Source: Prorocentrum cordatum (taxonomy: Eukaryota > Sar > Dinophyceae > Prorocentrales > Prorocentraceae). From it: 64,000 bases of DNA. The stretch lies in NCBI GenBank assembly GCA_963575745.1, contig CAUYUJ010020684.1, positions 1-64,000 of the forward strand. Reading direction: 5' to 3'. A model generated the notes under the pieces. The model saw nothing but the letters and a program-made list of their open reading frames with translations. It searched no databases and was not told the DNA's origin. Made by a program: the position numbers and the translations under genes. Below, piece by piece: positions 1 through 64,000 of this stretch; positions within the stretch are counted from its first letter, which is position 1; each line of letters starts with the position of its first letter.

Positions 1-1438
1 TTTTTTGAGGCTCACCGGGTTACGTTTCAATGAAGGGTTCCCGGGGTTGCGCAGGAGGAGGAGAAGGGGGAGGAGGAGGAGGAAGAGGAGGAGGGGCAGG
101 AAGAGAAGGAAGAGGAGGAGGAGGAGGCCACCGTCCGCGGTGGAGAATCTGGCGATTGCCGCGATTGGTGGCCCGCCTGCCGCCGCCTGTCCGCTTAAGC
201 TGCCCCTCTCTGCTGAAGTTGCCCCCTCCGTCGCGCGGCGAGGACGGTCCCTGGTGGGCCTGGGGCGCGCCCGCCAAAGACATCCTGCCGTGGACGAGCC
301 CCAGGGGATTAGAGGGCCCTGCGAGTTCCCGGGGCCCAGGAGATTAAACCCTCCTCGTCCGCTGCGCGGAGGGTCTCTGGCAGAGACTCTCGGGGATCCC
401 CGCGACCCTTCGCCAGTGCAGTCCGCGAATCCATGTTCGCCGCTGCTATCCTTCCTATCCGTCCTTCCCCGCAGCGCGGCGGCTGCGCGCCCCTCGCGAG
501 GCTCGCGAACTAGCGGAGGCCAAGCATGCAGCTTTCGGCTTCCATCCCGAGTGGTAGGTGCTGCCAGGGGGGGCGCTGCCGGGGGTTGCCCCGAGTCGCG
601 CCCCGCGCTTTGTTTTTGCGTTGCGCCGCGCGGCAGTGTACCCGTCGCGGGGGAGGGGTTCCGGGGTTGCCCCGAGTCGCGCCCCCGCGCTTTGTTTTTG
701 CATTGCGCCGCGCGGCAATTTACCCGTCGCGGGGGAGGGCTTCCGGGGTTGCCCCGAGTTGCTTTTTTCAATCCTCCCATGCCCTCCCGCCAATAAACTT
801 GCGCGGCGCATTTACTTGCATGTGTTTGATTCGTCCGTCTACATGGCTTTTACTTGCGTTCATTTGTTCTGGTCGCAGGATCTGTCTCTCTGACTTCGTC
901 GCTGAGATGGCGCGCCTGCTCTCGCCATCGCGGCCTCCTCTTCTTACTCCTCCTCCTCCTCGTCGTCCTCCTCCTCCTCTCTGCCGCCGTCGTCGTCGCT
1001 GCTACTACTCACCGCCGCCGCCAACGGCGTCGGCGCATTCATCGTCGCCGGGGCCGGCTGTTTCGAGGTCCCGGGGCGGCGCAACGGTTCCCGAAACCGA
1101 GGAGTTCCGAAAACACATCCGGCAGATTATCCCCCAGAGATTTCCGACTCGTCGGGGCAGAGATCGCCGTCGTCGTCGTCAATGGGGCCGGCGTTCTACC
1201 CCGAACCCCCCGTTCTGCCCCGAACCCCCCGCCGTCGGCGTCGTGGTCGTCGCCGCCGTCGTCGTCGTCGTTGGCGGCGGCGTCGGCGGCGACGCTCGCA
1301 CCTCAACGGGGGCGCCCGCCCTTGTCCCGAGCTCCCCGTCGTCGCCGCTGCCGCCGCTGTTGTGGGGCTCTCTTTTCTCCAAGCCCCTCGTCGTCGTCGT
1401 CGTCGTCGTCGTCCGCGGCGGGCGCGGCGACAGCATCC
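1..1438. repeat. GC-rich low-complexity region with 81-bp hairpin tandem repeat
   Basis: No convincing gene is visible. Bases 52-132 are a GGA/GAA purine run, and 945-1020 and 1380-1420 are CTC and CGT triplet runs. Between about 575 and 760 an 81-bp unit is repeated about 2.3 times. Each unit carries a G/C hairpin (GGGG-TTG-CCCC) at about 582-592, 663-673 and 745-755. Long open frames here are proline/arginine/serine-rich on both strands and are best read as GC-driven artefacts. The stretch 790-880 (cgcatttacttgcatgtgtttg) resembles the tail that follows the same hairpin near 30.3 and 36.8 kb. Confidence 0.6.
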
Positions 1439-3822
1439 ATGGCAATAGAGGTGCCACCGTTGCCGCCGTGCCTGGGCGGCCTTCCTCGGCCAAAGGGATG
1501 GCCTCGGGAGCCAGCGGCAGGGCCCTTGCTGCCGCCCGCCGCGGGCTTGGAGGGCCCCCCCAGCAGCGAACTGGCCGCGTTGCGAGCGGAACTCCGGGCC
1601 GAGCGCGCCGAGCTCCGCGGGGAGCTGGCCGCCCTGCGCGGTGAGCTGGCCGCTTTGCGCAGGGGGCTCCAAGCCAAGCGCGCCACCCGGCCCCGAGGCG
1701 CCGGCGATAGCTCCGGGCCGAGCGCGCCGAGCTCCGCGGGGAGCTGGCCGCCCTGCGCGGTGAGCTGGCCGCTTTGCGCAGGGGGCTCCAAGCCAAGCGC
1801 GCCACCCGGCCCCGAGGCGCCGGCGATAGCACCGCTAGGCCTGCCCGGCTGGATTCCGGGGTCGCGCCCAAGGACCCAGTAGAATTCATAGCGACGCTCC
1901 GGCGGGCCCACGCGGGGCGGCGGGCGGATCCGCAGGGCCAGTCGTGGCCTTGGACGGACGACGACGTCATTAACCGCCAGTGCAGCCTGGACGAGCGACG
2001 CGCCGAGCACGCCGTCACGCAGGAGCTTCTGCAGGCCGCCCAGGGGATGGACACGAAGGACAAGGTCGCGCTCAGCATCGCTGTGCGGTACAGGCAGTCC
2101 GCGCGGGGGGCTGCCGCGCGGTTCGCGGCCGCCATCCAGGGCGGATCTTTGGAGCGGGACGTCTTGGCACCGCTGACGCGGGAGTGCAAGGGTGAACTAC
2201 CGCCGTGCCGGAACGTCGTGCCGAAGGCGCAGCTCGCGGAGCAGCTTTGGCCCGCCGCTGCCGCTATTGCTGGGCGCGTCCCCTTTAACACGGTCTTGCA
2301 GGCGCGGGACTTCATCAAGCAACGTCTCGTCGCCGACGTCTCGCTCGACGGCGCCCGCGTCTCCCCGTTCAGTGCCGGCGAGGCACGTTGCCCTGTCCAC
2401 CGCTTCGATCGCCCTCTCGAGGTTCAGAGTTTTGTGGGGGCAGAGGGGGGGGCCTTCGTCAACGCCGCAGCCGGGCGCAGCATGAAAAATTGGCGCGTTG
2501 GGGCGGCCCCGGGGACCATTTTTTCAGGTTTTTGTTGCCAAAAGCGCCCTTCGCTCCCCTGCAAGGTTGCGAAGGACCTCGTCCACTTCGGACTTGTCCT
2601 TGACGGGAGCACCGCGCCCATGGAGACCGGGGCCCGGAAAGGCTTGGCGGCCGCCAAGAAGTTATTCCTGGATGAGCCGTGGTCTTTGTCGTCGCTGGCG
2701 GAGCGGGTGGGCTGCGACGAGTTCGGCGCGGAGATTCTCTGGTGCGAGTACGGGAAGTACGTCCGCGCCTGCGCCAACGGCGTCACCAGGGAATACGTCC
2801 CAAGGTATCGCAGGCAGCGCCGATCGGGCCGCCCAAAAACAGGGCCCTCGGAGGCGCCAGCGCCGCGGCCGTCGGAAGCCTGCCTGCCGCCCGACGAATG
2901 CGACGGGGACTTCGTCGAGGCGGGGGGCGATTCGCCCGGCAAGGGGTGTCAATTGTCGCAGGCCGGGGTGCCCGCGCCAAGAGCCCCGCAGGCGCGACCG
3001 ATGGCGGCTCCCGATGGCGCTGCGTTGTCGAGATCGGCGGATCCGCCGCCCGCGGTCCGGGGGGGAGGCGGTGCCGGGGATGCCCCGAGCCCACTTCCCC
3101 CCCCAGTCGCTGACGCGGGGCCGCCAGCGGGGCCAATGACGCAGCATATACTCGAAGATGCGCAGTATTTGGAGACGGCAGTACGGAGCACTTCGGGCAA
3201 GGAGTTGGTCTCCGTCCTGGGCGCCGGAATTGTCGCAGAATTGCTCAGCCGGCTCCGGGCGCAGGGCCAGCTGCAGGGCCCCGATCAGGCAGGGCCAGCT
3301 GACGAAAGGCCAGCTGTCGCAGGGCCAAGTGGCGGCGCCGAACAGGTCATGAAGCGGCGCCGCGTGGCGGCGGCGCCGCCGAAGTGCCTCCCTGCAGCGC
3401 AGCCGACGCCCCTCGCGGCGGCGCCGGCACCCGGCGTAGTGGCGGCGCGCCAGGCGGCGCGGCCAGGCGAAGCGGCGGAAGGGGCGCAGCCGACGCCCCT
3501 CGCGGCGGCGCCGGCACCCGGCGTAGTGGCGGCGCGCCAGGCGGCGCGGCCAGGCGAAGCGGCGGAAGGGGCGGGGCGCCGCCTGTCGCAGCGGCCGTGG
3601 CTGGCGGAACCGCCCGCCGGCCTCGACGATGCCAGGGCAGCCGCCGCTCAGGGGCGAGCGGCGCGGCCGGAGGCGCACGGGCGGAGCCAGGGCGGCGTGC
3701 TGGCGAAGGGCCAGGTGCTGCGCGCGCTGGCGAAGGGCCAGGGCATCCCGCACTACGGCAGCAAGACCGATTTGCTGGCCCGATTGCGTGCTGCGGGGAT
3801 TGCAGTCCCAGGGGTCGACTGA
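1439..3822 (+). CDS. Disordered protein with N-terminal coiled coil and C-terminal SAP-like motif
   Basis: I do not recognise the family. From ATG 1439 the frame encodes a proline-rich start and then a leucine/alanine/arginine heptad segment (ELAALRAELRAERAEL) that should form a coiled coil. A perfect 119-bp tandem duplication (1592-1829) then shifts the frame. Removing one copy joins this start to the long frame that ends at 3822, giving about 754 aa. The middle (about 2300-2810) has a more ordered, mixed composition with several cysteines. The later part is Ala/Pro/Gly-rich with a 29-aa repeat. The last 40 residues (AKGQGIPHYGSKTDLLARLR) fit the helix-extended-helix pattern of SAP DNA-binding motifs, so a nuclear chromatin role is plausible but inferred. 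A family-A type hairpin (3074-3089) lies inside the coding sequence. Confidence 0.6.
1592..1829 (+). repeat. Perfect 119-bp tandem duplication inside a gene
   Basis: Copy 1 is 1592-1710 and copy 2 is 1711-1829. The copies look identical by eye. The unit contains the coiled-coil codons. As 119 is not a multiple of three, it breaks the frame between the start and the body of the gene. The unit contains CCGAG-GCGCC, so a GC-AG intron of exactly one unit would restore the frame. GC 5' splice sites are common in dinoflagellates. A recent mutation or an assembly duplication is equally possible. Confidence 0.85.
3397..3570 (+). repeat. 87-bp in-frame tandem repeat (2 copies)
   Basis: Two near-identical 87-bp units (3397-3483 and 3484-3570) each encode 29 residues beginning AQPTPLAAAPAPG. 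They lie in the disordered linker before the SAP-like tail and keep the frame. Confidence 0.85.
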
Positions 3823-4312
3823 CGACGCGGCCGTCAACCAGGGAGGCTGTCGTCATCGCCATCGTCATCGCCATCGCCATCGCCATCGCCATCGCCATCG
3901 CCAACGCCTCCCTCTGACGACGTAGGGAGGGAGGGTGAGGAAGGGAGGAGGAACGGGATTTCTTGCCCCCGGAAAGTGTTTTGAAGAACCCGGGGGCCAC
4001 CTGGCGTCAAAGCCCAAAACACGTTTCGTCATCATGATCATCGCCATTTCGTCATCATGATCATCGCTACCGATGGCCTCCAAGATGGCTCCAAGAGCGC
4101 CCAAGAGAGCCCCATGAGCGCCTCAAAGGAGCCAGCTTCGCGAATCCCCACCCGCCCATCCTAAAACAGCCACTCTAGCGAAGTGCAGAAAGCAAGGCGG
4201 CAACACGCAAACCGCAACATGCATCCGGAACGACTGCGACAACACGCACGCGAGTAAACCCATGTTACACCCATTGTAAGACAATGCGCAAAACGCGTCA
4301 CTTACTCCAGAT
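3823..4312. other. Intergenic stretch with CATCGC hexanucleotide repeat
   Basis: Bases 3846-3903 are a (CATCGC)n-like microsatellite. At 4025-4065 a short unit (TTCGTCATCATGATCATCGCCA) is repeated twice. No gene or RNA is visible. Confidence 0.6.
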
Positions 4313-4334
4313 CCGTAAGACTTTTGGTCTCAAG
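4313..4334 (+). other. Relict spliced leader (DinoSL-like)
   Basis: The segment reads CCGTA-AGAC-TTTTGG-T-CTCAAG. It matches 17 of the 21 leader positions with one inserted T: the 5' CCGTA and the 3' TTTTGG/CTCAAG blocks are intact. It ends 42 bases before ATG 4377. Genomic leader relics mark genes re-inserted from trans-spliced mRNA (mRNA recycling in dinoflagellates). Confidence 0.75.
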
Positions 4335-4376
4335 CCGTTCGAGCGTCTGCCAGCGACGCAGTGGGCCCAGCGCCCG

Positions 4377-4985
4377 ATGGCTAGCCAGAATGAAACCTTG
4401 CCCGAGCAATACGATTCTACGGCAGGCGGCCTCGTCCTCCCGACGTTCAACCACGAGGACGCCATGGGCACCCAGATGAAGGAGAAGATCGAGAACGTCG
4501 GCCCCGTCGACATCGTCGATGATGACCCGCCAGTGCCTCAGGCAGCAGCGGCGCAGGCACCTACGCCGTCGACGAGCAGGACGTCGTCAGCATCGGCTCC
4601 GCCAGTGTCGGCATTGCCCCGTGAGATCGGCACGCAGCAGCCGCATAAGGTCGGCCAGCAGGCGCCAGAAGTCCTCCAGGAGCCGCCGCCCGAGGTCGGC
4701 CAGAAGCCAGCGGGCGGCCAGAAGCGCAGCGCCGACAGCCGGGAGGAGCGCAAGAAGAAAAAGACGAAGCTGGTCGAGGAAGAAGCGGTGGGCAGCCCCG
4801 GTGGTCGCAGCATGTCGTTGAAGTTTTCGCACACGTACCAGAGATTGTCGGATATGCCGCCCGCGGTGGGGATGGTGTTCAGACAGATCTTGGAGGCTCC
4901 TGAGAATTACCAGACGCCGACAGACACCAGGGAGGTTTTCACAGTCACGCACAAGGCGGAGCGCTACGACTGTTCCAGCTCATAG
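4377..4985 (+). CDS. Hypothetical 202-aa protein with basic NLS-like patch
   Basis: Family not recognised. I chose ATG 4377 rather than the upstream in-frame ATG 4284, because the leader relic at 4313-4334 lies between them and would mark the mRNA 5' end. The protein starts MASQNETLPEQ. It has an acidic segment (VDIVDDDPPVP) and an Ala/Ser/Pro-rich linker, then a Gln/Pro-rich stretch with repeated VGQ motifs and a strongly basic run (REERKKKKTK) that could be a nuclear localisation signal. The C-terminal 60 residues (LKFSHTYQRLSDMPP onward) look folded. Stop is TAG at 4983-4985. There is no paralogue in the window. Confidence 0.6.
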   Translation: MASQNETLPEQYDSTAGGLVLPTFNHEDAMGTQMKEKIENVGPVDIVDDDPPVPQAAAAQAPTPSTSRTSSASAPPVSALPREIGTQQPHKVGQQAPEVLQEPPPEVGQKPAGGQKRSADSREERKKKKTKLVEEEAVGSPGGRSMSLKFSHTYQRLSDMPPAVGMVFRQILEAPENYQTPTDTREVFTVTHKAERYDCSSS

Positions 4986-6048
4986 CGGCTGGAAAACAAA
5001 CCAACGTTTTAATTGTACAATCGTTTTATTGTTGCCAGTTGGTCGAGGGAAATGCGGATCAGTATTTTTTCACATGCATCGAGTCTGCTGTCGGCATTGT
5101 TTGATGCGGCCAGGCAAATTAAGGAAACCGTCCCTCCACGATCCCATGGCCCCAAATTGGTTCCCAGCGAAGTCCTCAAGCCACTGGCGCAACCAAGATT
5201 GCCAGGCGGCGGCCAAGCGCGCAGCCTGTGGCGCAACCAATGGGAGATCATCCAAGGCACGAAAAAACATGTGGCGCAGCCGACCCTCAAGGCGCAACTC
5301 ATGGCATAGCCTATGGCATAACCTGTGGGATAACCTATAGCACAACCTGCGATATAACCTATAGCCCAATAGCGCTACATCCCTATAGCCTTAAAGCCTT
5401 TGAGCCCTATAGCCCTAAGCCGGGATAGGGGGCGGCGCAGCCTCTGCATAGATGCGGCGCAGGGAAAAGGATGACGAGAACAAGGGATAGGAGATCTGGT
5501 GTCACGGCGGGGCCGTGGCCGCCTGGGACACCGAAATTATGGGAGGCCCTAGGCCCGTTTGATCTCGCACATGTCCGCGCAACCCTCGCACAGATCGCGG
5601 GGTCTGGCGGAGGGGGCGGAAGCCCCAACGTCGCGGCTGGCGCGTGCCCCGCACGGGAGCTGTTATACGCTCCCCGTGAAGCCCCGGCGCGCGGGAGGAG
5701 GGCGGTGAGGAGAAGGGGGAGAGGGCGGGAGGGAGGCCGCGCTCAGGGGGCCGCGCTCCGATCATGTATCGACCGCGTATTGGAGCCGCATGGGAGTTGT
5801 ATTGGCGAAGGTGTTAGAAAGCCCCCGCATGGGAGTTGTATTGGCGAAGGTGTTAGAATTGCCCCGAAAGGTGTTGAACTGGCCCTGGGAGGCATTCGGG
5901 ACACCACGCGAGGTGTTATACAGCCCGGGGAGGTGTTATACGGCACCTGGAAGTGTTTTACGGCCCCCGGGGAGATGTTGTACGCTTCCCGGGGAGGTGT
6001 TGCACGCTTCCGGGGCAGGGCCCGTTGGGGGGGGCTCCCCGAGAGCTC
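4986..6048. repeat. Intergenic region with ATAACC/TATAGC and GTGTTATACGG short repeats
   Basis: Bases 5295-5415 contain a degenerate repeat of 'cctatagc/ataacctat'. From 5905 to 6005 a unit close to GTGTTATACGGCCCC recurs about six times, and the same unit returns at 35.13-35.56 kb. Bases 5797-5862 hold a 36-bp unit (GCATGGGAGTTGTATTGGCG) in two copies. The long open frame that runs through here joins the next gene, but it crosses these repeats and I do not regard it as coding. Confidence 0.6.
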
Positions 6049-6217
6049 GATCCGCGGCGGATGTTCCCCCGTGGGGAATCGGAGCCAGATTCTCCACGGG
6101 AGATCACCCGCTGCGGACAGGGTCCGTCGGAGGGCCTCCGAGAGCTCCGTCCGCGGCGGATGGTCTCCCGTGGGGAATCTGGGCCAGATTCTCTATGGGA
6201 GAGCCTCCGCCGCGGAC
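6049..6217. repeat. Two 69-bp foldback repeats (family E)
   Basis: Units at 6049-6118 and 6149-6217 are imperfect palindromes. The 5' arm begins GTCCGCGGCGGA-TGGTCTCCC and the 3' arm ends GGGAGA...TCCGCCGCGGAC, with the arms meeting at GGCC. The spacing is 100 bp. Four more units lie at 33.76-34.92 kb. Confidence 0.85.
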
Positions 6218-6434
6218 AGGGTCCGCTCGGGCCCGTGAGCGCCTCCCCCGGAGATTTCGTTTGCCATGGACAACATATAAATTTACGCATAGGGAACGCA
6301 GAGGGGCAGTAGATTCGACAATCGGAGATCTTGACGCGGCAGGTTATGATTTCGTTCCCGTCGGACATTCTGCAACGGCCCAGACTGAGCCCACTGGCCG
6401 CGCGCCTGTCTCTGTTCCGTCGTTGTCGCCGCTC

Positions 6435-8240
6435 ATGGCTGCGGATTGGGCTGCCGAGGTGGCGGCTCTGCGCCAGCGCGTCTCCGCGTTGGAGGCGGAA
6501 CTCGTCTTCGTGCCCGTAACGGTGCTTGCCGACAACGCGCCCCCGATGCATTTCGAACTCAGGTCGGGAGCTCCCTTTTCCAAAGTGATGAGACGCTGGT
6601 GCGTGGAGCACGGCGCTCCCGAAGCGGAGGTTCAGTTTCAGTGTCATGGAGCTGTGTTGCGCGCGGCGGACACTCCCAAACATCTTCCGCCAGGGGCGGT
6701 CCGCGACGGCGCCGTGACCGTTTACGTCACGGAGGCGGGCGCCGCCGTCCCTCCCGCGACGCAGCCATCGCCCGGGGCGACAGCGGTTGGTGACCGCGGG
6801 CACGCTCAGACACTGGCGTTCCCAGGAGCTTCCGCCGAGACAAAATTCTTGGCGCAAGGCGGAACGGTATCAGAGAGGCAGGTGGAACACTCGCCGCCGC
6901 GTGTCGCGCCGCTGCAGGACATCAGGCTTGGCCTGCCTGAGCGTCCGTCTCCAACGCAGCCCCTGCCAGCCCAATTGCCGCAGACAGGCTCTCGCCTGTT
7001 CGGCTGTGCTGCTGCTGCCTCCAGAAGAGCGTCAGACGAGGACGCAGCAACCAGGGCTTACCCGCTCCGACTCAGCGAGTGGAACGAGGACGAGGTCGGC
7101 CTGCCCCGCAATCTCATCATCAAGCCGCGCGGCCACCAAGCCTTCGGCCAGCCCTTCGGCCAGCAGCGCCCAGCGGAGCCGCCGGCCATGTCAGTGGGCG
7201 CGGAGGATTCCGACGAGGAGGAGCTCCTGTCGGCGCCTCCTTCGTCGTGTCCGTCCCCGCGGGCGGCTCGCATGATGATGCAAGATTGGGTGGGCGCGGA
7301 CCTGCGATGCGAGGAGGCGGCGCGACCTGCGCCTCGGCTTATTGCCGCGCCGCCAGGAGCAGCGCTCTGGGCTGACCAAGTCGCCGGCTGCTGCTCGACG
7401 GACCCAGCGGCGCCAGAGCATGCAGTTCCTGCGCGGGCGTCGCTGGGGTCGCTGGGGGGTCCCGAGTGGAAGCGGCGCCGGATGGCGCAGGCGGACGCGC
7501 CGAACCCCTGCCTGTTGGCAATGTTCCCCATGCAGGACTGGTGCAAGGCGGGGCGGGTGCAGTCAGGGGGGCCAGGAGTTTTCGTTGAGGGGGTTTCGGT
7601 AGAACTGTCGCGGTCCTTGCGTCGAGATCGAAGCGCCGCGGTTTCGGCGTTTGCGGTTTCGATCCCCCAAAACATCGGGGGGTATTCGGAAAGAGCCACG
7701 GCCGCGGCGTTCTCTGCCGCTGCCGCTGCAAGTCAAAAATATATTCGACCGCCTCTTCAGGAAGCGCCGGGGTGCCCAGCGGCGTGGTTAGATGTCGGCG
7801 CCGCAGGCGGCAGTGGCAATGGCGCCGCCGGCTCGCTGGCGGTCTCGGCATCGTCGGTGGCAGCGCCGCGTGGGGGTGCGGCGACGTCGGGCGCGGAGAC
7901 ATCGCGCGGCGCTTTGGAGGCTGTGCCGCCGGCGGCTGCGACAGCGGCGGCGCCGGCGGCAGAGGCGGGGGCATCGCGCGGAGCAACGGCGGCAGCTCCG
8001 CTGGGGGCCATCCCAGCGCAGCGCGCTCCGCGGCGGCTGCGCCAGGTGAAGTGGGGCCGCTGCACCTTATGTGGATTCGCGCGTCGGCTGGTTGTTCCAC
8101 AGCAGAGCCTCTACCGCGGGGAGCCCATGCTCGGTTGCTCGCGGTGGCCCGCTTGCAATGGCGGCCTGGAGCGCGTCCCTCCGCATCTACAGGGGCAGCT
8201 GCCGCGCAGGGTCATGTTCAGGATGCGCGTTGATTCGTAG
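6435..8240 (+). CDS. SUMO-like domain protein with C-terminal zinc ribbon
   Basis: A 601-aa protein from ATG 6435. I prefer this start because upstream in-frame sequence falls in foldback repeats. Residues about 8-22 form a short coiled coil (VAALRQRVSALEAEL). Residues about 23-102 match the SUMO / Rad60-SLD ubiquitin-like fold: VFVPVTVLADN, a HFELRSGAPFSKVMRRWC helix region, FQCHG and TPKHL, as in SUMO. There is no C-terminal Gly-Gly, so it is a SUMO-like domain within a longer protein and not a conjugated modifier. The middle is disordered with acidic patches (SDEEE). At residues 543-573 CTLC...CSRWPAC gives a four-cysteine zinc ribbon like those at topoisomerase C-termini. A role in SUMO-linked DNA repair or chromatin is inferred. 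The last codons and 3' flank recur at 46.35-46.56 kb. Confidence 0.7.
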   Translation: MAADWAAEVAALRQRVSALEAELVFVPVTVLADNAPPMHFELRSGAPFSKVMRRWCVEHGAPEAEVQFQCHGAVLRAADTPKHLPPGAVRDGAVTVYVTEAGAAVPPATQPSPGATAVGDRGHAQTLAFPGASAETKFLAQGGTVSERQVEHSPPRVAPLQDIRLGLPERPSPTQPLPAQLPQTGSRLFGCAAAASRRASDEDAATRAYPLRLSEWNEDEVGLPRNLIIKPRGHQAFGQPFGQQRPAEPPAMSVGAEDSDEEELLSAPPSSCPSPRAARMMMQDWVGADLRCEEAARPAPRLIAAPPGAALWADQVAGCCSTDPAAPEHAVPARASLGSLGGPEWKRRRMAQADAPNPCLLAMFPMQDWCKAGRVQSGGPGVFVEGVSVELSRSLRRDRSAAVSAFAVSIPQNIGGYSERATAAAFSAAAAASQKYIRPPLQEAPGCPAAWLDVGAAGGSGNGAAGSLAVSASSVAAPRGGAATSGAETSRGALEAVPPAAATAAAPAAEAGASRGATAAAPLGAIPAQRAPRRLRQVKWGRCTLCGFARRLVVPQQSLYRGEPMLGCSRWPACNGGLERVPPHLQGQLPRRVMFRMRVDS

Positions 8241-8393
8241 CTCTCGCGCCCTGCCAGCGGCGGTGCCGCGGTGCCACTGTGCACTCGCGCTCAATTAGCT
8301 CATGGTCAGCGTAAATCGGCGTCGCACAAGGGGCGCGTATTGCGTTGCTCTCTCGCTCTCAGTCTCTCTCTCTCTCTCTGTGTCTCTCTCTCC

Positions 8394-8424
<31 letters not shown>

Positions 8425-8600
8425 TTTCTCTGTGCATCGTCCGAGGGGGGCGGGGCGCTTCCGGGGTTGCCCCGAGTTACGCCCTGGCCCTCTTATATCC
8501 TTTCATTTACACATGTGGCACTGGCGCGTGATTTTGCGCGTGCCGCATTTATTTGCATATATATGCCCTGCCGCATTTATTGCATATGTTGCCCAGGGGC
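8241..8600 (+). repeat. 3' flank of the SUMO-like gene with CT tract and family-A hairpin
   Basis: Bases 8361-8434 are a (CT)n tract. A family-A hairpin (CCGGGG-TTG-CCCCGAG) is at 8461-8476, 221 bases after the stop. Homology with 46345-46560 starts in the last codons of the gene (about 8205) and runs to about 8545, except for about 120 bases including the CT tract that are missing from the other copy. The sequence is therefore probably transcribed 3' UTR that was copied elsewhere. Confidence 0.7.
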
Positions 8601-9323
8601 TCGCATGCGCCATGGACCCCGTCGTAAATGTCATCTGCGGCGTCGACCACTTATCAATGTCATCTCCGTCATCGCCGCCAGCGCGGTCGGTGCATCGGCG
8701 GCTAGCGGCTGGACGAGGAGGAGGGCGGAGGGGGAGAAGATCAAGGAGGAAGAGGTTGAGGAGGGGGCAGAGGAGGGGGGCGGGGACGGGTGCGAGTGTC
8801 CCGGGCTCCTCGGGTCTCAGAGCCTCATATGTGCATGGGAGGCCCTATGCGTTCCGCGCGGTTCCAGGCAAGACGTGAAACCCGGGCTGTTTTTGCACAG
8901 CTGCGGCGTGGACAGAGTGCACAGCTGCGGCGTGAGCAGATGGCGGGAAAAAAAAAAACATCGCGGCCTCTGCCCCACGAGGCACCTAAGAGACTTCAGA
9001 TGGCCCCAGCGAGAAGGGCCCAGCGAGAAGGGCTCCTCGGGGCCCAGCAATCCCGCCCGCCTCGATGAGAGACTGGGCGAGCCTCCGCGCTGAGAGGGTT
9101 CTGACAAAGGCCTTCCTGGCCCAGGTTCCTGGATGGCCCAGAGAACGATCTCGAGGAGATGGAGGAGCAAGAGGAGGAGGCGGAGTAGGTCACGCACCCG
9201 AGGACATGAGCGAGGCTCAGAGAGGAAGGAGGTGGGAGAGGAGTAGTTCCAGCACTGGTGCGGCGTTAGTGATGCCCCTCACACCGATCGTGGCCGCCGA
9301 GCGTGAAACATCTCGCCCCCTCT
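8601..9323. other. Intergenic stretch, no gene seen
   Basis: Purine-rich (GGA/GAG) between 8710 and 8800 and 9140-9200, with a short duplicated unit (CACAGCTGCGGCGTG) at 8896-8935. Open frames are short and biased in composition. Confidence 0.5.
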
Positions 9324-9344
9324 CTCAAGCCGGTTTGGCTCAAG
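9324..9344 (+). other. Relict spliced leader (DinoSL-like)
   Basis: AAGCC-GG-TTTGGCTCAAG matches 16 of 21 leader positions, including an intact 11-base 3' end. The bases just before (CTCAAG at 9324-9329) are also a leader 3' end, as expected if a second, older relic lies in tandem. It is 93 bases upstream of ATG 9438. Confidence 0.8.
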
Positions 9345-9437
9345 AGTGTTTATTATTTCAGGCCGCGCAGCGTGGCCGCTCGTGACTGTAGAGGTGCGGC
9401 AGCGCGCGCCTCGGCGTGCAGTCTGGCGGTCAAAACC

Positions 9438-10865
9438 ATGGTCTCCCTGATGCCGGCCAGCCCTTCTATGAAGGACGTTTCCGAGTTCTTTTTGGGGAAG
9501 TTGCCCACCGAGCAGAGGCAGCAACTCGACGCGGCGGTGGCATTGGCGACCTCGGAGGGCCGTTTCCTCCGCGTGGGCACCGCGTGCTCGGGCACCGACT
9601 CGCCCGTCGCTGTGTTCCGTGGCCTGGCGAAGGCAATGCCCAGGCTAAAGGTCGAGCACACGTTCTCATGCGAAAGCGACGTGAAGAAGAGACAATGGAT
9701 TACGGACAATTTCCCCGACTTGCCGTACCTTTTCGGTGACATCCAGGAGTTGCCGACAGGCGCAGCTTTCAACTACATCACCGGGAAAGCGGCGCAAGTT
9801 CCACCCGTGGACATTTTCATTGCAGGCTTTGTCTGCAAGTCGGTGTCCTTGGAGAACAATGAGAGAAAGAAGTACGCGAACTGCATCATAGAGGCGCGCG
9901 GTCTTACAGGCATCACGTTCCAAGGGATGATCCAGTACGTTCAGCAATTCCAGCCAGCTGTGGTAATATGTGAGAACGTGGAGGGCCTGGTCAAAAAAAA
10001 ACGCGGGTTGGAGCCAGTAGTCAACCATGTCAAGGACGAATTTGCCTCCAGCGGCTACGCCTTCCATCACAAGGTGCTGGACTCCAGGGACTTCCTGCTG
10101 CCCCACCGGCGCAAGCGGTGCTGGATGTGGGCCTTCCGCGGCCTGGCGCACGCGGGCGCCGCGGCGCTGGCGGGCGAGGCCGTGCTGGCCCTGCGCCAGA
10201 AGAGGCATTGGGAGATGAACGCCCTCTTCCGGAGTGTGAAGGCCAGCGACGTCGACATGCGGAGGCCGCTCAACGAGCGCGAGCGCTCCGTGGTGCAGAA
10301 GGTGCTTTCGAAGCTTTCGCCAAGAAAGCGCGGAGAGGAGGTCGTGGTGGACGTCGGCAAATCTTTGGAGAGGGCGGTTCATTGCGTAGGTGCAGCGCCA
10401 TGCGTGTTTCCCAATTCTCGGCCATACCGCGTAAAGAAGGACAAGCTCCTATCGCCTGAGCAGGTCCACGCGGTGCAGGGGATCTTCAAAGAGGACTTCT
10501 CTGCGCTGGCGCGCAGGGGAAAGGAGAAGAAAATACTCACGCGCGACCTCTCTGGCAATGCCTGCTCCACAACAGTGTGCATGGCGGTCGCCATCGCGGT
10601 ACTTTGTCATGGCCCGTTGCTAGGGACAGGCGCCTTGAAGCGCATTCAGGCGGTCACGGAGGAGCACCTCGAGGGGGCCGCCGCTCCAGCCACGCCGCCC
10701 GCGAGGGCCTCGCGCGCCCCCGTGGCGACGACGCCGCGGCGCGCGCAGCCCCCGCGCGCGGTCCAGAGGACCCGCGCCGGCGCCAGTTCACCGGCAGCGG
10801 GCGGCCCGCTGGCGAAGAGGTTGAGGGTGAATTCCAGTGACGTGGGGCGGCAATACGAATTCTAG
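9438..10865 (+). CDS. DNA (cytosine-5)-methyltransferase
   Basis: A 475-aa single-domain C5 methyltransferase. ATG 9438 has a good context (AACCATGG). Motif I (SAM binding) is VGTACSGTDSPVAVF. Motif IV is DIFIAGFVCKSVS: the catalytic cysteine (about nt 9835) is present, but the usual Pro-Cys-Gln reads Val-Cys-Lys. Motif VI is ICENVEGL with the catalytic Glu-Asn-Val. Motif VIII is RDFLLPHRRKRCWMW, and motif X is probably SGNACSTTVC. The region between VIII and X (target recognition) is only about 130 residues. There is no accessory reader domain (PWWP, BAH or UBA), so it does not resemble DNMT1 or DNMT3. The C-terminal 70 residues are Ala/Pro/Arg-rich and disordered. The leader relic upstream and the lack of introns suggest a retrocopy. 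Methyltransferases carried by dinoflagellate retrotransposons are known, but no RT is attached here. Confidence 0.88.
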   Translation: MVSLMPASPSMKDVSEFFLGKLPTEQRQQLDAAVALATSEGRFLRVGTACSGTDSPVAVFRGLAKAMPRLKVEHTFSCESDVKKRQWITDNFPDLPYLFGDIQELPTGAAFNYITGKAAQVPPVDIFIAGFVCKSVSLENNERKKYANCIIEARGLTGITFQGMIQYVQQFQPAVVICENVEGLVKKKRGLEPVVNHVKDEFASSGYAFHHKVLDSRDFLLPHRRKRCWMWAFRGLAHAGAAALAGEAVLALRQKRHWEMNALFRSVKASDVDMRRPLNERERSVVQKVLSKLSPRKRGEEVVVDVGKSLERAVHCVGAAPCVFPNSRPYRVKKDKLLSPEQVHAVQGIFKEDFSALARRGKEKKILTRDLSGNACSTTVCMAVAIAVLCHGPLLGTGALKRIQAVTEEHLEGAAAPATPPARASRAPVATTPRRAQPPRAVQRTRAGASSPAAGGPLAKRLRVNSSDVGRQYEF

Positions 10866-11582
10866 CCGGGCGTTGTTTTATATTTTCTATCAGGCGCCTT
10901 GTGCCGGAGGAGGAGGCGGAAATGGATGTCCAGGGACTGGGGCGGGGAGGTGGCGGGGCCTGGTCACGGGCGTGGCCGCGAATATTGAGAAAACGGGTTC
11001 CTGGTCTTAGCTGGCCCTTCCAGGGCACCGCTTTGAACCATCTATGAGCTACTGCGCGGAGGGCTAGGGTGCTGAGAATAGGGTTTCTCGGCCAGCACCC
11101 TGCGTTTAGGCCAGCACCCTGCGTTTAGGGTGCTGAGAATAGGGTTTCTTTGCCGCCGTCACCCTTGTCCAACTTCTGCGACTGCGAGCCGCGCCGCCGA
11201 GCTGGCCATCTCGACGCAGTCAGGATCGCAAGCGGTCGCTCAGACAGCGAATCGCTCGAGCCAACAAAGGCAACGATCGAAGCACCTGGCCCGCCGGAAC
11301 ATGAGCCACGCAGGCCCGAAAAAGGCCCGTTTATCCAACATTGGGAGCATGGCCCGTCTTGTCTTGGAGTCCTCGTGGGGCCCGCCTGGAAGCCATTTGG
11401 GCAGTCTTGGGGCCCTATTGGAGGCGTCTTGGGGCCCTGGGCGGGCGCCAAACTGGTGCAAGCAAGCGTTGAGTTGTTCAATGATGTTTCAATTCTTGGT
11501 GCCGCGGCGGGGCGGGCTCGGGAGGCACCGTCTTGGGGCTCTTGGGCCGTCTTGGGTCGCACGCTGTCTCCCCCCTTATCCC

Positions 11583-11681
<99 letters not shown>

Positions 11682-12048
11682 CGGACAAGTAGGCGGACCA
11701 GGGTCCGTCCGCGAGGCGCACTGCGGTGCGACAACTCGCTAAACACTATTTGCGGCGGTGCAGCCTTTAGATACGAGGGCGGGCAACAAAAAACCCCTCC
11801 CCCGGCGCAGTGCGACAGACGCTACAGACGGCGGACAGACGATGATGATCTCACCTGTCAGACCGCGTAAAGAAAGAGGCCCCAACAAGAAAGGCGACGT
11901 GCTGACACGTGGCTAGGCGGCTTGGCAGACCGCCAGTTGGGCGCTTGGCCGCTAAGCGGCGCGCAGTGACGGGGCACCCCCCGCCCCCACGCCCTGACAC
12001 CGTGGACGCGGAGCCACGCGTACACACGGGCAGGCAGAAAGGAGGAGA
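10866..12048. other. Intergenic region with inverted-repeat motif and microsatellite
   Basis: At 11067-11150 the pieces GGGTGCTGAGAATAGGGTTTC and CCAGCACCCTGCGTTTAG alternate and can pair (GGGTGCT with AGCACCC). Bases 11340-11450 belong to the 'TCTTGGGGCC' low-complexity family also seen at 29.4, 30.5, 37.0 and 45.8 kb. Bases 11946-11962 contain the palindrome CCGCT-A-AGCGG just beyond the end of the minus-strand gene. No gene is visible. Confidence 0.55.
11587..11681. repeat. (GA)n microsatellite
   Basis: About 95 bases of GA dinucleotides with a short interruption (AAAAAAGAG) at 11638-11645. A similar GA tract at 27920-27994 lies beyond the other end of the 16 kb minus-strand block. Confidence 0.95.
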
Positions 12049-15000
12049 TTAGCGCGGGGCACCAGGTGGAGCGCCGCGGAACGATGACAGCATAGCTTGG
12101 ATGGTGAGTGACGGCACGGCACCATCGGGCGAGGGCGTGAGCAGCTCGGCGAAGGCTCGCCCGGCGCTGTGGAGGCGCTGGAGTAGAGGGCCTTGGCGAG
12201 CTTGGGCGGCGGCGAGGTCCGCGGCGAGAGCAACGCACCTCTGCTGGAGAGCAGCCATAGCCTGGGACAGCTCGGTTTCGCGGTCGGTGAGGGGTGGCTG
12301 CTCAGTGCCAGCGGCCGAGGGCCTCGAGACAGAGGCGAGGTCCTCGGTACGCCTGTCCAGATGGTGGACTAGCGTAGTGCGGCACCCAGTACGCTGTCGT
12401 CCGTCACCCTTGAAAGGTGACTGGAGGGGAACACGCGACCCCAGGGCTGGAGCCGCTAGGGCCACGCCCCGAGAGGTCGGGAGAGCCGCATCCTCTCGCT
12501 CAGCAACGATGGAAGCGTGGACGGGGCGCGAGGGCCTGTCTGGTTCAGTGCCCTGCGGGGGGGCTGAAGCCGCCCCCGCGGGCTGCCGCCGGTGGGGGGG
12601 CGGAGTGGTTTGCGCGGTGGGACCAATCATGATGCCGTGCAAGGGCTCTGAGGTCGGTCGCGTAGAAGGGTGGCGTCTCGGTAGGGCGGCATGGTCGGCA
12701 GCGTGGGGTGTCGGCGGTGCGTCGTCTATGCCACTCAGTCCGCGGGGGTCACCCAGGTCGTCGTCGGCGTCTTGGCGGTGGCCGATATCATCGTATGGGG
12801 GCGATGTCGCTCTCGGGGACGGAGTCGCGGTAGGCATCGAGAGGTTGCCCGACGGGGCAGGGTTTTCGCTGACTGGTCCGTCGTCCAAAGCGTCCGATCC
12901 CCCACCGAAGCTGAACAGGTCGTCCTCCTGTTCGTCAGCGTCTTGAAGGTGAGCGGCGTTGTCATGTGGGTGCGATGCCGCTCTCAGTGGCGGAGTCGAG
13001 GGCGACGTGCGGGTGCCCGACGGGGCAAGGTTGGCGCTGGCTGGCCCGTCGCCTAGGAAGTCAAGGCCCCCGCCAAAGCCGAACGGGTCGTCCTCCTGTT
13101 CGTCGAATATCGCCCGTTGGGCCTCGGCCCAGAGCTCGTCCGGGTTCTGTGGGATGTCTGGTCCAGCCGCGGGTGGTGCCTGGTCAGACAGCAGGGGATT
13201 TGGTTCCATTTTGTTGAGTTCCGCAGCTGTAAACCCAGCCCTGCGGTGTGGGAGGGGGAGTGTGCGGTGTCTACGCTCGTAGATGGCGACAGCGACTCCA
13301 TGAAGCACGGTCGCTTGGCGATGTCGTGTTTTGGCAGCTTCGACAATGTCGTCTGGAAGGTTATGAGTACGTGCCGCCGTTGTGGCGAGGGCGTCAGCCT
13401 GACGATTGAACTCCTCCGCGATGGGCCCGATGAGCCCGAGGTCGATGCCCATGTCGCCCAGGTGGCTTGCGATTTTCTCGACGCGGAACATGTTGGGCTT
13501 GGCCATGACGCATCGGTGGATCTTTTCCCAGAGCTCCACGTGCGTGCCCTGCGGTGGTGAGTGTCCGTCGATGATACTTTGGAACCCATCGACCACCGCC
13601 TGGTTGTCCACGAAAACGTGTACGGGCCGTTCAGCACATGCCGTGAGGTGGACAATGGCGAGGGTCTCCGCAAGCTGTGCGTTCTGCGTAATGCCGTGAA
13701 CGCGTGCACTGTAGTTCATGCGGTGGTCGATGCCGTAGTAGACGCCGTAGCCCGCTCGTGCTAGCAATGGGATGGCTTGGTTGGTGCATGCACCGTCCGT
13801 GGCAGCGTAGACCCATGTCCAACCAGTGTCGTGGTCAAGGTAGGTGGTGTAGGAGTCCTGGGCTGAAGCCGCAGGATCTCCCTCAGGTGGGGGCCGCGGT
13901 ATGGGCTGAGGTAGCGGGTCCCTCGCGAGGTCGGCCTGCAGGTCGAGGAGGGCTGGGTCTTCATCGAAGAGCCCGCAGTGTCTTGTGTGCGGCGGAAGAC
14001 GGGCCCACTGCTCGTCACTGATGAGGGTGGTGAGAGGGAGTCTTTCTCGGGCCCAGCACTTGCAGTCGCGGACAGTGTGCTCCTGAGTTTCCTCTTCCTC
14101 GTCGCAGTATCGGCAGATGGGGCTGGGGTCAGCAGACGTGTTTGATCGGGATCGTCGCTGTTGGGTGTGGTCCCCGCCCGACAGGTAGTTCAGGAGGAGC
14201 GCCAGCTGCCAGGCATTGCATTTGGCTGCTCCTTTCGTTCGGGCGAGCCACGTGCTGGCGAAGAGGTCGAGGCCCTGTCTGACAGAGGCAAGGTATCCAA
14301 GGTCGTGACGCCGTGGCTTGATCCTCCTCAGAAAGGCTCTGCGTTGTGAGGCCCGCAGCATGTGAAGGAAGGCGTTTTGGGGTAAGTTCAGCCAACTGAT
14401 CTGGCAGCCCCAGTCGTCGTACATGATGCCAAATGTGGGCCAGGTCCAACGGAGCTGCTGGAGCGACTGGACAAGTCGTCCGACAGGTCCTCCACCAAAC
14501 AGGGTCTGAACGTGGTGTTGGAGATCCCTGACGAGACCGCAGAGTGTAGCGTCGCGATTAACCTGTCGCCGCAGACACAGGAAAACTTCACGCTGCGTGA
14601 TGGCGTCAATCTCCAGGGCGTGTCCTGGGACGCACACGGCCATGAGAGTCCAAAACTCGACCCACTTGTTTCCCTTGGGGCGGATAGCCGCCTTAAGGGC
14701 ATGGTTGTAGGCAGTTTTGACGGGGCCTGATGGGGCTTGAATGTCGGTGCCCGTGGTACAGACGCTGGCAGCAAGGGAACGGGCGTGCCGCGCCTTAATA
14801 AGCATCGGCGATGGGAGCTTGCCAATGCGCGGCAGGCGACTAGTCGCCCTCCGAACACGGGCGTCAGCGGTGGCCGTGAGGTTAAGCGCGGCTGGAGCCG
14901 GCGCTGCCTCGGCGTTGATGTAACTCCCGACGAGCTTGAAGGAGTCGACCACGCGTAAGGGCCGTTCCGCCAGAGTGAGCTGGGTAACGGCGGCGTGAAG

Positions 15001-18000
15001 CTCGTCGGTGAGCGCCCACCCCGCCACTTTGCCAGGGTGAATGCGTTGACCTGAAAATCGATCAAACTTGGCGGTTTCATCAAGAGATTTCTGCAACTCA
15101 GGCGCGGTGTGAGTAGTGGAGTTGCTGTCGTCAACAAAGGTAGTGCTGAGTGATCGCGGAACGTATCGATGCTGTCTCTTGGTCCACACACACATGAGCA
15201 GCTTAATGTCGTCCAGGGACCAAGAGCTTCCCTGGAGGTGACCGTTGGTCCTGGCCAATTCCTTAGAGTACGCTCCGTTCATGCGGATGTAGCGTTTGTG
15301 GCGACTGTAGAAGTTTCTGCGGACAGTAACGATGTCTTGGGGGCACCCCGCGTGAAGCGCAAGGTTAAGGCAGATGTCCGTGATGAGGTAGTCGAAACAC
15401 TTCTGTCGGTCAAGGGCAGCCCCAGCTAAGGGAAGGAGTAAGGCCCTGGCGTGTTCGATGCGCAGGGCAAGAGAGGTGCTGACGTCCCCAATGGTAGCTT
15501 TGGGGACAGCGCCAAAGCTCGTGGCGTGGGTCCATCCTTTCCGCCAGTCCGTGAGGCTGCGGTAAGCTGGCGCTTCCCACGCATACATCCAAACGGAAAG
15601 CACCGAGAGAAGTCGTTGGTCCGTTGGGAGTTCGCCTCGGCCTTTTCGGAGGCACGGGTTTGGCACATGAAGGAGGGGTTCTGGGATGGTGCCAGTGCGT
15701 TGCATAGCGCGTAAGACGCTGGCGAAGAGGCGAAGGATGTCGTCGGGTAACTCCTTAGCCTCCTTAGTAGTCCAGCCGTCCAGTCCCCCCGCACGGCGCG
15801 GTGAACGGGTGCGAATAAAGTGGATGAGTTGGTCGTCGGTGAGGTGGAAAGGGGTAGCTGGTGATGGCGTAGGCAGCTCTTGTCGGTACTCGTCGTAGAA
15901 GTCAGCCCACGTCGGCATGGCTTCGGCGTCATGTCCTGCACGGGCGCGGTACCTGCCCAAGATGGGCTCCCAGGTGTCGACCATGAGCTTAAGCATGTCT
16001 TTGGTATTAGCAACAATGGCGTTGGCAGGGAGAATGTCGGGGACTTGTGCAGGTGGTGGTTCACAAGTGTGGTCTTCGTCGTTGTCCGTGTCGGGCGAAC
16101 TACCGTCGCTGGGGCTGAAGCCGCCAGCTTCGGTGTCAGCGTCGCTATCGTCCGTGCTAGCTTTGTCAGGTTTGAAGGCGTTGGTGTCGCAGTGGAGTTG
16201 CGTATCGTCAGGTGTGGTAGGCGTGCGGAGATACGCCGTGGGCGAGCTGTCAGCAGCCCGTGCGTATATGGCCGCCTTTCGCCCGCTTGGCTCGCGGACG
16301 CCCTCAGCCCATATCTTGATGCGTTCAGCTTTGGCACGGTTCGCACGTCGCGCCAGCTCTAAGTCGAGGTTTTGGATCAAACCGTCAAGGTGCTCTCCGT
16401 GAGGTGCTGGCTCGTCGGGGGTCCAGGCCTCGGGGAAGTCAAGGAGAACCGTGGGGCGCAGCTTGTGACATAGGAGGCGGGCCGCGGTCCACGTGCAGTC
16501 GATGCGCTGCGCTAGGTACGGCGGGATGGCACGGCAATCTAAATGATGGTGCTGTCCGATGAAGCGAAGCTCACAGAGTTGCCGATGGAGCTTGCGCAGT
16601 CGGTTCATGTGTATCGTGGAAGCTCCGTAGGTGGGGAAGGCGCGGGGGACAACTGGTCGCTCCTCGAACATGGGCGTGAGCCCGTGCATGGTGGGGGGCT
16701 TCTTTTTTGGGTGGTCGGGCGGTGGAGGTGGCAGGTCGCGCAGACGGGTGAGATGGTACTCATGACTGGCCTCGTTAGCCAGGGCGAACATGCGTTCCAC
16801 GTCGTCGCGTGTGTCGGCCTGCTCCATGCGGTCCTGATATCGCCCAGCGATGAGGGTCCCTAATGCCTGCAGTTCGCGACCCTCGTGAGCTCCATCGTTG
16901 GGAGGGTAGGGCGTGGGGGCGAGAAGGCGTCGGGCCGTATGGTCGAGGCGACTGAGGTCAAGCGTGACCTGCAGGCCAACATGGGACTTCGCTGGCAAGT
17001 CGCGTAGATAGCAGAAGTCGGTGACAAGGGATCGCGCCGCTTGGTTGGCAATGATATAATCGATGCGCGAAGTGCGGGGGCACTTGGTGACGCGGTCCCA
17101 GTCAGGGATATTGCCGTATGTGTGCATGGTGTGGTCTGGTGTGCCCTCAGCGACGTTAAACCATCCGTGCTGCATCATGTGCAGCAGGTGTGGATTGTCG
17201 TCGATGTTCGTGTTGGCGTCCATGCAGATGAAATACGGGGCTGAGCCGACCCTAGCGGCGGCGCAGTCAGCGAGCCGAAAAAGATCTGTGCTGTCTCCTC
17301 CAGCAATCCCGTAGAGGCTCGCTATGTAGATCCCAGCGGGCCCGTGGTTGTTTCGTCGCCGCCTGCGGCGGTGCTGAGTGCAGAGCGGGAGAAAGGCCTC
17401 GTGCCATCTTTTCTTGGCCTTGAGGGCGACGATACAGGGCGCAGTGTCGTCGACAGTGGAGTCGACAATGGCATCCTTAGAGAGGATGGCGACCCCTCCC
17501 GAGGCGCCAGTGTTGCCCACGACGGTGTGGTCTGTGCCGCCGTGGGCAGCTCTGCGCTGGGCTCGCGCCAGATCCAGGTCAGGTCCAAGACTGGCGTGGT
17601 ATCCCCCGTGGTGTGGATTGGCGGCGCTGGTAGCGATGGCTTGTCTGGTCGGCTTGGCATGTCGGGTCTCCTGCAGTGCTATGACTGCGGCGTTGTGGTC
17701 GACACCAAGAGCGGTGATGGTTGGCCAGTTCGCTGAGAGACTGGTGATGTTTAGGCTGACGAGGTGTATGGAGCGACCTGGCCCGTCTCCATCGGTGGAG
17801 CTGGGGTTTGCACGCCCCGCACGGTGTAGGTCAGCCTGACCCTCGCCCAGGTAGAAGGCTTGGCCACAGTAGGAGCTCATGGCGTTCCTATGGATTAGCT
17901 TGACCGGGGCTGAAGCCGCCGTCAGGCCAGAAGTATAGGCGAGACATGGTCGGCACTGCGCCAGGGGGGGTTCATAAACGTCAGTAAAACTGTCTCGAAA

Positions 18001-19221
18001 AATCCTCCTCACTCCTGTACCATAGGGGACGAGGGGAGGAGAGGTGAGACGGCAGCAGAGAGAGAGGGAGGCGACTCCTCGATCCGTCCTGCCGAACACA
18101 AAAGCAAAAGCGAAACGGCGGCGGCGGCTAGGCGCGGCAGCGGCACAACGCACGCGCATATACTGCGCACGCGACACCGCTGGTCCGTCCTGCGGTGGCG
18201 CGCCCGCCCCGTCAGTATCTTGATGAGCAGCATCTGGTGGAACAGCTCGAGCAGCGCGGTCGGTGGCCTGGCGCTGGGCCTCGTCCATGCCCGCTGCCGT
18301 GAGGCCCGCGTTGCGGACAGGGCTGATTCCCCGCGGGGCCGCCGCTGCCGCGGCAGCGGCTGAGGTGGCGGGGGCTCCGCCCCGACTCTGAGGTGAGAGC
18401 GGTGAGCCACCGCCGAAACCCGCCGCAAGGTCCTTGACACGGTACTTGTTCTTGAACGGGTCGAAGGTCGGCGCCTCGTCGATGGGGACGATCACGCGGG
18501 TGGGCAGCGGCGGCTCGTGGTCCGTGGACGGCGTCGGCTCGAGGTCGACCTGGCCAGGTTCGATGACGCTGGCACCGAAGCGTGGCACCACTTCGGGGGC
18601 TCGGCCATCAGCCTGAGTCTCGCGAGGCGGCGAGCTCGTGGAGCTCCCTGGGGCCTTGCGTGAGCTGTGGCGGCTGCAGGACCTGCTGCGCGGGACGCGC
18701 CCGCCCGTGTGGCGGTCGCGTGGCGAGGTCGCCTGGGCATTAGCGCGCTCGGAATCCGCCCTGCTCGGGGATCGGATCGGCGCCGCGCAGGGTGATGGGC
18801 TGGGCTGGCGGGAGGCGCTTGTGCCGCCCTCCGCCGTGGCTGTGGCCTGGTCAGGGTCGACAGCGTCGGGGCGGGGGCTGACGTGGTGGGCGCTTCCCTC
18901 GCTGTGCCGCGGGGAGGCGCTGTGATGCGCCTGGGTGTACGTGAGGACGAGCGGGACAAGCGGCTGCCTCTCCCGCTCAGGTGGGGCAGGTTTTGCCTGG
19001 GCAGGGCGCAGCGCTGCAGCCACGTTTGGCGGGGGCGTGTGCTGGCGCGGTTGCCAAGCACGCACGTTCGCATCACGCCATCCTTCAGGGCGCCCTGTCC
19101 TGCCACGGTTTGTTGCAGCCCCCTGGGCTGAAGCCGCAGGGGTTATCACTGCGGGCTGGTTGCTGGAGGTGCCATCATGTCGGCCTGAGTAATGGCCCCA
19201 GGCGCGCGTGGACCCTGGCAC
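12049..19221 (-). CDS. Non-LTR retrotransposon ORF2: endonuclease, reverse transcriptase, zinc knuckle, RNase H
   Basis: The frame is open for 2,390 codons. The first open codon is GTG at 19221; in-frame ATGs are at 18288 and 17880. ATG 17880 (MSSYCGQAF) directly precedes the catalytic part. Counting from 19221, residues about 477-754 are an APE-type endonuclease: SLNITSLS, ALQETR, DANTN, RIDYIIAN and SHVGL are all present. Residues about 1124-1424 are reverse transcriptase: GGLDGW, motif A as DRQKCFDYL (usually K-A-F-D) and motif C as FVDDSN. A CCHC knuckle (CRYC...HTVRDC) is near 1700-1718. RNase H spans about 1803-1947, with ATDGAC, AETLA, FVDNQ and RQADALA giving all four acidic catalytic positions. 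The C-terminal 440 residues are disordered, with two DEQEDD-FGGG repeats and a final coiled coil. All catalytic motifs are intact in one frame, so the element may be recently active. Family-B hairpins sit in the linkers between domains. Confidence 0.88.
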   Translation of the reverse strand: MPGSTRAWGHYSGRHDGTSSNQPAVITPAASAQGAATNRGRTGRPEGWRDANVRAWQPRQHTPPPNVAAALRPAQAKPAPPERERQPLVPLVLTYTQAHHSASPRHSEGSAHHVSPRPDAVDPDQATATAEGGTSASRQPSPSPCAAPIRSPSRADSERANAQATSPRDRHTGGRVPRSRSCSRHSSRKAPGSSTSSPPRETQADGRAPEVVPRFGASVIEPGQVDLEPTPSTDHEPPLPTRVIVPIDEAPTFDPFKNKYRVKDLAAGFGGGSPLSPQSRGGAPATSAAAAAAAAPRGISPVRNAGLTAAGMDEAQRQATDRAARAVPPDAAHQDTDGAGAPPQDGPAVSRAQYMRVRCAAAAPSRRRRFAFAFVFGRTDRGVASLSLCCRLTSPPLVPYGTGVRRIFRDSFTDVYEPPLAQCRPCLAYTSGLTAASAPVKLIHRNAMSSYCGQAFYLGEGQADLHRAGRANPSSTDGDGPGRSIHLVSLNITSLSANWPTITALGVDHNAAVIALQETRHAKPTRQAIATSAANPHHGGYHASLGPDLDLARAQRRAAHGGTDHTVVGNTGASGGVAILSKDAIVDSTVDDTAPCIVALKAKKRWHEAFLPLCTQHRRRRRRNNHGPAGIYIASLYGIAGGDSTDLFRLADCAAARVGSAPYFICMDANTNIDDNPHLLHMMQHGWFNVAEGTPDHTMHTYGNIPDWDRVTKCPRTSRIDYIIANQAARSLVTDFCYLRDLPAKSHVGLQVTLDLSRLDHTARRLLAPTPYPPNDGAHEGRELQALGTLIAGRYQDRMEQADTRDDVERMFALANEASHEYHLTRLRDLPPPPPDHPKKKPPTMHGLTPMFEERPVVPRAFPTYGASTIHMNRLRKLHRQLCELRFIGQHHHLDCRAIPPYLAQRIDCTWTAARLLCHKLRPTVLLDFPEAWTPDEPAPHGEHLDGLIQNLDLELARRANRAKAERIKIWAEGVREPSGRKAAIYARAADSSPTAYLRTPTTPDDTQLHCDTNAFKPDKASTDDSDADTEAGGFSPSDGSSPDTDNDEDHTCEPPPAQVPDILPANAIVANTKDMLKLMVDTWEPILGRYRARAGHDAEAMPTWADFYDEYRQELPTPSPATPFHLTDDQLIHFIRTRSPRRAGGLDGWTTKEAKELPDDILRLFASVLRAMQRTGTIPEPLLHVPNPCLRKGRGELPTDQRLLSVLSVWMYAWEAPAYRSLTDWRKGWTHATSFGAVPKATIGDVSTSLALRIEHARALLLPLAGAALDRQKCFDYLITDICLNLALHAGCPQDIVTVRRNFYSRHKRYIRMNGAYSKELARTNGHLQGSSWSLDDIKLLMCVWTKRQHRYVPRSLSTTFVDDSNSTTHTAPELQKSLDETAKFDRFSGQRIHPGKVAGWALTDELHAAVTQLTLAERPLRVVDSFKLVGSYINAEAAPAPAALNLTATADARVRRATSRLPRIGKLPSPMLIKARHARSLAASVCTTGTDIQAPSGPVKTAYNHALKAAIRPKGNKWVEFWTLMAVCVPGHALEIDAITQREVFLCLRRQVNRDATLCGLVRDLQHHVQTLFGGGPVGRLVQSLQQLRWTWPTFGIMYDDWGCQISWLNLPQNAFLHMLRASQRRAFLRRIKPRRHDLGYLASVRQGLDLFASTWLARTKGAAKCNAWQLALLLNYLSGGDHTQQRRSRSNTSADPSPICRYCDEEEETQEHTVRDCKCWARERLPLTTLISDEQWARLPPHTRHCGLFDEDPALLDLQADLARDPLPQPIPRPPPEGDPAASAQDSYTTYLDHDTGWTWVYAATDGACTNQAIPLLARAGYGVYYGIDHRMNYSARVHGITQNAQLAETLAIVHLTACAERPVHVFVDNQAVVDGFQSIIDGHSPPQGTHVELWEKIHRCVMAKPNMFRVEKIASHLGDMGIDLGLIGPIAEEFNRQADALATTAARTHNLPDDIVEAAKTRHRQATVLHGVAVAIYERRHRTLPLPHRRAGFTAAELNKMEPNPLLSDQAPPAAGPDIPQNPDELWAEAQRAIFDEQEDDPFGFGGGLDFLGDGPASANLAPSGTRTSPSTPPLRAASHPHDNAAHLQDADEQEDDLFSFGGGSDALDDGPVSENPAPSGNLSMPTATPSPRATSPPYDDIGHRQDADDDLGDPRGLSGIDDAPPTPHAADHAALPRRHPSTRPTSEPLHGIMIGPTAQTTPPPHRRQPAGAASAPPQGTEPDRPSRPVHASIVAEREDAALPTSRGVALAAPALGSRVPLQSPFKGDGRQRTGCRTTLVHHLDRRTEDLASVSRPSAAGTEQPPLTDRETELSQAMAALQQRCVALAADLAAAQARQGPLLQRLHSAGRAFAELLTPSPDGAVPSLTIQAMLSSFRGAPPGAPR

Positions 19222-22200
19222 GGGCGAGGTGGCCCGGGGAGGGCCTGCACGAGTGCACGCGGGTAGCCGATGACCGCTGGGTGTACCCTGGCGTGGGGGG
19301 CGTGGCCGTAGCTGGAGGCGGCTGCTCCAGCCGCCGCGGGCCTGGCGCCTATGGGGCCACGGTAATAGGCGGCAGCCCCGCCGTAGGCCGTGCTGCCGCC
19401 TGTCGGGACTCGCGCGGGAGAGCGGTAGCGTGGCGTGCTCGGCTGTCCTGCGTCGCGTTGGTCGCGCTGCTGAATGCGCTGCTGGTGCTGTTGATATCGC
19501 TGCTGGTCGGCTCTCGAGAGGGGGCGGGTGTCGGGGAGGATGGTGGGCACGTCGGGCCGCTGCCAGCCCCGATAGACGTGCTCGAAGGCGTGGTCTGGGT
19601 AGGTCTCCCCTACGGGTGAGTATCGCCGCACATGCTCCATGTAGTCGATGTTCTGCGGCTCGGAGATCGCCGTGATGTTTACAGCTCGCTGGTGCGCTGG
19701 TCCATAGAGGCAGAAACTACCACGGTTGCTGCGGTCGTGGTTTAGCTCGGCTTCGGTCGTGGCACGGCTCACCATGGCGTCGCAGAGTCGCATGTCGTAG
19801 TCGAGGGCTTGAGGCCCAGGACCACCCTCGGCGTCCCAGTACAGTACCACATCTCGCCAGCGGGTGCGGGTAGTGTGGATGCGCTCGGCGATCGACTCGC
19901 AGACGGTCCTGACCGTGACACGGTCCCTGTACATGTTGGTGATGGCTAGGGAGTAGGGTCGGCGGACCGTCTTGTTGAAGGTGAATTCCTCCTTGAGGGC
20001 CTGGTGGGGGCCGAAGAGCACGTAGCCTTCCCTCCAAAGAGGTTGGTCGGGGAACGGTTCTTCGGGCATCCCCGTTCCTGTGAACCCAGGTGGCCGCCTC
20101 GTGCCGTCAGGCAGTCCCTGCCTGGGGACGCGCCGCGGCCTCGGTGGGAAGTACCATTGACCCTGGTAACCTGCTTGGCCTGGTTGTGGAGGTTCCCCCC
20201 CGGGGCCTGAAGGCGCTCGGGGGGGTTCCTTGAGGTCGTGGTGGGCTGGCGCGTTGCCGAATTGGCGGGCAAGGATGTGCGGCGGCATCCCTGTGGCACG
20301 GACGTCGAGCAGGCTGTGTGGACTGGGGGGATGGGGGCACCTGCTGGACAGGCAGCATGTGTCGGAGTCCCTGTTGTCGGTGCTGTATGCACACGTCCAA
20401 CTGTTGCAAGAGTAGTCCGTGGACCAGTCCATAAGTGTACGCAGTCCGCTGCGGGCACAGTCTGGGCACGTTGGTTGGCCCGAGGTGCCGAGCTGCGTGT
20501 TGCGGCGAGCCGCACAGTACTGACAGCATTGGAATCGACACTGTAGGCAAGACCAGCGTCCTGGTAGAGGCGGGAGCGCATGCTCGTTTGTGCCTGGGTC
20601 GTCTGGGTGGGGTCGAGGGCGATCCCACAAGGGCCAGACGTCAGCAAACCAGGATTGGCCTGTAGTGCGGACAACCTCGGCGGGGAGGCGAGCGTCCTCG
20701 GCATGGCACTCGATCCACTGGGGCCCCATGTCCGCTGGTACCATGACCGTGCGCCAGGTGTCGCCCGCTTTGACGTGGACTTGGGTCGGTGCCCAGAGCT
20801 TAGTAGTGGTGTCGCCGTGGTCGTGGTGGAGGATGACCCAGCCGTCCCGCCCCGCCACCGCAGGGTTAATGACGCGATGGCCCATGACTGTCGTCCCCCA
20901 CGGTAAGTAGGCGCCGTCGTGGTGATCACCAGGGTCAAGCCAGACCTCGATGCCAGGGGCATTGACACGGGCCCGCACATCACGGACGTGGTAGGCGAGG
21001 ACGTGGTAGGCAGTCGGCTCCTCTTCCGTCTCAATGTGCTCCCACGTCTCGATGCCACTGTTGTCTGAGGTGGAGTTTCCGCCACTCTGTCGTGACGAAC
21101 GAGAGGCGGATCGCCGTGGGCGGGCGTGGCCTCGGGCGAGGGCGGCGGCCGCGCTGATGAGGGAAGGCGTACGGCGTTCGTCGGCTCCTGATGACGTCGA
21201 TGAGCGGTCTGGACTGTGCGCCAGGGCTGTGCCTGACTTGTGAGTGCGCGGTGGGCCAGACGCGGCCCCAGGGCTGGAGCCGCTGGGGCGCGACTCGCGT
21301 GCGTCAGGATGCCCCCGCACGGGGACGGCTTGCAAGCCAGTGTACACCAGGTCGATGAGTGGTTTCGGGTCCAGCTGGAGCTTGCGAAGCGAGACGCGTG
21401 GGCGGGGCTGGTTAGGGTCGTCCCTGGTGGCTGCTTCAGTGTCGTAGTGCTGTTTGGCCCATACTCGCGCTGCCTCTGGCGAGTATAGTGCCTGCGGCGG
21501 TGGCCACGCTGCCGCGATGACTGGTCTGCGCCTGGTGCTAGCTTCCTGGTCGTGAGCTTCAGCCGCCTCACGGAGATCTGGATGATCGTAGCCAGCGATG
21601 TGAGGGCGTGCGCACAGTCGCCCATGCCATAGGCGTGTGGTAGGGCACGGCACCTGGAAGCAGCTTCTGTGGGGGCGCACCAGTCCATGCGGATGAGGAG
21701 GCTCAGGACCCGAGGGTAAATGAGACGCGCTCCGTGGGCCTCCCCTTTCACGACGTTGTGCCTGTTTTCCCCGCGCGGTGGTTGGGTGGCCTCGCACATC
21801 CAGAGTGCGATGGGTCCCCACGCGAGGGTGTCGTCTTCGAGACTGTAGGGCGGGTGGGGCGGCATTGCGTACCACGCGGCCAGCGAAGGGTGCACGCTCA
21901 CGTACGTGCGGCCAACGTTGGTGCCAGTTCGACCCTTCGCTTCACGGCGGGGACCTGGCAAGAGGTGCCCTCCGCTGGCAGCAAGACGGGCCGCAAGGTC
22001 GCCGCGGGTCCCATGCCAGAAGACAGTGGGCGCGTCGGTGGTGGGTTGGCGGAGATCCCACGTGAGGTAGGGGAAGATTGTCTCGCCTGAGTTCCCGCCC
22101 GAGTCTTCCAGCACCCAAGTGAGGCGGTTCGGGGGCCTCTGCATGATGTCAGTCCACGGCCCCAGCGCTTGGAGTGTTAGATCATGTGTAAATCGAGGAT

Positions 22201-25026
22201 GGTCGTGGAGTCGCAGAGCGTCTTTGATGTCCTCTGTAGACACGCCACTGTTACCAAGCGCAAAGCCGTTTTGGTACAGGGCGTTGAGGATGCTCTTCGG
22301 CGGCACGGGGACCGCTGGGTCGCGCTGGATAGTGTTGCGTAAGTTGCGTGTCGGTGGCTTGAGGGCTGTGTAAGGCATACCAGGGCCTGAAGGCGCCTGG
22401 GGCCTGGCGGGTGATGCATAGCGTGCTCGCCGTCGTGGTGGTTGGGTGTCCGCGTCGGGAGAGGAACCACGAGCATCAGCATGTCGGAAGATGGACCACG
22501 GGCTATCGTGGGTGCACTCACGTGTTTCCCTTGCCTCGGTGTCGCTGCCGTGTGCTGTGGCATCCTCGTTAGTCGGTAGGTTACCGTATGCCGCGCCGCT
22601 TTTGGAGCCGTCTCGCGGGGACGGGCTGGTCGATCTTGGTGTGACAGACGAGGCTCGCGATACGGCGGCAGTGACTTCGACGATGGCGGCGGTGGTGGCG
22701 GTGGTGACATCGGCGACTGCGGCGGCAACTGCTGCGGCGTAGTGTTCCTGCAGCAGCGGATGTCGGAGTGAGTGCACGTGCTGGTCGTCGTGTTCGTCGG
22801 CAAGCGTGCACGGCATTGTGTATGTGGCCTCATCGCGCGGCCTCCTGCTCGGTTGGCAACAGCGGAGGCACCACTGGGCTGTGGATGAGTCCAGGGCCCG
22901 CGCACAGATGCGGGCTCCTACGTGTCCGACGGCTCCTTGAGCAAGAAGTTTGGCGCCGACGAGTAGAAGACCGCACACGACTCCACCCGTGGCAATAGCC
23001 CCGAGTTTGCCGCTGGCCCATTTCAGGACACCCCCGAGGCCGACCCCGACTGCGCTGGCTCCGCCCGAGACGCTATCTCTGAGTTTGACGCTGGTCCATT
23101 TGAGAGTGGCCCACAATGCGGACGTGACGTTGTATGTCGTTGTGCGTCGGGATGTGGTGGGCACAGATGGGCCTGGTGCCGCCGCTTCACGTCGTCGTCG
23201 TTGTCGGTAGCTGGGGTCTCGGCTCGGTGTCGGCAAGTACCCATCGATCTGGTCCTTGTACGGCATTGCTATCACGATGGCGTACGTGGCCACAAAGAGG
23301 CAGATGAGGCAGCCACAGTGTCGTGATGCCGCTGCGCTGTGCTGGGGCTCGTGGGAACCGCTGGCATCTGGGTACTCATCATCGATGGGGTCGTTGTCGA
23401 TGTCGGCCTGCCAGTGGTCAATGACACTGGGGTTGGAGTCAGTCACGTTAACACGGTATACAGAGGTGCGGGGCGTGGTGCTGCCACCTGCGGTCTGGGG
23501 ATGTCCAGGTCCAGCCAGTGCTGCAGCGGGGCTGAAGCCGCCACTGCGCGAGCTGGCATGAGCTGGCGATGCAGTGGTATGGCTTGTCGCGTCGGCGGCA
23601 GTGGCGCCTTCAGCGTCGTTGAGCTGTGCGCAGGGGTCGGCCTGGGCCGAGTTGTTGGGCGGACTGCTGTGCGACGAGGTGTGCCCTAGGTGGGGTTCAC
23701 TGTCGCGGTCACGCTGGGCCGTGTCGCCTGGTGGTGTCGTGCCGTCGCGATCCTGGGTTTCCATGTCGTCCTGGCTATCGTCCCCGTAGCCCAGGGATAT
23801 GTTGCTGATATCGTCCGGCGCGTGGAACGAGTCCAGGGGTGTGTCGCTGATGTCGCTGGCCGCGATGTGCTGGAGCAGCCATGATACGGGGTCGTCTGCG
23901 GCCTGATCACCCGTGGCGTGCTGGGCGAGGCCAGCTGGCGGTGGTGGGTTAAGCGGTTCCATCGGTGCCGCGGCGAGCTCCGCCTCGACAAGCGGCTGCA
24001 TGTCTGTCGGGTGGTGCAGGATCGCATCAGCGAGGTACGCCAGGGCGTCTTGGTCGGGTGGGGGAAGGCCTCTTGGTAGTAAGGCGTGGGCCCGTGAGAG
24101 GTATGGCGGCAATGGTGCCGTGAAAGCCTCAGGGCCGACGAGCTGGGCACGAGCGCCCTGGTATTCCAGAAGGAGGCCAAAGTAGCGAGTGGGGTACTCG
24201 CGGCTGCCCTGGATACGAGTGAGGTTGCGGTTGGTGCGCTGTCTGTCGGGGCCTGCTCTGTGCCAGATGTCCTCGCACATGTCGAACGCGGTGCGCTGGC
24301 GCAGGGCGTCGGTTGTGTCCTCAGAGTCCTCCTGGAAAGGTGATCGTACTGTGGCAGATGAAGCGTCGCCAGGATGTACGGGACGCAGTCCTCGAGCCAT
24401 GCCCAGAACACGTCCTGGTGGTCCTCACCTGGTGCCCACGCCGCAGCGCACGGTATGAGCCGGGCGCGGATCATCATCAGGTGCCAGAAAGCGGGGTCCT
24501 CCTCGGGTTCGCCCCTAGCGCACAGGGGGGTGGTGAGACCCGTGGGGCTATAGCGGGGCACGACAGCGGGGCTGAAGCCGCCACTGCGTGCCTGGCCTAT
24601 ATCAACGTCCCCGTCAAGGATCTGCTGCACCACGGTCGAGGCCACGCTGGGGGTGGATTTCGATGCATGTGTCGTAGTTGACAAGGGCGTGCATGCGCTC
24701 ACGATGGCGCCCAGCGGTCCGTTGCCGCACGGACCCGCGGCTGCGGTGCTGTTCACGATCGGGTCCAAAATGGTGCAGTGATCGTACTTGTAGATGCTGT
24801 CATCGTAAAGGTAGAAAAGAGTCCCACGTTCAGCGTGTCGCAGGAAAACCTCACCTCCATGCTGGGGCGCACCGCCTGAAGACGGGTGTGCTCCAGCGAG
24901 CGAGGGGAGGGCCAGGCTGCAGGCAAGGCGCCACATGATGGCGAGGCCTGGCGGGCGGCGCGAGCGATGAGCCAAAAGCTGCATGTCAGCACGCATCCTC
25001 AGATACCCCTGCATGCTCATGTACAT
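19146..25026 (-). CDS. Large membrane/cysteine-rich protein of the minus-strand element, two frame breaks
   Basis: Family not recognised. Coding character passes through three frames: 25026 to about 24340, then to about 21530, then to the stop at 19146. Each step is a net -1 shift, either real breaks, programmed frameshifts or consensus deletions. The N-terminus has a signal-like hydrophobic run (MWRLACSLALPSLAGA), then an Asp-rich segment. Two further hydrophobic segments follow: CLICLFVATYAIVIA (near 23300) and TGGVVCGLLLVGAKLLA (near 22950). Near 22040-21850 a TVFWHGTRGDLAARL...RTYVSVHPSLAAWYA region recalls the His/Tyr pockets of ADP-ribosyltransferases or KptA; this is tentative. Near 20560-20330 there is a cysteine cluster (CLQCRFQCCQYC, CPDC) that probably binds zinc. 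The tail is Gln/Arg-rich. It overlaps the ORF2 frame by 76 bases, and a hairpin begins three bases past its stop. Confidence 0.6.
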
Positions 25027-25085
25027 TGCAACAATCACGCCCCCTGCAAGATGACGGGTGTCCCTACACCAGATAGCTTGCGCGT

Positions 25086-25103
25086 GCTGCTGCCAAAACT
25101 GAC
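25086..25103 (-). other. Possible weak spliced-leader relic
   Basis: Read on the minus strand the segment is GTCAG-TTTTGGC-AGCAG. It shares TTTTGGC and parts of both flanks with the leader (about 13 of 17 positions with one insertion). It lies about 60 bases before ATG 25026 of the large membrane-protein gene. The position fits, but the match is weak. Confidence 0.35.
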
Positions 25104-25197
25104 ATGATATGACAAGAAAGAGATACGACGCGAAGAGAGAAGAGATGCCTCTGAAGGCGCTTCCTCGGAGGGCTGAGGCAGGCTCTCTGAGGCACCT

Positions 25198-25949
25198 TCA
25201 ATAGGGTTCCTGGGTGACCCGACCCTTGTCTTTGCCTTTGTCAGCCCCTGGGGGCCCCGTCCCTGGGGTGACCTGGCCTGGCTGGTCGATCCACCCGCAG
25301 ACAACCACGGGATCGGCAACTGATGCAGCTTCCTCCTTCTTAGTTTCGAGAGTGGCCACCTGTGGCAGGTGGATGGTGCCCCCCGTGAGGTGCCCGAGGA
25401 GGGCCTGGATGTCGCCACGCAGTGCAGCGGCTTCGGCGGTTGCCGTCTGTTGCTGGGTGACGACGGTGGCAAGCCCCCGTTCCAAACCTGAGACGTGCTC
25501 CGTGAGTGTGGCCTGGGAGGAGAGAACGCCCGCAAGCTGAACCTGCATGTTATCCACCGTGTTGGCAAGCAGCTCGTGCTGTTGTTCCATGTGTTGGATG
25601 CGGGTCGTGGCGGCATCTGGCAGTTTAGGGGCCGATGCGAAGCGTTCGCCGAAGGTGTTGAGTTCGTGGGAAGCCACGCTGTATTCATCACCTGATGAGA
25701 GGATCTCGACGTCGTCAGCGTCGCCTGGTACTTCGGCGGCTGTGGCAGCGTCCCCTTCGGTGTGGCCCCCATCTTCAGCCGCCACCGTGCCAAGCTGCGG
25801 GTCATGACCACCTGATCCTTGGACGGCCGTCTGCTCGGCAGCTCCGTCCGTGCCGTGCGGGGGTGCAGAGGAGCTGCGGCCTGGGGCGCCGTGTGATCTT
25901 GCGTGCGGCGTGGCGTCGCGTTTCCCGCTGGAGGATCGGTGGCGCTTGG
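25198..25949 (-). CDS. Acidic coiled-coil segment, probable C-terminal part of the ORF1-like protein
   Basis: The frame is open through the stop of the upstream 540-codon ORF (25950) and continues with a basic linker (AKRHRSSSGKRD). It then has an acidic stretch (DDVEILSSGDEYS) and a long coiled coil (QHMEQQHELLANTVDN, then QATLTEHVSGLERGL). It ends RVTQEPY at 25198. Joining it to the preceding ORF needs a -1 shift near 25955. An RNA-binding region followed by a coiled coil is typical of LINE ORF1 proteins, although there the coiled coil is usually N-terminal. It may instead be a separate small ORF. Confidence 0.55.
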
Positions 25950-27572
25950 CTAAGGCTCCTCCTTGGGGATCAGGAGCGGTGCGACGCCCTTGCCTTTGGG
26001 CGTGGCAGTCATGAGGTCGTGGAGGTAAGGGCTCTGGGCCGCTTTGGTGAGGAGTGTGCCAGTGGCGGGGCTGAAGCCGCCACCACGGGCTGGCGGCGTC
26101 ACAGGCTCTGTGATAGTGGTAGGCGTGACGATGGTAACGTTGTCCCTCTTCGGCACCACCTCAGCCAGCGGGGCCTCGGTGATGCTCCACGGGATGGGGC
26201 ACCCTGCGACCTGTACCGTATATGTGAGTGGGGGACGATGGGCGCGCACTAAGGCAAACTGAGCCGAAGTGGCTGGGTCCCAGGCGGTGTGGTAGACCTC
26301 ACAGTCCCATTTAACGGACGGGCCCGTGAGAGTCTTGGCGAGCTGGGTCAGCGTGGCGTGGCGTGCCGCAATGCCAGTGATGCGGTAGCGCGTCTTGGCG
26401 AGGGTGGCTTCGCAGCCGCGGATGCTGACGGCAGCAGCCTTGGCGGCGTCTGACCCTCGTGAAACACGGATCCCCAATAAGCCTGACTTGCCGTGCCTGA
26501 CGACTCCCAGGGCCTTGAAATCCACCGACTTCTGGAACGCATCTGCCATCGTGATGGGCTGGTCCTCAGGGAACCACACGGTCTGGTACTTGTCTGCAGT
26601 GGGCTCGTCTGCACCTACGTTGCTGAGGTCGTAGGTGGCGCCGAGTTGCCCTGAACCCGCCAAGACCTTGTCGACCGCTTGAAGACTGACGCCGAAGGTG
26701 GCAGCCAGGGACCTCTTTCCGACGCCCGATCCAAACCTGCCTAGGCTTTTGCAGGGTTCGAGGATGGTGACGGCTTTAAAGTTGCCGTGGAAGAGGGCCT
26801 TGAAGGTGTCCTGGAGCTGACTATCGAGCTCCTGGCGGCGAGCGTCTTTCTTGGACTCCCTGTGCTTTTGGTTTTGGCGCGCCTTGTCCTGTGGAGCGGA
26901 GTCCCTTCGGAAAGGACCCTTGGCGCGTGGACCACCGTTCACGGGGGCACCTCCCGAGAACTGGTCCTCGAAGGCCTGATGCATGGAGGGGACTGCGGCG
27001 ATGGCCTCGGTTTCATGTATGGTCGCCCGAATCCAGCATACGTGGTCGGCAGGGTCGATGGTGGCGACGGCTACTTTTTCCGTGCAGGCGACTTCCTTGG
27101 TGCCCAGCTGGTACACGGTCACGGGGACGTGCGTGTGGACCACTTTGGGCGCCTTGGGGTGACGCTTCAGCACGGGGACGGCGAGCTCGGTACCGACGTA
27201 GTTATCGTTTTTTGGGCCCATGACAGCAATCGCAAGCTGACCCGTGGTACGCTTACCCTGCTCGAGGTGGTGTTGCAGCAGCCGTTCACCGCTCTCGTAG
27301 TCGTGGAGGCTGATACTGGGCTTGTACGTCTTGCCGTCGTCAAGTGATGTGGGTTCGGCGAGGACTGGGACCTTCCAAAAGGCCGGGTCCAAGGCAATGA
27401 ATTGGGTGCCCGCAGCCTGAAGACGTGCGGACCCAGCTGGTGGGTGTGATGTGTCACCGCCAATGCGCTTAGGCTTGCTGCGCTGGTGGTGATCCAGCGT
27501 GTAGCTGATCTGGTTGGCGGCGCACATGCGGATCAAGGCACTGCCGAGCTTCTTCGTGTTGGTCTTGTGCAT
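25950..27572 (-). CDS. ORF1-like protein of the minus-strand element
   Basis: A 540-codon ORF from ATG 27572 (MHKTNTKKLGSALIR). The N-terminal half has repeated beta-rich segments (HTHVPVTVYQLGTKEVACTE). A very basic region (KARQNQKHRESKKDARRQEL) follows at about residues 225-250. The second half holds two alternating helix/strand segments (FKALGVVRHGKSGLLGIRVS and ATLAKTRYRITGIAARHAT) suggestive of ferredoxin-like RNA-binding folds. No motif fixes the family. As the first gene of a three-gene unit whose last gene is an EN-RT-RNase H polyprotein, it is the natural candidate for a nucleic-acid-binding ORF1 protein. Hairpins lie near both ends (27403-27434 and 26062-26083). Confidence 0.65.
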   Translation of the reverse strand: MHKTNTKKLGSALIRMCAANQISYTLDHHQRSKPKRIGGDTSHPPAGSARLQAAGTQFIALDPAFWKVPVLAEPTSLDDGKTYKPSISLHDYESGERLLQHHLEQGKRTTGQLAIAVMGPKNDNYVGTELAVPVLKRHPKAPKVVHTHVPVTVYQLGTKEVACTEKVAVATIDPADHVCWIRATIHETEAIAAVPSMHQAFEDQFSGGAPVNGGPRAKGPFRRDSAPQDKARQNQKHRESKKDARRQELDSQLQDTFKALFHGNFKAVTILEPCKSLGRFGSGVGKRSLAATFGVSLQAVDKVLAGSGQLGATYDLSNVGADEPTADKYQTVWFPEDQPITMADAFQKSVDFKALGVVRHGKSGLLGIRVSRGSDAAKAAAVSIRGCEATLAKTRYRITGIAARHATLTQLAKTLTGPSVKWDCEVYHTAWDPATSAQFALVRAHRPPLTYTVQVAGCPIPWSITEAPLAEVVPKRDNVTIVTPTTITEPVTPPARGGGFSPATGTLLTKAAQSPYLHDLMTATPKGKGVAPLLIPKEEP

Positions 27573-27766
27573 GTCGTACGTGGCCTGAGCTCATCCGCGT
27601 TCAGCTCGGCAAGCCCGTTGTATGCGGCCGTGGGGCGGTCAGACCCCGCTTGCTTGAAAGCTGCGATGCAGTCCTGCTTGCGTTGGAGGAGAGACCCTTC
27701 AGCAGCAGGACGTGAGCTCGGAGGCTGCTTGGAAGAGCGACGGCGCTCCGGCTTACTGGGGGCCAT
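27533..27766 (-). CDS. Short basic ORF, possible true N-terminus of the ORF1-like protein
   Basis: ATG 27766 opens a 77-codon frame (MAPSKPERRRSSKQPPSS, then LLQRKQDCIAAFKQAG). It has better coding character than a random frame. It overlaps the start of the 540-codon ORF in the -1 frame. Either it is an upstream ORF or a one-base deletion separates it from the main ORF. Confidence 0.4.
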   Translation of the reverse strand: MAPSKPERRRSSKQPPSSRPAAEGSLLQRKQDCIAAFKQAGSDRPTAAYNGLAELNADELRPRTTCTRPTRRSSAVP

Positions 27767-27919
27767 TGCTGCGGGCGCTCTGGTGGGGAGAGGTGACGCG
27801 AATCAGTAGGGTCCTGCTGGGACCCCTCCGGTCTCGCGAGGCCTGGGAGTCTGGCTCCGAGGCGGGGCGCTTCGCGTCGCGGCTGCGGTCTGAGTGCTGG
27901 GCACTCTCGAGCCGAGACT

Positions 27920-27957
<38 letters not shown>

Positions 27958-27994
27958 CGAGAGAGAAAAAGAGAGAGAGAGAGAGAGAGAGAGA
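27920..27994. repeat. (GA)n microsatellite
   Basis: About 75 bases of GA dinucleotides with small interruptions, just upstream of the minus-strand ORF1-like gene. Confidence 0.95.
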
Positions 27995-28059
27995 GCGCGG
28001 CCGTGGATCTCGGAACGCGCCCCTCCCCAAACGCATCAGGTGGACATTCAAACCAATAT

Positions 28060-28175
28060 TCGAATCGAGAGTGGCATCGGTAATGAGGTCGATTGGGTGA
28101 GATCGATAGTGAGATCTATTTGGCGCCGATATCTATATCAATTGGATAGGAACGGCATCGATAGTGTGATCGGCC
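28060..28175 (+). repeat. Minisatellite, left partner of an inverted pair
   Basis: Degenerate units of GATCGATAGTGAGATC. The reverse complement of the same unit (CTCACTATCGATCTCACT) is repeated at 29085-29235, so the intervening gene is bounded by an imperfect inverted repeat. Confidence 0.6.
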
Positions 28176-28249
28176 AACCGTCAACCCAGCGACTTCCGCA
28201 GCCGTTTGGGGGTCGAGGTGGCGGCGCGCTCGCGGCTTCGGCGCCCAAT

Positions 28250-29062
28250 ATGCTGCCGAGACCGCCTCGGCACCCTCCTCCCGCGGCGCTCCGCATCGCG
28301 GCGGCGCCCAGCATGCTGCCGAGACCGCCTCGGCACCCTCCTCCGCCCCCGCCGCCGATCCGCATCGCGGCGGCGGGGGCGGAGCCGCGGTCGCCGTGGT
28401 CGCCGATCCGCATCGCAGCTGGCGAGGGGGTGGCTGGCGGAGCCGTGGTCGCCGAGCGCGACTCCAGGTCAAGGCCGTCCGCATGCGAGGAGGTGGTCGA
28501 CGAGCGCGACTCCAGGTCATGGCCGTCCGGCGAGGGGGTGGCTGGCGGAGCCGTGGTCGCCGAGCGCGACTCCAGATCAAGGCTGTCCGCATGCGAGGAG
28601 GCGCCAAGGCCTGGCGCCGCCTCGCCATCGCCGAGATCTCGGAGCCCCGTGGGGCTGGCTGGCAGAGCCGAGACTGGCGAGGATGCGGATGGCAGAGCCG
28701 AGGAGTTGGCTGATGAGGTGATGCTGATGGCAGTTGCCGAGGAAGCTGCCACCAGGCTTCTGCACGCCATGAGGCTGCTGCACGCCGAGACGGTGGTCGA
28801 CGAGGCCATGGCAGAGGGGGAGCTGCGCTGGAAGGAGGTAGCGGAGCTGTGCAGGCCCTACCAGGAGGCGGCGGAGCGCTGGGAAATGGCAGAGGCGGAG
28901 CGGGACTGCCACGCCGCCGAGTTGGAGGCGGCGCGGACGGCGGCTGCGGGGGCGTGCCGTGCGGCTCGAGCTGAGCGCGGCCCAATTGCTCAGGTTAGTA
29001 TCGCTCGAATGGTCCGTGCTGTCCGTGCTGTAGAGCGCTGTCGGGTGTTTGGCCCCGCGTGA
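28250..29062 (+). CDS. Hypothetical 270-aa protein with helical C-terminus
   Basis: Family not recognised. From ATG 28250 the first third is Pro/His-rich with two copies of MLPRPPRHPPP. The middle has a 108-bp (36-aa) tandem repeat at about 28422-28640 (EGVAGGAVVAERDSRS). The last 120 residues are strongly helical and charged (AEEAATRLLHAMRLLHAET, then AERWEMAEAERDCHAAELEAA), as in a coiled coil. The frame is also open upstream to GTG 28040 across a minisatellite, which I left out. The gene is flanked on both sides by related minisatellites in opposite orientation. Confidence 0.5.
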   Translation: MLPRPPRHPPPAALRIAAAPSMLPRPPRHPPPPPPPIRIAAAGAEPRSPWSPIRIAAGEGVAGGAVVAERDSRSRPSACEEVVDERDSRSWPSGEGVAGGAVVAERDSRSRLSACEEAPRPGAASPSPRSRSPVGLAGRAETGEDADGRAEELADEVMLMAVAEEAATRLLHAMRLLHAETVVDEAMAEGELRWKEVAELCRPYQEAAERWEMAEAERDCHAAELEAARTAAAGACRAARAERGPIAQVSIARMVRAVRAVERCRVFGPA

Positions 29063-29636
29063 GTTGGGATTGAGTCCTCGAGCCTCACATCGACCTCACT
29101 ATCGATAACATCATCGATCTCACTGAATGGCGGATCTCCGTATCGATCCAACTATCGCTCTCACTGTAGACCGTCTAGACCACGCTATCGACCTCACCTA
29201 AGAGGTCACTACCGATCTCACTATGACTATCAATCACGTGGTCGGCCTCACACACCCCAAACCTCCGACGCATCCAGAAATATTTCGGGGGAGGGGCCCA
29301 GGGAACGACGCAACGATGATAAAACGCGAATGACGGATGAGAGAGGCGGATGGGGGATATGGGATATGATGTATATGTCGTTCTCTGTGCGCAGTTACAC
29401 ATGCCCTCTTGGAGGCGCCGTGAACCTTCTTGGAGCCTTCTGGAGGCTTTCGTCTTGGGGCTCCTGAGCTGTCTTGGAGCCCCCCTGGAAGCCTCTTGGG
29501 CCGTCTTGGAGCTCGTCGAGGCTACGTTGCAGCGTCAGGTCTGGGAGGCATCGCCACCCTGTCCCTTATCTTCCCTCCATCCTCGCAGCCACCGCGGCCC
29601 CGCCACTGCGGCCCCGCCATCGGCCATCGGCGCACT
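29063..29636. repeat. Minisatellite and TCTTGG low-complexity repeat
   Basis: Bases 29085-29235 hold 'ctatcgatctcact' units. Bases 29410-29520 are a CTCTTGGAGCC-type repeat shared with 11.4, 30.5, 37.0 and 45.8 kb. Confidence 0.65.
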
Positions 29637-30206
29637 ATGGCCCCGAAGACTCGCGGAGCTGCCAGCGCAGTGCCAGATGGCGATCTCGGCCGAGATCGCG
29701 ACCCAGAGGTCAAACAGTTGAAGGAGGCGCTCAGGAAGAAGGACCGCGTCCTGAGGCGCGTCGCGGGAACCTTGCACAGGGTTGCCGCGCGGCTGGTCGC
29801 GAGCACAGAGAAGGAGCGCAACCAGCAGGACAAGCGCTCCCAGCCTGTCTCCCAGCTGAGCTTGGCCAGTGTGATGCGTGACAAAGAGGACATGTGGTCC
29901 AGAGATGCGGCGATCGCCGCTGCGTGCCCGCCAGCGATGGCCATGGAGGCGTACCGCATCGACAGGGCGCAGCGCAGCGCTCCCACCCCATTAACGTACA
30001 ACCTGAAGGGCAAGCGCACCAAGAAGAGCAAGAAGCAGGTCAAGCAGACGGCGGACACTAAGATCCGCCAGAGCGTACCCGCCAAGAAGATCACGGCCAG
30101 CATCGGCTCCGAGGATATCGACCTGGAGCCGTCGCCGAGCTTCGCGTCCGACGATTCCTCGGACGATTCCGAGCTCAGTGCCCGCGCGCGCGCGCTCAGC
30201 CACTGA
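29637..30206 (+). CDS. Hypothetical 189-aa basic coiled-coil protein
   Basis: Family not recognised. ATG 29637 starts MAPKTRGAASAVPDG. Residues about 20-65 are a charged helix (EVKQLKEALRKKDRVLRRV). A lysine-rich segment near residue 125 (KGKRTKKSKKQVKQ) resembles a nuclear localisation or nucleic-acid-binding patch. The tail is acidic and serine-rich (SDDSSDDSE). The stop at 30204-30206 is followed 47 bases later by a family-A hairpin. The frame stays open upstream, but only through low-complexity sequence. Confidence 0.6.
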   Translation: MAPKTRGAASAVPDGDLGRDRDPEVKQLKEALRKKDRVLRRVAGTLHRVAARLVASTEKERNQQDKRSQPVSQLSLASVMRDKEDMWSRDAAIAAACPPAMAMEAYRIDRAQRSAPTPLTYNLKGKRTKKSKKQVKQTADTKIRQSVPAKKITASIGSEDIDLEPSPSFASDDSSDDSELSARARALSH

Positions 30207-30800
30207 GCGTTCGCCCCGCGTCTCTTCCTGCTGCTTCTCCTTCCTCGCGCTCCCGGGGTTGCCCCGAGTTGCGCTGCCTCCCCTCGCCGAATCCTTGCCG
30301 CATTAATTTACGTTTCTTTGAACATTTGTCCATTTGTCCTTGGGCGCCCCGACTGATGTGATCCTTCTTAGCCCTCCCCCCCCCTCCTCCACTCGGCATT
30401 TATCCAGTGGCCGTCGGCCCATCCCGCCACCGTGCGTGGGTGGTGTGTCCGAGGCCTCATGGATGCTGGTTGGAATCTCGTGGATGGCTGGTACTTCTGA
30501 GGGCCTCTTGGGCGCCTTTTGGGGCTTCATGGGAGCCTCTTGGGGCCTCTTGAAGCCAGTGCGATCCTACCTAGGAGTTGAAGCCCCTAGAAACGCAGCG
30601 TTAGTAGTAACAGTAAAGCTAAACTAAGCTAGCGCTAAGCTGAGGCTAAACTTACCCTAAACGAAAAATAAGCTAAGCTAAATCTACCCTAAGCTAACGC
30701 TAACCTAAAGCTAAATTAAAGCTAAGTTAAAGCTCGAACTACCAGCTACACCTAAAGCTAAAGCTAAAGCTAATGCTGAAGCTAAAGGGAGGAGGGAGGC
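30207..30800 (+). repeat. Family-A hairpin plus dispersed repeat with TAAAGC tail
   Basis: A hairpin at 30253-30268 (CCGGGGTT/GCCCCGAG) lies inside GCGC...GCGC. From 30285 to 30625 the sequence is a copy of 36770-37085, sharing the catttattt-acat segment, ggcatttatccagtggccg and gaaacgcagcgttagtag. A related piece lies at 45710-45800. The copy ends in about 150 bases of degenerate TAAAGC/TAAGC repeats (30620-30785). This is probably a dispersed, 3'-UTR-derived retroposon. Confidence 0.7.
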
Positions 30801-31198
30801 CAAGGAATCGATCATCTGTCGTCGTCATCGATCTCGCCATCGCCGTCGCTATCGGTCTCGCCATCGCTCGTCATCGTCGTCGTCATCGTCACCGTCTCAT
30901 TTTTTCTGTTGCCATCGCGGCGCTCTCCTCGGGCCCAGCGGGGGCCGCTGGCGGCCTGGGGCCCACCATCGCAAGAGAGAGGGAAGGGGGGAATGAAGGA
31001 GGAGTCCCCCAGAGCAGAGTCGCCAGGGGCGGCCCCCGCGCGCAGGCCCCGAGTGCCCCCTTGCTTGTGCCGGCCGCCGCGCTCTCTGATTTTCACTGGT
31101 CTCTTCGGTTTCTGAGGATATTTGATATTCACGTCCTTACAACGAAATCGGCATAACTTCCACCTGCTCTCTTGAGCTCGAAATCAAGAATGTCATAT
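30801..31198. other. Intergenic stretch with CGTCAT repeat
   Basis: Bases 30815-30895 are CGTCATCG/CTCGCCAT repeats. The rest shows nothing recognisable before the leader relic. Confidence 0.5.
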
Positions 31199-31219
31199 CA
31201 GTAGCACGCGTGGTTCAAG
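31199..31219 (+). other. Relict spliced leader (DinoSL-like)
   Basis: C-A-GTAGC...TGG-T-TCAAG matches 14 of 21 leader positions, with both ends conserved and the central T-run decayed. It ends 24 bases before ATG 31244. Confidence 0.6.
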
Positions 31220-31243
31220 TGAATCTATTTCTTGCCACAGAAG

Positions 31244-32113
31244 ATGCCGGCACAACAATCACCTCCCGAAGTGATCGCGGCCGCCCGCAATGGTACATGG
31301 ACAGATGCCAAGCGGTGGGCGATTGGCCAAGCCTTCGAAGCCTTGCATGTGGCAACGAAAGGAGCCACGGATGCCGAGATGGCTGTCATTCTGAACATAT
31401 TTGCAAGCCTCCATGATGGGCTACGCGACCCCGCGTCCTTCACCCCCGACATCGCCATGCTCAGTTACAAGGACAACGTGAAGGCGAAGCTGCGTGCATC
31501 TCCTACATACAGCAGAATGAGCTCACTCTTACGCGATGCCGTTTTGATCACTCTAGTCGAATCAGCAGGCACTCATGGAGACGCTTGCCGCGAGGAGATC
31601 GACAAGCAGGTAGAGAACATCTTCAGCGACCAGAACATGCGGACATTCGCCATGTCCCAGCTCTACCAGGCCTACCACGTTCTCTTCACTACTACACCTG
31701 GCAAGTTTACCTCCAGGAGCAAGCTCGACGGGCGGAGTCGACCAGCTAAAAAGACACATGTCAAGGAACCGACAGGGCACACCACGGAATCCGCTTCGGC
31801 GTCAGGAGCGGTACTGCTGCCTAAAGAGTCCGCGAGGAGCGACATTTCGGTCGAGATGAAGGTGTTGCTGAGAGAAGTGACGAAAAATTTAGACTTCCCG
31901 GATGTCGTTCCCGATTTCGTTCGCCTGGCCTGCTCCGAGAAAATCCACGCTCTTCTTTCCCAGGTTCCCGTTAAAACATGGATGATTGACCAGATCGAGT
32001 TCTTCCACTTCATGCGATATCAGATGCTCCGGATCATCGGGCACTTCAGAACTGATCGGAACCTCCGCGCTGAGTGCGCGAATATCGTTTCGACCCTTGA
32101 CTCAATGATGTAA
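31244..32113 (+). CDS. Hypothetical 289-aa helical protein
   Basis: Family not recognised. ATG 31244 (MPAQQSPPEVIAAARNG) is the first ATG after the leader relic. Composition is balanced, unlike neighbouring repeats, so coding is likely. Residues 20-150 look like an all-helical domain (AFEALHVATKGATDAEMAVI, then MSSLLRDAVLITLVES). A basic Ser/Thr linker follows near 165-200 (SRPAKKTHVKEPTG). A second helical block (EMKVLLREVTKNLDFPDVV, then IEFFHFMRYQMLRIIG) ends in TAA at 32111. Codon use is less GC-biased than in the rest of the window. Confidence 0.72.
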   Translation: MPAQQSPPEVIAAARNGTWTDAKRWAIGQAFEALHVATKGATDAEMAVILNIFASLHDGLRDPASFTPDIAMLSYKDNVKAKLRASPTYSRMSSLLRDAVLITLVESAGTHGDACREEIDKQVENIFSDQNMRTFAMSQLYQAYHVLFTTTPGKFTSRSKLDGRSRPAKKTHVKEPTGHTTESASASGAVLLPKESARSDISVEMKVLLREVTKNLDFPDVVPDFVRLACSEKIHALLSQVPVKTWMIDQIEFFHFMRYQMLRIIGHFRTDRNLRAECANIVSTLDSMM

Positions 32114-32498
32114 TAAGTTCATCTGGCTTCACTCATCCGTCGCTCTCATTATTATGATATCCTTCTTACTTTCTCTCTTCTCGGACGATGCTGCTATCTC
32201 CGAAAGTCGAACGAACAGGGGCACAGCTGTTTTCGCCGACTCCTGTTGATAATTTGCGATCCTGACGCATTCCACAAAGGTGATGCGCACACCATGTGGA
32301 TTCCGAAAAGCGTTCGTGTCGGCAGATCTCGATAAAAAAGGCCGCATCTCTATCTCCATCACGTTATGCATGGCATGCGATCCTTCATGTCCTCCCCCCA
32401 AAAGCTGGCGAAGATCTTGCAAGAGCAGGAGCGAGTGTCGGCGGCTCAAAGATACAGTCGAGGACGAGGGTGGGCCTCTCGTCGATTGTCGTGTGCCA

Positions 32499-32522
32499 CC
32501 GTTGCTACAGTTTTTGCTCGAG
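32499..32522 (+). other. Relict spliced leader (DinoSL-like), with 3-base insertion
   Basis: CCGT-T-GC-T-A, then an inserted CAG, then TTTT-T-GCTC-G-AG. About 17 of 21 leader positions match if the insertion is allowed. It is 56 bases upstream of ATG 32579. Confidence 0.55.
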
Positions 32523-32578
32523 CGATTTCTTTCTGGCCACGAGCTTTTCAAAACTTCCTATCCTCTGAAGCTGCTGCG

Positions 32579-32995
32579 ATGACTGCTGCGATGGATGCTC
32601 AAGCTTCCGATCCTCTCAAGCTCTTGGTCACCCTCAACGAACTTCCGATCGGCTTCGAGACAGGCTGTAAACTTACGCTACCGCTCCCGATGCCTGATAT
32701 CTCGGTGCACATCGCAGGCAAAGCCGCGCAGGTGCTGCCCGTGAAGCCCCCGACTGTGTGTTTCGACGTAATGTTGGAGATCAGGGGGCCGCCGATCAAG
32801 CGTCCAGCTGACGAGGAGCAGCAGAAGTCTTACCAGTGGCTCGACCTGTCCAACACGGTGCCCGGAGAGCCCGTCGAGTTTGGGGGAGAACGTGAGACCC
32901 AAACGACTCCCACGCTGCCGCCGCGGCCGCGGAAGCGGCGGCGGAAACCGGCGGCTGAGGCCGACGCGCACAGTTCGCAGCCCGTCCTGCGTTAG
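32579..32995 (+). CDS. Hypothetical 138-aa protein with C-terminal basic signal
   Basis: Family not recognised. ATG 32579 (MTAAMDAQASDPLKLLV) is preferred to the in-frame ATG 32366 because a leader relic lies between them. The first 85 residues look like a small beta-rich domain (CKLTLPLPMPDISVHIAG, then TVCFDVMLEIRGPPIK). The end is a proline/basic stretch (PRPRKRRRKPAAE) that fits a nuclear localisation signal. The stop TAG (32993-32995) is followed by a long CTC/CTG repeat. Confidence 0.62.
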   Translation: MTAAMDAQASDPLKLLVTLNELPIGFETGCKLTLPLPMPDISVHIAGKAAQVLPVKPPTVCFDVMLEIRGPPIKRPADEEQQKSYQWLDLSNTVPGEPVEFGGERETQTTPTLPPRPRKRRRKPAAEADAHSSQPVLR

Positions 32996-33009
32996 GACAG
33001 CTGCAGTTC

Positions 33010-33431
33010 CTTCCTCCTCGTTCCTGTTCCTCCTCCTCCTCCTCCTCCTCTTCCTCCTCCTCCTGCTGCTGCTGCTGCTCCTCCTGCTGCTCCTCCTCCT
33101 CCTCCTGCTGCTGCTGCTGCTTCTCCTTCTGTTGCTGCTGCTGCTCCTCCTCCTCCTCCTCCTCCCCCTCCTTCTGCTCCTCCTCCTCCTCCTCCTTCTC
33201 CTCCTCCTCCTCCTCCTCACTCCTTCCCCCTCTTCCTCCTCCTCGCTCTCTCCTCCTCCTTCTCCTCCTCCTTCTCCCCCTCCTCCTCCCCCTCCTATTC
33301 CTCCTTTTTCCTAGCTTCTCCTCCTCCTCCTTCTGCTTCTCCTTCTCCTCCTCCTCCTCTTCCTCCTATTCCTCCTCTTCCTCCTCTTACTCCTGGGACC
33401 TCTGCTGCTCCCCCTGCTCCTCCTGCTGCTG
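33010..33431. repeat. CTC/CTG trinucleotide microsatellite
   Basis: About 420 bases of TCC and TGC triplets. It is open in several frames (poly-Leu, or poly-Arg/Ser on the other strand), but this is a repeat artefact. Confidence 0.95.
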
Positions 33432-33519
33432 CAGCACCGAAGTGATGAGGCTATTATCGCTGGGGGAGCGGTGCGCGAGAGGGGTAGAGAGGGCTTGGGG
33501 TAGAGAGGGGTGGCCCTTC

Positions 33520-33720
33520 AAGTGGCGCTTCATCGCCGCCGGCGCCGCGGTCTGTGGCGGCCCGCCACGGACCGCGGCGCCGACGGCGACGACGGGGCCG
33601 ACGGGGCCCCGGGAGGAGGGAGGGGCGCGCGAGGGAGGAATTCTGAGCGCCCCCCAGGGTGCGCTCAGAATTCCTCCGGAGGGGGGCTTGGGGTAGAGAG
33701 GGGTAGCCCCTTTGAGTGGC
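33520..33720. repeat. Nested palindrome block, copy 1 (family F)
   Basis: Bases 33536-33592 form a long GC palindrome around CGGCGCCGCGGTCTG. Bases 33637-33678 form a perfect palindrome with 16-bp arms (GAGGAATTCTGAGCGC) and a short C/A/G spacer. The block recurs, in part or whole, at 35555-35690 and 35690-35880. Confidence 0.85.
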
Positions 33721-34160
33721 GCCGCGGTCAGGGTCCGTCGGGGGGCTCCCCGAGAGCTCCGTCCGCGGCGGATGGTCTCCCGTGGGGAATCTGGGCCAAA
33801 TTCTCCATGGGAGAACCTCCGCCGCGGACAGGGCCCGTTGGGGGGCTACCCGAGAGCCCCGTCCGCGGCGGATGGACTCTCGTGGGGAATCCGGGCCCGA
33901 TTCTCCATGGGAGACCCTCCGCCGCGGACAGGGTCCGTCGGGCATATTTTAATGATTTTCAGTGTTTTTTTTGTTGTTTTGGGCATATGTTAGTGATTTT
34001 CAGTGTTTTTTTGGTGATTTGGGGGATAGTTTAATGATTTCCATTTTCTTTTAAAAAATGATTTGGGGATTATTTTAATGATTTTCAATGTTTTTTTTTT
34101 TTTTTTTTTGATTTTGAACATATTTTAATGATTGCCAGTGTTCCTTTGTAGTTTTGGGGA
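33721..34160. repeat. Foldback pair (family E) and TTTTAATGATTT repeat
   Basis: Two 69-bp foldbacks at 33761-33829 and 33861-33929, exactly 100 bp apart. They are followed by an AT-rich repeat (atattttaatgattttcagtgtttttt) that also follows the foldbacks at 34585 and 34920. Confidence 0.8.
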
Positions 34161-34164
34161 GTAA

Positions 34165-34520
34165 TGGTCCCGGGAGGTCCCGTTTGGCATGGTGTCGGGG
34201 CTTCGAAAACCCGCCCCGGGAGGTTCCGTTTGGCATGGTGTCACAGATCACGCCCCGAAAATTTGGTTCGGGAGGTTCCGTTTGGCATGGTGTCGGGTTT
34301 CGAAAACCTGCCCCGGGAGGTTCCGTTTGGCATGGTGTCACGGGTCACGCCCCGAAAATTTGGTTCCCAGAGATACCGTTTGGCATGGTGTCGGGCCCCC
34401 TAGACCCGCCCCGGGAGGTTCCGTTTAGCATGGTGTCGGGCCTTCGAAAACCCGCCCCGGGAGGTTCCGTTTGGCATGGTGTCACGGGTCACGCCCCGGG
34501 GATCCCGTTTGGCATGGTGT
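34165..34520. repeat. Minisatellite with GTTTGGCATGGTGTC unit
   Basis: Eight units of about 45 bp, each with GAGGTTCCGTTTGGCATGGT followed by CGGG or CACGG and then a variable GCCCCG-rich part. No gene. Confidence 0.9.
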
Positions 34521-34524
34521 CGGG

Positions 34525-35130
34525 CCCCGTCCGCGGCAGATGATCTCCCGTGGGGAACCGGGGCCAGATTCTCCACGGCGGACAAAGTCCGTCGGGTATA
34601 TTTTCATGATTTTCAGTGTTTTTTTTTCTATTGTTTTGGGCATATTTTAGTGATTTTCAGTGTTTTTTTTGGGGGGGTGATTTGGGGGATATTTTAATGA
34701 TTTCCATAGGTTTTAAATGATTTTTGGCATATTTTTCTGATTTTCAGTATTTTTTTTGGTGATTTTGGGTATATTTCACTGATTTCGATTTTTTGTGTAG
34801 TTTCGGCCCGCCGCGGACAGGGTCCGTTGGAGGGCTTTCCGAGGGCCCCGTCCACGGCGGATGGTCTCCCGTGGGGAATCAGGGCCAGATTCTCCATGGG
34901 AGACCCCCCGCCGCGGACAGGGTCTGTCGGGCATATTTTAGTGGTTTTCAATGTTTGTTTTTGTTGTTTTGGCGCTATTTTTAGTGATTTTCAGTTTTTT
35001 TTTTTTTTTTTTTTTTGTGTTTTGGGGGGGGGGGGTGATTTGGGGGATATTTTAATGATTTCCATAGTTCTTAAGTGATGTTGGGCATATTTTAATGATT
35101 TTCAATGTTTTTTTTTGTGATTTTATACGC
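34525..35130. repeat. Foldback units (one truncated) and T-rich repeats
   Basis: A foldback with a shortened 3' arm lies at about 34529-34583 and a full one at 34850-34918. The sequence between and after is the TTTTAATGATTT repeat with T-runs (34997-35015) and a G-run (35027-35036). Confidence 0.75.
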
Positions 35131-35560
35131 CCCGAGATGTTATACGCCCCCCGATATTATAACATTTACGGCCCCGAGTGTTACAACATTTCCGGCCCCG
35201 ATTTTATACGCTCCGAGATGTTATGCGACCCGAGATGTTACAACATTTCCGGCCCCGATTGTATACGCTCCGAGATGTTATACGACCCGAGATGTTATAA
35301 CATCTACGGCCCCCCCGAGATGTTATACGCCCCCCGGGCGGTATACTGCCCGGAGGTATACGGCCCCCGGGCGGTATATGGCCCCCGGGCGATATATGGC
35401 CTCCGGGAGGTATATGGCCCCCGGGCGGTATATGGCCTCCGGGAGGTGTTATACGGCCCCCAGGAAATGCTATACGGCCCCCTGGGCGGTGTTATACAAT
35501 TCCCGGACGTGGCATCCCGCCCCCAGAGGTGTTATACGGCCCCCAGAGATGTTATACGGC
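35131..35560. repeat. TTATACG-CCCC tandem repeat
   Basis: Degenerate units of about 15-35 bp based on GAGATGTTATACGCCCC and GGGCGGTATATGGCCCC. The same motif occurs at 5905-6005, where it also adjoins the foldback family. Confidence 0.85.
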
Positions 35561-35880
35561 GACGACGGGGCCGACGGGATCCCGGGGGAGGGGGAGGGGC
35601 GCACGAGGGAGGAATTCTGAGCGCCCCCCAGGATGCGCTCAGAATTCCTCCGGAGGGGGGCTTGGGGTAGAGAGAGGTGGCCCCTTCGAGTGGCGCTTCA
35701 TCGCCGTCGGCGCCGCGGTCTGCGGCGGCCCGCCACAGACCGCGGCGCCGACGGCGACGACGGGGCCGACGGAGCCCCGGGGGGGGGGGAGGGGCGCACG
35801 AGGGAGGAATTCTGAGCGCCCCCCAGGGTGCGCTCAGAATTCCTCCGGAGGGGAGCTTGGGGTAGAGAGGCGCTGGCCGT
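35561..35880. repeat. Nested palindrome block, copies 2 and 3 (family F)
   Basis: The 16-bp-arm palindrome recurs at 35610-35651 and 35803-35844. The GC palindrome at 35702-35755 has about 27-bp arms with one mismatch. The blocks are joined by CTTGGGGTAGAGAG. Confidence 0.85.
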
Positions 35881-35882
35881 TT

Positions 35883-36032
35883 CAGACCGTTGCTGCGCTT
35901 GCGATGGCCACCCGGGCCCTGACGCGCTGGGAATACAGTAACCTTGGCCACCCAGATGACCTTCACCGAATTGATATGGCAATCAACTTCTCACACTGGT
36001 TGCACTGTGAGCTTCGACTGCTACATGGGCAG
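35883..36032 (+). pseudogene. Partial copy of the gene at 37494-37946
   Basis: Starts at the same CAGACCGTTGCTGCGCTTGCG as bases 37473-37493 and continues through ATG GCC ACC to CTACATGGGCAG. Relative to the longer copy it lacks about 44 bases after AACCTTGGCC and 35 bases before TGGTTGCAC. It then switches to a family-A hairpin segment like 30215-30275. It is not functional as a copy, and the join looks chimeric. Confidence 0.75.
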
Positions 36033-36356
36033 TCTTCCTGCAGCTTCTCCTTCCTCGCGCTCCCGGGGTTGCCCCGAGTTGCGCTGCCCCCCCCCCGCCT
36101 CGCGCTTCCGGAGTTGCCCCGACCTTGATTAATCAGAAAGGAATGTGGCCACTGGTGAGGCAACGCCATAGGCTGATTAGGCGGCACTCGTGACACAGCT
36201 ACGTACTTGTGCTGATTAGGGTTAGCGCAGGCTCACTCTTTGAATACACGGGCGACGAGTGAGTGACTGGGTGGTTGGCCCAGGCCCATTCCTTGAACCC
36301 ACGGGTGACGAGTGAGCGACTGAGTGGATGGCCCAGCCTCACTCTTTGAATACGTG

Positions 36357-36388
<32 letters not shown>

Positions 36389-37265
36389 AGACGACAAAGC
36401 CCGACGACGACGACAACGACGACGACGACCACGGCGACGACGACAGCGAGGCTGGCCGGTGGCGGAAGTGACGGTTCTGGGACGCCTTTAACCCGTGTTC
36501 TTCGAGTGCCTAGGGGGCCGCATGTGCAGTACCGCGTGTACTTACGCACGCTTGAGGAACTGGCCAACTCCTTAGCGGAGACGGGTGACTGTCCCTCACT
36601 ACTGTCATCAGGCCAGCCTGGACGACGACGCCACGGGCCGCAATTCCGACGCTGAATTGAGCGCTGCAATGCCTGAGCTGCCCGAGTCATTCGAGTTGAT
36701 GGCGCGAAAATCGAAAAATGGTTGCAAACGGATGTCCGCCTGCGCGCGCACTTGCCAGGATGTGCGCCCTCACTGAATCCTTCCCGCATTTATTTACATG
36801 TGTTTGAACATTTCTTTGCGGCCGACTGCTATGATCCTCCTTCGCCCTCGCCCCTCCTCTCTCTCTCTCCCCCCCCCCAATCACTCAGCATTTATCCAGT
36901 GGCCGTCGGCCCGTCCCGCCACCGTGCGCGGGTGGTGGGTCGGAGGCCTCATGGATGCTGGTACTTCTGAGAGCCTCTTGGGCGCCTTTTGGAGCTTCAT
37001 GGGGCCTCAGGGATCCTCTTGAGGCCAGCGCGATCCAACATAGGAATTGAATCGCCTAGAAACGCAGCGTTAGTAGTAACAGTAAAGCTAAGTTAAAACT
37101 AAACTAAAGCTAAGCTAAAGCTAAGATGGCGCTAACCTAAACTATAATAAAGCTAAGCTAAAGCTGAGTTTAAGCTAAATTAAAGCTAAGCTCAAACTAA
37201 AAGCTACAGCTAAAGCTAACGCTAAAACTATTGCTGAAACTAAAACTAAAACTAACGCTCCCAGG
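36033..37265. repeat. Hairpins, GAC triplets and second copy of the dispersed repeat
   Basis: Family-A hairpins are at 36063-36078 and, degenerate, 36107-36122. Bases 36220-36345 hold a unit with GAGTGAGTGACTGGGTGG repeated. Bases 36356-36445 are a (GAC)n tract. Bases 36770-37085 are a copy of 30285-30625, again ending in TAAAGC-type repeats (37080-37255). No supported gene. Confidence 0.65.
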
Positions 37266-37409
37266 GAAGCGCGGGGAACACTGCCCAGCCGTGCGGGTGG
37301 GCGGGGAGAGGGAGAGAAAGCTGGTGGGTGGGGAGATGGGGGAGGAGGGGGAGGATGCGCGGCAACAAACTACAACATAACATGTCTAAATGCCAAATGC
37401 CCGTTCCTT

Positions 37410-37431
37410 CCATAGCCATTTTTGGCCCCCG
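37410..37431 (+). other. Relict spliced leader (DinoSL-like), best-preserved centre
   Basis: CC-A-TAGCCATTTT-T-GGC-C-C matches 17 of 21 leader positions with one extra T. It is the only relic here that keeps the whole AGCCATTTT centre. It ends 62 bases before ATG 37494. Confidence 0.75.
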
Positions 37432-37493
37432 AGCCAGCAGCAATTGAACGGCCAACCTGGGGCGCTTCTCTTCAGACCGTTGCTGCGCTTGCG

Positions 37494-37946
37494 ATGGCCA
37501 CCCCGACCCTGACGTGCTGGGAATACAATAACCTCGGCCTTCGCCACGCAGATGACCGTAGTAGACATCATCGGGGCATCCTGTGGGTCGACAGCCGCTC
37601 CACCTTAGTGATATGGCAATCAACTTCTCACACAACGCCATGGCACGGGGAAGTGAATTTCAGTCCAACTGGTTGCACGGTGAGCTTCGACTGCTACATG
37701 GGCAGCCACCGACGCCCCAACAACACCCCCTACCTGAAGTCGACCGTGCTGTGGAGCACGGTGACGGGCGACTACGTCGGCCACGACTACATGGGTAGGA
37801 CGATCCGCATGGTCCCCATGAGCAGGTTCACGCGCGTTCAAGGACAAGACAACGATGGCGCGGGCGCGTATGTCCACACGCAAACGTGGGACAACGGGCA
37901 GTGGCGCGACGTCGATGACGCGTGGCACCCCGTCCCAGCGGGCTAG
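37494..37946 (+). CDS. Hypothetical 150-aa protein
   Basis: Family not recognised. ATG 37494 (MATPTLTCWEYNNLG) follows the leader relic. Composition is mixed and polar, with many Thr, Tyr, Trp and Asp residues, suggesting a small beta-rich fold (GCTVSFDCYMGS, STVLWSTVTGDYVGHDY, QTWDNGQWRDVDDAW). The stop TAG is at 37944. A 5' fragment with internal deletions occurs at 35883-36032. Confidence 0.6.
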   Translation: MATPTLTCWEYNNLGLRHADDRSRHHRGILWVDSRSTLVIWQSTSHTTPWHGEVNFSPTGCTVSFDCYMGSHRRPNNTPYLKSTVLWSTVTGDYVGHDYMGRTIRMVPMSRFTRVQGQDNDGAGAYVHTQTWDNGQWRDVDDAWHPVPAG

Positions 37947-38026
37947 CGGTCATCCTCCTTGCTCCCATTTCCCTCCTCCTCTCCCTTCTTCTCCCCCTGG
38001 ATTGAATCGGGCGCCTGCTTGTATAG

Positions 38027-38150
38027 CCTAATCGGGCGGCTGCTTGTATAGCCTAGTCGCCTAGACAATCCTCCACCACGGGGGCGACTGCACACATCCC
38101 CCAGCGTGCGAGCATGCAAAAAACTCTTAGAAGCGCTTTTGATGGCCGTC
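38027..38150. repeat. Dispersed repeat, copy 1
   Basis: About 95 bases (tatagcctagtc ... cctccaccacgggggcgact ... gcgagcatgcaaa ... gcgcttttgatggcc) recur at 47070-47165 with few differences. The remainder of 37947-38547 shows CTC-rich and GGA-rich runs (38220-38345) and no gene. Confidence 0.85.
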
Positions 38151-38547
38151 CATATTCATGTTCACGGTAACTGACGGTAACTCACGGTAACTCACAGGAA
38201 CTCACGCTAGCGGGGGAGGGGGCGAGGAGTGGGAGGGGCGCGCCCTCCTCGCCGAGGAGGAGAGCGATTCGAAGGGGGATGGGGGAGGAGGAGGAGGAGG
38301 GAGGAGGAGGGAGCAGAGAGTAGGGAGCAGGGAAGAGGAGGACCCCCCGCCTCACGTTCCTGGGTCAAGCCTTGCGCCCGTTTCGGCACACCCCTCACAC
38401 GTTGCGTGGCCCCATAGCATAGGGAGCTCCACCTAGAGCCCCAATGACTCAATTCGCACGGGGACCCCCGCCCATTCTGGCGCGCCCCTCGCACGTTTCG
38501 ACGCCCCATAGGATCGCATACCCTCCTCGTCCCCTCGTCGACCTCCT

Positions 38548-38568
38548 CTGTAGCCGATTTGGCTCAGA
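38548..38568 (+). other. Relict spliced leader (DinoSL-like)
   Basis: C-T-GTAGCC-GA-TTTGGCTCA matches 16 of 21 leader positions. It ends 19 bases before ATG 38588 and indicates that the in-frame ATG at 38444 is not the start. Confidence 0.75.
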
Positions 38569-38587
38569 CTGGCAGGGCGGCACCTGC

Positions 38588-40111
38588 ATGCTGCATCCGA
38601 GACTCGAACCGCGGCCGAAGAAGCGACCAGCCGATTCAGCGAGACATTCGGCCTCCAATACCTGGGGGCCGGGGCAGGGAGAAGCGCCAGCGACCTTCGA
38701 CGACTCCGACGACGATTGGGGCATGCTGCATCCGAGACTCGAACCGCGGCCGAAGAAGCGGCCAGCCGATTCAGCGAGGCATTCGGCCTCCAATGCCTGG
38801 GGGCCGGGGCGGGGAGAAGCGCCAGCGACCTTCGACGACTCCGACGACGATTGGGGCGAGTGGAGCTCGGCAGGCAAGCCGCGCGTGAGGAGCCCGGCAC
38901 CGAAGGACCGCACGCCGCCCATTCATCGCGCGGAGTCGGGTCGTGCGCCCCGCGCGCCGCCCGCGGGCTCAAGACGTGCACCCCGCACGCCGCCCGATCA
39001 TCGCGAGGGCTCAGGTGGCGCGCCTGACCCGTCCATCGCGAGGGCGATGGGCGACTCGGCGACGGCTCTGCGCGTTTTTCACGAGGGCTTGACGGCTGCG
39101 GCACCTCCGGGCAGCTCGGCGGCCGCAGCTGTGACAGGCGCTGCTCCTGCAGGAGACGCTGCTGCTGCGGGCTGGCGCGAAGGCTCGGCGGTTGCTGCTG
39201 CAGCAGACGCTGCTGCTGAGGGCAGGCGCGACAGCCATCGCGGCCCACGGCCGCGCCCCCGGGCCATGAACGAGGAGTGGGTAGAGCCCGAGCCGCAGCA
39301 GGGGCAGCCCGGAGGAGCTGCGGCAGGAGACGATGCTGCTGAGGGCAAGCGCGGGGCCTCGGCGGTTGCCCCAGCAAGAGACGCTGATGCTGAGGGCGGG
39401 CGCGGAGGCTCAGCAATTGCAGATGCCGGAAACACCGCGCAGGATTTTGGGCAGGCGGTTGCTGCTGCAGGAGACGATGCCGCTCGGGGCGAGCTCGGGG
39501 GCTCGGCGGCCGCGGGGGCGCGGGGCGCTGCCTCCGGCGGCTCGAACGGCTCCAGAGCAGCGCCTCCGGGGCTGCTGCGACGGCTCCAGACGTTGCAGCT
39601 GCAACGCATGCGGGACCTAGAGAACGCGGAAACCAAACTTCTTGGTCAACGACGACGATTCCCTGAGCGGCGCATTGTCGGCAACACGTACTACCATGGC
39701 TTCTCCGACTGTAACCCGCCGCCTGGGGACATAGAGTGCATCGTTCAATGGCCGAAGATTCGAGGTCGGGATCCTACGCGGGATGTTGGGTCAGAACGCT
39801 GCGACCCCAGGTATTGCGCCAACACTTACGACGACGACGCCGAGGATGTCGCAATGCCGCATTGCGACGAATCTGCCGCAGCGCCACCGCCGAATCGGAC
39901 TACGACAGGTTCAACGCTCTCGGACTACGACAGGTTCAACGAGATCGGGGCAAGTGCGGCCCAACTTTTCGAACGCGGAGAAGTCGACCCCAACCAGATC
40001 CAGCCTCGTGAGGGGCCGCTCCGCATGATGCCGCCAGAGTGTTTCTGGCATTTCGCTCGGCTCTACTCTTACATACCTCCTGTGCCTGCTGGTGGGGATT
40101 CTGGGGCCTGA
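38588..40111 (+). CDS. Hypothetical 507-aa disordered protein with 45-aa N-terminal repeat
   Basis: Family not recognised. From ATG 38588 a 45-aa unit (MLHPRLEPRPKKRPADSARH at its start, FDDSDDDWG at its end) occurs twice in tandem (38588-38722 and 38723-38857). A proline/arginine-rich linker follows. A long Ala/Gly region (about residues 160-340) then carries a loose repeat of GDAAAEG-R-GSAVA type. The last 150 residues look more ordered: a helical LLRRLQTLQLQRMRDLENAE, then a Cys/Tyr-containing region (NTYYHGFSDCNPPPGDIECI) and a final ECFWHFARLYSYIPP. The duplicated 5' end means each repeat supplies its own ATG. A family-A hairpin variant (40267-40280) follows the stop by 156 bases. Confidence 0.62.
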   Translation: MLHPRLEPRPKKRPADSARHSASNTWGPGQGEAPATFDDSDDDWGMLHPRLEPRPKKRPADSARHSASNAWGPGRGEAPATFDDSDDDWGEWSSAGKPRVRSPAPKDRTPPIHRAESGRAPRAPPAGSRRAPRTPPDHREGSGGAPDPSIARAMGDSATALRVFHEGLTAAAPPGSSAAAAVTGAAPAGDAAAAGWREGSAVAAAADAAAEGRRDSHRGPRPRPRAMNEEWVEPEPQQGQPGGAAAGDDAAEGKRGASAVAPARDADAEGGRGGSAIADAGNTAQDFGQAVAAAGDDAARGELGGSAAAGARGAASGGSNGSRAAPPGLLRRLQTLQLQRMRDLENAETKLLGQRRRFPERRIVGNTYYHGFSDCNPPPGDIECIVQWPKIRGRDPTRDVGSERCDPRYCANTYDDDAEDVAMPHCDESAAAPPPNRTTTGSTLSDYDRFNEIGASAAQLFERGEVDPNQIQPREGPLRMMPPECFWHFARLYSYIPPVPAGGDSGA

Positions 40112-41535
40112 GGAATGCGAATGCATCCTCCTAGCCCCTGCACCTCCCCATCCTCTTCTCTTCCTTGTCCTCCTCCCTCTCCACCTCCTCATCCTCTCCC
40201 CCTCCTGCATTCTCGTCGCGCTGGTGATTGGAGACACCGGCTTGCAAAGAGCGTATAGGTCGGTGGCCGGGGATGCCCCGCGATCGGCTGTGTCGGCCCA
40301 GTCTTTCAGTGACCTCAGCTAAGCTGCGGGCATCATCTGGTCTGCCCTGAAATCGGCTTCGGCGGCTCTTGCTAATCTACTTCTCCCCTCCTCGACTCAT
40401 TGAAGTTCCCTCGCTTCCTCCCCTCCAACGACGCATCAGCCGTGCTGCTTCGTGCGATCGGGGCGCGCGAAGTTGCATTTTCTGCTGTCACCCGCGTTTA
40501 AAGCATGCCGCGCTTAAGTGCGTGCATCGCGCTCTCCTGGGGCGGCTGTTGGGGTGAGGACGCCGTGTTGTACCTGGGGGAAAGAGTGGCGCGGATTGCC
40601 CTTGCCATGGGAGGGGACAGAAGCGGCCGTGCACGGTGGAGGATAACATACGTCCCTCAGCCCCCCTCCTCCCCTTCCAATTCCACTCCGCCCCTCCTCC
40701 CTCCTCCTACCTCCCACTCCCCCCCCTCCCTCCCCCCTCTTCGTGTTCTGCAGCTGCCGCGTGCAAATCCTGAAGATCAGGTTTGCGAACGCGTTTTCGG
40801 CCGCGTGCAGCGATACTGCGCCACGTCGCTTATACGAACATCTGTGCATCGCATCAGCAGTTGGAGCGAGGAAGGGGCGGTCGGAGAGGAGAAGGATAGG
40901 TCGGAGAGAGAATGGAGGAGGTCAGATTGAGCAAGCCCAGCACATCGCGGAGTCTGGCTCGCTGGCGCGCGCCCTCGGCGCGACAAGAAGTGTGAACATG
41001 TCATTGCCCCCCATATACTCTTCAATCTCTCATGCCCCATGCATCAGCAATTGGAGCGAGGAAGGAGGAGGTCGGAGAGGAAGGGGCGGTCGGAGAGGAC
41101 TGGAGGAGAAGGATAGGTCGGAGAGAATGGAGGAGGTCAGATTGAGCAAGCGCAGCACATCGCGGAGTCTGGCTCGCTGGCGCGCGCCCTCGGCGCGGCA
41201 AGAAGTGCGAACGTGTCATTGCCCCCCCATATACTCTTCAATCTCTCATGCCCCATGCCATCACCTTTAATATTCAGCCCAGCTCAGCTCGCGCCTCCTG
41301 GATTCCCGATTTTCGTCTCGCTGCTAGATCTCCACAGGCCCTCGAGCGGAACGAGCCTCCGCGATCTCGTTGGCGCCGCCGCCGATGAAACGGCCTCCTG
41401 GCGGGCCGTCAGATTTTTCATCTCGAGGACGCTCTTGTTGATCTCTGTGCAGACCTTCGTGAGCTCGTGAGCGACGGGCGCGCCCTCCTAACAATTGTGG
41501 CCCCGTGGCGCCTCCAAGACGGCCCCGAAGCGCCT
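40112..41535. repeat. Intergenic region with about 190-bp tandem duplication
   Basis: Bases 40852-41037 and 41042-41257 are two copies of one unit: ttggagcgaggaag, then the gtcagattgagcaag segment, then cccatatactcttcaatctc. The second copy has an extra purine-rich insert of about 30 bases. Bases 41487-41515 (cctcctaacaattgtggcc) resemble a second, worn version of the leader relic that follows. Pyrimidine runs occupy 40140-40210 and 40660-40745. No gene is supported. Confidence 0.65.
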
Positions 41536-41556
41536 CCGTAACAGTTGTGGCTCAAG
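41536..41556 (+). other. Relict spliced leader (DinoSL-like), full length
   Basis: CCGTA-A-C-AG-TT-G-TGGCTCAAG matches 17 of 21 leader positions, with both ends intact. It is 78 bases upstream of ATG 41635. Confidence 0.8.
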
Positions 41557-41634
41557 CTGCAGGTTCACCGACCCATTCCATATCTTTTACAAGCGCATTC
41601 CATATCCAGTGTCGCATTAGGTCTGATTCCCCAG

Positions 41635-44600
41635 ATGGTCGCTGCGAGTGAATTGGCCAGCGATGCCGCAGAGAACGTGATCACTAAGTCGACTCGTGGG
41701 GAGCAGGTTGAAATTGGCCAGCTTTACAACGCCCGCATTGGCGGGATCATCCCAAGCATCTCCGTCTGGCGCCTCGACGACATCAAAGCGGGGCAGGAGG
41801 TCGTTTCATGCCCAGACACGACCTTCGACTTCACCACCAGCATGAAGGACCTCCGGAAGCACCACAACCTCGACGCCGAAGGCTCCGTGGAGATCGACTT
41901 CGGCATCTTCGCGCTCAGCGGGTCCGCCCAGTACCTGAAGAACACGCAGCACCACGAGCGCGAAGCCCGCGTGGACGTGTCCTGCACCGTTGTCAAGCAT
42001 AGAAGGTACATGCCAATGGAGCTCTTGAAAAACATGAAGTTTCAAAAATTAATTTTTTTTTTTTTATTTTATTATTTATTTATTGTTTTTTTTTTTTATT
42101 TTTTTTTTTTTTTTTTTTATTTATTTTTTTTTTTTTTTTTTATTTTTCATTTTATTTAAGTATTTTTATTTATTATTTTTTTTTTTGTTTTCTTATTTTT
42201 TTATATTTTTTTTTTGTTTTTTTTATTTTTATATATTTTTTTATTTATTTTTTTTGTTTATTTTCCATCCCTACCATTCAATCTCTCGACGACCCTCGCG
42301 TCACGCATGTTGTCGCGGAGGTTTACGAGGGGGGGACGGGCAACATCACCTTCACTAAAAGTGTAGCTCTAAGGAGGATCAGACCCGGATTTCTGGCGCA
42401 CTGGCTGGAAAACTCAAGGCTTTCATACCCATTTCGGGCAAGCTGAGCATGGATTGGGAGGAGGGCGAGGAAGAAGACTTCGAGGGCACCGATATCGGTG
42501 TCCGCGGCGCCATCAAGGAAACCGTCGGCACCATCGAGGACGCGGCTCGGGTCGGCAAGGAGTTGCCCACAAAGTTGAGTGAGCTGAACAATTCGCTCAA
42601 GATGGTGCTCCTCCCCCTGTCCTTCGTCGACTCCGAGGCCCGCCGCGTCGTGACGCGGCTCGACGCGCGCACCATGGAGGACGTATCTGCTGCTCTGGAG
42701 ACTGCAGAGGGCGTTCACTTGTCTGCTGAGTCCTTGTGCGTCGCAGTGAATGCGTTCCCATGTGTAGAGACCCAGCGCAGAAACTTCGCCACCGCCTTTA
42801 ATTCCTGCGTCATTACCTTCCGCACTGCCGTGCGTGGCTTGGTGCCGAAGCTCAGGGACGGGGATAGCAGCACCACCGACGAGGACACCCTTGAGCTCCA
42901 GCACGCCGTGGATCGCATGACGCGCCAGACGAAGCCTGCCATTAAGTACGTGGAGCTGAAGAATCAGGAGTCCGCTGTGCTGGCTTCCACTGTCAATTTC
43001 CTGTTGGAGACCGGCTTTGCCAACTACATGGGCCCCGTGGCCAAGGTCCAGCCCGCCATCGGCAGCAGCAAGCCGCGCATCTTGCTCTCCCTGGCCGGAA
43101 AGGACATCAACAACCCGTGCCACAAATTGGAGACATCGTTGACATGCGACGCCGTCGCCGTCGACGGCGATTCGGAGGAGGAGGAGGAAGAGTGGTTCCA
43201 TCGGAGCTCCACTGCGTCTCTGCTGCAGAAATCCTTCGCCGACGTCGCGGCGCTCCAGGTCGAGAACAAGGCGGCCAGCTTCGACGCTGAGTATGGGGTT
43301 GGGATCGTGAACAAGGGAATCCCCGTCTGGTCGACGGACGAGAAGATGAAAAAGACAGGTCGGCGACTTGGTGCTCTTCTTCGATGGCAGGGTCCGCATA
43401 ATCTCCAAGTTCTTCCCCGGCCCCCCAGACAACGTCAAGCTGCGGTGCAACGAGCAGACCATGCATGTCCAGTGGGAGTGGCTGCAGCAGAACTCGATGC
43501 CCCCCCGCAGCTTTCGCGTGCTCTGGCGGCCCCGCCCAAACGCCGACTTGGACACCTTCGATCAGAGCGTCGACGAATACGCGGCGGTCGAGTGGAAGGA
43601 TGTGCCTGCGGGAGTGCCTTACGAGTGCGTACCGGGAGCGCAGGGGGGCGCTTGCCGCTGCGAACTCGGCCCCCTGGGTCCAAATGCGGACTTCGAGGTG
43701 TGCGTGCAGACGTGCTCCGACATTGGCTTCTCGGCGCGCTCCCCTCCGAGCGTCAAGCGGACGGGCAAGCTGGCCAGTGCCGCCAGGGACATAATCGCTT
43801 TTTACCATGAGAATAAGGCCCGGCTCGTTGACCGGGGCCGGGGGATGGACTGACAAGGTCGGCGGCAAGAAGCCTTGGGAGTCTACGGAGGATTCGCTCT
43901 TCCTTGGCTCGTGTACCGTTGCAAGGAGAGCGTGCGAGAGCGGCAAGTTCGCAGGAAAACTGGCTGCCATCATGGCCGACGTTGCGTCCGACTTCAAGCC
44001 CGAGATCACTCTGGGCCCCGAGCAGGAGGCGCGGGCGCTCGTCCTCATGTTTGCTGGCCCCACGGGGGCCGGGAAATCAACGGAGATCAACGCGTTCGTC
44101 TCGTTCTTGTTGGGCGGCGACCTCGCGGGCACCCACCGCATCATGCTGATCGATGACCGCGCTGCCGACCCGACGCAATCCGTCACCCAGCACATCAGCG
44201 TGTACCGATTGCGGCCCCTCGGGCCCCGATTCCAGGGGCATGCGCTGTACATTGTGGACACGCCTGGCTATGGCGATTGCAGGGGGCACGAGGCGGATAA
44301 CTTCACTACCGCCGCCATGGCAGAGTTGTTCAAGATGATCGAGCACGTCAACGCCGTAGTCTTCACCTGCAAGGCGAACGAGGGTAAGACGAGCCCGGGC
44401 ATGGTTGCCGTGGCAACGCACATCTTCCAGCTCTTCAGCAAGGATGTGCATGGGTGCCTCCGTGCCGTTCTCACGCACGCTGATGCGGGAGCACCCCAGG
44501 CCGTCGCCAATCTCAAAGCGCTTGGTTGGCCCGTGGACAAAGGCTACGCTCAAGTAAACAACTCTGCTTTCCGAGCCCAGTCCACAACCGACGCCAACGT

Positions 44601-45687
44601 GCGCGACTGGTGGAAAATGTCAATGTCGGGCCAGAAGCGCGCGTTGGACATGTTGCTGCGCATGGGGCCGGTGTCTACACAGAAGAGCGCGCAGGTAACC
44701 ACGAAACGCATGACGCTGGAGGAACGGTGCGAGCTCGCTGAGAAGAAGATCTTCCGCACGGCCCAGGAGACCCAGAGCCTCCTCGCCAACCTGCGGGCGA
44801 TCGCAGAGGCGGCGGGCGCCAGCCCGGGCGAAAAGGTGAGGGTCAGCACTGTCATCGTCAAGGAAGAGCCGGTTGCTGATGGGAAAAAGACTACCCTCTG
44901 CTTAAAATGCCACGTAACTTGCCACGAAATTTGCGCTTTCGATGACGGCGAGAAGCATCAATGCATCGCAATGGACAAGAATGGGCATTGTACGATATGC
45001 CCTAAGAAATGCCGCTATTCCGAGCACAGGAACGCTATGTTCATCTTGCGACCGGAGACGCAGTGGGAGGAAGTCGTGCCTGAGGATTTGATCAATCGCT
45101 GGAACAAGAACAACAACTCCATCGAGGGCGCCGTGCTCGGCGCCACTGACAAGTACCTTGAGTTGCAGGACGAGCTCACCGACGACATCAGGGCCCTGGC
45201 CGCGCTCACGGATGAGCTTCACCAGACAGCTCTCTTGCACGACCCCGAGCGGTTCCTCAAATATTTGGACACGCTCATCGCGTCCGCTAAGGCGCGGGGC
45301 GCCAGCAGCGAGCAGTTGCAGGCGCTCATGTCCGCCAAGAATACAATGAAGATCGCCGCTCGAGCGGCGTCAGCGGAGGGCTATACGAATGCGGAGCCCG
45401 AGCTGCTCGCGCGGGCCACGAGGAACGTCCGCGGCGAGATGAAAAGGCGCACTCAGATGGGGGCCAAGGCGCGCGCCAAGGAGGAGGAACAGCCCTGCGA
45501 TATCTACAACAAGATCTACCAGAGCCTCCCCGCGCCGATTCGAGAGAAAGCCCCCGTGCCGCTTGCAAGCACCGGAATTCTCTTCAAAACGGCCCCGAAG
45601 TGGCCGGAGAACTTGAAGGCGATCGTCAAACTCATGGACGTCATTCTCCAGACCGGCTGCGTAATGGGCACTGTGACAGCGGACTGA
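41635..45687 (+). CDS. Stonustoxin-type N-terminal domain + FN3 + AIG1/septin-like GTPase protein (interrupted)
   Basis: Gene with several frame breaks. Bases 41635-42045 and 42282-42900 match the N-terminal (MACPF-related) region of stonustoxin/verrucotoxin-like proteins: GQLYNARIGGIIPSISVW, ALSGSAQYL, THVVAEVYEG. A linker follows. About 43410-43770 encodes a fibronectin type III domain (PDNVKLRCNEQTMHVQWEW). From about 44030 a GTPase has a P-loop (GPTGAGKST), G3 (DTPGYGD) and G4-like THAD. A Cys/His cluster (CLKCHVTCHEIC, CTICPKKC) and a helical tail follow. SNTX-like domains with FN3 and such GTPases also occur in non-venom proteins of fish and invertebrates, so this is not evidence of a toxin. 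Breaks are a T-rich insert (42046-42281), a one-base loss near 42368 and one-base gains near 43350 and 43840. The cause is decay or consensus error. Confidence 0.75.
42046..42281. repeat. T-rich insert interrupting the SNTX-like gene
   Basis: About 215 of 236 bases are T with scattered A, G and C, in a GC-rich gene. Both sides carry the 5-base direct repeat TTCAA (42041-42045 and 42277-42281). Coding sense resumes exactly after the second TTCAA. There is no GT/GC/GA...AG boundary at these points, so it is not an ordinary intron. Confidence 0.9.
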
Positions 45688-46344
45688 ACTTCGGCCGTCA
45701 GCCGACCTCCGCGCATCAGAACCTCATGAATGGTTGGGATCTCGTGGATGGCTGATACTTCTGAGCGCCTCTTGGGCGCCTTTTGGGATTTAATGAAATC
45801 CTCTTGGGGCCTCTTGAGCTCAGTATCGGGCCTGTTGGAAGTTTTCTGGGAGCCTCTTGGGGGTTGTTGGGAGCCTCTTGAGGCTTCTTGGAAGCCTCTT
45901 GGGGCTTCTTGAGGCCCCAGGAGATTATTAGAGGGCTCTCTAATCTCCAGGGGCCCCCAGTGGATCCCAAAGGGCACCCAAAAAGAGTCACGCAGGCGCA
46001 TATACTTTGTCCCTCTAAGGGAACCTGTTTCAGAGAGTTCCCGAGATTTTCCGAATCCCCAAAGAGCTCACCAGGAATCCAACAAGGCCCAATGAGGGCC
46101 CCCAGTAGATCCCAAAATCATCCAAAAAGAGATCAACTCTTGCATATACTTTATGCCTCTTTGGGGGGGGCTCTCTTGGAGATCTCTCAGACCTTCCTGG
46201 GATCCTGTCGGAGCCCTCGGAGCCCTGCTAAAGGGAGCTCCCGAGACTTTCCGAACCGAATGCCCGAGGAGCCGCAAAGGAAATCCAAGAAGACCCCACG
46301 AGGTTCACCAGGGGGCCACAAAAGACACCGCAAGAAAACACACT
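45688..46344. repeat. Intergenic TCTTGG repeats and a 130-bp duplicated unit
   Basis: Bases 45710-45800 belong to the dispersed repeat of 30.3 and 36.8 kb (gatctcgtggatggct, gcgcctcttgggcgccttttgg). Bases 45800-45940 are a CTCTTGGGGCTTC low-complexity repeat. Bases 45945-46065 and 46090-46200 share a unit (cccccagtggatcccaaa and catatacttt). No gene. Confidence 0.65.
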
Positions 46345-46560
46345 CGCGCAGGGTCATATTCAGGGTGCTCTCGCGCCATGCCGGCGGCAGCCGCGGTGCC
46401 ACTGCGCACTCGCGCTCCATTAGCTCATAATCAGCACCATGCATCGTCCGAGGGAGACGGAGCGCTTCCGGGGTTGCCTCGCGTTACGCCCTGGCTCTCT
46501 TATATCCTTTCATTTACATATGTTGCACTGGCACGTGATTTTACGTGTGCCCTCCTCCCG
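46345..46560 (+). repeat. 5'-truncated copy of the SUMO-like gene's 3' end
   Basis: Homology with 8205-8545 begins in the last ten codons of that gene (cgcgcagggtcat, ttcagg) and continues through its 3' flank to tatatcctttcatttacat. It includes a family-A hairpin with one mismatch (46468-46481). The CT tract of the source copy is absent. Confidence 0.8.
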
Positions 46561-46999
46561 GTGCAGAGTGCATAGTCGTTGCGCCCGTGAGTGGGGGCAC
46601 TGGCTCGCGAGGAGCGGATAGTTGATAGGTCCGCGCCCGGGGTTGCCCCGCGGGCGGCCGCGGGCACAGTCGAAGCGCATCTTTCTCCTTCCTCGTATCA
46701 TTGAAAACCCTCGTTCCTGTCTACTTCTGCATGTGTTGTAGTCTGCCTTTATCTGCATGTAGGGCGCAAGAGGGAGGAGTGAAGAGGGCGGAGACAGGAG
46801 GGGTGAGAGAATATGAAGGGAGGAGGAGGATGACGAGGCGGATGAAGATGAAGAGGTCGAGCGGGAGGGCCAGAGATGACGCTGATACGACGACGACGAC
46901 GGACGACCACCGGGGGAGGAGGGAGGGAGGGGGGGCGAGGGAGGGGGTTGTGCGCGACGCACGCCGCACACGGCGCCGGCCGCGCGGGGCTCGAGGACC

Positions 47000-47069
<70 letters not shown>

Positions 47070-47352
47070 CCTGTATAGCCTAGTCATTCCTCCACCACGG
47101 GGGCGACTGCACACATCCCCCAGCGTGCGAGCATGCAAAGAACTCTTGGAAGCGCTTTTGATGGCCCTGGGGCCCGGAAATCGTTCGGGTCCATCGATTT
47201 CGACCCCGAACGTCGTTGTCGACGACCCTGAATGCCCGAAAACGGATTCCCTGGAAGATGAACCTCCGGAAGGCCCGATCCGCGCATGGCACCCGCTCTA
47301 GGAGGAGGAGGAGGAGGAGGAGAAGGAGGCGGAGGACGAGCAGGGTGAGGAG

Positions 47353-47384
<32 letters not shown>

Positions 47385-47675
47385 GGAGGAGGAGGACGAT
47401 TTCTCTGGGCCCCAGCTCGACGGACCAGGTCCCAAGGGCGGAATCCCCGCAGGCTCCGACGACTCGACTCGACGAAACGACGACGACCCACAAAAGCAAG
47501 AGACGATGTCTACGACCGCCGACGACCGAAACATCATCGAAAACAACGGCAAAACACTTTCCAGGGACTTTCCGATAAACGAGGGCTTGGAGTTTCCATG
47601 GGTTGTCGATTCAGACGTGTCCGGGCGCGTTCTTGGGGATCTGCGACTGGCAAGATCATCGCACCGGACATCCTC
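46561..47675. other. Intergenic region with hairpin, (GA)n tract and dispersed repeat
   Basis: A family-A hairpin at 46637-46650 is extended by CGCCC/GGGCG outer pairing. The (GA)n tract is at 46999-47066. The dispersed repeat at 47070-47165 matches 38050-38148. GGA-rich triplets lie at 47300-47400. Open frames at 47216-47715 on the plus strand are acidic/basic low complexity and unsupported. Confidence 0.6.
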
Positions 47676-47685
47676 TTGGCTCAAG
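47676..47685 (+). other. Possible short spliced-leader relic
   Basis: TTGGCTCAAG is identical to the last ten leader bases and is followed after 52 bases by ATG 47738. Upstream positions do not match well, so chance is possible. Confidence 0.4.
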
Positions 47686-47737
47686 CAAAAGGACCAGTTG
47701 ACGCTCGATCAGTGATTGTCCGCCCTGTCCGAGAGGG

Positions 47738-48506
47738 ATGCCTGCGTCAGGGACTCCGGTTCATGCGTTCGCAGGGAAGTATGTTCTCGCGGACAACGAC
47801 GCACCAGTAGATCTCAATCTGGCCGAGAGGCATTGGATCATTCCGACATCCCTGATAATGAGTATGACGTGCATGATTAGTCGCGAGCTGCGCAACATGC
47901 TTCATGCGCGGCGTCTCTTCACTCTCAAGACCAGAGAGACGGATCGACGCTTGACAGAGCGCCAGATGAGCTGCCGCCATCCCATGGTGGAGATCTCCTC
48001 AGGGTCCAACAAGCACGGCAAGCGGTGGACATGCGAGAGGTGCGGGCAGCGGATCGCATGCAGGGACCAGCGGCAGCTGAAAGCTCTGGGTCCTCTACCA
48101 AAGTCCGTCAGCCGGATTCTCAACTGCACCATCACCGAGGTGATCCCCGATCCCAGGCCGCAATCAACGTGCAAAAACAGTCTAATCAAACCAAGCCCGG
48201 TGCGCGGGGAGAATCGGGGGGACTACAGCCGCGTGATCGCCGACCCGTCCAAGGAGGAGGAGACGCCCATGGAGGAGGAGCAGCTTCCACTAACCCAGCC
48301 TCGCCTATTAAGGCGCGCGGCGGAGGGCCCGGCTCAGCACAACCAGAGGGGAGAGAAGAAGAGCCTTTCCACGCTGATGAAAAAAGAAAAAAAGAAAAAA
48401 AAAAAAAAAAAAAAAAAAGAAACAAGAAAAAAAAAAAAAAAAAAATACAAAAAAAAAACAAAGAAAAAAAAAAAAAACAAAAAAAAAAAAAAAAAAAAAA
48501 AAAAAA

Positions 48507-48551
<45 letters not shown>

Positions 48552-48870
48552 AAAAGAAGAAAAAAAAGAAAAAACAAATAAAGAAAAAAAAAAAAAAAAG
48601 AAATTAGAAAGAACAAAACAGAGGCAGATCGAGCAGATCAACACGCTGAAGGCCCAGCAGCAGAACACCGACCAGATGATGATGGAGAATCGCCAGACGA
48701 TGGAGTGCACGATGAGTGTAATGCAGCAACAGGGGCAAGCCATTCAGAACATGAGCAAGTCCAAGTGGGAGGTGATCCAGATGGCCAGTCCGCCCGGAAC
48801 GTCGGGCTCATCTCAGCCACGCGCCAGCCAGAAGGAGGGGAAGCCCCTGCCCCCAGACGACCTCGAGTGA
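47738..48870 (+). CDS. Hypothetical protein with zinc-binding motif and C-terminal coiled coil, split by an A-rich tract
   Basis: ATG 47738 (MPASGTPVHAFAGKYV). Near residues 80-110 there is C-R-H-P...WTCERCGQRIAC. This resembles the Cys-x-His-Pro / Cys-x2-Cys zinc motif I associate with dinoflagellate retroelement and polyprotein fragments; that link is from memory and weak. A basic/acidic linker ends in an A-rich tract (48379-48600) read as poly-lysine, where the frame changes. Coding sense resumes at LERTKQRQIEQINTLKAQQQ, a Gln/Met-rich coiled coil, and ends DDLE at 48870. The last 130 bases and the 3' flank recur at 51305-51830. A family-A hairpin follows 145 bases past the stop. Confidence 0.55.
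48379..48600. repeat. A-rich tract inside a gene
   Basis: About 222 bases, nearly all A with scattered G, C and T. It changes the reading frame of the surrounding gene from one side to the other, so either its length is misassembled or the gene is broken. Confidence 0.9.
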
Positions 48871-48899
48871 GAGATTTGAAATCAGCGAGATCCCTTCCA

Positions 48900-49370
48900 G
48901 ACAATATAGTCGAGCAAGTGCAGCGTTTTTCCCCAGCAGTTCCCCACGGCGGCCTATCATTGATGCTGTTCGTGCTCCCCCAAGTTCCTTCCGCCCCGTG
49001 CCCTCAGTGCGGTTCCGGGGTTGCCCCGAGTTCCGTCGGCGTTGGCTTGCGAGCTGCTGTGCGTTTCTATCCCAAGACGACCCGGAAGAACGGAGTAGAA
49101 TGAATGGCCCCCCTGCTGCTGTAGCCGTGCTGATGGGGCGGTTCCGGGGTTGCCGCGAAATCCGCCTCGTCGGCGTTTCTTTGGGAGGCGCTTCTCATTT
49201 GTTTTCCAGAGCGCTCGGGAAAAACGGAGTGGAGATGAGAGACCCCTCTGCTGCTGTAGCCGCGCTGATGCAACGGCTCCAGGGCTGCCCCGAGATCCGC
49301 CTCATCGGCGTTTCTTTGGGAGGCGCTTCTCATTTGTATCCCAGAGCTCCCGGGAAAAAAACGGATTAGA
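48900..49370 (+). repeat. 130-bp tandem array headed by family-A hairpins
   Basis: Three units start at about 49008, 49138 and 49273. Each begins CGG-TTCCGGGG-TTGCC, continues with the cggcgtttctttgggaggcg segment and ends with cccctctgctgctgtagcc. A second array of the same units is at 51546-51830. Confidence 0.85.
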
Positions 49371-49398
49371 GGTGGGTGGCCCCTCGTCCCGCTGGCCC

Positions 49399-49551
49399 AA
49401 TCAGAACAAAGACGCTCGAGAAACAAAAAAAAACACATCTTCCGATATCCTCGTCGTCGAGAAGAGCGACGTGTATGGAGAGGTTGAGCTCGACGAGGAC
49501 GGCCGGCCGATAGATGTCGACATGCCCGAAGACTCTCAGCCGCCTGCCTAG
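49399..49551 (+). CDS. Possible exon or C-terminal fragment, acidic
   Basis: A short frame encoding KNTSSDILVVEKSDVYGEVE and ending in an acidic tail (DVDMPEDSQPPA). It has more coding-like composition than the repeats before it, but no ATG close by and no recognised family. Confidence 0.25.
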   Translation, partial: NQNKDARETKKNTSSDILVVEKSDVYGEVELDEDGRPIDVDMPEDSQPPA

Positions 49552-50257
49552 TCGCGCAGTTGGTGCCAGGCCATTGCCATAGGCGAGGCCGCAGCTCAAA
49601 GCCGCCCAAGCGCTCCAGGTGTAGAACTCAGCGCATAGTGAATTATATGCTGTAGGTTGAGAGTTAACAAAAAGCACGAACACAGTATTCAAAATCATCG
49701 TACATTTCTTGTGAACCCACCCTTAAAAACAGTGAAGTTCAACGCGCATGCGCTGACCTTCCGCTGACAAGATGACCCCATCCTCCTCCTCCTCCTCCTC
49801 CAGGCCCGCTCTCCTGTCACCCTGGTCCTCCATGGGGAGGGGGTAGTCCAATGATCGGGGAGATTCTCAGGGGATGGAAACCGATCACCCCAGCCCCGCG
49901 AACGTTGGCCCACCGAGGCCGCGCGAGAATGACGATAAGTCGACTCGGGTGCCTCTGAGACCGCGCTCCGCTGGACCTCCCAGGAACCCGCGAAAGTGCG
50001 AACAGTTTCGCAGTTCGCAGCCCCGAGAATCCTGTCTTCAACGCGGAGGGGAAAGGAGGAGGGCCACCATCGTCGCCATTCGGGGTCAGGCGGGGTGCAT
50101 CCCGCGCGCCAGCCGCCGCCCGGCCCCCGCCCCCTGCGGGCGCGCGGCGCGCCAGCCGCCACCCGGCAATGACAGGGGGGCACAAGTATACAGACGATGA
50201 AAAATAGAATGGTTTCTCAGAGATGGGCCAGGAGAGTTGACGCATCTCAAGTGGCGC
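49552..50257. other. Intergenic stretch, source of a duplicated segment
   Basis: Bases 49955-50045 (gaccgcgctccgct, gcagttcgcagccc) recur at 51212-51300 immediately before the truncated copy of the preceding gene. No gene is visible. Confidence 0.5.
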
Positions 50258-50668
50258 ATGGACGATGCCGACTACAAAATCAAAGAGGTGACGCAGCTCT
50301 GGCGGCGCATGGACCAGCTCGAATACGCGGCGACCAGTGATGGAGGTAAGTGCCACGAGGCCTGCGCACAGCATGTCTTCCTGTGCAAGGAGTTTGATAA
50401 AATCAAGGGCGAGAACTCGGCAATGGCCGCAAACATGGGAAAAATGGACATGATTGCACTAAATTTCCAGAGGGAAATAAATAACACGCATACGAATTAT
50501 TCGGCAGTGATTGCTCATGTACAACTAATCGACAGAATAAACAAAAACAACCAGAACCAATATCACAAGCATATCGAGTTCCTTGAGCAAAGGATCAAGG
50601 AGCAGGACCAGAGGATCAAGCAGCTGGAGAAGATGATCAATATCAAGGAGACGAAAACGTGTCTATGA
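50258..50668 (+). CDS. Hypothetical 136-aa coiled-coil protein
   Basis: ATG 50258 (MDDADYKIKEVTQLWRRMDQ). A cysteine pair lies near residue 32 (KCHEACAQHVFLC). The C-terminal half is a continuous charged helix (FLEQRIKEQDQRIKQLEKMI), a classic coiled coil. Codon use is AT-richer than in neighbours. CTCAAG stands at 50245-50250 just before the ATG, but it is too short to call a leader relic. Family not recognised. Confidence 0.55.
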   Translation: MDDADYKIKEVTQLWRRMDQLEYAATSDGGKCHEACAQHVFLCKEFDKIKGENSAMAANMGKMDMIALNFQREINNTHTNYSAVIAHVQLIDRINKNNQNQYHKHIEFLEQRIKEQDQRIKQLEKMINIKETKTCL

Positions 50669-51211
50669 GTGAGCTGCAGCAGACACCGTGAAGAGACAGC
50701 ATGGGCAGCCCGGGCTTCCTCAGCAACAGGAATGTCCTAGGGGACCTACGAACCGACGACGACGATGTTTTCATTGTTCAATCCTAGGCCACGCACACGT
50801 TCCACGAACGGCGATCTGAGAGATCTGTGCGAAGCGCTCCGAGTTTCCAAAAAACCAACAATAAGAAGCAGATGCAGTAAGTTATGCGCGTCAATAAATA
50901 CAACGAAACCGCCATCGTTTCTTCCCTCCTCCTCCTGGGGCTCCTCCTCCTTCCTCCTCCTCCTCCCCTTCACCCCCGTCCTTTTTCCTCCTCCTCCTCT
51001 CCCTCCCCTTCCTCCAGACCTCCTCCTCCCTCCCCTGCCTGCAGAAGCAGTGGCAAACCCTCGCCCATCCACGGGAAATTCAGATCAAAAAATCTACAAA
51101 ATCCTTAAACTTCGGGGGGAAGTTTCCAGGGAGGGGGCAGACACCCCCGCCGCCGATGCCGCATGAAAGTGGCGATTGTTGCGAAGACCTTCCAGGCGCA
51201 ATAAAACTTCA
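50669..51211. other. Intergenic stretch with CTC-rich run
   Basis: Bases 50925-51040 are a TCC-type pyrimidine tract. At 51188-51250 a short unit (CCTTCCAGGC, CAATAAAACT) is repeated twice. AATAAA occurs there, but dinoflagellates do not rely on it. Confidence 0.5.
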
Positions 51212-51830
51212 AGACCGCGCTCCGCTTGACCTTCCAGGCACAATAAAACTGGAAACAATTCCGCAATTCGCAGCCCCAGGAATCCTCTCTTCAGCGCATT
51301 CAGAACCGGGACAAGTCCAAGTGGGAGGTGATCCAGGTGGCCAGTTTCGCCCGGAACGTCGGGCTCATCTCAGCCACGCGCCAGCCAGAAGGAGGAGAAG
51401 CCCCTGCCACCAAACGACCTCGAACGAGACACTATATTCAACATGTTATTCAATATTTTTTATTTTTCCCCCAGCAGTTCCCCGCGGCGGCCTATCATTG
51501 ATGCTGTTCGTGCTCCCCCCAGTTCCTTCCTCCCCGTGCCTTCAGTGCGGTTCCGGGGTTGCCCCGAGTTCCGTCGGCGTTGCCTTGGGAGCTGCCGTGC
51601 GTTTCTATCCCAGGACGACCAGGAAGAACGGAGTAGAAATGAATGGCCCCTCTGCTGCTGCGGCCGTGCTGACGGGGCGATTCCGGGGTTGCCCCGAGAT
51701 CCGCCTCATCGGAGTAGAGATGGATGGCCCCTCTGCTGCTGTATCGGTGCTGATGGAACGGTTCCAGGACTGCCCCGAGATCCGCCTCGTCGGCGTTTCT
51801 TCGGGAGAATCATCAGTCGCGTTTGTCTGT
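51212..51830 (+). repeat. Chimeric copy: 49955-50045 segment plus 3' end of the 47738-48870 gene
   Basis: Bases 51212-51300 copy 49955-50045. From 51305 the sequence copies 48750-48870 (aagtccaagtgggaggtgat, cggaacgtcgggctcatctc) and then the 3' flank with its hairpin array (48920-49125 corresponds to 51470-51650). The copy lacks the 5' part of the gene, including the A-rich tract. Hairpins are at 51553-51568, 51683-51698 and 51764-51779. Confidence 0.8.
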
Positions 51831-51838
51831 TGAATCTA

Positions 51839-52906
<1,068 letters not shown>

Positions 52907-55345
52907 CCGGCGGTAAGAAAGGTTGACGGTTTACCGCCGGCGCCCAGTTGGTGGACCCGACGAGAATAGACAATGTGACATTTTTGGGTCGGTTTTCCTA
53001 AGATTTGAAAGATAGTTTTAAATTCATTTTGAGGAATCAGATTTTTTCTCCGAGCATTAGTATCTTAACTTCATTCTGCGAGCAGCTCAGCTCTTTCGAG
53101 ACAGTTTTACTATCCAAACATTTGGAGGAACCGACGTCACGTTGACACCGAGAAATGGAAATACGATTTTTTTTATTATTATTTTTTTCTAGAAATGCTC
53201 TGAGAAGCGGTCTGCTTTGAATCTGAGCATTCTTACGCGTGCAAGGAGCTCTGCGAGGTTTCCGGCGGTGACCAGGTTGACGGTTCACCGCCGGCGCCAG
53301 TTTGTCGATCCGGCCAGAAAAGAAGATGTGGTGACTTACCTCGTAGAGCTCTTCGTTATCGATGAGCTGGAGGAATTGCGGCGCGGGGTGAGAGAGCCAG
53401 AGGAATTCGGCGACAGGTGGAGCTAATTGGCGAAATCTCGAAAAGGGACGCGATCAGACCTTCCGCGGCCTGGCTCAGCCGATTTTGCAGTTCTAACCAT
53501 TCGTTTGGGCTGATAATTGTGCAGATCGAAACTTTGCATTACAGAAAGTAGCTCTGAAATTGTTGGCTCATTCCGTCGACAAATTCTCCGGAGCAAAGCC
53601 AGAAGCTGACCTCAGATTGACATGAAAAATTAAAAAAATCAAGATTTTTAGAAAATCTGCTGCAAAAAATTCTGCTTCTATTCTGGGCACTCTTACGCGT
53701 GCAAGAAGCTCTACGAGGTTCTCGGCGGTGACCAGGTTGACGGTTTACCGCCGGCGCCAGTTGGCCGACCCGACAAGAAGGGACAATGTGGCAACTTTGG
53801 GTCGGTGTTCCTAAGATTTGAAAGATATTTGACAATTCATTTTGAGAAACCAGATTTTTCGCACCTCTAGTGGGTTATTTCGCGTTGGCTTGGGAAAATT
53901 TCAGGTCCGTAGGTGAAGTATTACTACCAAAACACTTGGAGCTACCGACTCTGGATAAAACAGAAAAGCGTTTTTTTTTTTTTTTTGATTTTTTCGTTTC
54001 TCGCTCCAGAAGCTTTCTTCATTTGTTCCGAGAAGCGCGGTGTGAGAAATGAGCTCTACGAGGGTCCCGGCGGTAACCTGGTTGACGGTTTGCCGCCGGT
54101 TCCCTGTTGGGTCGCTTTTGCTGAGATTTGAAAGATATTGGACAATTTATTTTGAGAAAGCAGATGTTTCGCTCCTGTAAACGATTATGAGGGCCTCTGC
54201 GTCTTACCTCGTAGAGCTCTTCGACATCGATGAGCTAGAGGAATTCCGGCGCGGGGTGGAGCTAGTTGGTGGACCCGACAAGAAGAGACAATGTGACAAC
54301 TTTCGGTCGGTTTTCCTAAGATTTGAAAGATATTTGACAATTCATTTTGAGAAACCAGATTTTTCGCGCCTGTAAACGACTATGAGGGCCTTTGCGTCTT
54401 GATATGAGCTCTGTAGGCGTTTTTTTACTACCAAACACTTTGAGCAACCAACTTCATGTCGACATGAAAAAAGATAATGTTCACTTTTTCGAAAAATGCC
54501 TCCAGAAACTCTCTCTTCCGACGCTGAGCTCTACGAGGTTCCCCGCGGTGACCAGGTTGACGGTTCACCGCCGGCGCCAGTAACATGAGCTCTGTAGGTG
54601 CAGATTTACTATCGAAACACTTGACGGAACCAACTTCATATCGACATGAAAAACATGACTTTTGCTTTTTTTCGCGAAATGCTTCCAGAAGCTCTCTCTG
54701 TCGATTCTAAGCACTCTCACGCGTGGAAGGAGCTGTGCGAGGTTTCCGGCGGTGACCAGGTCGACGGTTCACCGCCGGCGCCAGTTGGTCGACCCGACCA
54801 GAAACAAGAAATTTGTGACATTGGGTCGGTTTTGCAGATTTAAAAGATATTTGACAATTCATTTTGAGAAAGCAGATTTTTACGCCGAGCATTGGCATAT
54901 AAAATTCGTTCCCTGAGCAGCTCAGCTCTCTAGAGCCAGTTTTAGTATCAGTTGACTCCCCCGAACCGACTTCATCTCCACTCCGAAAATCTTAATTTGA
55001 CGTTTTTCTAGAAAAGCTCGAAGAAGCTCTCCGCCGTGCAAGGAGCTCTACGAGGTTCCTGGAGGTGACCAGGTTGACGGTTCACGCCGGCGCCAGTAAC
55101 TATCAAAACACTTGACGGAACCATCTTCAAAGATAAAACGTGTTTTTTTTCGATTTTTTGGGTCTTGCTCCAGACGCTTCCTTCAAGTGTTCCGAGGAGC
55201 AACCGGCGTTAGATCACAACAGAAAAACCCGATGTTTCGATTTTTCGTTTCTCGCTCGAGAAGCTTTCTTCAAGTGTTCCGACAATCGAAAGAGCTCTAC
55301 GAGGTTCCCGGCGGTAGCCAGGTTGAGGGTTGGCCGCTGGTTTCC
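52907..55345. repeat. AT-richer satellite with family-C hairpins
   Basis: Hairpins of stem CCGGCGGTAA / TTACCGCCGG with loop close to CCTGGTTGACGG are at 52907, 53262, 53722, 54067, 54543, 54746, 55059 (worn) and 55308 (worn). Between them recurring segments appear in constant order: cgacccgacaagaagagaca, gggtcggttttcctaagatt, tttgacaattcattttgaga, caaaacacttggaggaaccg and gctccagaagctttcttc. A second segment type (gtagagctcttcg, atcgatgagctggaggaatt) is at 53338 and 54205. Short frames here (many ending near the hairpin) are not credible genes. Confidence 0.85.
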
Positions 55346-55711
55346 AGTTTTGAACGCTAGCAAGTTTCTTTAAATCTTGATTCTCCCCGGACAGCTCTCT
55401 GAGAGCTAGAGGGTTTAGATTAGAAGCCGGATGGTGGTCGTTCCTGCCAGCAGCCTATATTCGCTGCTCCAGAATCGTCGACGTCGCAGGGGGTCCGGGA
55501 GCGGTGTTCTCTGAATCAGACAGCAACCCGCCCCCGAAAACCTGACCCCGATTCCCTGACTGAACGCTGTCCTGATCTGGTGTCGTCGTTGTCGCCGCCG
55601 CCGCCGTCGTCGCGGCGCCGCCGCCGCCGCTGCCGTCGTCGTCATCGTCGTCGTCGTCACCGTTGTCGTCGCCTCCGTCGCCGCCGCCGCCGCCGCCGAG
55701 GCCGCCGCCGC

Positions 55712-55770
<59 letters not shown>

Positions 55771-55900
55771 TCGTCGTCGTCGTCGTCCTCATCGACGTCG
55801 TCGTCGTCGTCAACGTTAACGTCGTGGGCGTCGTCGTCGTCAACGTCGTCGTTGTCGTCGCCGTCGCCGTCGCCGTCGCCGCCGCCGCCGCCTCCTCCGC

Positions 55901-55953
<53 letters not shown>

Positions 55954-56095
55954 GCGTCGTTGTCGTCGTCAATGTCAACGTCGTCAGCGTTGTCGTCGTC
56001 GACGTAAAAGACGTCGCGTCGTCGTCGTCGTTCTCGTCGTCAACGTCAATGTCAACGTCGTCAGCGACGTCGTCGTCGCCGCCGCCGTCGTCCTC
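55346..56095. repeat. GTC/GCC trinucleotide region
   Basis: Bases 55575-56090 are dominated by CGTCGT and CGCCGC triplets with AACGTCGTC interruptions. Bases 55430-55570 are non-repetitive with no recognisable gene. Confidence 0.9.
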
Positions 56096-57119
<1,024 letters not shown>

Positions 57120-57560
57120 TGGGCGCCGGCGGTAAACCGTCAACCTTTCTTACCGCCGGGGGACTCGTAGAGCTTCCTGACAATATTTAATGTCGAAAAA
57201 ACAGTTGCAGAGAACGAATAGTTTTTCAGCCCGAGCGATTTCAGACCTCTCGATGCAACAGCCGAACGCCCGGATGCTTCTGGATTGTCTTCTGTGCGAG
57301 CTCTGTAGCTCTCCTACAGCCCGAGTTACGTGCGTAAATCGACAGCACCTCTCAAGATGACTCGAACAATACGAATAGTTTGGCAAACCTAGCTCGCTCT
57401 GAATGCGACAGGGGGACGCGTCTGATGTCTCCGAATCGATTCCTGTGATTACCAGCCCTGCAGCCCCCTACAGCCCGAGTTAAGTCAGAAAACCGACAGC
57501 ACCTCTCAGGATGACTCGAACAATACGAATAGTTTCGCGGATCTCGTAGAGCTCTTCGGC
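57120..57560 (-). repeat. Right arm of the large inverted repeat
   Basis: Reverse complement of 52440-52945, containing about 2.3 satellite (family G) units and the inverted family-C hairpin at 57125-57158. Confidence 0.85.
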
Positions 57561-58315
57561 AAAGAGCTAAGAGGAAGTCGGGCGCAGGGTGGGACTAGTT
57601 GGCCGACCCTACCTTAAGAGACAATTTGGTAACTTTGGGTCGGTTTTGCAATCTTAGTGCAAAATTTTGAAATTTATTTTGGGAAGTGAGATTTTCATTC
57701 CCTGCAGTAAACTATGGCGCAGCTGCTGGTAATTTTTTCATGGCTCTAGGGGCAGTATTACTATCAAAACACTTGGAGGAACCGACTTTCTATCGACCGC
57801 CAAAATGCGTTTTCTGAGTCATGAGAAGCTTTTGCGGTGAGCAGGCAGGAAGAGGGGAGTGGGTTATGCCGCGTGTATCAGTCGAATTATCAGGTTCGTA
57901 GGTGCTATCCAATCGCTTGGAGAAACCGACTTTAGATGACAACCAAAAAAAATCGTGATTGCTCGAGTTGTTCGGCTCTTGCTTCAGGAGTTTCTTTCAT
58001 GTGTTCCGAGAAGCGCTGTGCAGGAAGAAAGCTCTACGAGTTGCCCGGCGGTAACTTGGTTGATGGTTGACGCCGGTTCCCAGTTGGGCTGACTGCCCTG
58101 CAGCCCAGCACAGACTCGGCACCCATAATCTTATGAAACAAGGGGCTACAGCAGACCGGATGTTTGCTTGCATGAGGGCGCTTCTTTTCGTAAGGCTGTG
58201 AAGTGTTCTGTTTACAGGAGTGTGAACACTTACCGTCTAAATAAATTCAGCTGCTTGGCTGGCATCTAGTTTACTGCAGTGACAGAAAGGCTTCCACAGC
58301 TTTGAGGGGGACGTC
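57545..58315. repeat. Family-C satellite segment left of the decayed LINE
   Basis: Carries the 'ctcgtagagctcttcgg' segment (57545), the 'tgggtcggttttgc' and 'caaaacacttggaggaaccg' segments, and a worn hairpin (58045-58074). It is the same satellite as 52.9-55.3 kb. Confidence 0.75.
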
Positions 58316-61300
58316 TTGTCACAATATAGTTCGTTCTTGGAATCATGCTCGTTTTGCGATTGTGTGCTTGCGTCGTATTTTCTGAACAGATCGGAGACGC
58401 GCTGGCTGGAGGTGGCTCTTGAGATGCTGAAGACAATCGAAACAACTTATCGGAGGTGGAAGGAGGAATGCAGATACACATGTGAGCTTGTGATTGCAGG
58501 GGGCTTCAATGTTGAGCTTGCGCCTGGTAATACCTGTTCAGGAGGCACGGTGACTGGAGCTGCTGTGCAGATTCTCGACGGGAGGGGATATGGGAATGAT
58601 ACGGAGGATAGACGGTGGGAGCAGGATATGTGGCGAGCTCAGTTACAAGAGTGGTTGTGTCGGATGCGCTTGCTGGCAGTCATTTCTCTCGGCTCGCTTC
58701 TTCTCGGCAGCCGACGTTCGCGCATCGTGCGAACAATGCTCGACGCAAGTCTGGGACGAAGACTATCGCGTCAAAAGTGCTCGACTACTTCATGGTTCCA
58801 CAATCCTGGGAGGGTGACTTGGTTTAATGCCGAACGGGCTGGGTCCCAGAGACCCCGGCTACCAATTTCTCGGATCATGCTTGTGTCTATGCCGGGTTTC
58901 GTATGCAGAACCTCAGGTCGCGAAATATCAGGGACCCCCTAGCCACCACGCGAGCCACAGAGAGTTCCAATCGTATCGAGGAGGCCCAGTTTCAGGTCCT
59001 GGCGGACGTTCAGATCCCGACGGTGCCCCCACAGCGTCTTGCTGAAACGATTGGTGGACATGCGTTGCCGCTTCTCACGGTGCGGCCCCCCAGGTACTCT
59101 CGAGGTCCCTCGCCGAGTAGAACTCGCCAACATGCCGAACTGGAAGTCCTGCTAAGGGAAGCACGCGCTCGGAAGGACAGAGCGCTGGCACGGGACATTC
59201 GGCGTCGCATCAGACCGCTTGCGCGGGAATATCGCCGACGGAAGGTGGAGTGGGAGGCATTGCCATCTAGGATGGGGGGGAGGACACGCGTGACGGAGTT
59301 GAGGGTGGCGGACACAGGTGGAGGGGATAGGGATTCTGCGACTATGACGGAGGACAGGGGACTTTGGGCAGAGGAGGTGGAACCGTATGCTGTGCAGAGT
59401 ATGAGTTGTGATGACTCTAGAGCTCGGAATCGGGGGCTTGAGTTTACACTACGTCGCCATGCATCTCAATCTACAGCCTCTTCCGACAACGCACTTACGA
59501 TTACATACTCTATTATTCTGCAGGCGCGGAGCAGGCTTCGAACAGGGCGGGCCTGTGGGCCCGACGGCATCCCGGTTGAGCTTCTCAAATCTCTCGTGGC
59601 GATCAGTTCGTGCTATCTCGAATGTGTTCTGTGATATATTCAATGGGCTTCGCCCGACGCCGAGAGAGTGGCAGGAGGTCTTCCTGACGCTCATGCCGAA
59701 GACGAGTAAACTGGAGACACTGCGACAGACACAAAACTTGCTCGTTGGAAATACCTTGGCTAAGTGGTATCTCGCGTGTGTGACGATCTTATTTGAACGA
59801 TGTGTGGAACCCTTTATGAGTGACGTGGCGATTTACGGCTTTACTAGCGGGCGGCGATGCTGGGAGATTTCATCTGCCATGAAATGTATTGCACAACGTG
59901 CTTCTACATGGGGGCCGGATCAGACTGCGTGGCTCCTCAGTTGTGACATTGGGCGTGCGTTCGATGCTGTGACGCTACCGACGGTCTCGAGACCCTGGGG
60001 ATCAGTGCACGGTTACAATATGCATTGTTGGAGCCTCTCTCGGTTACTTCATGCACGGTGTTGTTTGAAGGAGTGACAATCCCGAACGTGCAGTGGGATA
60101 GGTCGCTCCGCGCTGGCGGCACCGAGTCACCTATCGCTTCTACGATTGTAACTATTGCGATGTGGCGTGACGTGATTGCTCGCTTAGGCCGATGTTGTGT
60201 CGGACTTGCGATTCCATGTCATGACGACCCATGCCGCTACGCGTGTTGGAACCATGCTCTTTGAGCAGATAAATTTTTCTTGCCGCTAAGACTGCGTCGG
60301 AGGCGCAGGAGGCGGCTACCGCTTTCACTACTGCTCTCAGGGATTGGGGGATGGAGTGGAAGGAGGATAGCCTGGACATGATGGTGTGTGGTAGCCAGTG
60401 TACTGATACGGTCGCGGTCCAGATAGGATCACGGACTGTGCCATTCGAAAATGTTGATAGTTTGAATATGCTGGGATATCAGATCCCCAGAACTTTTACT
60501 TCTACCCGCCAGGATGTGCAGGGGCGCGTCCAACAGGCCCGTAGGGCATTCTTTGCGCAGGTGCAGCACTTTACTTGCAAGGCGTTGCCCCTTGTGAAGG
60601 AGTTCCGTCGATGCCAATCGACCGTGCAGAGTCGCCTTTTATATGCGGCGGAGGCTATCACGATTGACAGTGGATGTGTGAGGGTTATCCATGCGTTCGA
60701 GGGCATGTGCCTTCCGAGAATGTCAGGGAGGAGGAAGCCAGGAGACATGGGGTGGGAGGTGTGGCGGCCAGCAGCGCTGACGCGAGTCAGATCACTCTTC
60801 TGCGATGGGGGTTTTCCATCGGCTGTGCAGATGCTATGCTGGAAGAGCTGGGGTATGATGCGCTCTACGCGGCAGTACTTACTACCATTGGAGGAGGACA
60901 GAACGACAAGGATGGAGGCGGAGGTGGAGGGACCCACGACTCAACGTGCGAAACGTGTTCGCTTTGTGGAGGGATGGGGGGGGGGGGGGGGGGGGGGGGG
61001 GCGCACTTGCAGCGGCTACGATGGAGGTGGAGGAGAGGATCACGGATATGGAGAAGAGGTTTGATGATCTCTGCTCGCAAGTTGCTCGTTCTATTGCTCG
61101 TTCACAGCCGATGCCGACTGGAGAGGGGTCTGCCCAAACTCTCCGAGATGAGCCACTTGCCGTCTCAAAAGGGAGGGGGGCTTCTCGAGACTCTCGGCGT
61201 GCGCTTATGATGTGCAACGTTGGTTGGGTCACGGCTCGTGATACTATAACAGAGGTTTTACGGCAGCGCGGCAATCTGTCTCTGTCTAATTCGGGCAAGC

Positions 61301-62645
61301 GGCTTCGTGGAGGCCCTGTGTCTGTGGGTGGTCGGTCTTGGCAATTTCCTTACATTCAGTTCTTTGGGGAGAAGTGGTGGGATGCTGTACGGGGCGATTG
61401 GGCTCAATTCTTGGAAGCCTGGAAGCAACTCTTTACACAACATAACAGAACTAAGGTACATGATTACTTTATGATGTCTTGGAAGGGCTCTCCTCACGGG
61501 CCTCGAGGCTCCCCTGATGCTCAAAAGGAGGTTGATCCAGAGGCTGCCGACATCGCGACAAACCCCCTGCACCCCAAGTCTGCCCCAAAGAGTCCGCCAA
61601 ACTTGCACTACGTTACGCTATGATCCAGGAACGCTCGACGGTGTGGGACATATCCTCGGAGGGTTTTGCTGCTGAGTTCCAGGGCGATTCACTACTTATC
61701 TGCTCCTGGTTGCAGGGGAGATCGCGATGTGAGAATCGTGGCTACTGCAGAAGGACAGCTGCCATGATTGACTGTACCTTTGAGCTTGCTACGTGTTTCA
61801 ATATGAGGCCTGCGGCTTTGGGACGTGAGATATGGAGGCATGAATTCATGGAGGGCAATGCACGTGCAGACGAGTTGACGCATGAGGCCCGATGTGGCCG
61901 CACATTTGATATAACCCGATGTTACCGATATCCTTTCGCAACTTATCTCTTGCCGTGCGCTATCAGGGGAGGCTTTGATGGTGGGGTTGTCCAGCAAGGA
62001 TCAGGATGTGGCTTCTGGCTTCAGATCGGCTTGATCAATACTCAATGTAATCCCAGTGAGATAGGTATCGCTTCCGCGAGAACCGTGGGCCCCCTTCCTG
62101 CTGGGCATGAGTTAGCTGTTTCTAGTGCAGTTCCCCTCGTTTGGAGGGATGCGGCCGAGGCCGCGTGGCTCCTAGACGGTGCTACGGTCACGGAGTGTGA
62201 ATTGTCGGCAGCCGAAGCGCTGCTTAGCGCTGCCCGTGTGTTCTTGCGGGACCTGTTTTCGCCCAGCTGCTCTCAGCTGGGAATGCGAGTCCAAACAAAC
62301 AAACGAACCTGGTTGACGGTTCATCGCCGGCTCCCAGTACTGCAAATGAACGACATGAGTGGTTGGGACCTTCTCCGAGACGCAGGAGGCAGCGGCGTCG
62401 CCAAGAGCGGCGTCCGCGCAGGGCCACGAGGCGCCTGCGGCGGCACAGCCGCCGGGGCGGTCATGCCTCGAGCGGCTTGGAGCAACCTCGGTCATGCAGA
62501 CGCGTCTGAAGGGGATTTATTAGTATTGCGGGATCGATGCTTAGTGCTGGGCACGGCTCGTCGAGTACGAAGGCAGACGCAAGGTGAAGGCGACGAACGA
62601 TTTGCGCGAGCTGAGACGCGAGGAGATGAGGCGTCGTGGAGCTAG
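58316..62645 (+). pseudogene. Decayed LINE (endonuclease, reverse transcriptase, RNase H-like)
   Basis: Fragments in changing frames follow LINE order. At 58492-58520 VIAGGFNVELAP is the endonuclease D-F-N motif with the catalytic Asp changed to Gly. CGPDGIPVELLKSL (about 59550) and PREWQEVFLTLMPK (about 59660) open the RT. Motif A CDIGRAFDAV is at 59943-59972 and motif B AGGTESPIAS is near 60112. Motif C is destroyed by a TGA (60262-60264) where Y-A-D-D is expected, followed by a frame change into KTASEAQEAATAFTTALRDW. A G26 run (60976-61001) interrupts the thumb region. From 61650 FQGDSLLICSWLQGRS and EFMEGNARADELTHEAR are an RNase H-like end. At least four frame changes occur. A partial family-C hairpin (62307-62330) lies inside the last frame. 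Confidence 0.82.
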
Positions 62646-62914
62646 TACCTCGTAGAGCTCTTCGGCATCGATAAGCTGGAGGAATTCCGGCGCGGGGTGC
62701 AGCTAGTGGCCGACCCGGCCCGGGCGGACAATGTGGTGACCTGGCGTCGGTTTTTCGGATATTCTGAGAGATTTTGAAATTCGTTTTGAGAACCAGTATT
62801 TTTTGCACCTGTAGTGGGTTATGCCGCGTCTGCCAGTGCAATTCCCTGGTCCGTAGCTGGAGTATTATTATCAAAACACTTGGGGGAACCGACTTTAGAT
62901 TAACACCAGAAAGC

Positions 62915-62948
<34 letters not shown>

Positions 62949-63360
62949 CTCAGCTCACCCTTGAGAAAGCTTCTTCCATGTGTTCCGAGCAGCGCCGCGC
63001 GAGAAAAGAGCTCTACGAGGCTTCCGGCGGTAACCTGGTTGACGGTTTACCGCCAACTCCCAGTTGGCCCACCCGGCCAGAACGGACAATGTGGTGACCT
63101 GGGGCTTGGTTTTTTAAAGACTCTGCGATATTTGAAAGTTCGTTTTGATGGTGCAATCCCCAGGTCAATAGCCGCTCTGCAGCTCGAGAAAGTCAGGAGG
63201 AACGGCTGGCAGAATGTTCGCACAAAAATGCAATTTTTCAGTTTTCGCAAAATAACTCCAGAAGTCTTCTGCTTGTTTCTTGTGCTCTCCGAGCGTCTCT
63301 GGAGCTCTACGAGGTTCGCGGCGGTAGCCTGGTTGACGGTTTACCGCCGGCGCCCAGTTT
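62640..63360. repeat. Family-C satellite segment right of the decayed LINE
   Basis: Begins with the 'ctcgtagagctcttcggcatcgat' segment and continues in satellite order with a T27 run (62918-62948). Hairpins are at 63024-63054 and 63318-63350. The LINE is thus embedded in, or flanked by, the same satellite on both sides. Confidence 0.8.
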
Positions 63361-64000
63361 ACTTTTGCTGTATAGAACAAACACGGAGCAAACGACCGAA
63401 TGAGATCCTCAAAGTCAGTCGGCTCGGCCTTGTGGCATCACGTGTGGAATGTGCATGGGATTGCTCGTGTGAGGACAAGACATGCGAGAATACATAACCT
63501 AAATACGGGAGAAGCCTGTGTAGAACACGGCGCAAGAAACATGCATGATGCTGTGAAGCCTCGAACTCACTAAACAGAATGCTGATATCATGTGCGAGCA
63601 AGCTGAAATCCACCTAGTATCTGTCTACGGACGCAGGAATTGAGAACGCACGAGTACAGCCTTGCTCGTTAAAGAAGTATGAGACAGAAAATGCTGAAAC
63701 GTAGGCCGCATCATGTCATTGCGCTCGCGCAGACAATTCTTATTCACGTTAATCATGTGCGTGCTTAGTAATCGACCTTTGTGAATGATAACCCGCAAGC
63801 CTGCGAAAGTGAACGCGTCCTCTACCTTCAGACGGCTAGCATGTGATACGTTGTCTTATACAGTTGCATGTTCCGGTCAGCGCAATCAGCCGCAAATTGC
63901 GGGTTGTGAACGAGCATCCAGACGACAACGCATGTGAAATATCATTCACCCATCTGCACACTGCACGTTAAATGATGGTGTCTGGCACGCTGGCAGGCAC
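63361..64000. other. Non-repetitive AT-richer stretch, nothing recognised
   Basis: Base composition drops to roughly 47% GC by eye. No ORF above 85 codons is credible, no hairpin family member is present, and no tRNA-like cloverleaf was seen. Confidence 0.5.

Follow-up and report, generated by a model that had tools for sequence, protein, structure and literature searches.

Fifteen near-evenly spaced hairpins in the RNA of a giant LINE from Prorocentrum cordatum as candidate docking sites for RNA assembly

The window analyzed here, 64,000 nucleotides of contig CAUYUJ010020684.1 from Prorocentrum cordatum, contains a non-LTR retrotransposon (LINE) of ∼16 kb (positions 11686–27919, ends approximate), which has minus-strand orientation, with (AG)n/(CT)n on both flanks. 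The ORF1 part lies at 25953–27590 (minus strand), where 546 amino acids are open in the window copy; in copy L043, the ORF1 open frame spans 868 codons. The endonuclease, putative reverse transcriptase, Cys-His, and RNase H part of a large ORF2 follows at 12049–17880 (minus strand), and a 4385-codon open frame containing this part is found in 9 of the 127 scored copies. An APE-type endonuclease domain (Pfam Exo_endo_phos, E = 8.2e-06, 26.2 bits versus a cut-off of 24.5) and an RNase H domain (profile A1 versus RNase H1 chains, E = 6e-05) are present. The match to RVT_1 stays under the Pfam cut-off (E = 0.19); the FVDD motif of the reverse transcriptase, spotted by eye, sits in a block that is invariant between the LINE and P0002. 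ORF1 and the middle of the polyprotein gave no convincing Pfam match. No relatives turned up by tblastn in other collections (A1 against viral contigs; A5 against viral and genome contigs), and a third protein search yielded P0002 alone, which had already been found. The regions C2:430000–439900 and C2:381000–390399 matched neither the LINE nor the partner element described below. The LINE family is apparently abundant and young. The genome that carries it comprises 4 billion bases.

The LINE possesses 15 hairpins, all on the same (minus) strand. In the sense RNA, each hairpin has a variable outer stem, a bulged C, and three base pairs (G-N-C) that close a U[U/C]CA tetraloop. Hairpins 1 (27408–27432, core GUC-UUCA-GGC, bulged C) and 2 (26062–26086, GGC-UUCA-GCC, bulged C) are located in ORF1, followed by hairpins 3 (24867–24891, GUC-UUCA-GGC, bulged C), 4 (24563–24587, GGC-UUCA-GCC), and 5 (23523–23547). 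Hairpins 6 (22378–22402) and 8 (20198–20222) carry the core GCC-UUCA-GGC, hairpins 7 (21265–21289), 12 (14883–14907), and 15 (12438–12462) the loop UCCA, and hairpin 10 (17901–17925) has one extra bulge in the outer stem. The remaining sites are hairpins 9 (19119–19143), 11 (16106–16130), 13 (13854–13878), and 14 (12555–12579). At the DNA level, the motif GGCTGAAGCC occurs eight times in the window (0.3 expected), always on the plus strand and within 12562–26078; these copies, together with TGGA-loop, GCC/GGC-core, and GCC/GAC-core variants, make up the total of 15. The original prediction had placed 14 copies on the plus strand of the window, which is correct for the strand and one short for the count, and had assumed a 2-nt GA loop, which is instead a TGAA or TGGA tetraloop (sense UUCA/UCCA) closed by three base pairs. 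The double core change that it described for two copies is present at 20205 and 22385. Three pairs of hairpins (12445/21272, 23530/24570, and 13861/19126) share sequence beyond what is needed.

The letters of the motif stand on the plus strand, as predicted, but transcription of the element uses the minus strand, and the sense RNA accommodates the hairpin better than the other strand does. The common core is found in 15/15 minimum free energy folds of the sense RNA versus 10/15 plus-strand folds, and the inner eight pairs contain seven G·U wobbles in sense versus two in antisense. Of the proposed RNA or single-stranded DNA signal, the DNA half is disfavored by this bias. The recurrence of same-strand hairpins whose outer stems vary and still pair turned out to be stronger than first described. 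Their covariation score is 0.685 versus 0.163 for shuffled alignments, and none of 500 shuffles scored as high; such a covariation test, a covariance model, and a genome scan had been called for. The covariance model (R1, filters off) returned 15 matches in the window at 27.8–36.9 bits, which are its own training set, and its next best match in the rest of the window reached 17.0 bits at 62416 (E = 0.19), in line with the claim that no copy lies outside the block. No Rfam family matched at the gathering score, and no tRNA was detected. The genome was scanned by pattern search only, which gave 22,473 matches to the GGCTGAAGCC pattern versus 15,575 to its reverse, with clusters where copies of the element lie.

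The hairpins are spaced at ∼1.1 kb, near evenly and along the whole transcript, which is new beyond the original prediction. None of 20,000 random placements was as good as the 13 strict copies by either spacing measure, and for all 15 hairpins none of 20,000 matched the bin measure and 3 of 20,000 were as even by CV, in a test made only after the pattern was seen and on positions picked by eye (hairpin 1 was placed at 27412, 3 bases off, with negligible effect). The GGCTGAAGCC counts, the spacing, the covariation, and the R1 search together rule out chance or composition as the origin of the hairpins. None of them occupies the position of a LINE 3′ stem-loop; all 15 are internal, the nearest lying ∼750 nt from the 3′ end.

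Five long copies of the LINE retain 73 of 75 hairpins (E up to 0.1). Hairpin 6 of L007 is lost through a 16-nt deletion across it. In the continued outer stem of hairpin 4 in L002, L004, and L006, one G-C pair became A-U by a double change, and another pair is broken by one change. Substitutions, counted with gaps excluded and only where alignments reached 250 bases and 85% identity, affect 3 of 1670 hairpin cells versus 3272 of 83,989 in the element, and none of 20,000 shifted sets was as low. Under the same thresholds and with coding segments set by eye, third codon positions changed at 2 of 556 sites inside hairpins (41 expected) versus 1873 of 25,617 outside, although the element copies are related by descent and comparisons with expected counts therefore overstate significance. 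A further 30 copies, counted under the same thresholds, differ at 1 of 1869 hairpin cells (for third positions, 1/623 versus 1.29% overall); this set is borderline on its own by the shifted test (839/20,000). This sole change produces a CUCA loop, a form absent from the other hairpins.

The reading frames of the hairpins split 9/5/1, as the earlier claim of different frames had it; therefore, the peptide is not what is conserved. The three frames and the synonymous constraint rule out a protein motif as explanation and, with the covariation, bear out the view that a structural signal is maintained. At the protein level, the peptide over hairpin 1 (SARLQ) is kept in 6 of the 8 ORF1 relatives that reach it, down to ∼57–66% identity, and the peptide over hairpin 2 changes from GGFSP to GGSSP in P0004, as expected from a UCCA loop (judged from protein sequence). 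The relatives P0003, P0004, P0006, P0009, and P0010 span 47–91% identity. P0009 and P0010 (47–50%) possess neither GGFSP nor SARLQ, and P0002 (39% over 1246 columns) is devoid of the segments with the hairpins at 16113 and 14890 and of the peptide at 13861. The sites are therefore not fixed at that distance.

A partner element of ∼7.0 kb, known from one locus, has only its 5′ and 3′ ends in common with the LINE, and tblastn with six LINE frame segments found no match in it. Six hairpins of this type occur in it, all sense and none antisense, with stem sequences that differ from those of the LINE, at a density of 0.86/kb versus 0.93/kb in the LINE. These hairpins show covariation of their own (0/500 shuffles as high). 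Their intervals (129, 902, 2078, 114, and 1644) are not regular, and partner hairpin 718 is located downstream of the stop codon that ends the nearest long ORF. Among the hairpins of the LINE copies and the partner, there are close doublets 114–182 nt apart. In 29.2 kb of non-element DNA, a negative control that samples few host genes, the best R1 score was 14.2 bits and no hairpin was found. A pair of GGCTGAAGCC motifs 1080 bases apart in C69 was considered as another element and rejected, the hairpin architecture being absent.

Covariation, confinement to one strand, synonymous constraint, and the sense hairpins of the partner indicate that the hairpins are selected cis-acting RNA sites. Most likely, they would serve as multiple docking sites for a protein by which the long RNA is built into an RNP or particle, a reading of the combined evidence to which we give about even credence. 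Among the functions listed in the original prediction, packaging or assembly would be the best fit. The binder could be an element-encoded ORF1p, a part of the polyprotein, or a host protein, and would contact the bulge, the loop, and the inner stem at each site. Once bound, the sites may give the 16-kb RNA a compact form, as an RNP or particle, for reverse transcription; this would resemble the way in which small RNA viruses use dispersed packaging signals. If assembly proceeds by dispersed sites, each mobilized RNA, the non-autonomous partner included, would therefore need sites along its length. A bolder proposal, possible rather than probable in our judgment, is that the LINE has a virus-like assembly code. 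About one high-affinity docking hairpin per 1.1 kb would then act as a ruler of length in building a defined RNP or particle on the 16-kb RNA, and non-autonomous elements would re-evolve these sites within sequence of unrelated origin so as to travel with the LINE.

A host RNA-binding protein might use the hairpins for export of the long RNA or its protection from cryptic splicing, premature polyadenylation, or decay. With evenly spaced sites about every 1.1 kb, the whole transcript would be covered, and both the synonymous constraint and the presence of hairpins in the two elements would agree with this role. We regard it as unlikely, however, as neither a host factor nor a matching gene turned up among the few host genes sampled, and R1 scores at most 17.0 bits in the window outside the LINE and at most 14.2 bits in the 29.2 kb of other DNA. 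Ribosome slowing at the boundaries between domains of the giant polyprotein, as an aid to its folding or processing, is a very improbable function of the hairpins. The sites do fall in linkers ∼370 codons apart, near domain size, and two coincide with gaps relative to P0002, but the close doublets and the position of partner hairpin 718 beyond a stop speak against it, and pausing would require no conserved loop or bulge sequence.

Even spacing is also what re-entry or template-switch points of the reverse transcriptase would show, if a sequence-specific landing each 1.1 kb helped to copy a 16-kb RNA. The deletion across hairpin 6 in L007 and a length difference at 24601–24722 that begins 13 nt from hairpin 4 fit such a process, and the identical 25-nt stems at 23530 and 24570 suggest copying between sites. 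Yet these events number only two, and the only partial copy, L012, stops matching the LINE near 17721, ∼180 nt from a hairpin (the 9 kb beyond lie outside the comparison); we hold this explanation to be improbable. The shared sequence in the three hairpin pairs could point to a mobile DNA hairpin inserting into linkers or palindromes, as originally suggested. This reading is strongly disfavored and has a very low probability, as the hairpins occur in a single orientation (15/15 and 6/6) and not in both, are near-evenly spaced and under synonymous constraint, are absent elsewhere in the window, and are kept at 73/75 sites in five copies rather than being polymorphic for presence. Integron attC hairpins share one orientation, an extrahelical base, and a distance of ∼1 kb, all of which apply to the LINE hairpins as well. 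Nevertheless, DNA recombination sites of this kind are scarcely credible here; long open frames pass through the sites, which do not delimit discrete cassettes, the wobbles favor the sense RNA strand, the five long copies show no rearrangement between hairpins, and no integrase was seen.

Docking of a protein to the hairpins would have parallels in known systems. The operator of the MS2 coat protein consists of a bulged A, 2 bp, and an ANYA loop. In operators of this type, as in the LINE hairpin, a short inner stem with its tetraloop is preceded on the 5′ side by a bulged base; the LINE, however, has a C bulge, 3 bp, U[U/C]CA, and 15 sites. To our knowledge, known LINE RNA signals are terminal. 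The 3′ stem-loop of stringent LINEs is a LINE RNA hairpin recognized by the machinery of the element but, as far as that account goes (PMC4176376), an element of the 3′ tail, in contrast to the 15 internal sites in coding sequence found here. The hairpins described here bear on the selection and packing of LINE RNAs. The dispersed packaging signals of single-stranded RNA viruses, as outlined for human parechovirus 1 (PMC5431903), likewise comprise many hairpins through coding RNA with one kept recognition motif and variable stems; MS2, STNV, and HBV are named as further examples. At 15 sites in 16 kb, the LINE is sparse compared with the 60–96 packaging sites given in that outline for parechovirus (PMC5431903), which counts against packaging. 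The LINE also differs from the viruses in being a retrotransposon without a known coat protein or particle, in its almost invariant motif of bulge, inner stem, and tetraloop, and in its near-even spacing. Two hallmarks of packaging signals are nonetheless seen in the LINE, namely a structural motif shared by numerous sites along its length and selection independent of coding. If the hairpins are an assembly code, they would explain how a parasite element exploits the LINE despite little shared sequence and would link non-LTR elements to the packaging logic of RNA viruses.

The block between 11.7 and 27.9 kb of the window (GC 60.6%) is a single element read from the minus strand (11686..27919; hereafter LINE). 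Its large ORF comprises an APE-type endonuclease (Exo_endo_phos match, 8.2e-06), a reverse transcriptase (RT) block with FVDD and a Cys/His motif that were both recognized by eye (RVT_1 match only E 0.19; zf-RVT E 0.17, under the cut-off), and an RNase H region with a profile match to RNase H1. P0002, a protein relative from public assemblies (sources lgn and ena), aligns with the element protein at 39% identity over 1246 columns. Judged by these features together, the element is most likely a non-LTR retrotransposon. Frame breaks are present in the window copy, whereas the copy on the fetched stretches L043/L044 has an 868-codon frame and, after it, a single giant frame, open up to an N stretch of the fetched sequence, and 9 of 127 scored copies have a frame of 4385 codons. 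A protein search of the genome yielded 8,897 first-look candidates, of which 127 were scored, all at 100% rounded identity; by these figures, the LINE appears to be a large and young family. Upstream of the endonuclease (22900-25200, minus strand), the polyprotein features signal-peptide-like and membrane-spanning-like stretches, noted by eye and to our knowledge unusual in a LINE.

(AG)n/(CT)n tracts adjoin the LINE at both ends. On contigs C2 and C21, LINE copies stand head to tail across such tracts, with junctions at L002 7810-7813 and L008 6829-6848 of the fetched sequences, which suggests (CT)n ends or microsatellites of this kind as the target of the LINE.

The LINE carries 15 hairpins, all situated inside the element and in its sense RNA (numbered 1-15 from 27408..27432 to 12438..12462); the original prediction was right about the single strand but had counted 14. 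In sense orientation, each hairpin consists of an outer stem of 5-7 bp, a bulged C, 3 bp, a tetraloop, 3 bp, and the returning outer stem; a few outer stems carry a mismatch or an additional bulge. Columns 8, 9, 11, 12, 14, 15, 16, and 18 of the 25-column alignment are invariant across the 15 hairpins. Inner pairs 1 and 3 show zero variation, and inner pair 2 is G-C in 11, C-G in two, and U-G in two hairpins. The outer stems indeed covary as had been proposed, all seven outer pairs being altered on both sides at least once. Paired cells amount to 91.3% of 150; the value is 63.0% for shuffles and does not exceed 54% when the structure is slid, a control that leans towards the structure because the structure was drawn from the same 15 sequences; the independent test is provided by the partner element described below. 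Minimum free energy folds contain the core in 15/15 sense but 10/15 plus-strand sequences, and the inner eight pairs (120 cells) hold seven G·U pairs in sense vs. two wobbles in antisense. With filters off, the covariance model R1 scores the 15 hairpins, its own training set, at 27.8-36.9 bits; the scan is informative for the absence of further matches, and the next-best match in the window (17.0 bits, outside the LINE) bears out the claim that no copy lies outside the block.

In order of increasing window position, successive hairpins are separated by 117, 1299, 1029, 1223, 1795, 1218, 1079, 1067, 1113, 1145, 1040, 304, 1195, and 1343 nt. In a post hoc test, run once the pattern had been noticed, 11 of these 14 gaps share one 1.35-fold bin (0/20,000 random placements), and a coefficient of variation as low as observed arose in 3/20,000 placements of all 15 hairpins; for the 13 strict copies, both measures gave 0/20,000. 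Exceptions to the even spacing are two close doublets and the 1795-nt gap. The 304-nt gap is 181-182 nt in the copies on C2, C37, and C67, all of which lack window bases 24601-24722. This stretch of 122 bp, located 13 nt away from hairpin 4, is present on C21 and thereby distinguishes two LINE subfamilies.

At E up to 0.1, 73 of 75 hairpins are still found in five long copies (C2, C37, C67, and two on C21); hairpin 6 is gone from one C21 copy through a 16-nt deletion, and hairpin 10 is altered in the other. When one partial copy is included, 3/1670 cells differ in hairpins, whereas 3272/83,989 differ in the element, and 0/20,000 shifted sets reach a count as low as that of the hairpins. Third codon positions are changed at 2/556 sites inside hairpins (40.7 expected) vs. 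1873/25,617 outside. In the RT region of 30 further copies (30 of 127 scored; three hairpins each), 1/1869 hairpin cells differs and 1/623 third positions is changed, compared with 1.29% overall, the shifted test on these copies alone being only borderline (839/20,000 as low). The sole change creates the loop CUCA, absent from every other hairpin. In three related copies, an outer pair of hairpin 4 carries a G-C to A-U double change, which probably arose once, and a second outer pair is disrupted there. The hairpins do occupy different reading frames as predicted, split 9/5/1 over three frames, with overlying peptides of the AASAP/APSGP, GGFSP, and RLQ types.

On C2, a LINE copy and a partial LINE copy flank a second element of ∼7.0 kb. 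Its ends share 90% identity with LINE 27881-27995 (∼40 nt of it outside the CT tract) and 83-87% with the LINE 3′ end (11586-12044). Apart from these ends, blastn finds matches of hairpin size only, and six LINE frame segments gave no tblastn match at E 0.01. The partner element possesses six hairpins, six sense and none antisense, two of which feature a bulged A and the cores GUC/GGC. Under the LINE structure, 98% of their 50 cells pair, with a covariation score of 0.650 vs. 0.191 (shuffles as high, 0/500). The doublet 2345/2459 has a stem identical to that of LINE hairpin 14 (34-36 matching positions), a likeness suggesting that it may be copied. Hairpin 718 follows the stop codon of the long ORF closest to it, and the intervals (129, 902, 2078, 114, and 1644) are irregular in this one copy at one locus.

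In 29.2 kb of other DNA of the genome, no R1-type hairpin was found (best 14.2 bits). Across 4.128 Gb (21,875 contigs), the core pattern GGCTGAAGCC has 22,473 matches vs. 15,575 for its reversed form, an excess of ∼6,900. Among the first 100 places listed, the clusters retrieved comprise the five long LINE copies, the partial copy, and the partner element; a pair on C69, also among these places, belongs to neither element. ORF1 has nine relatives (47-98% identity). At hairpin 1, the peptide SARLQ is kept in six of the eight relatives reaching it (P0003, P0004, P0005, P0006, P0007, and P0011) and replaced by SPQAA in P0009 and RSQAA in P0010. At hairpin 2, reached by five relatives, GGFSP is kept in P0003 and P0006, with GGSSP in P0004 and GHNP in P0009 and P0010. 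In P0002, the segments bearing the hairpins of 16113 and 14890 have no counterpart. As read from the peptides of relatives, not their DNA, the hairpin sites appear to persist over moderate, not large, distances. P0005, 98% identical to the LINE ORF1, is filed under a Myxococcales MAG and is probably eukaryotic contamination.

The window contains further repeats. A second hairpin-like repeat, TTCCGGGGTTGCCCCGAGT (GGGG-TT-GCCCC), occurs at ∼12 places on the plus strand between 582 and 51700 (8-12 copies on a single strand, depending on word length); for longer words, none is listed within the LINE. It is perhaps the family A of the original prediction. A 56-nt family, GAGCTCTACGAGG...GGTTGACGGTT...CCGCCGG, has ∼10 copies at 52919-63357, and a near-pure G run of hundreds of bases starts at ∼51945. 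An ORF at 9303-10865 (plus strand) matches C-5 cytosine methylase (E 4.8e-19); such genes have been reported within dinoflagellate retrotransposons, according to work cited in PMC10449503.

The combination of a loop, bulge, and inner stem that hardly vary with an outer stem free to change resembles a protein-binding RNA site. The hairpins recur along the RNA and are used again in the partner element, which indicates a function affecting what becomes of the entire RNA rather than the translation of one product. We favor a whole-RNA role in which the hairpins would serve RNP or particle assembly. Dispersed RNA packaging signals have reportedly been studied in MS2, STNV, and HBV. Among the matches listed from the open literature (titles and abstract starts), nothing describes dispersed hairpins in LINE coding RNA, and a categorically new mechanism is possible. 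A working analogue is parechovirus, in which many stem-loops sharing a common motif are bound by the coat protein (PMC5431903).
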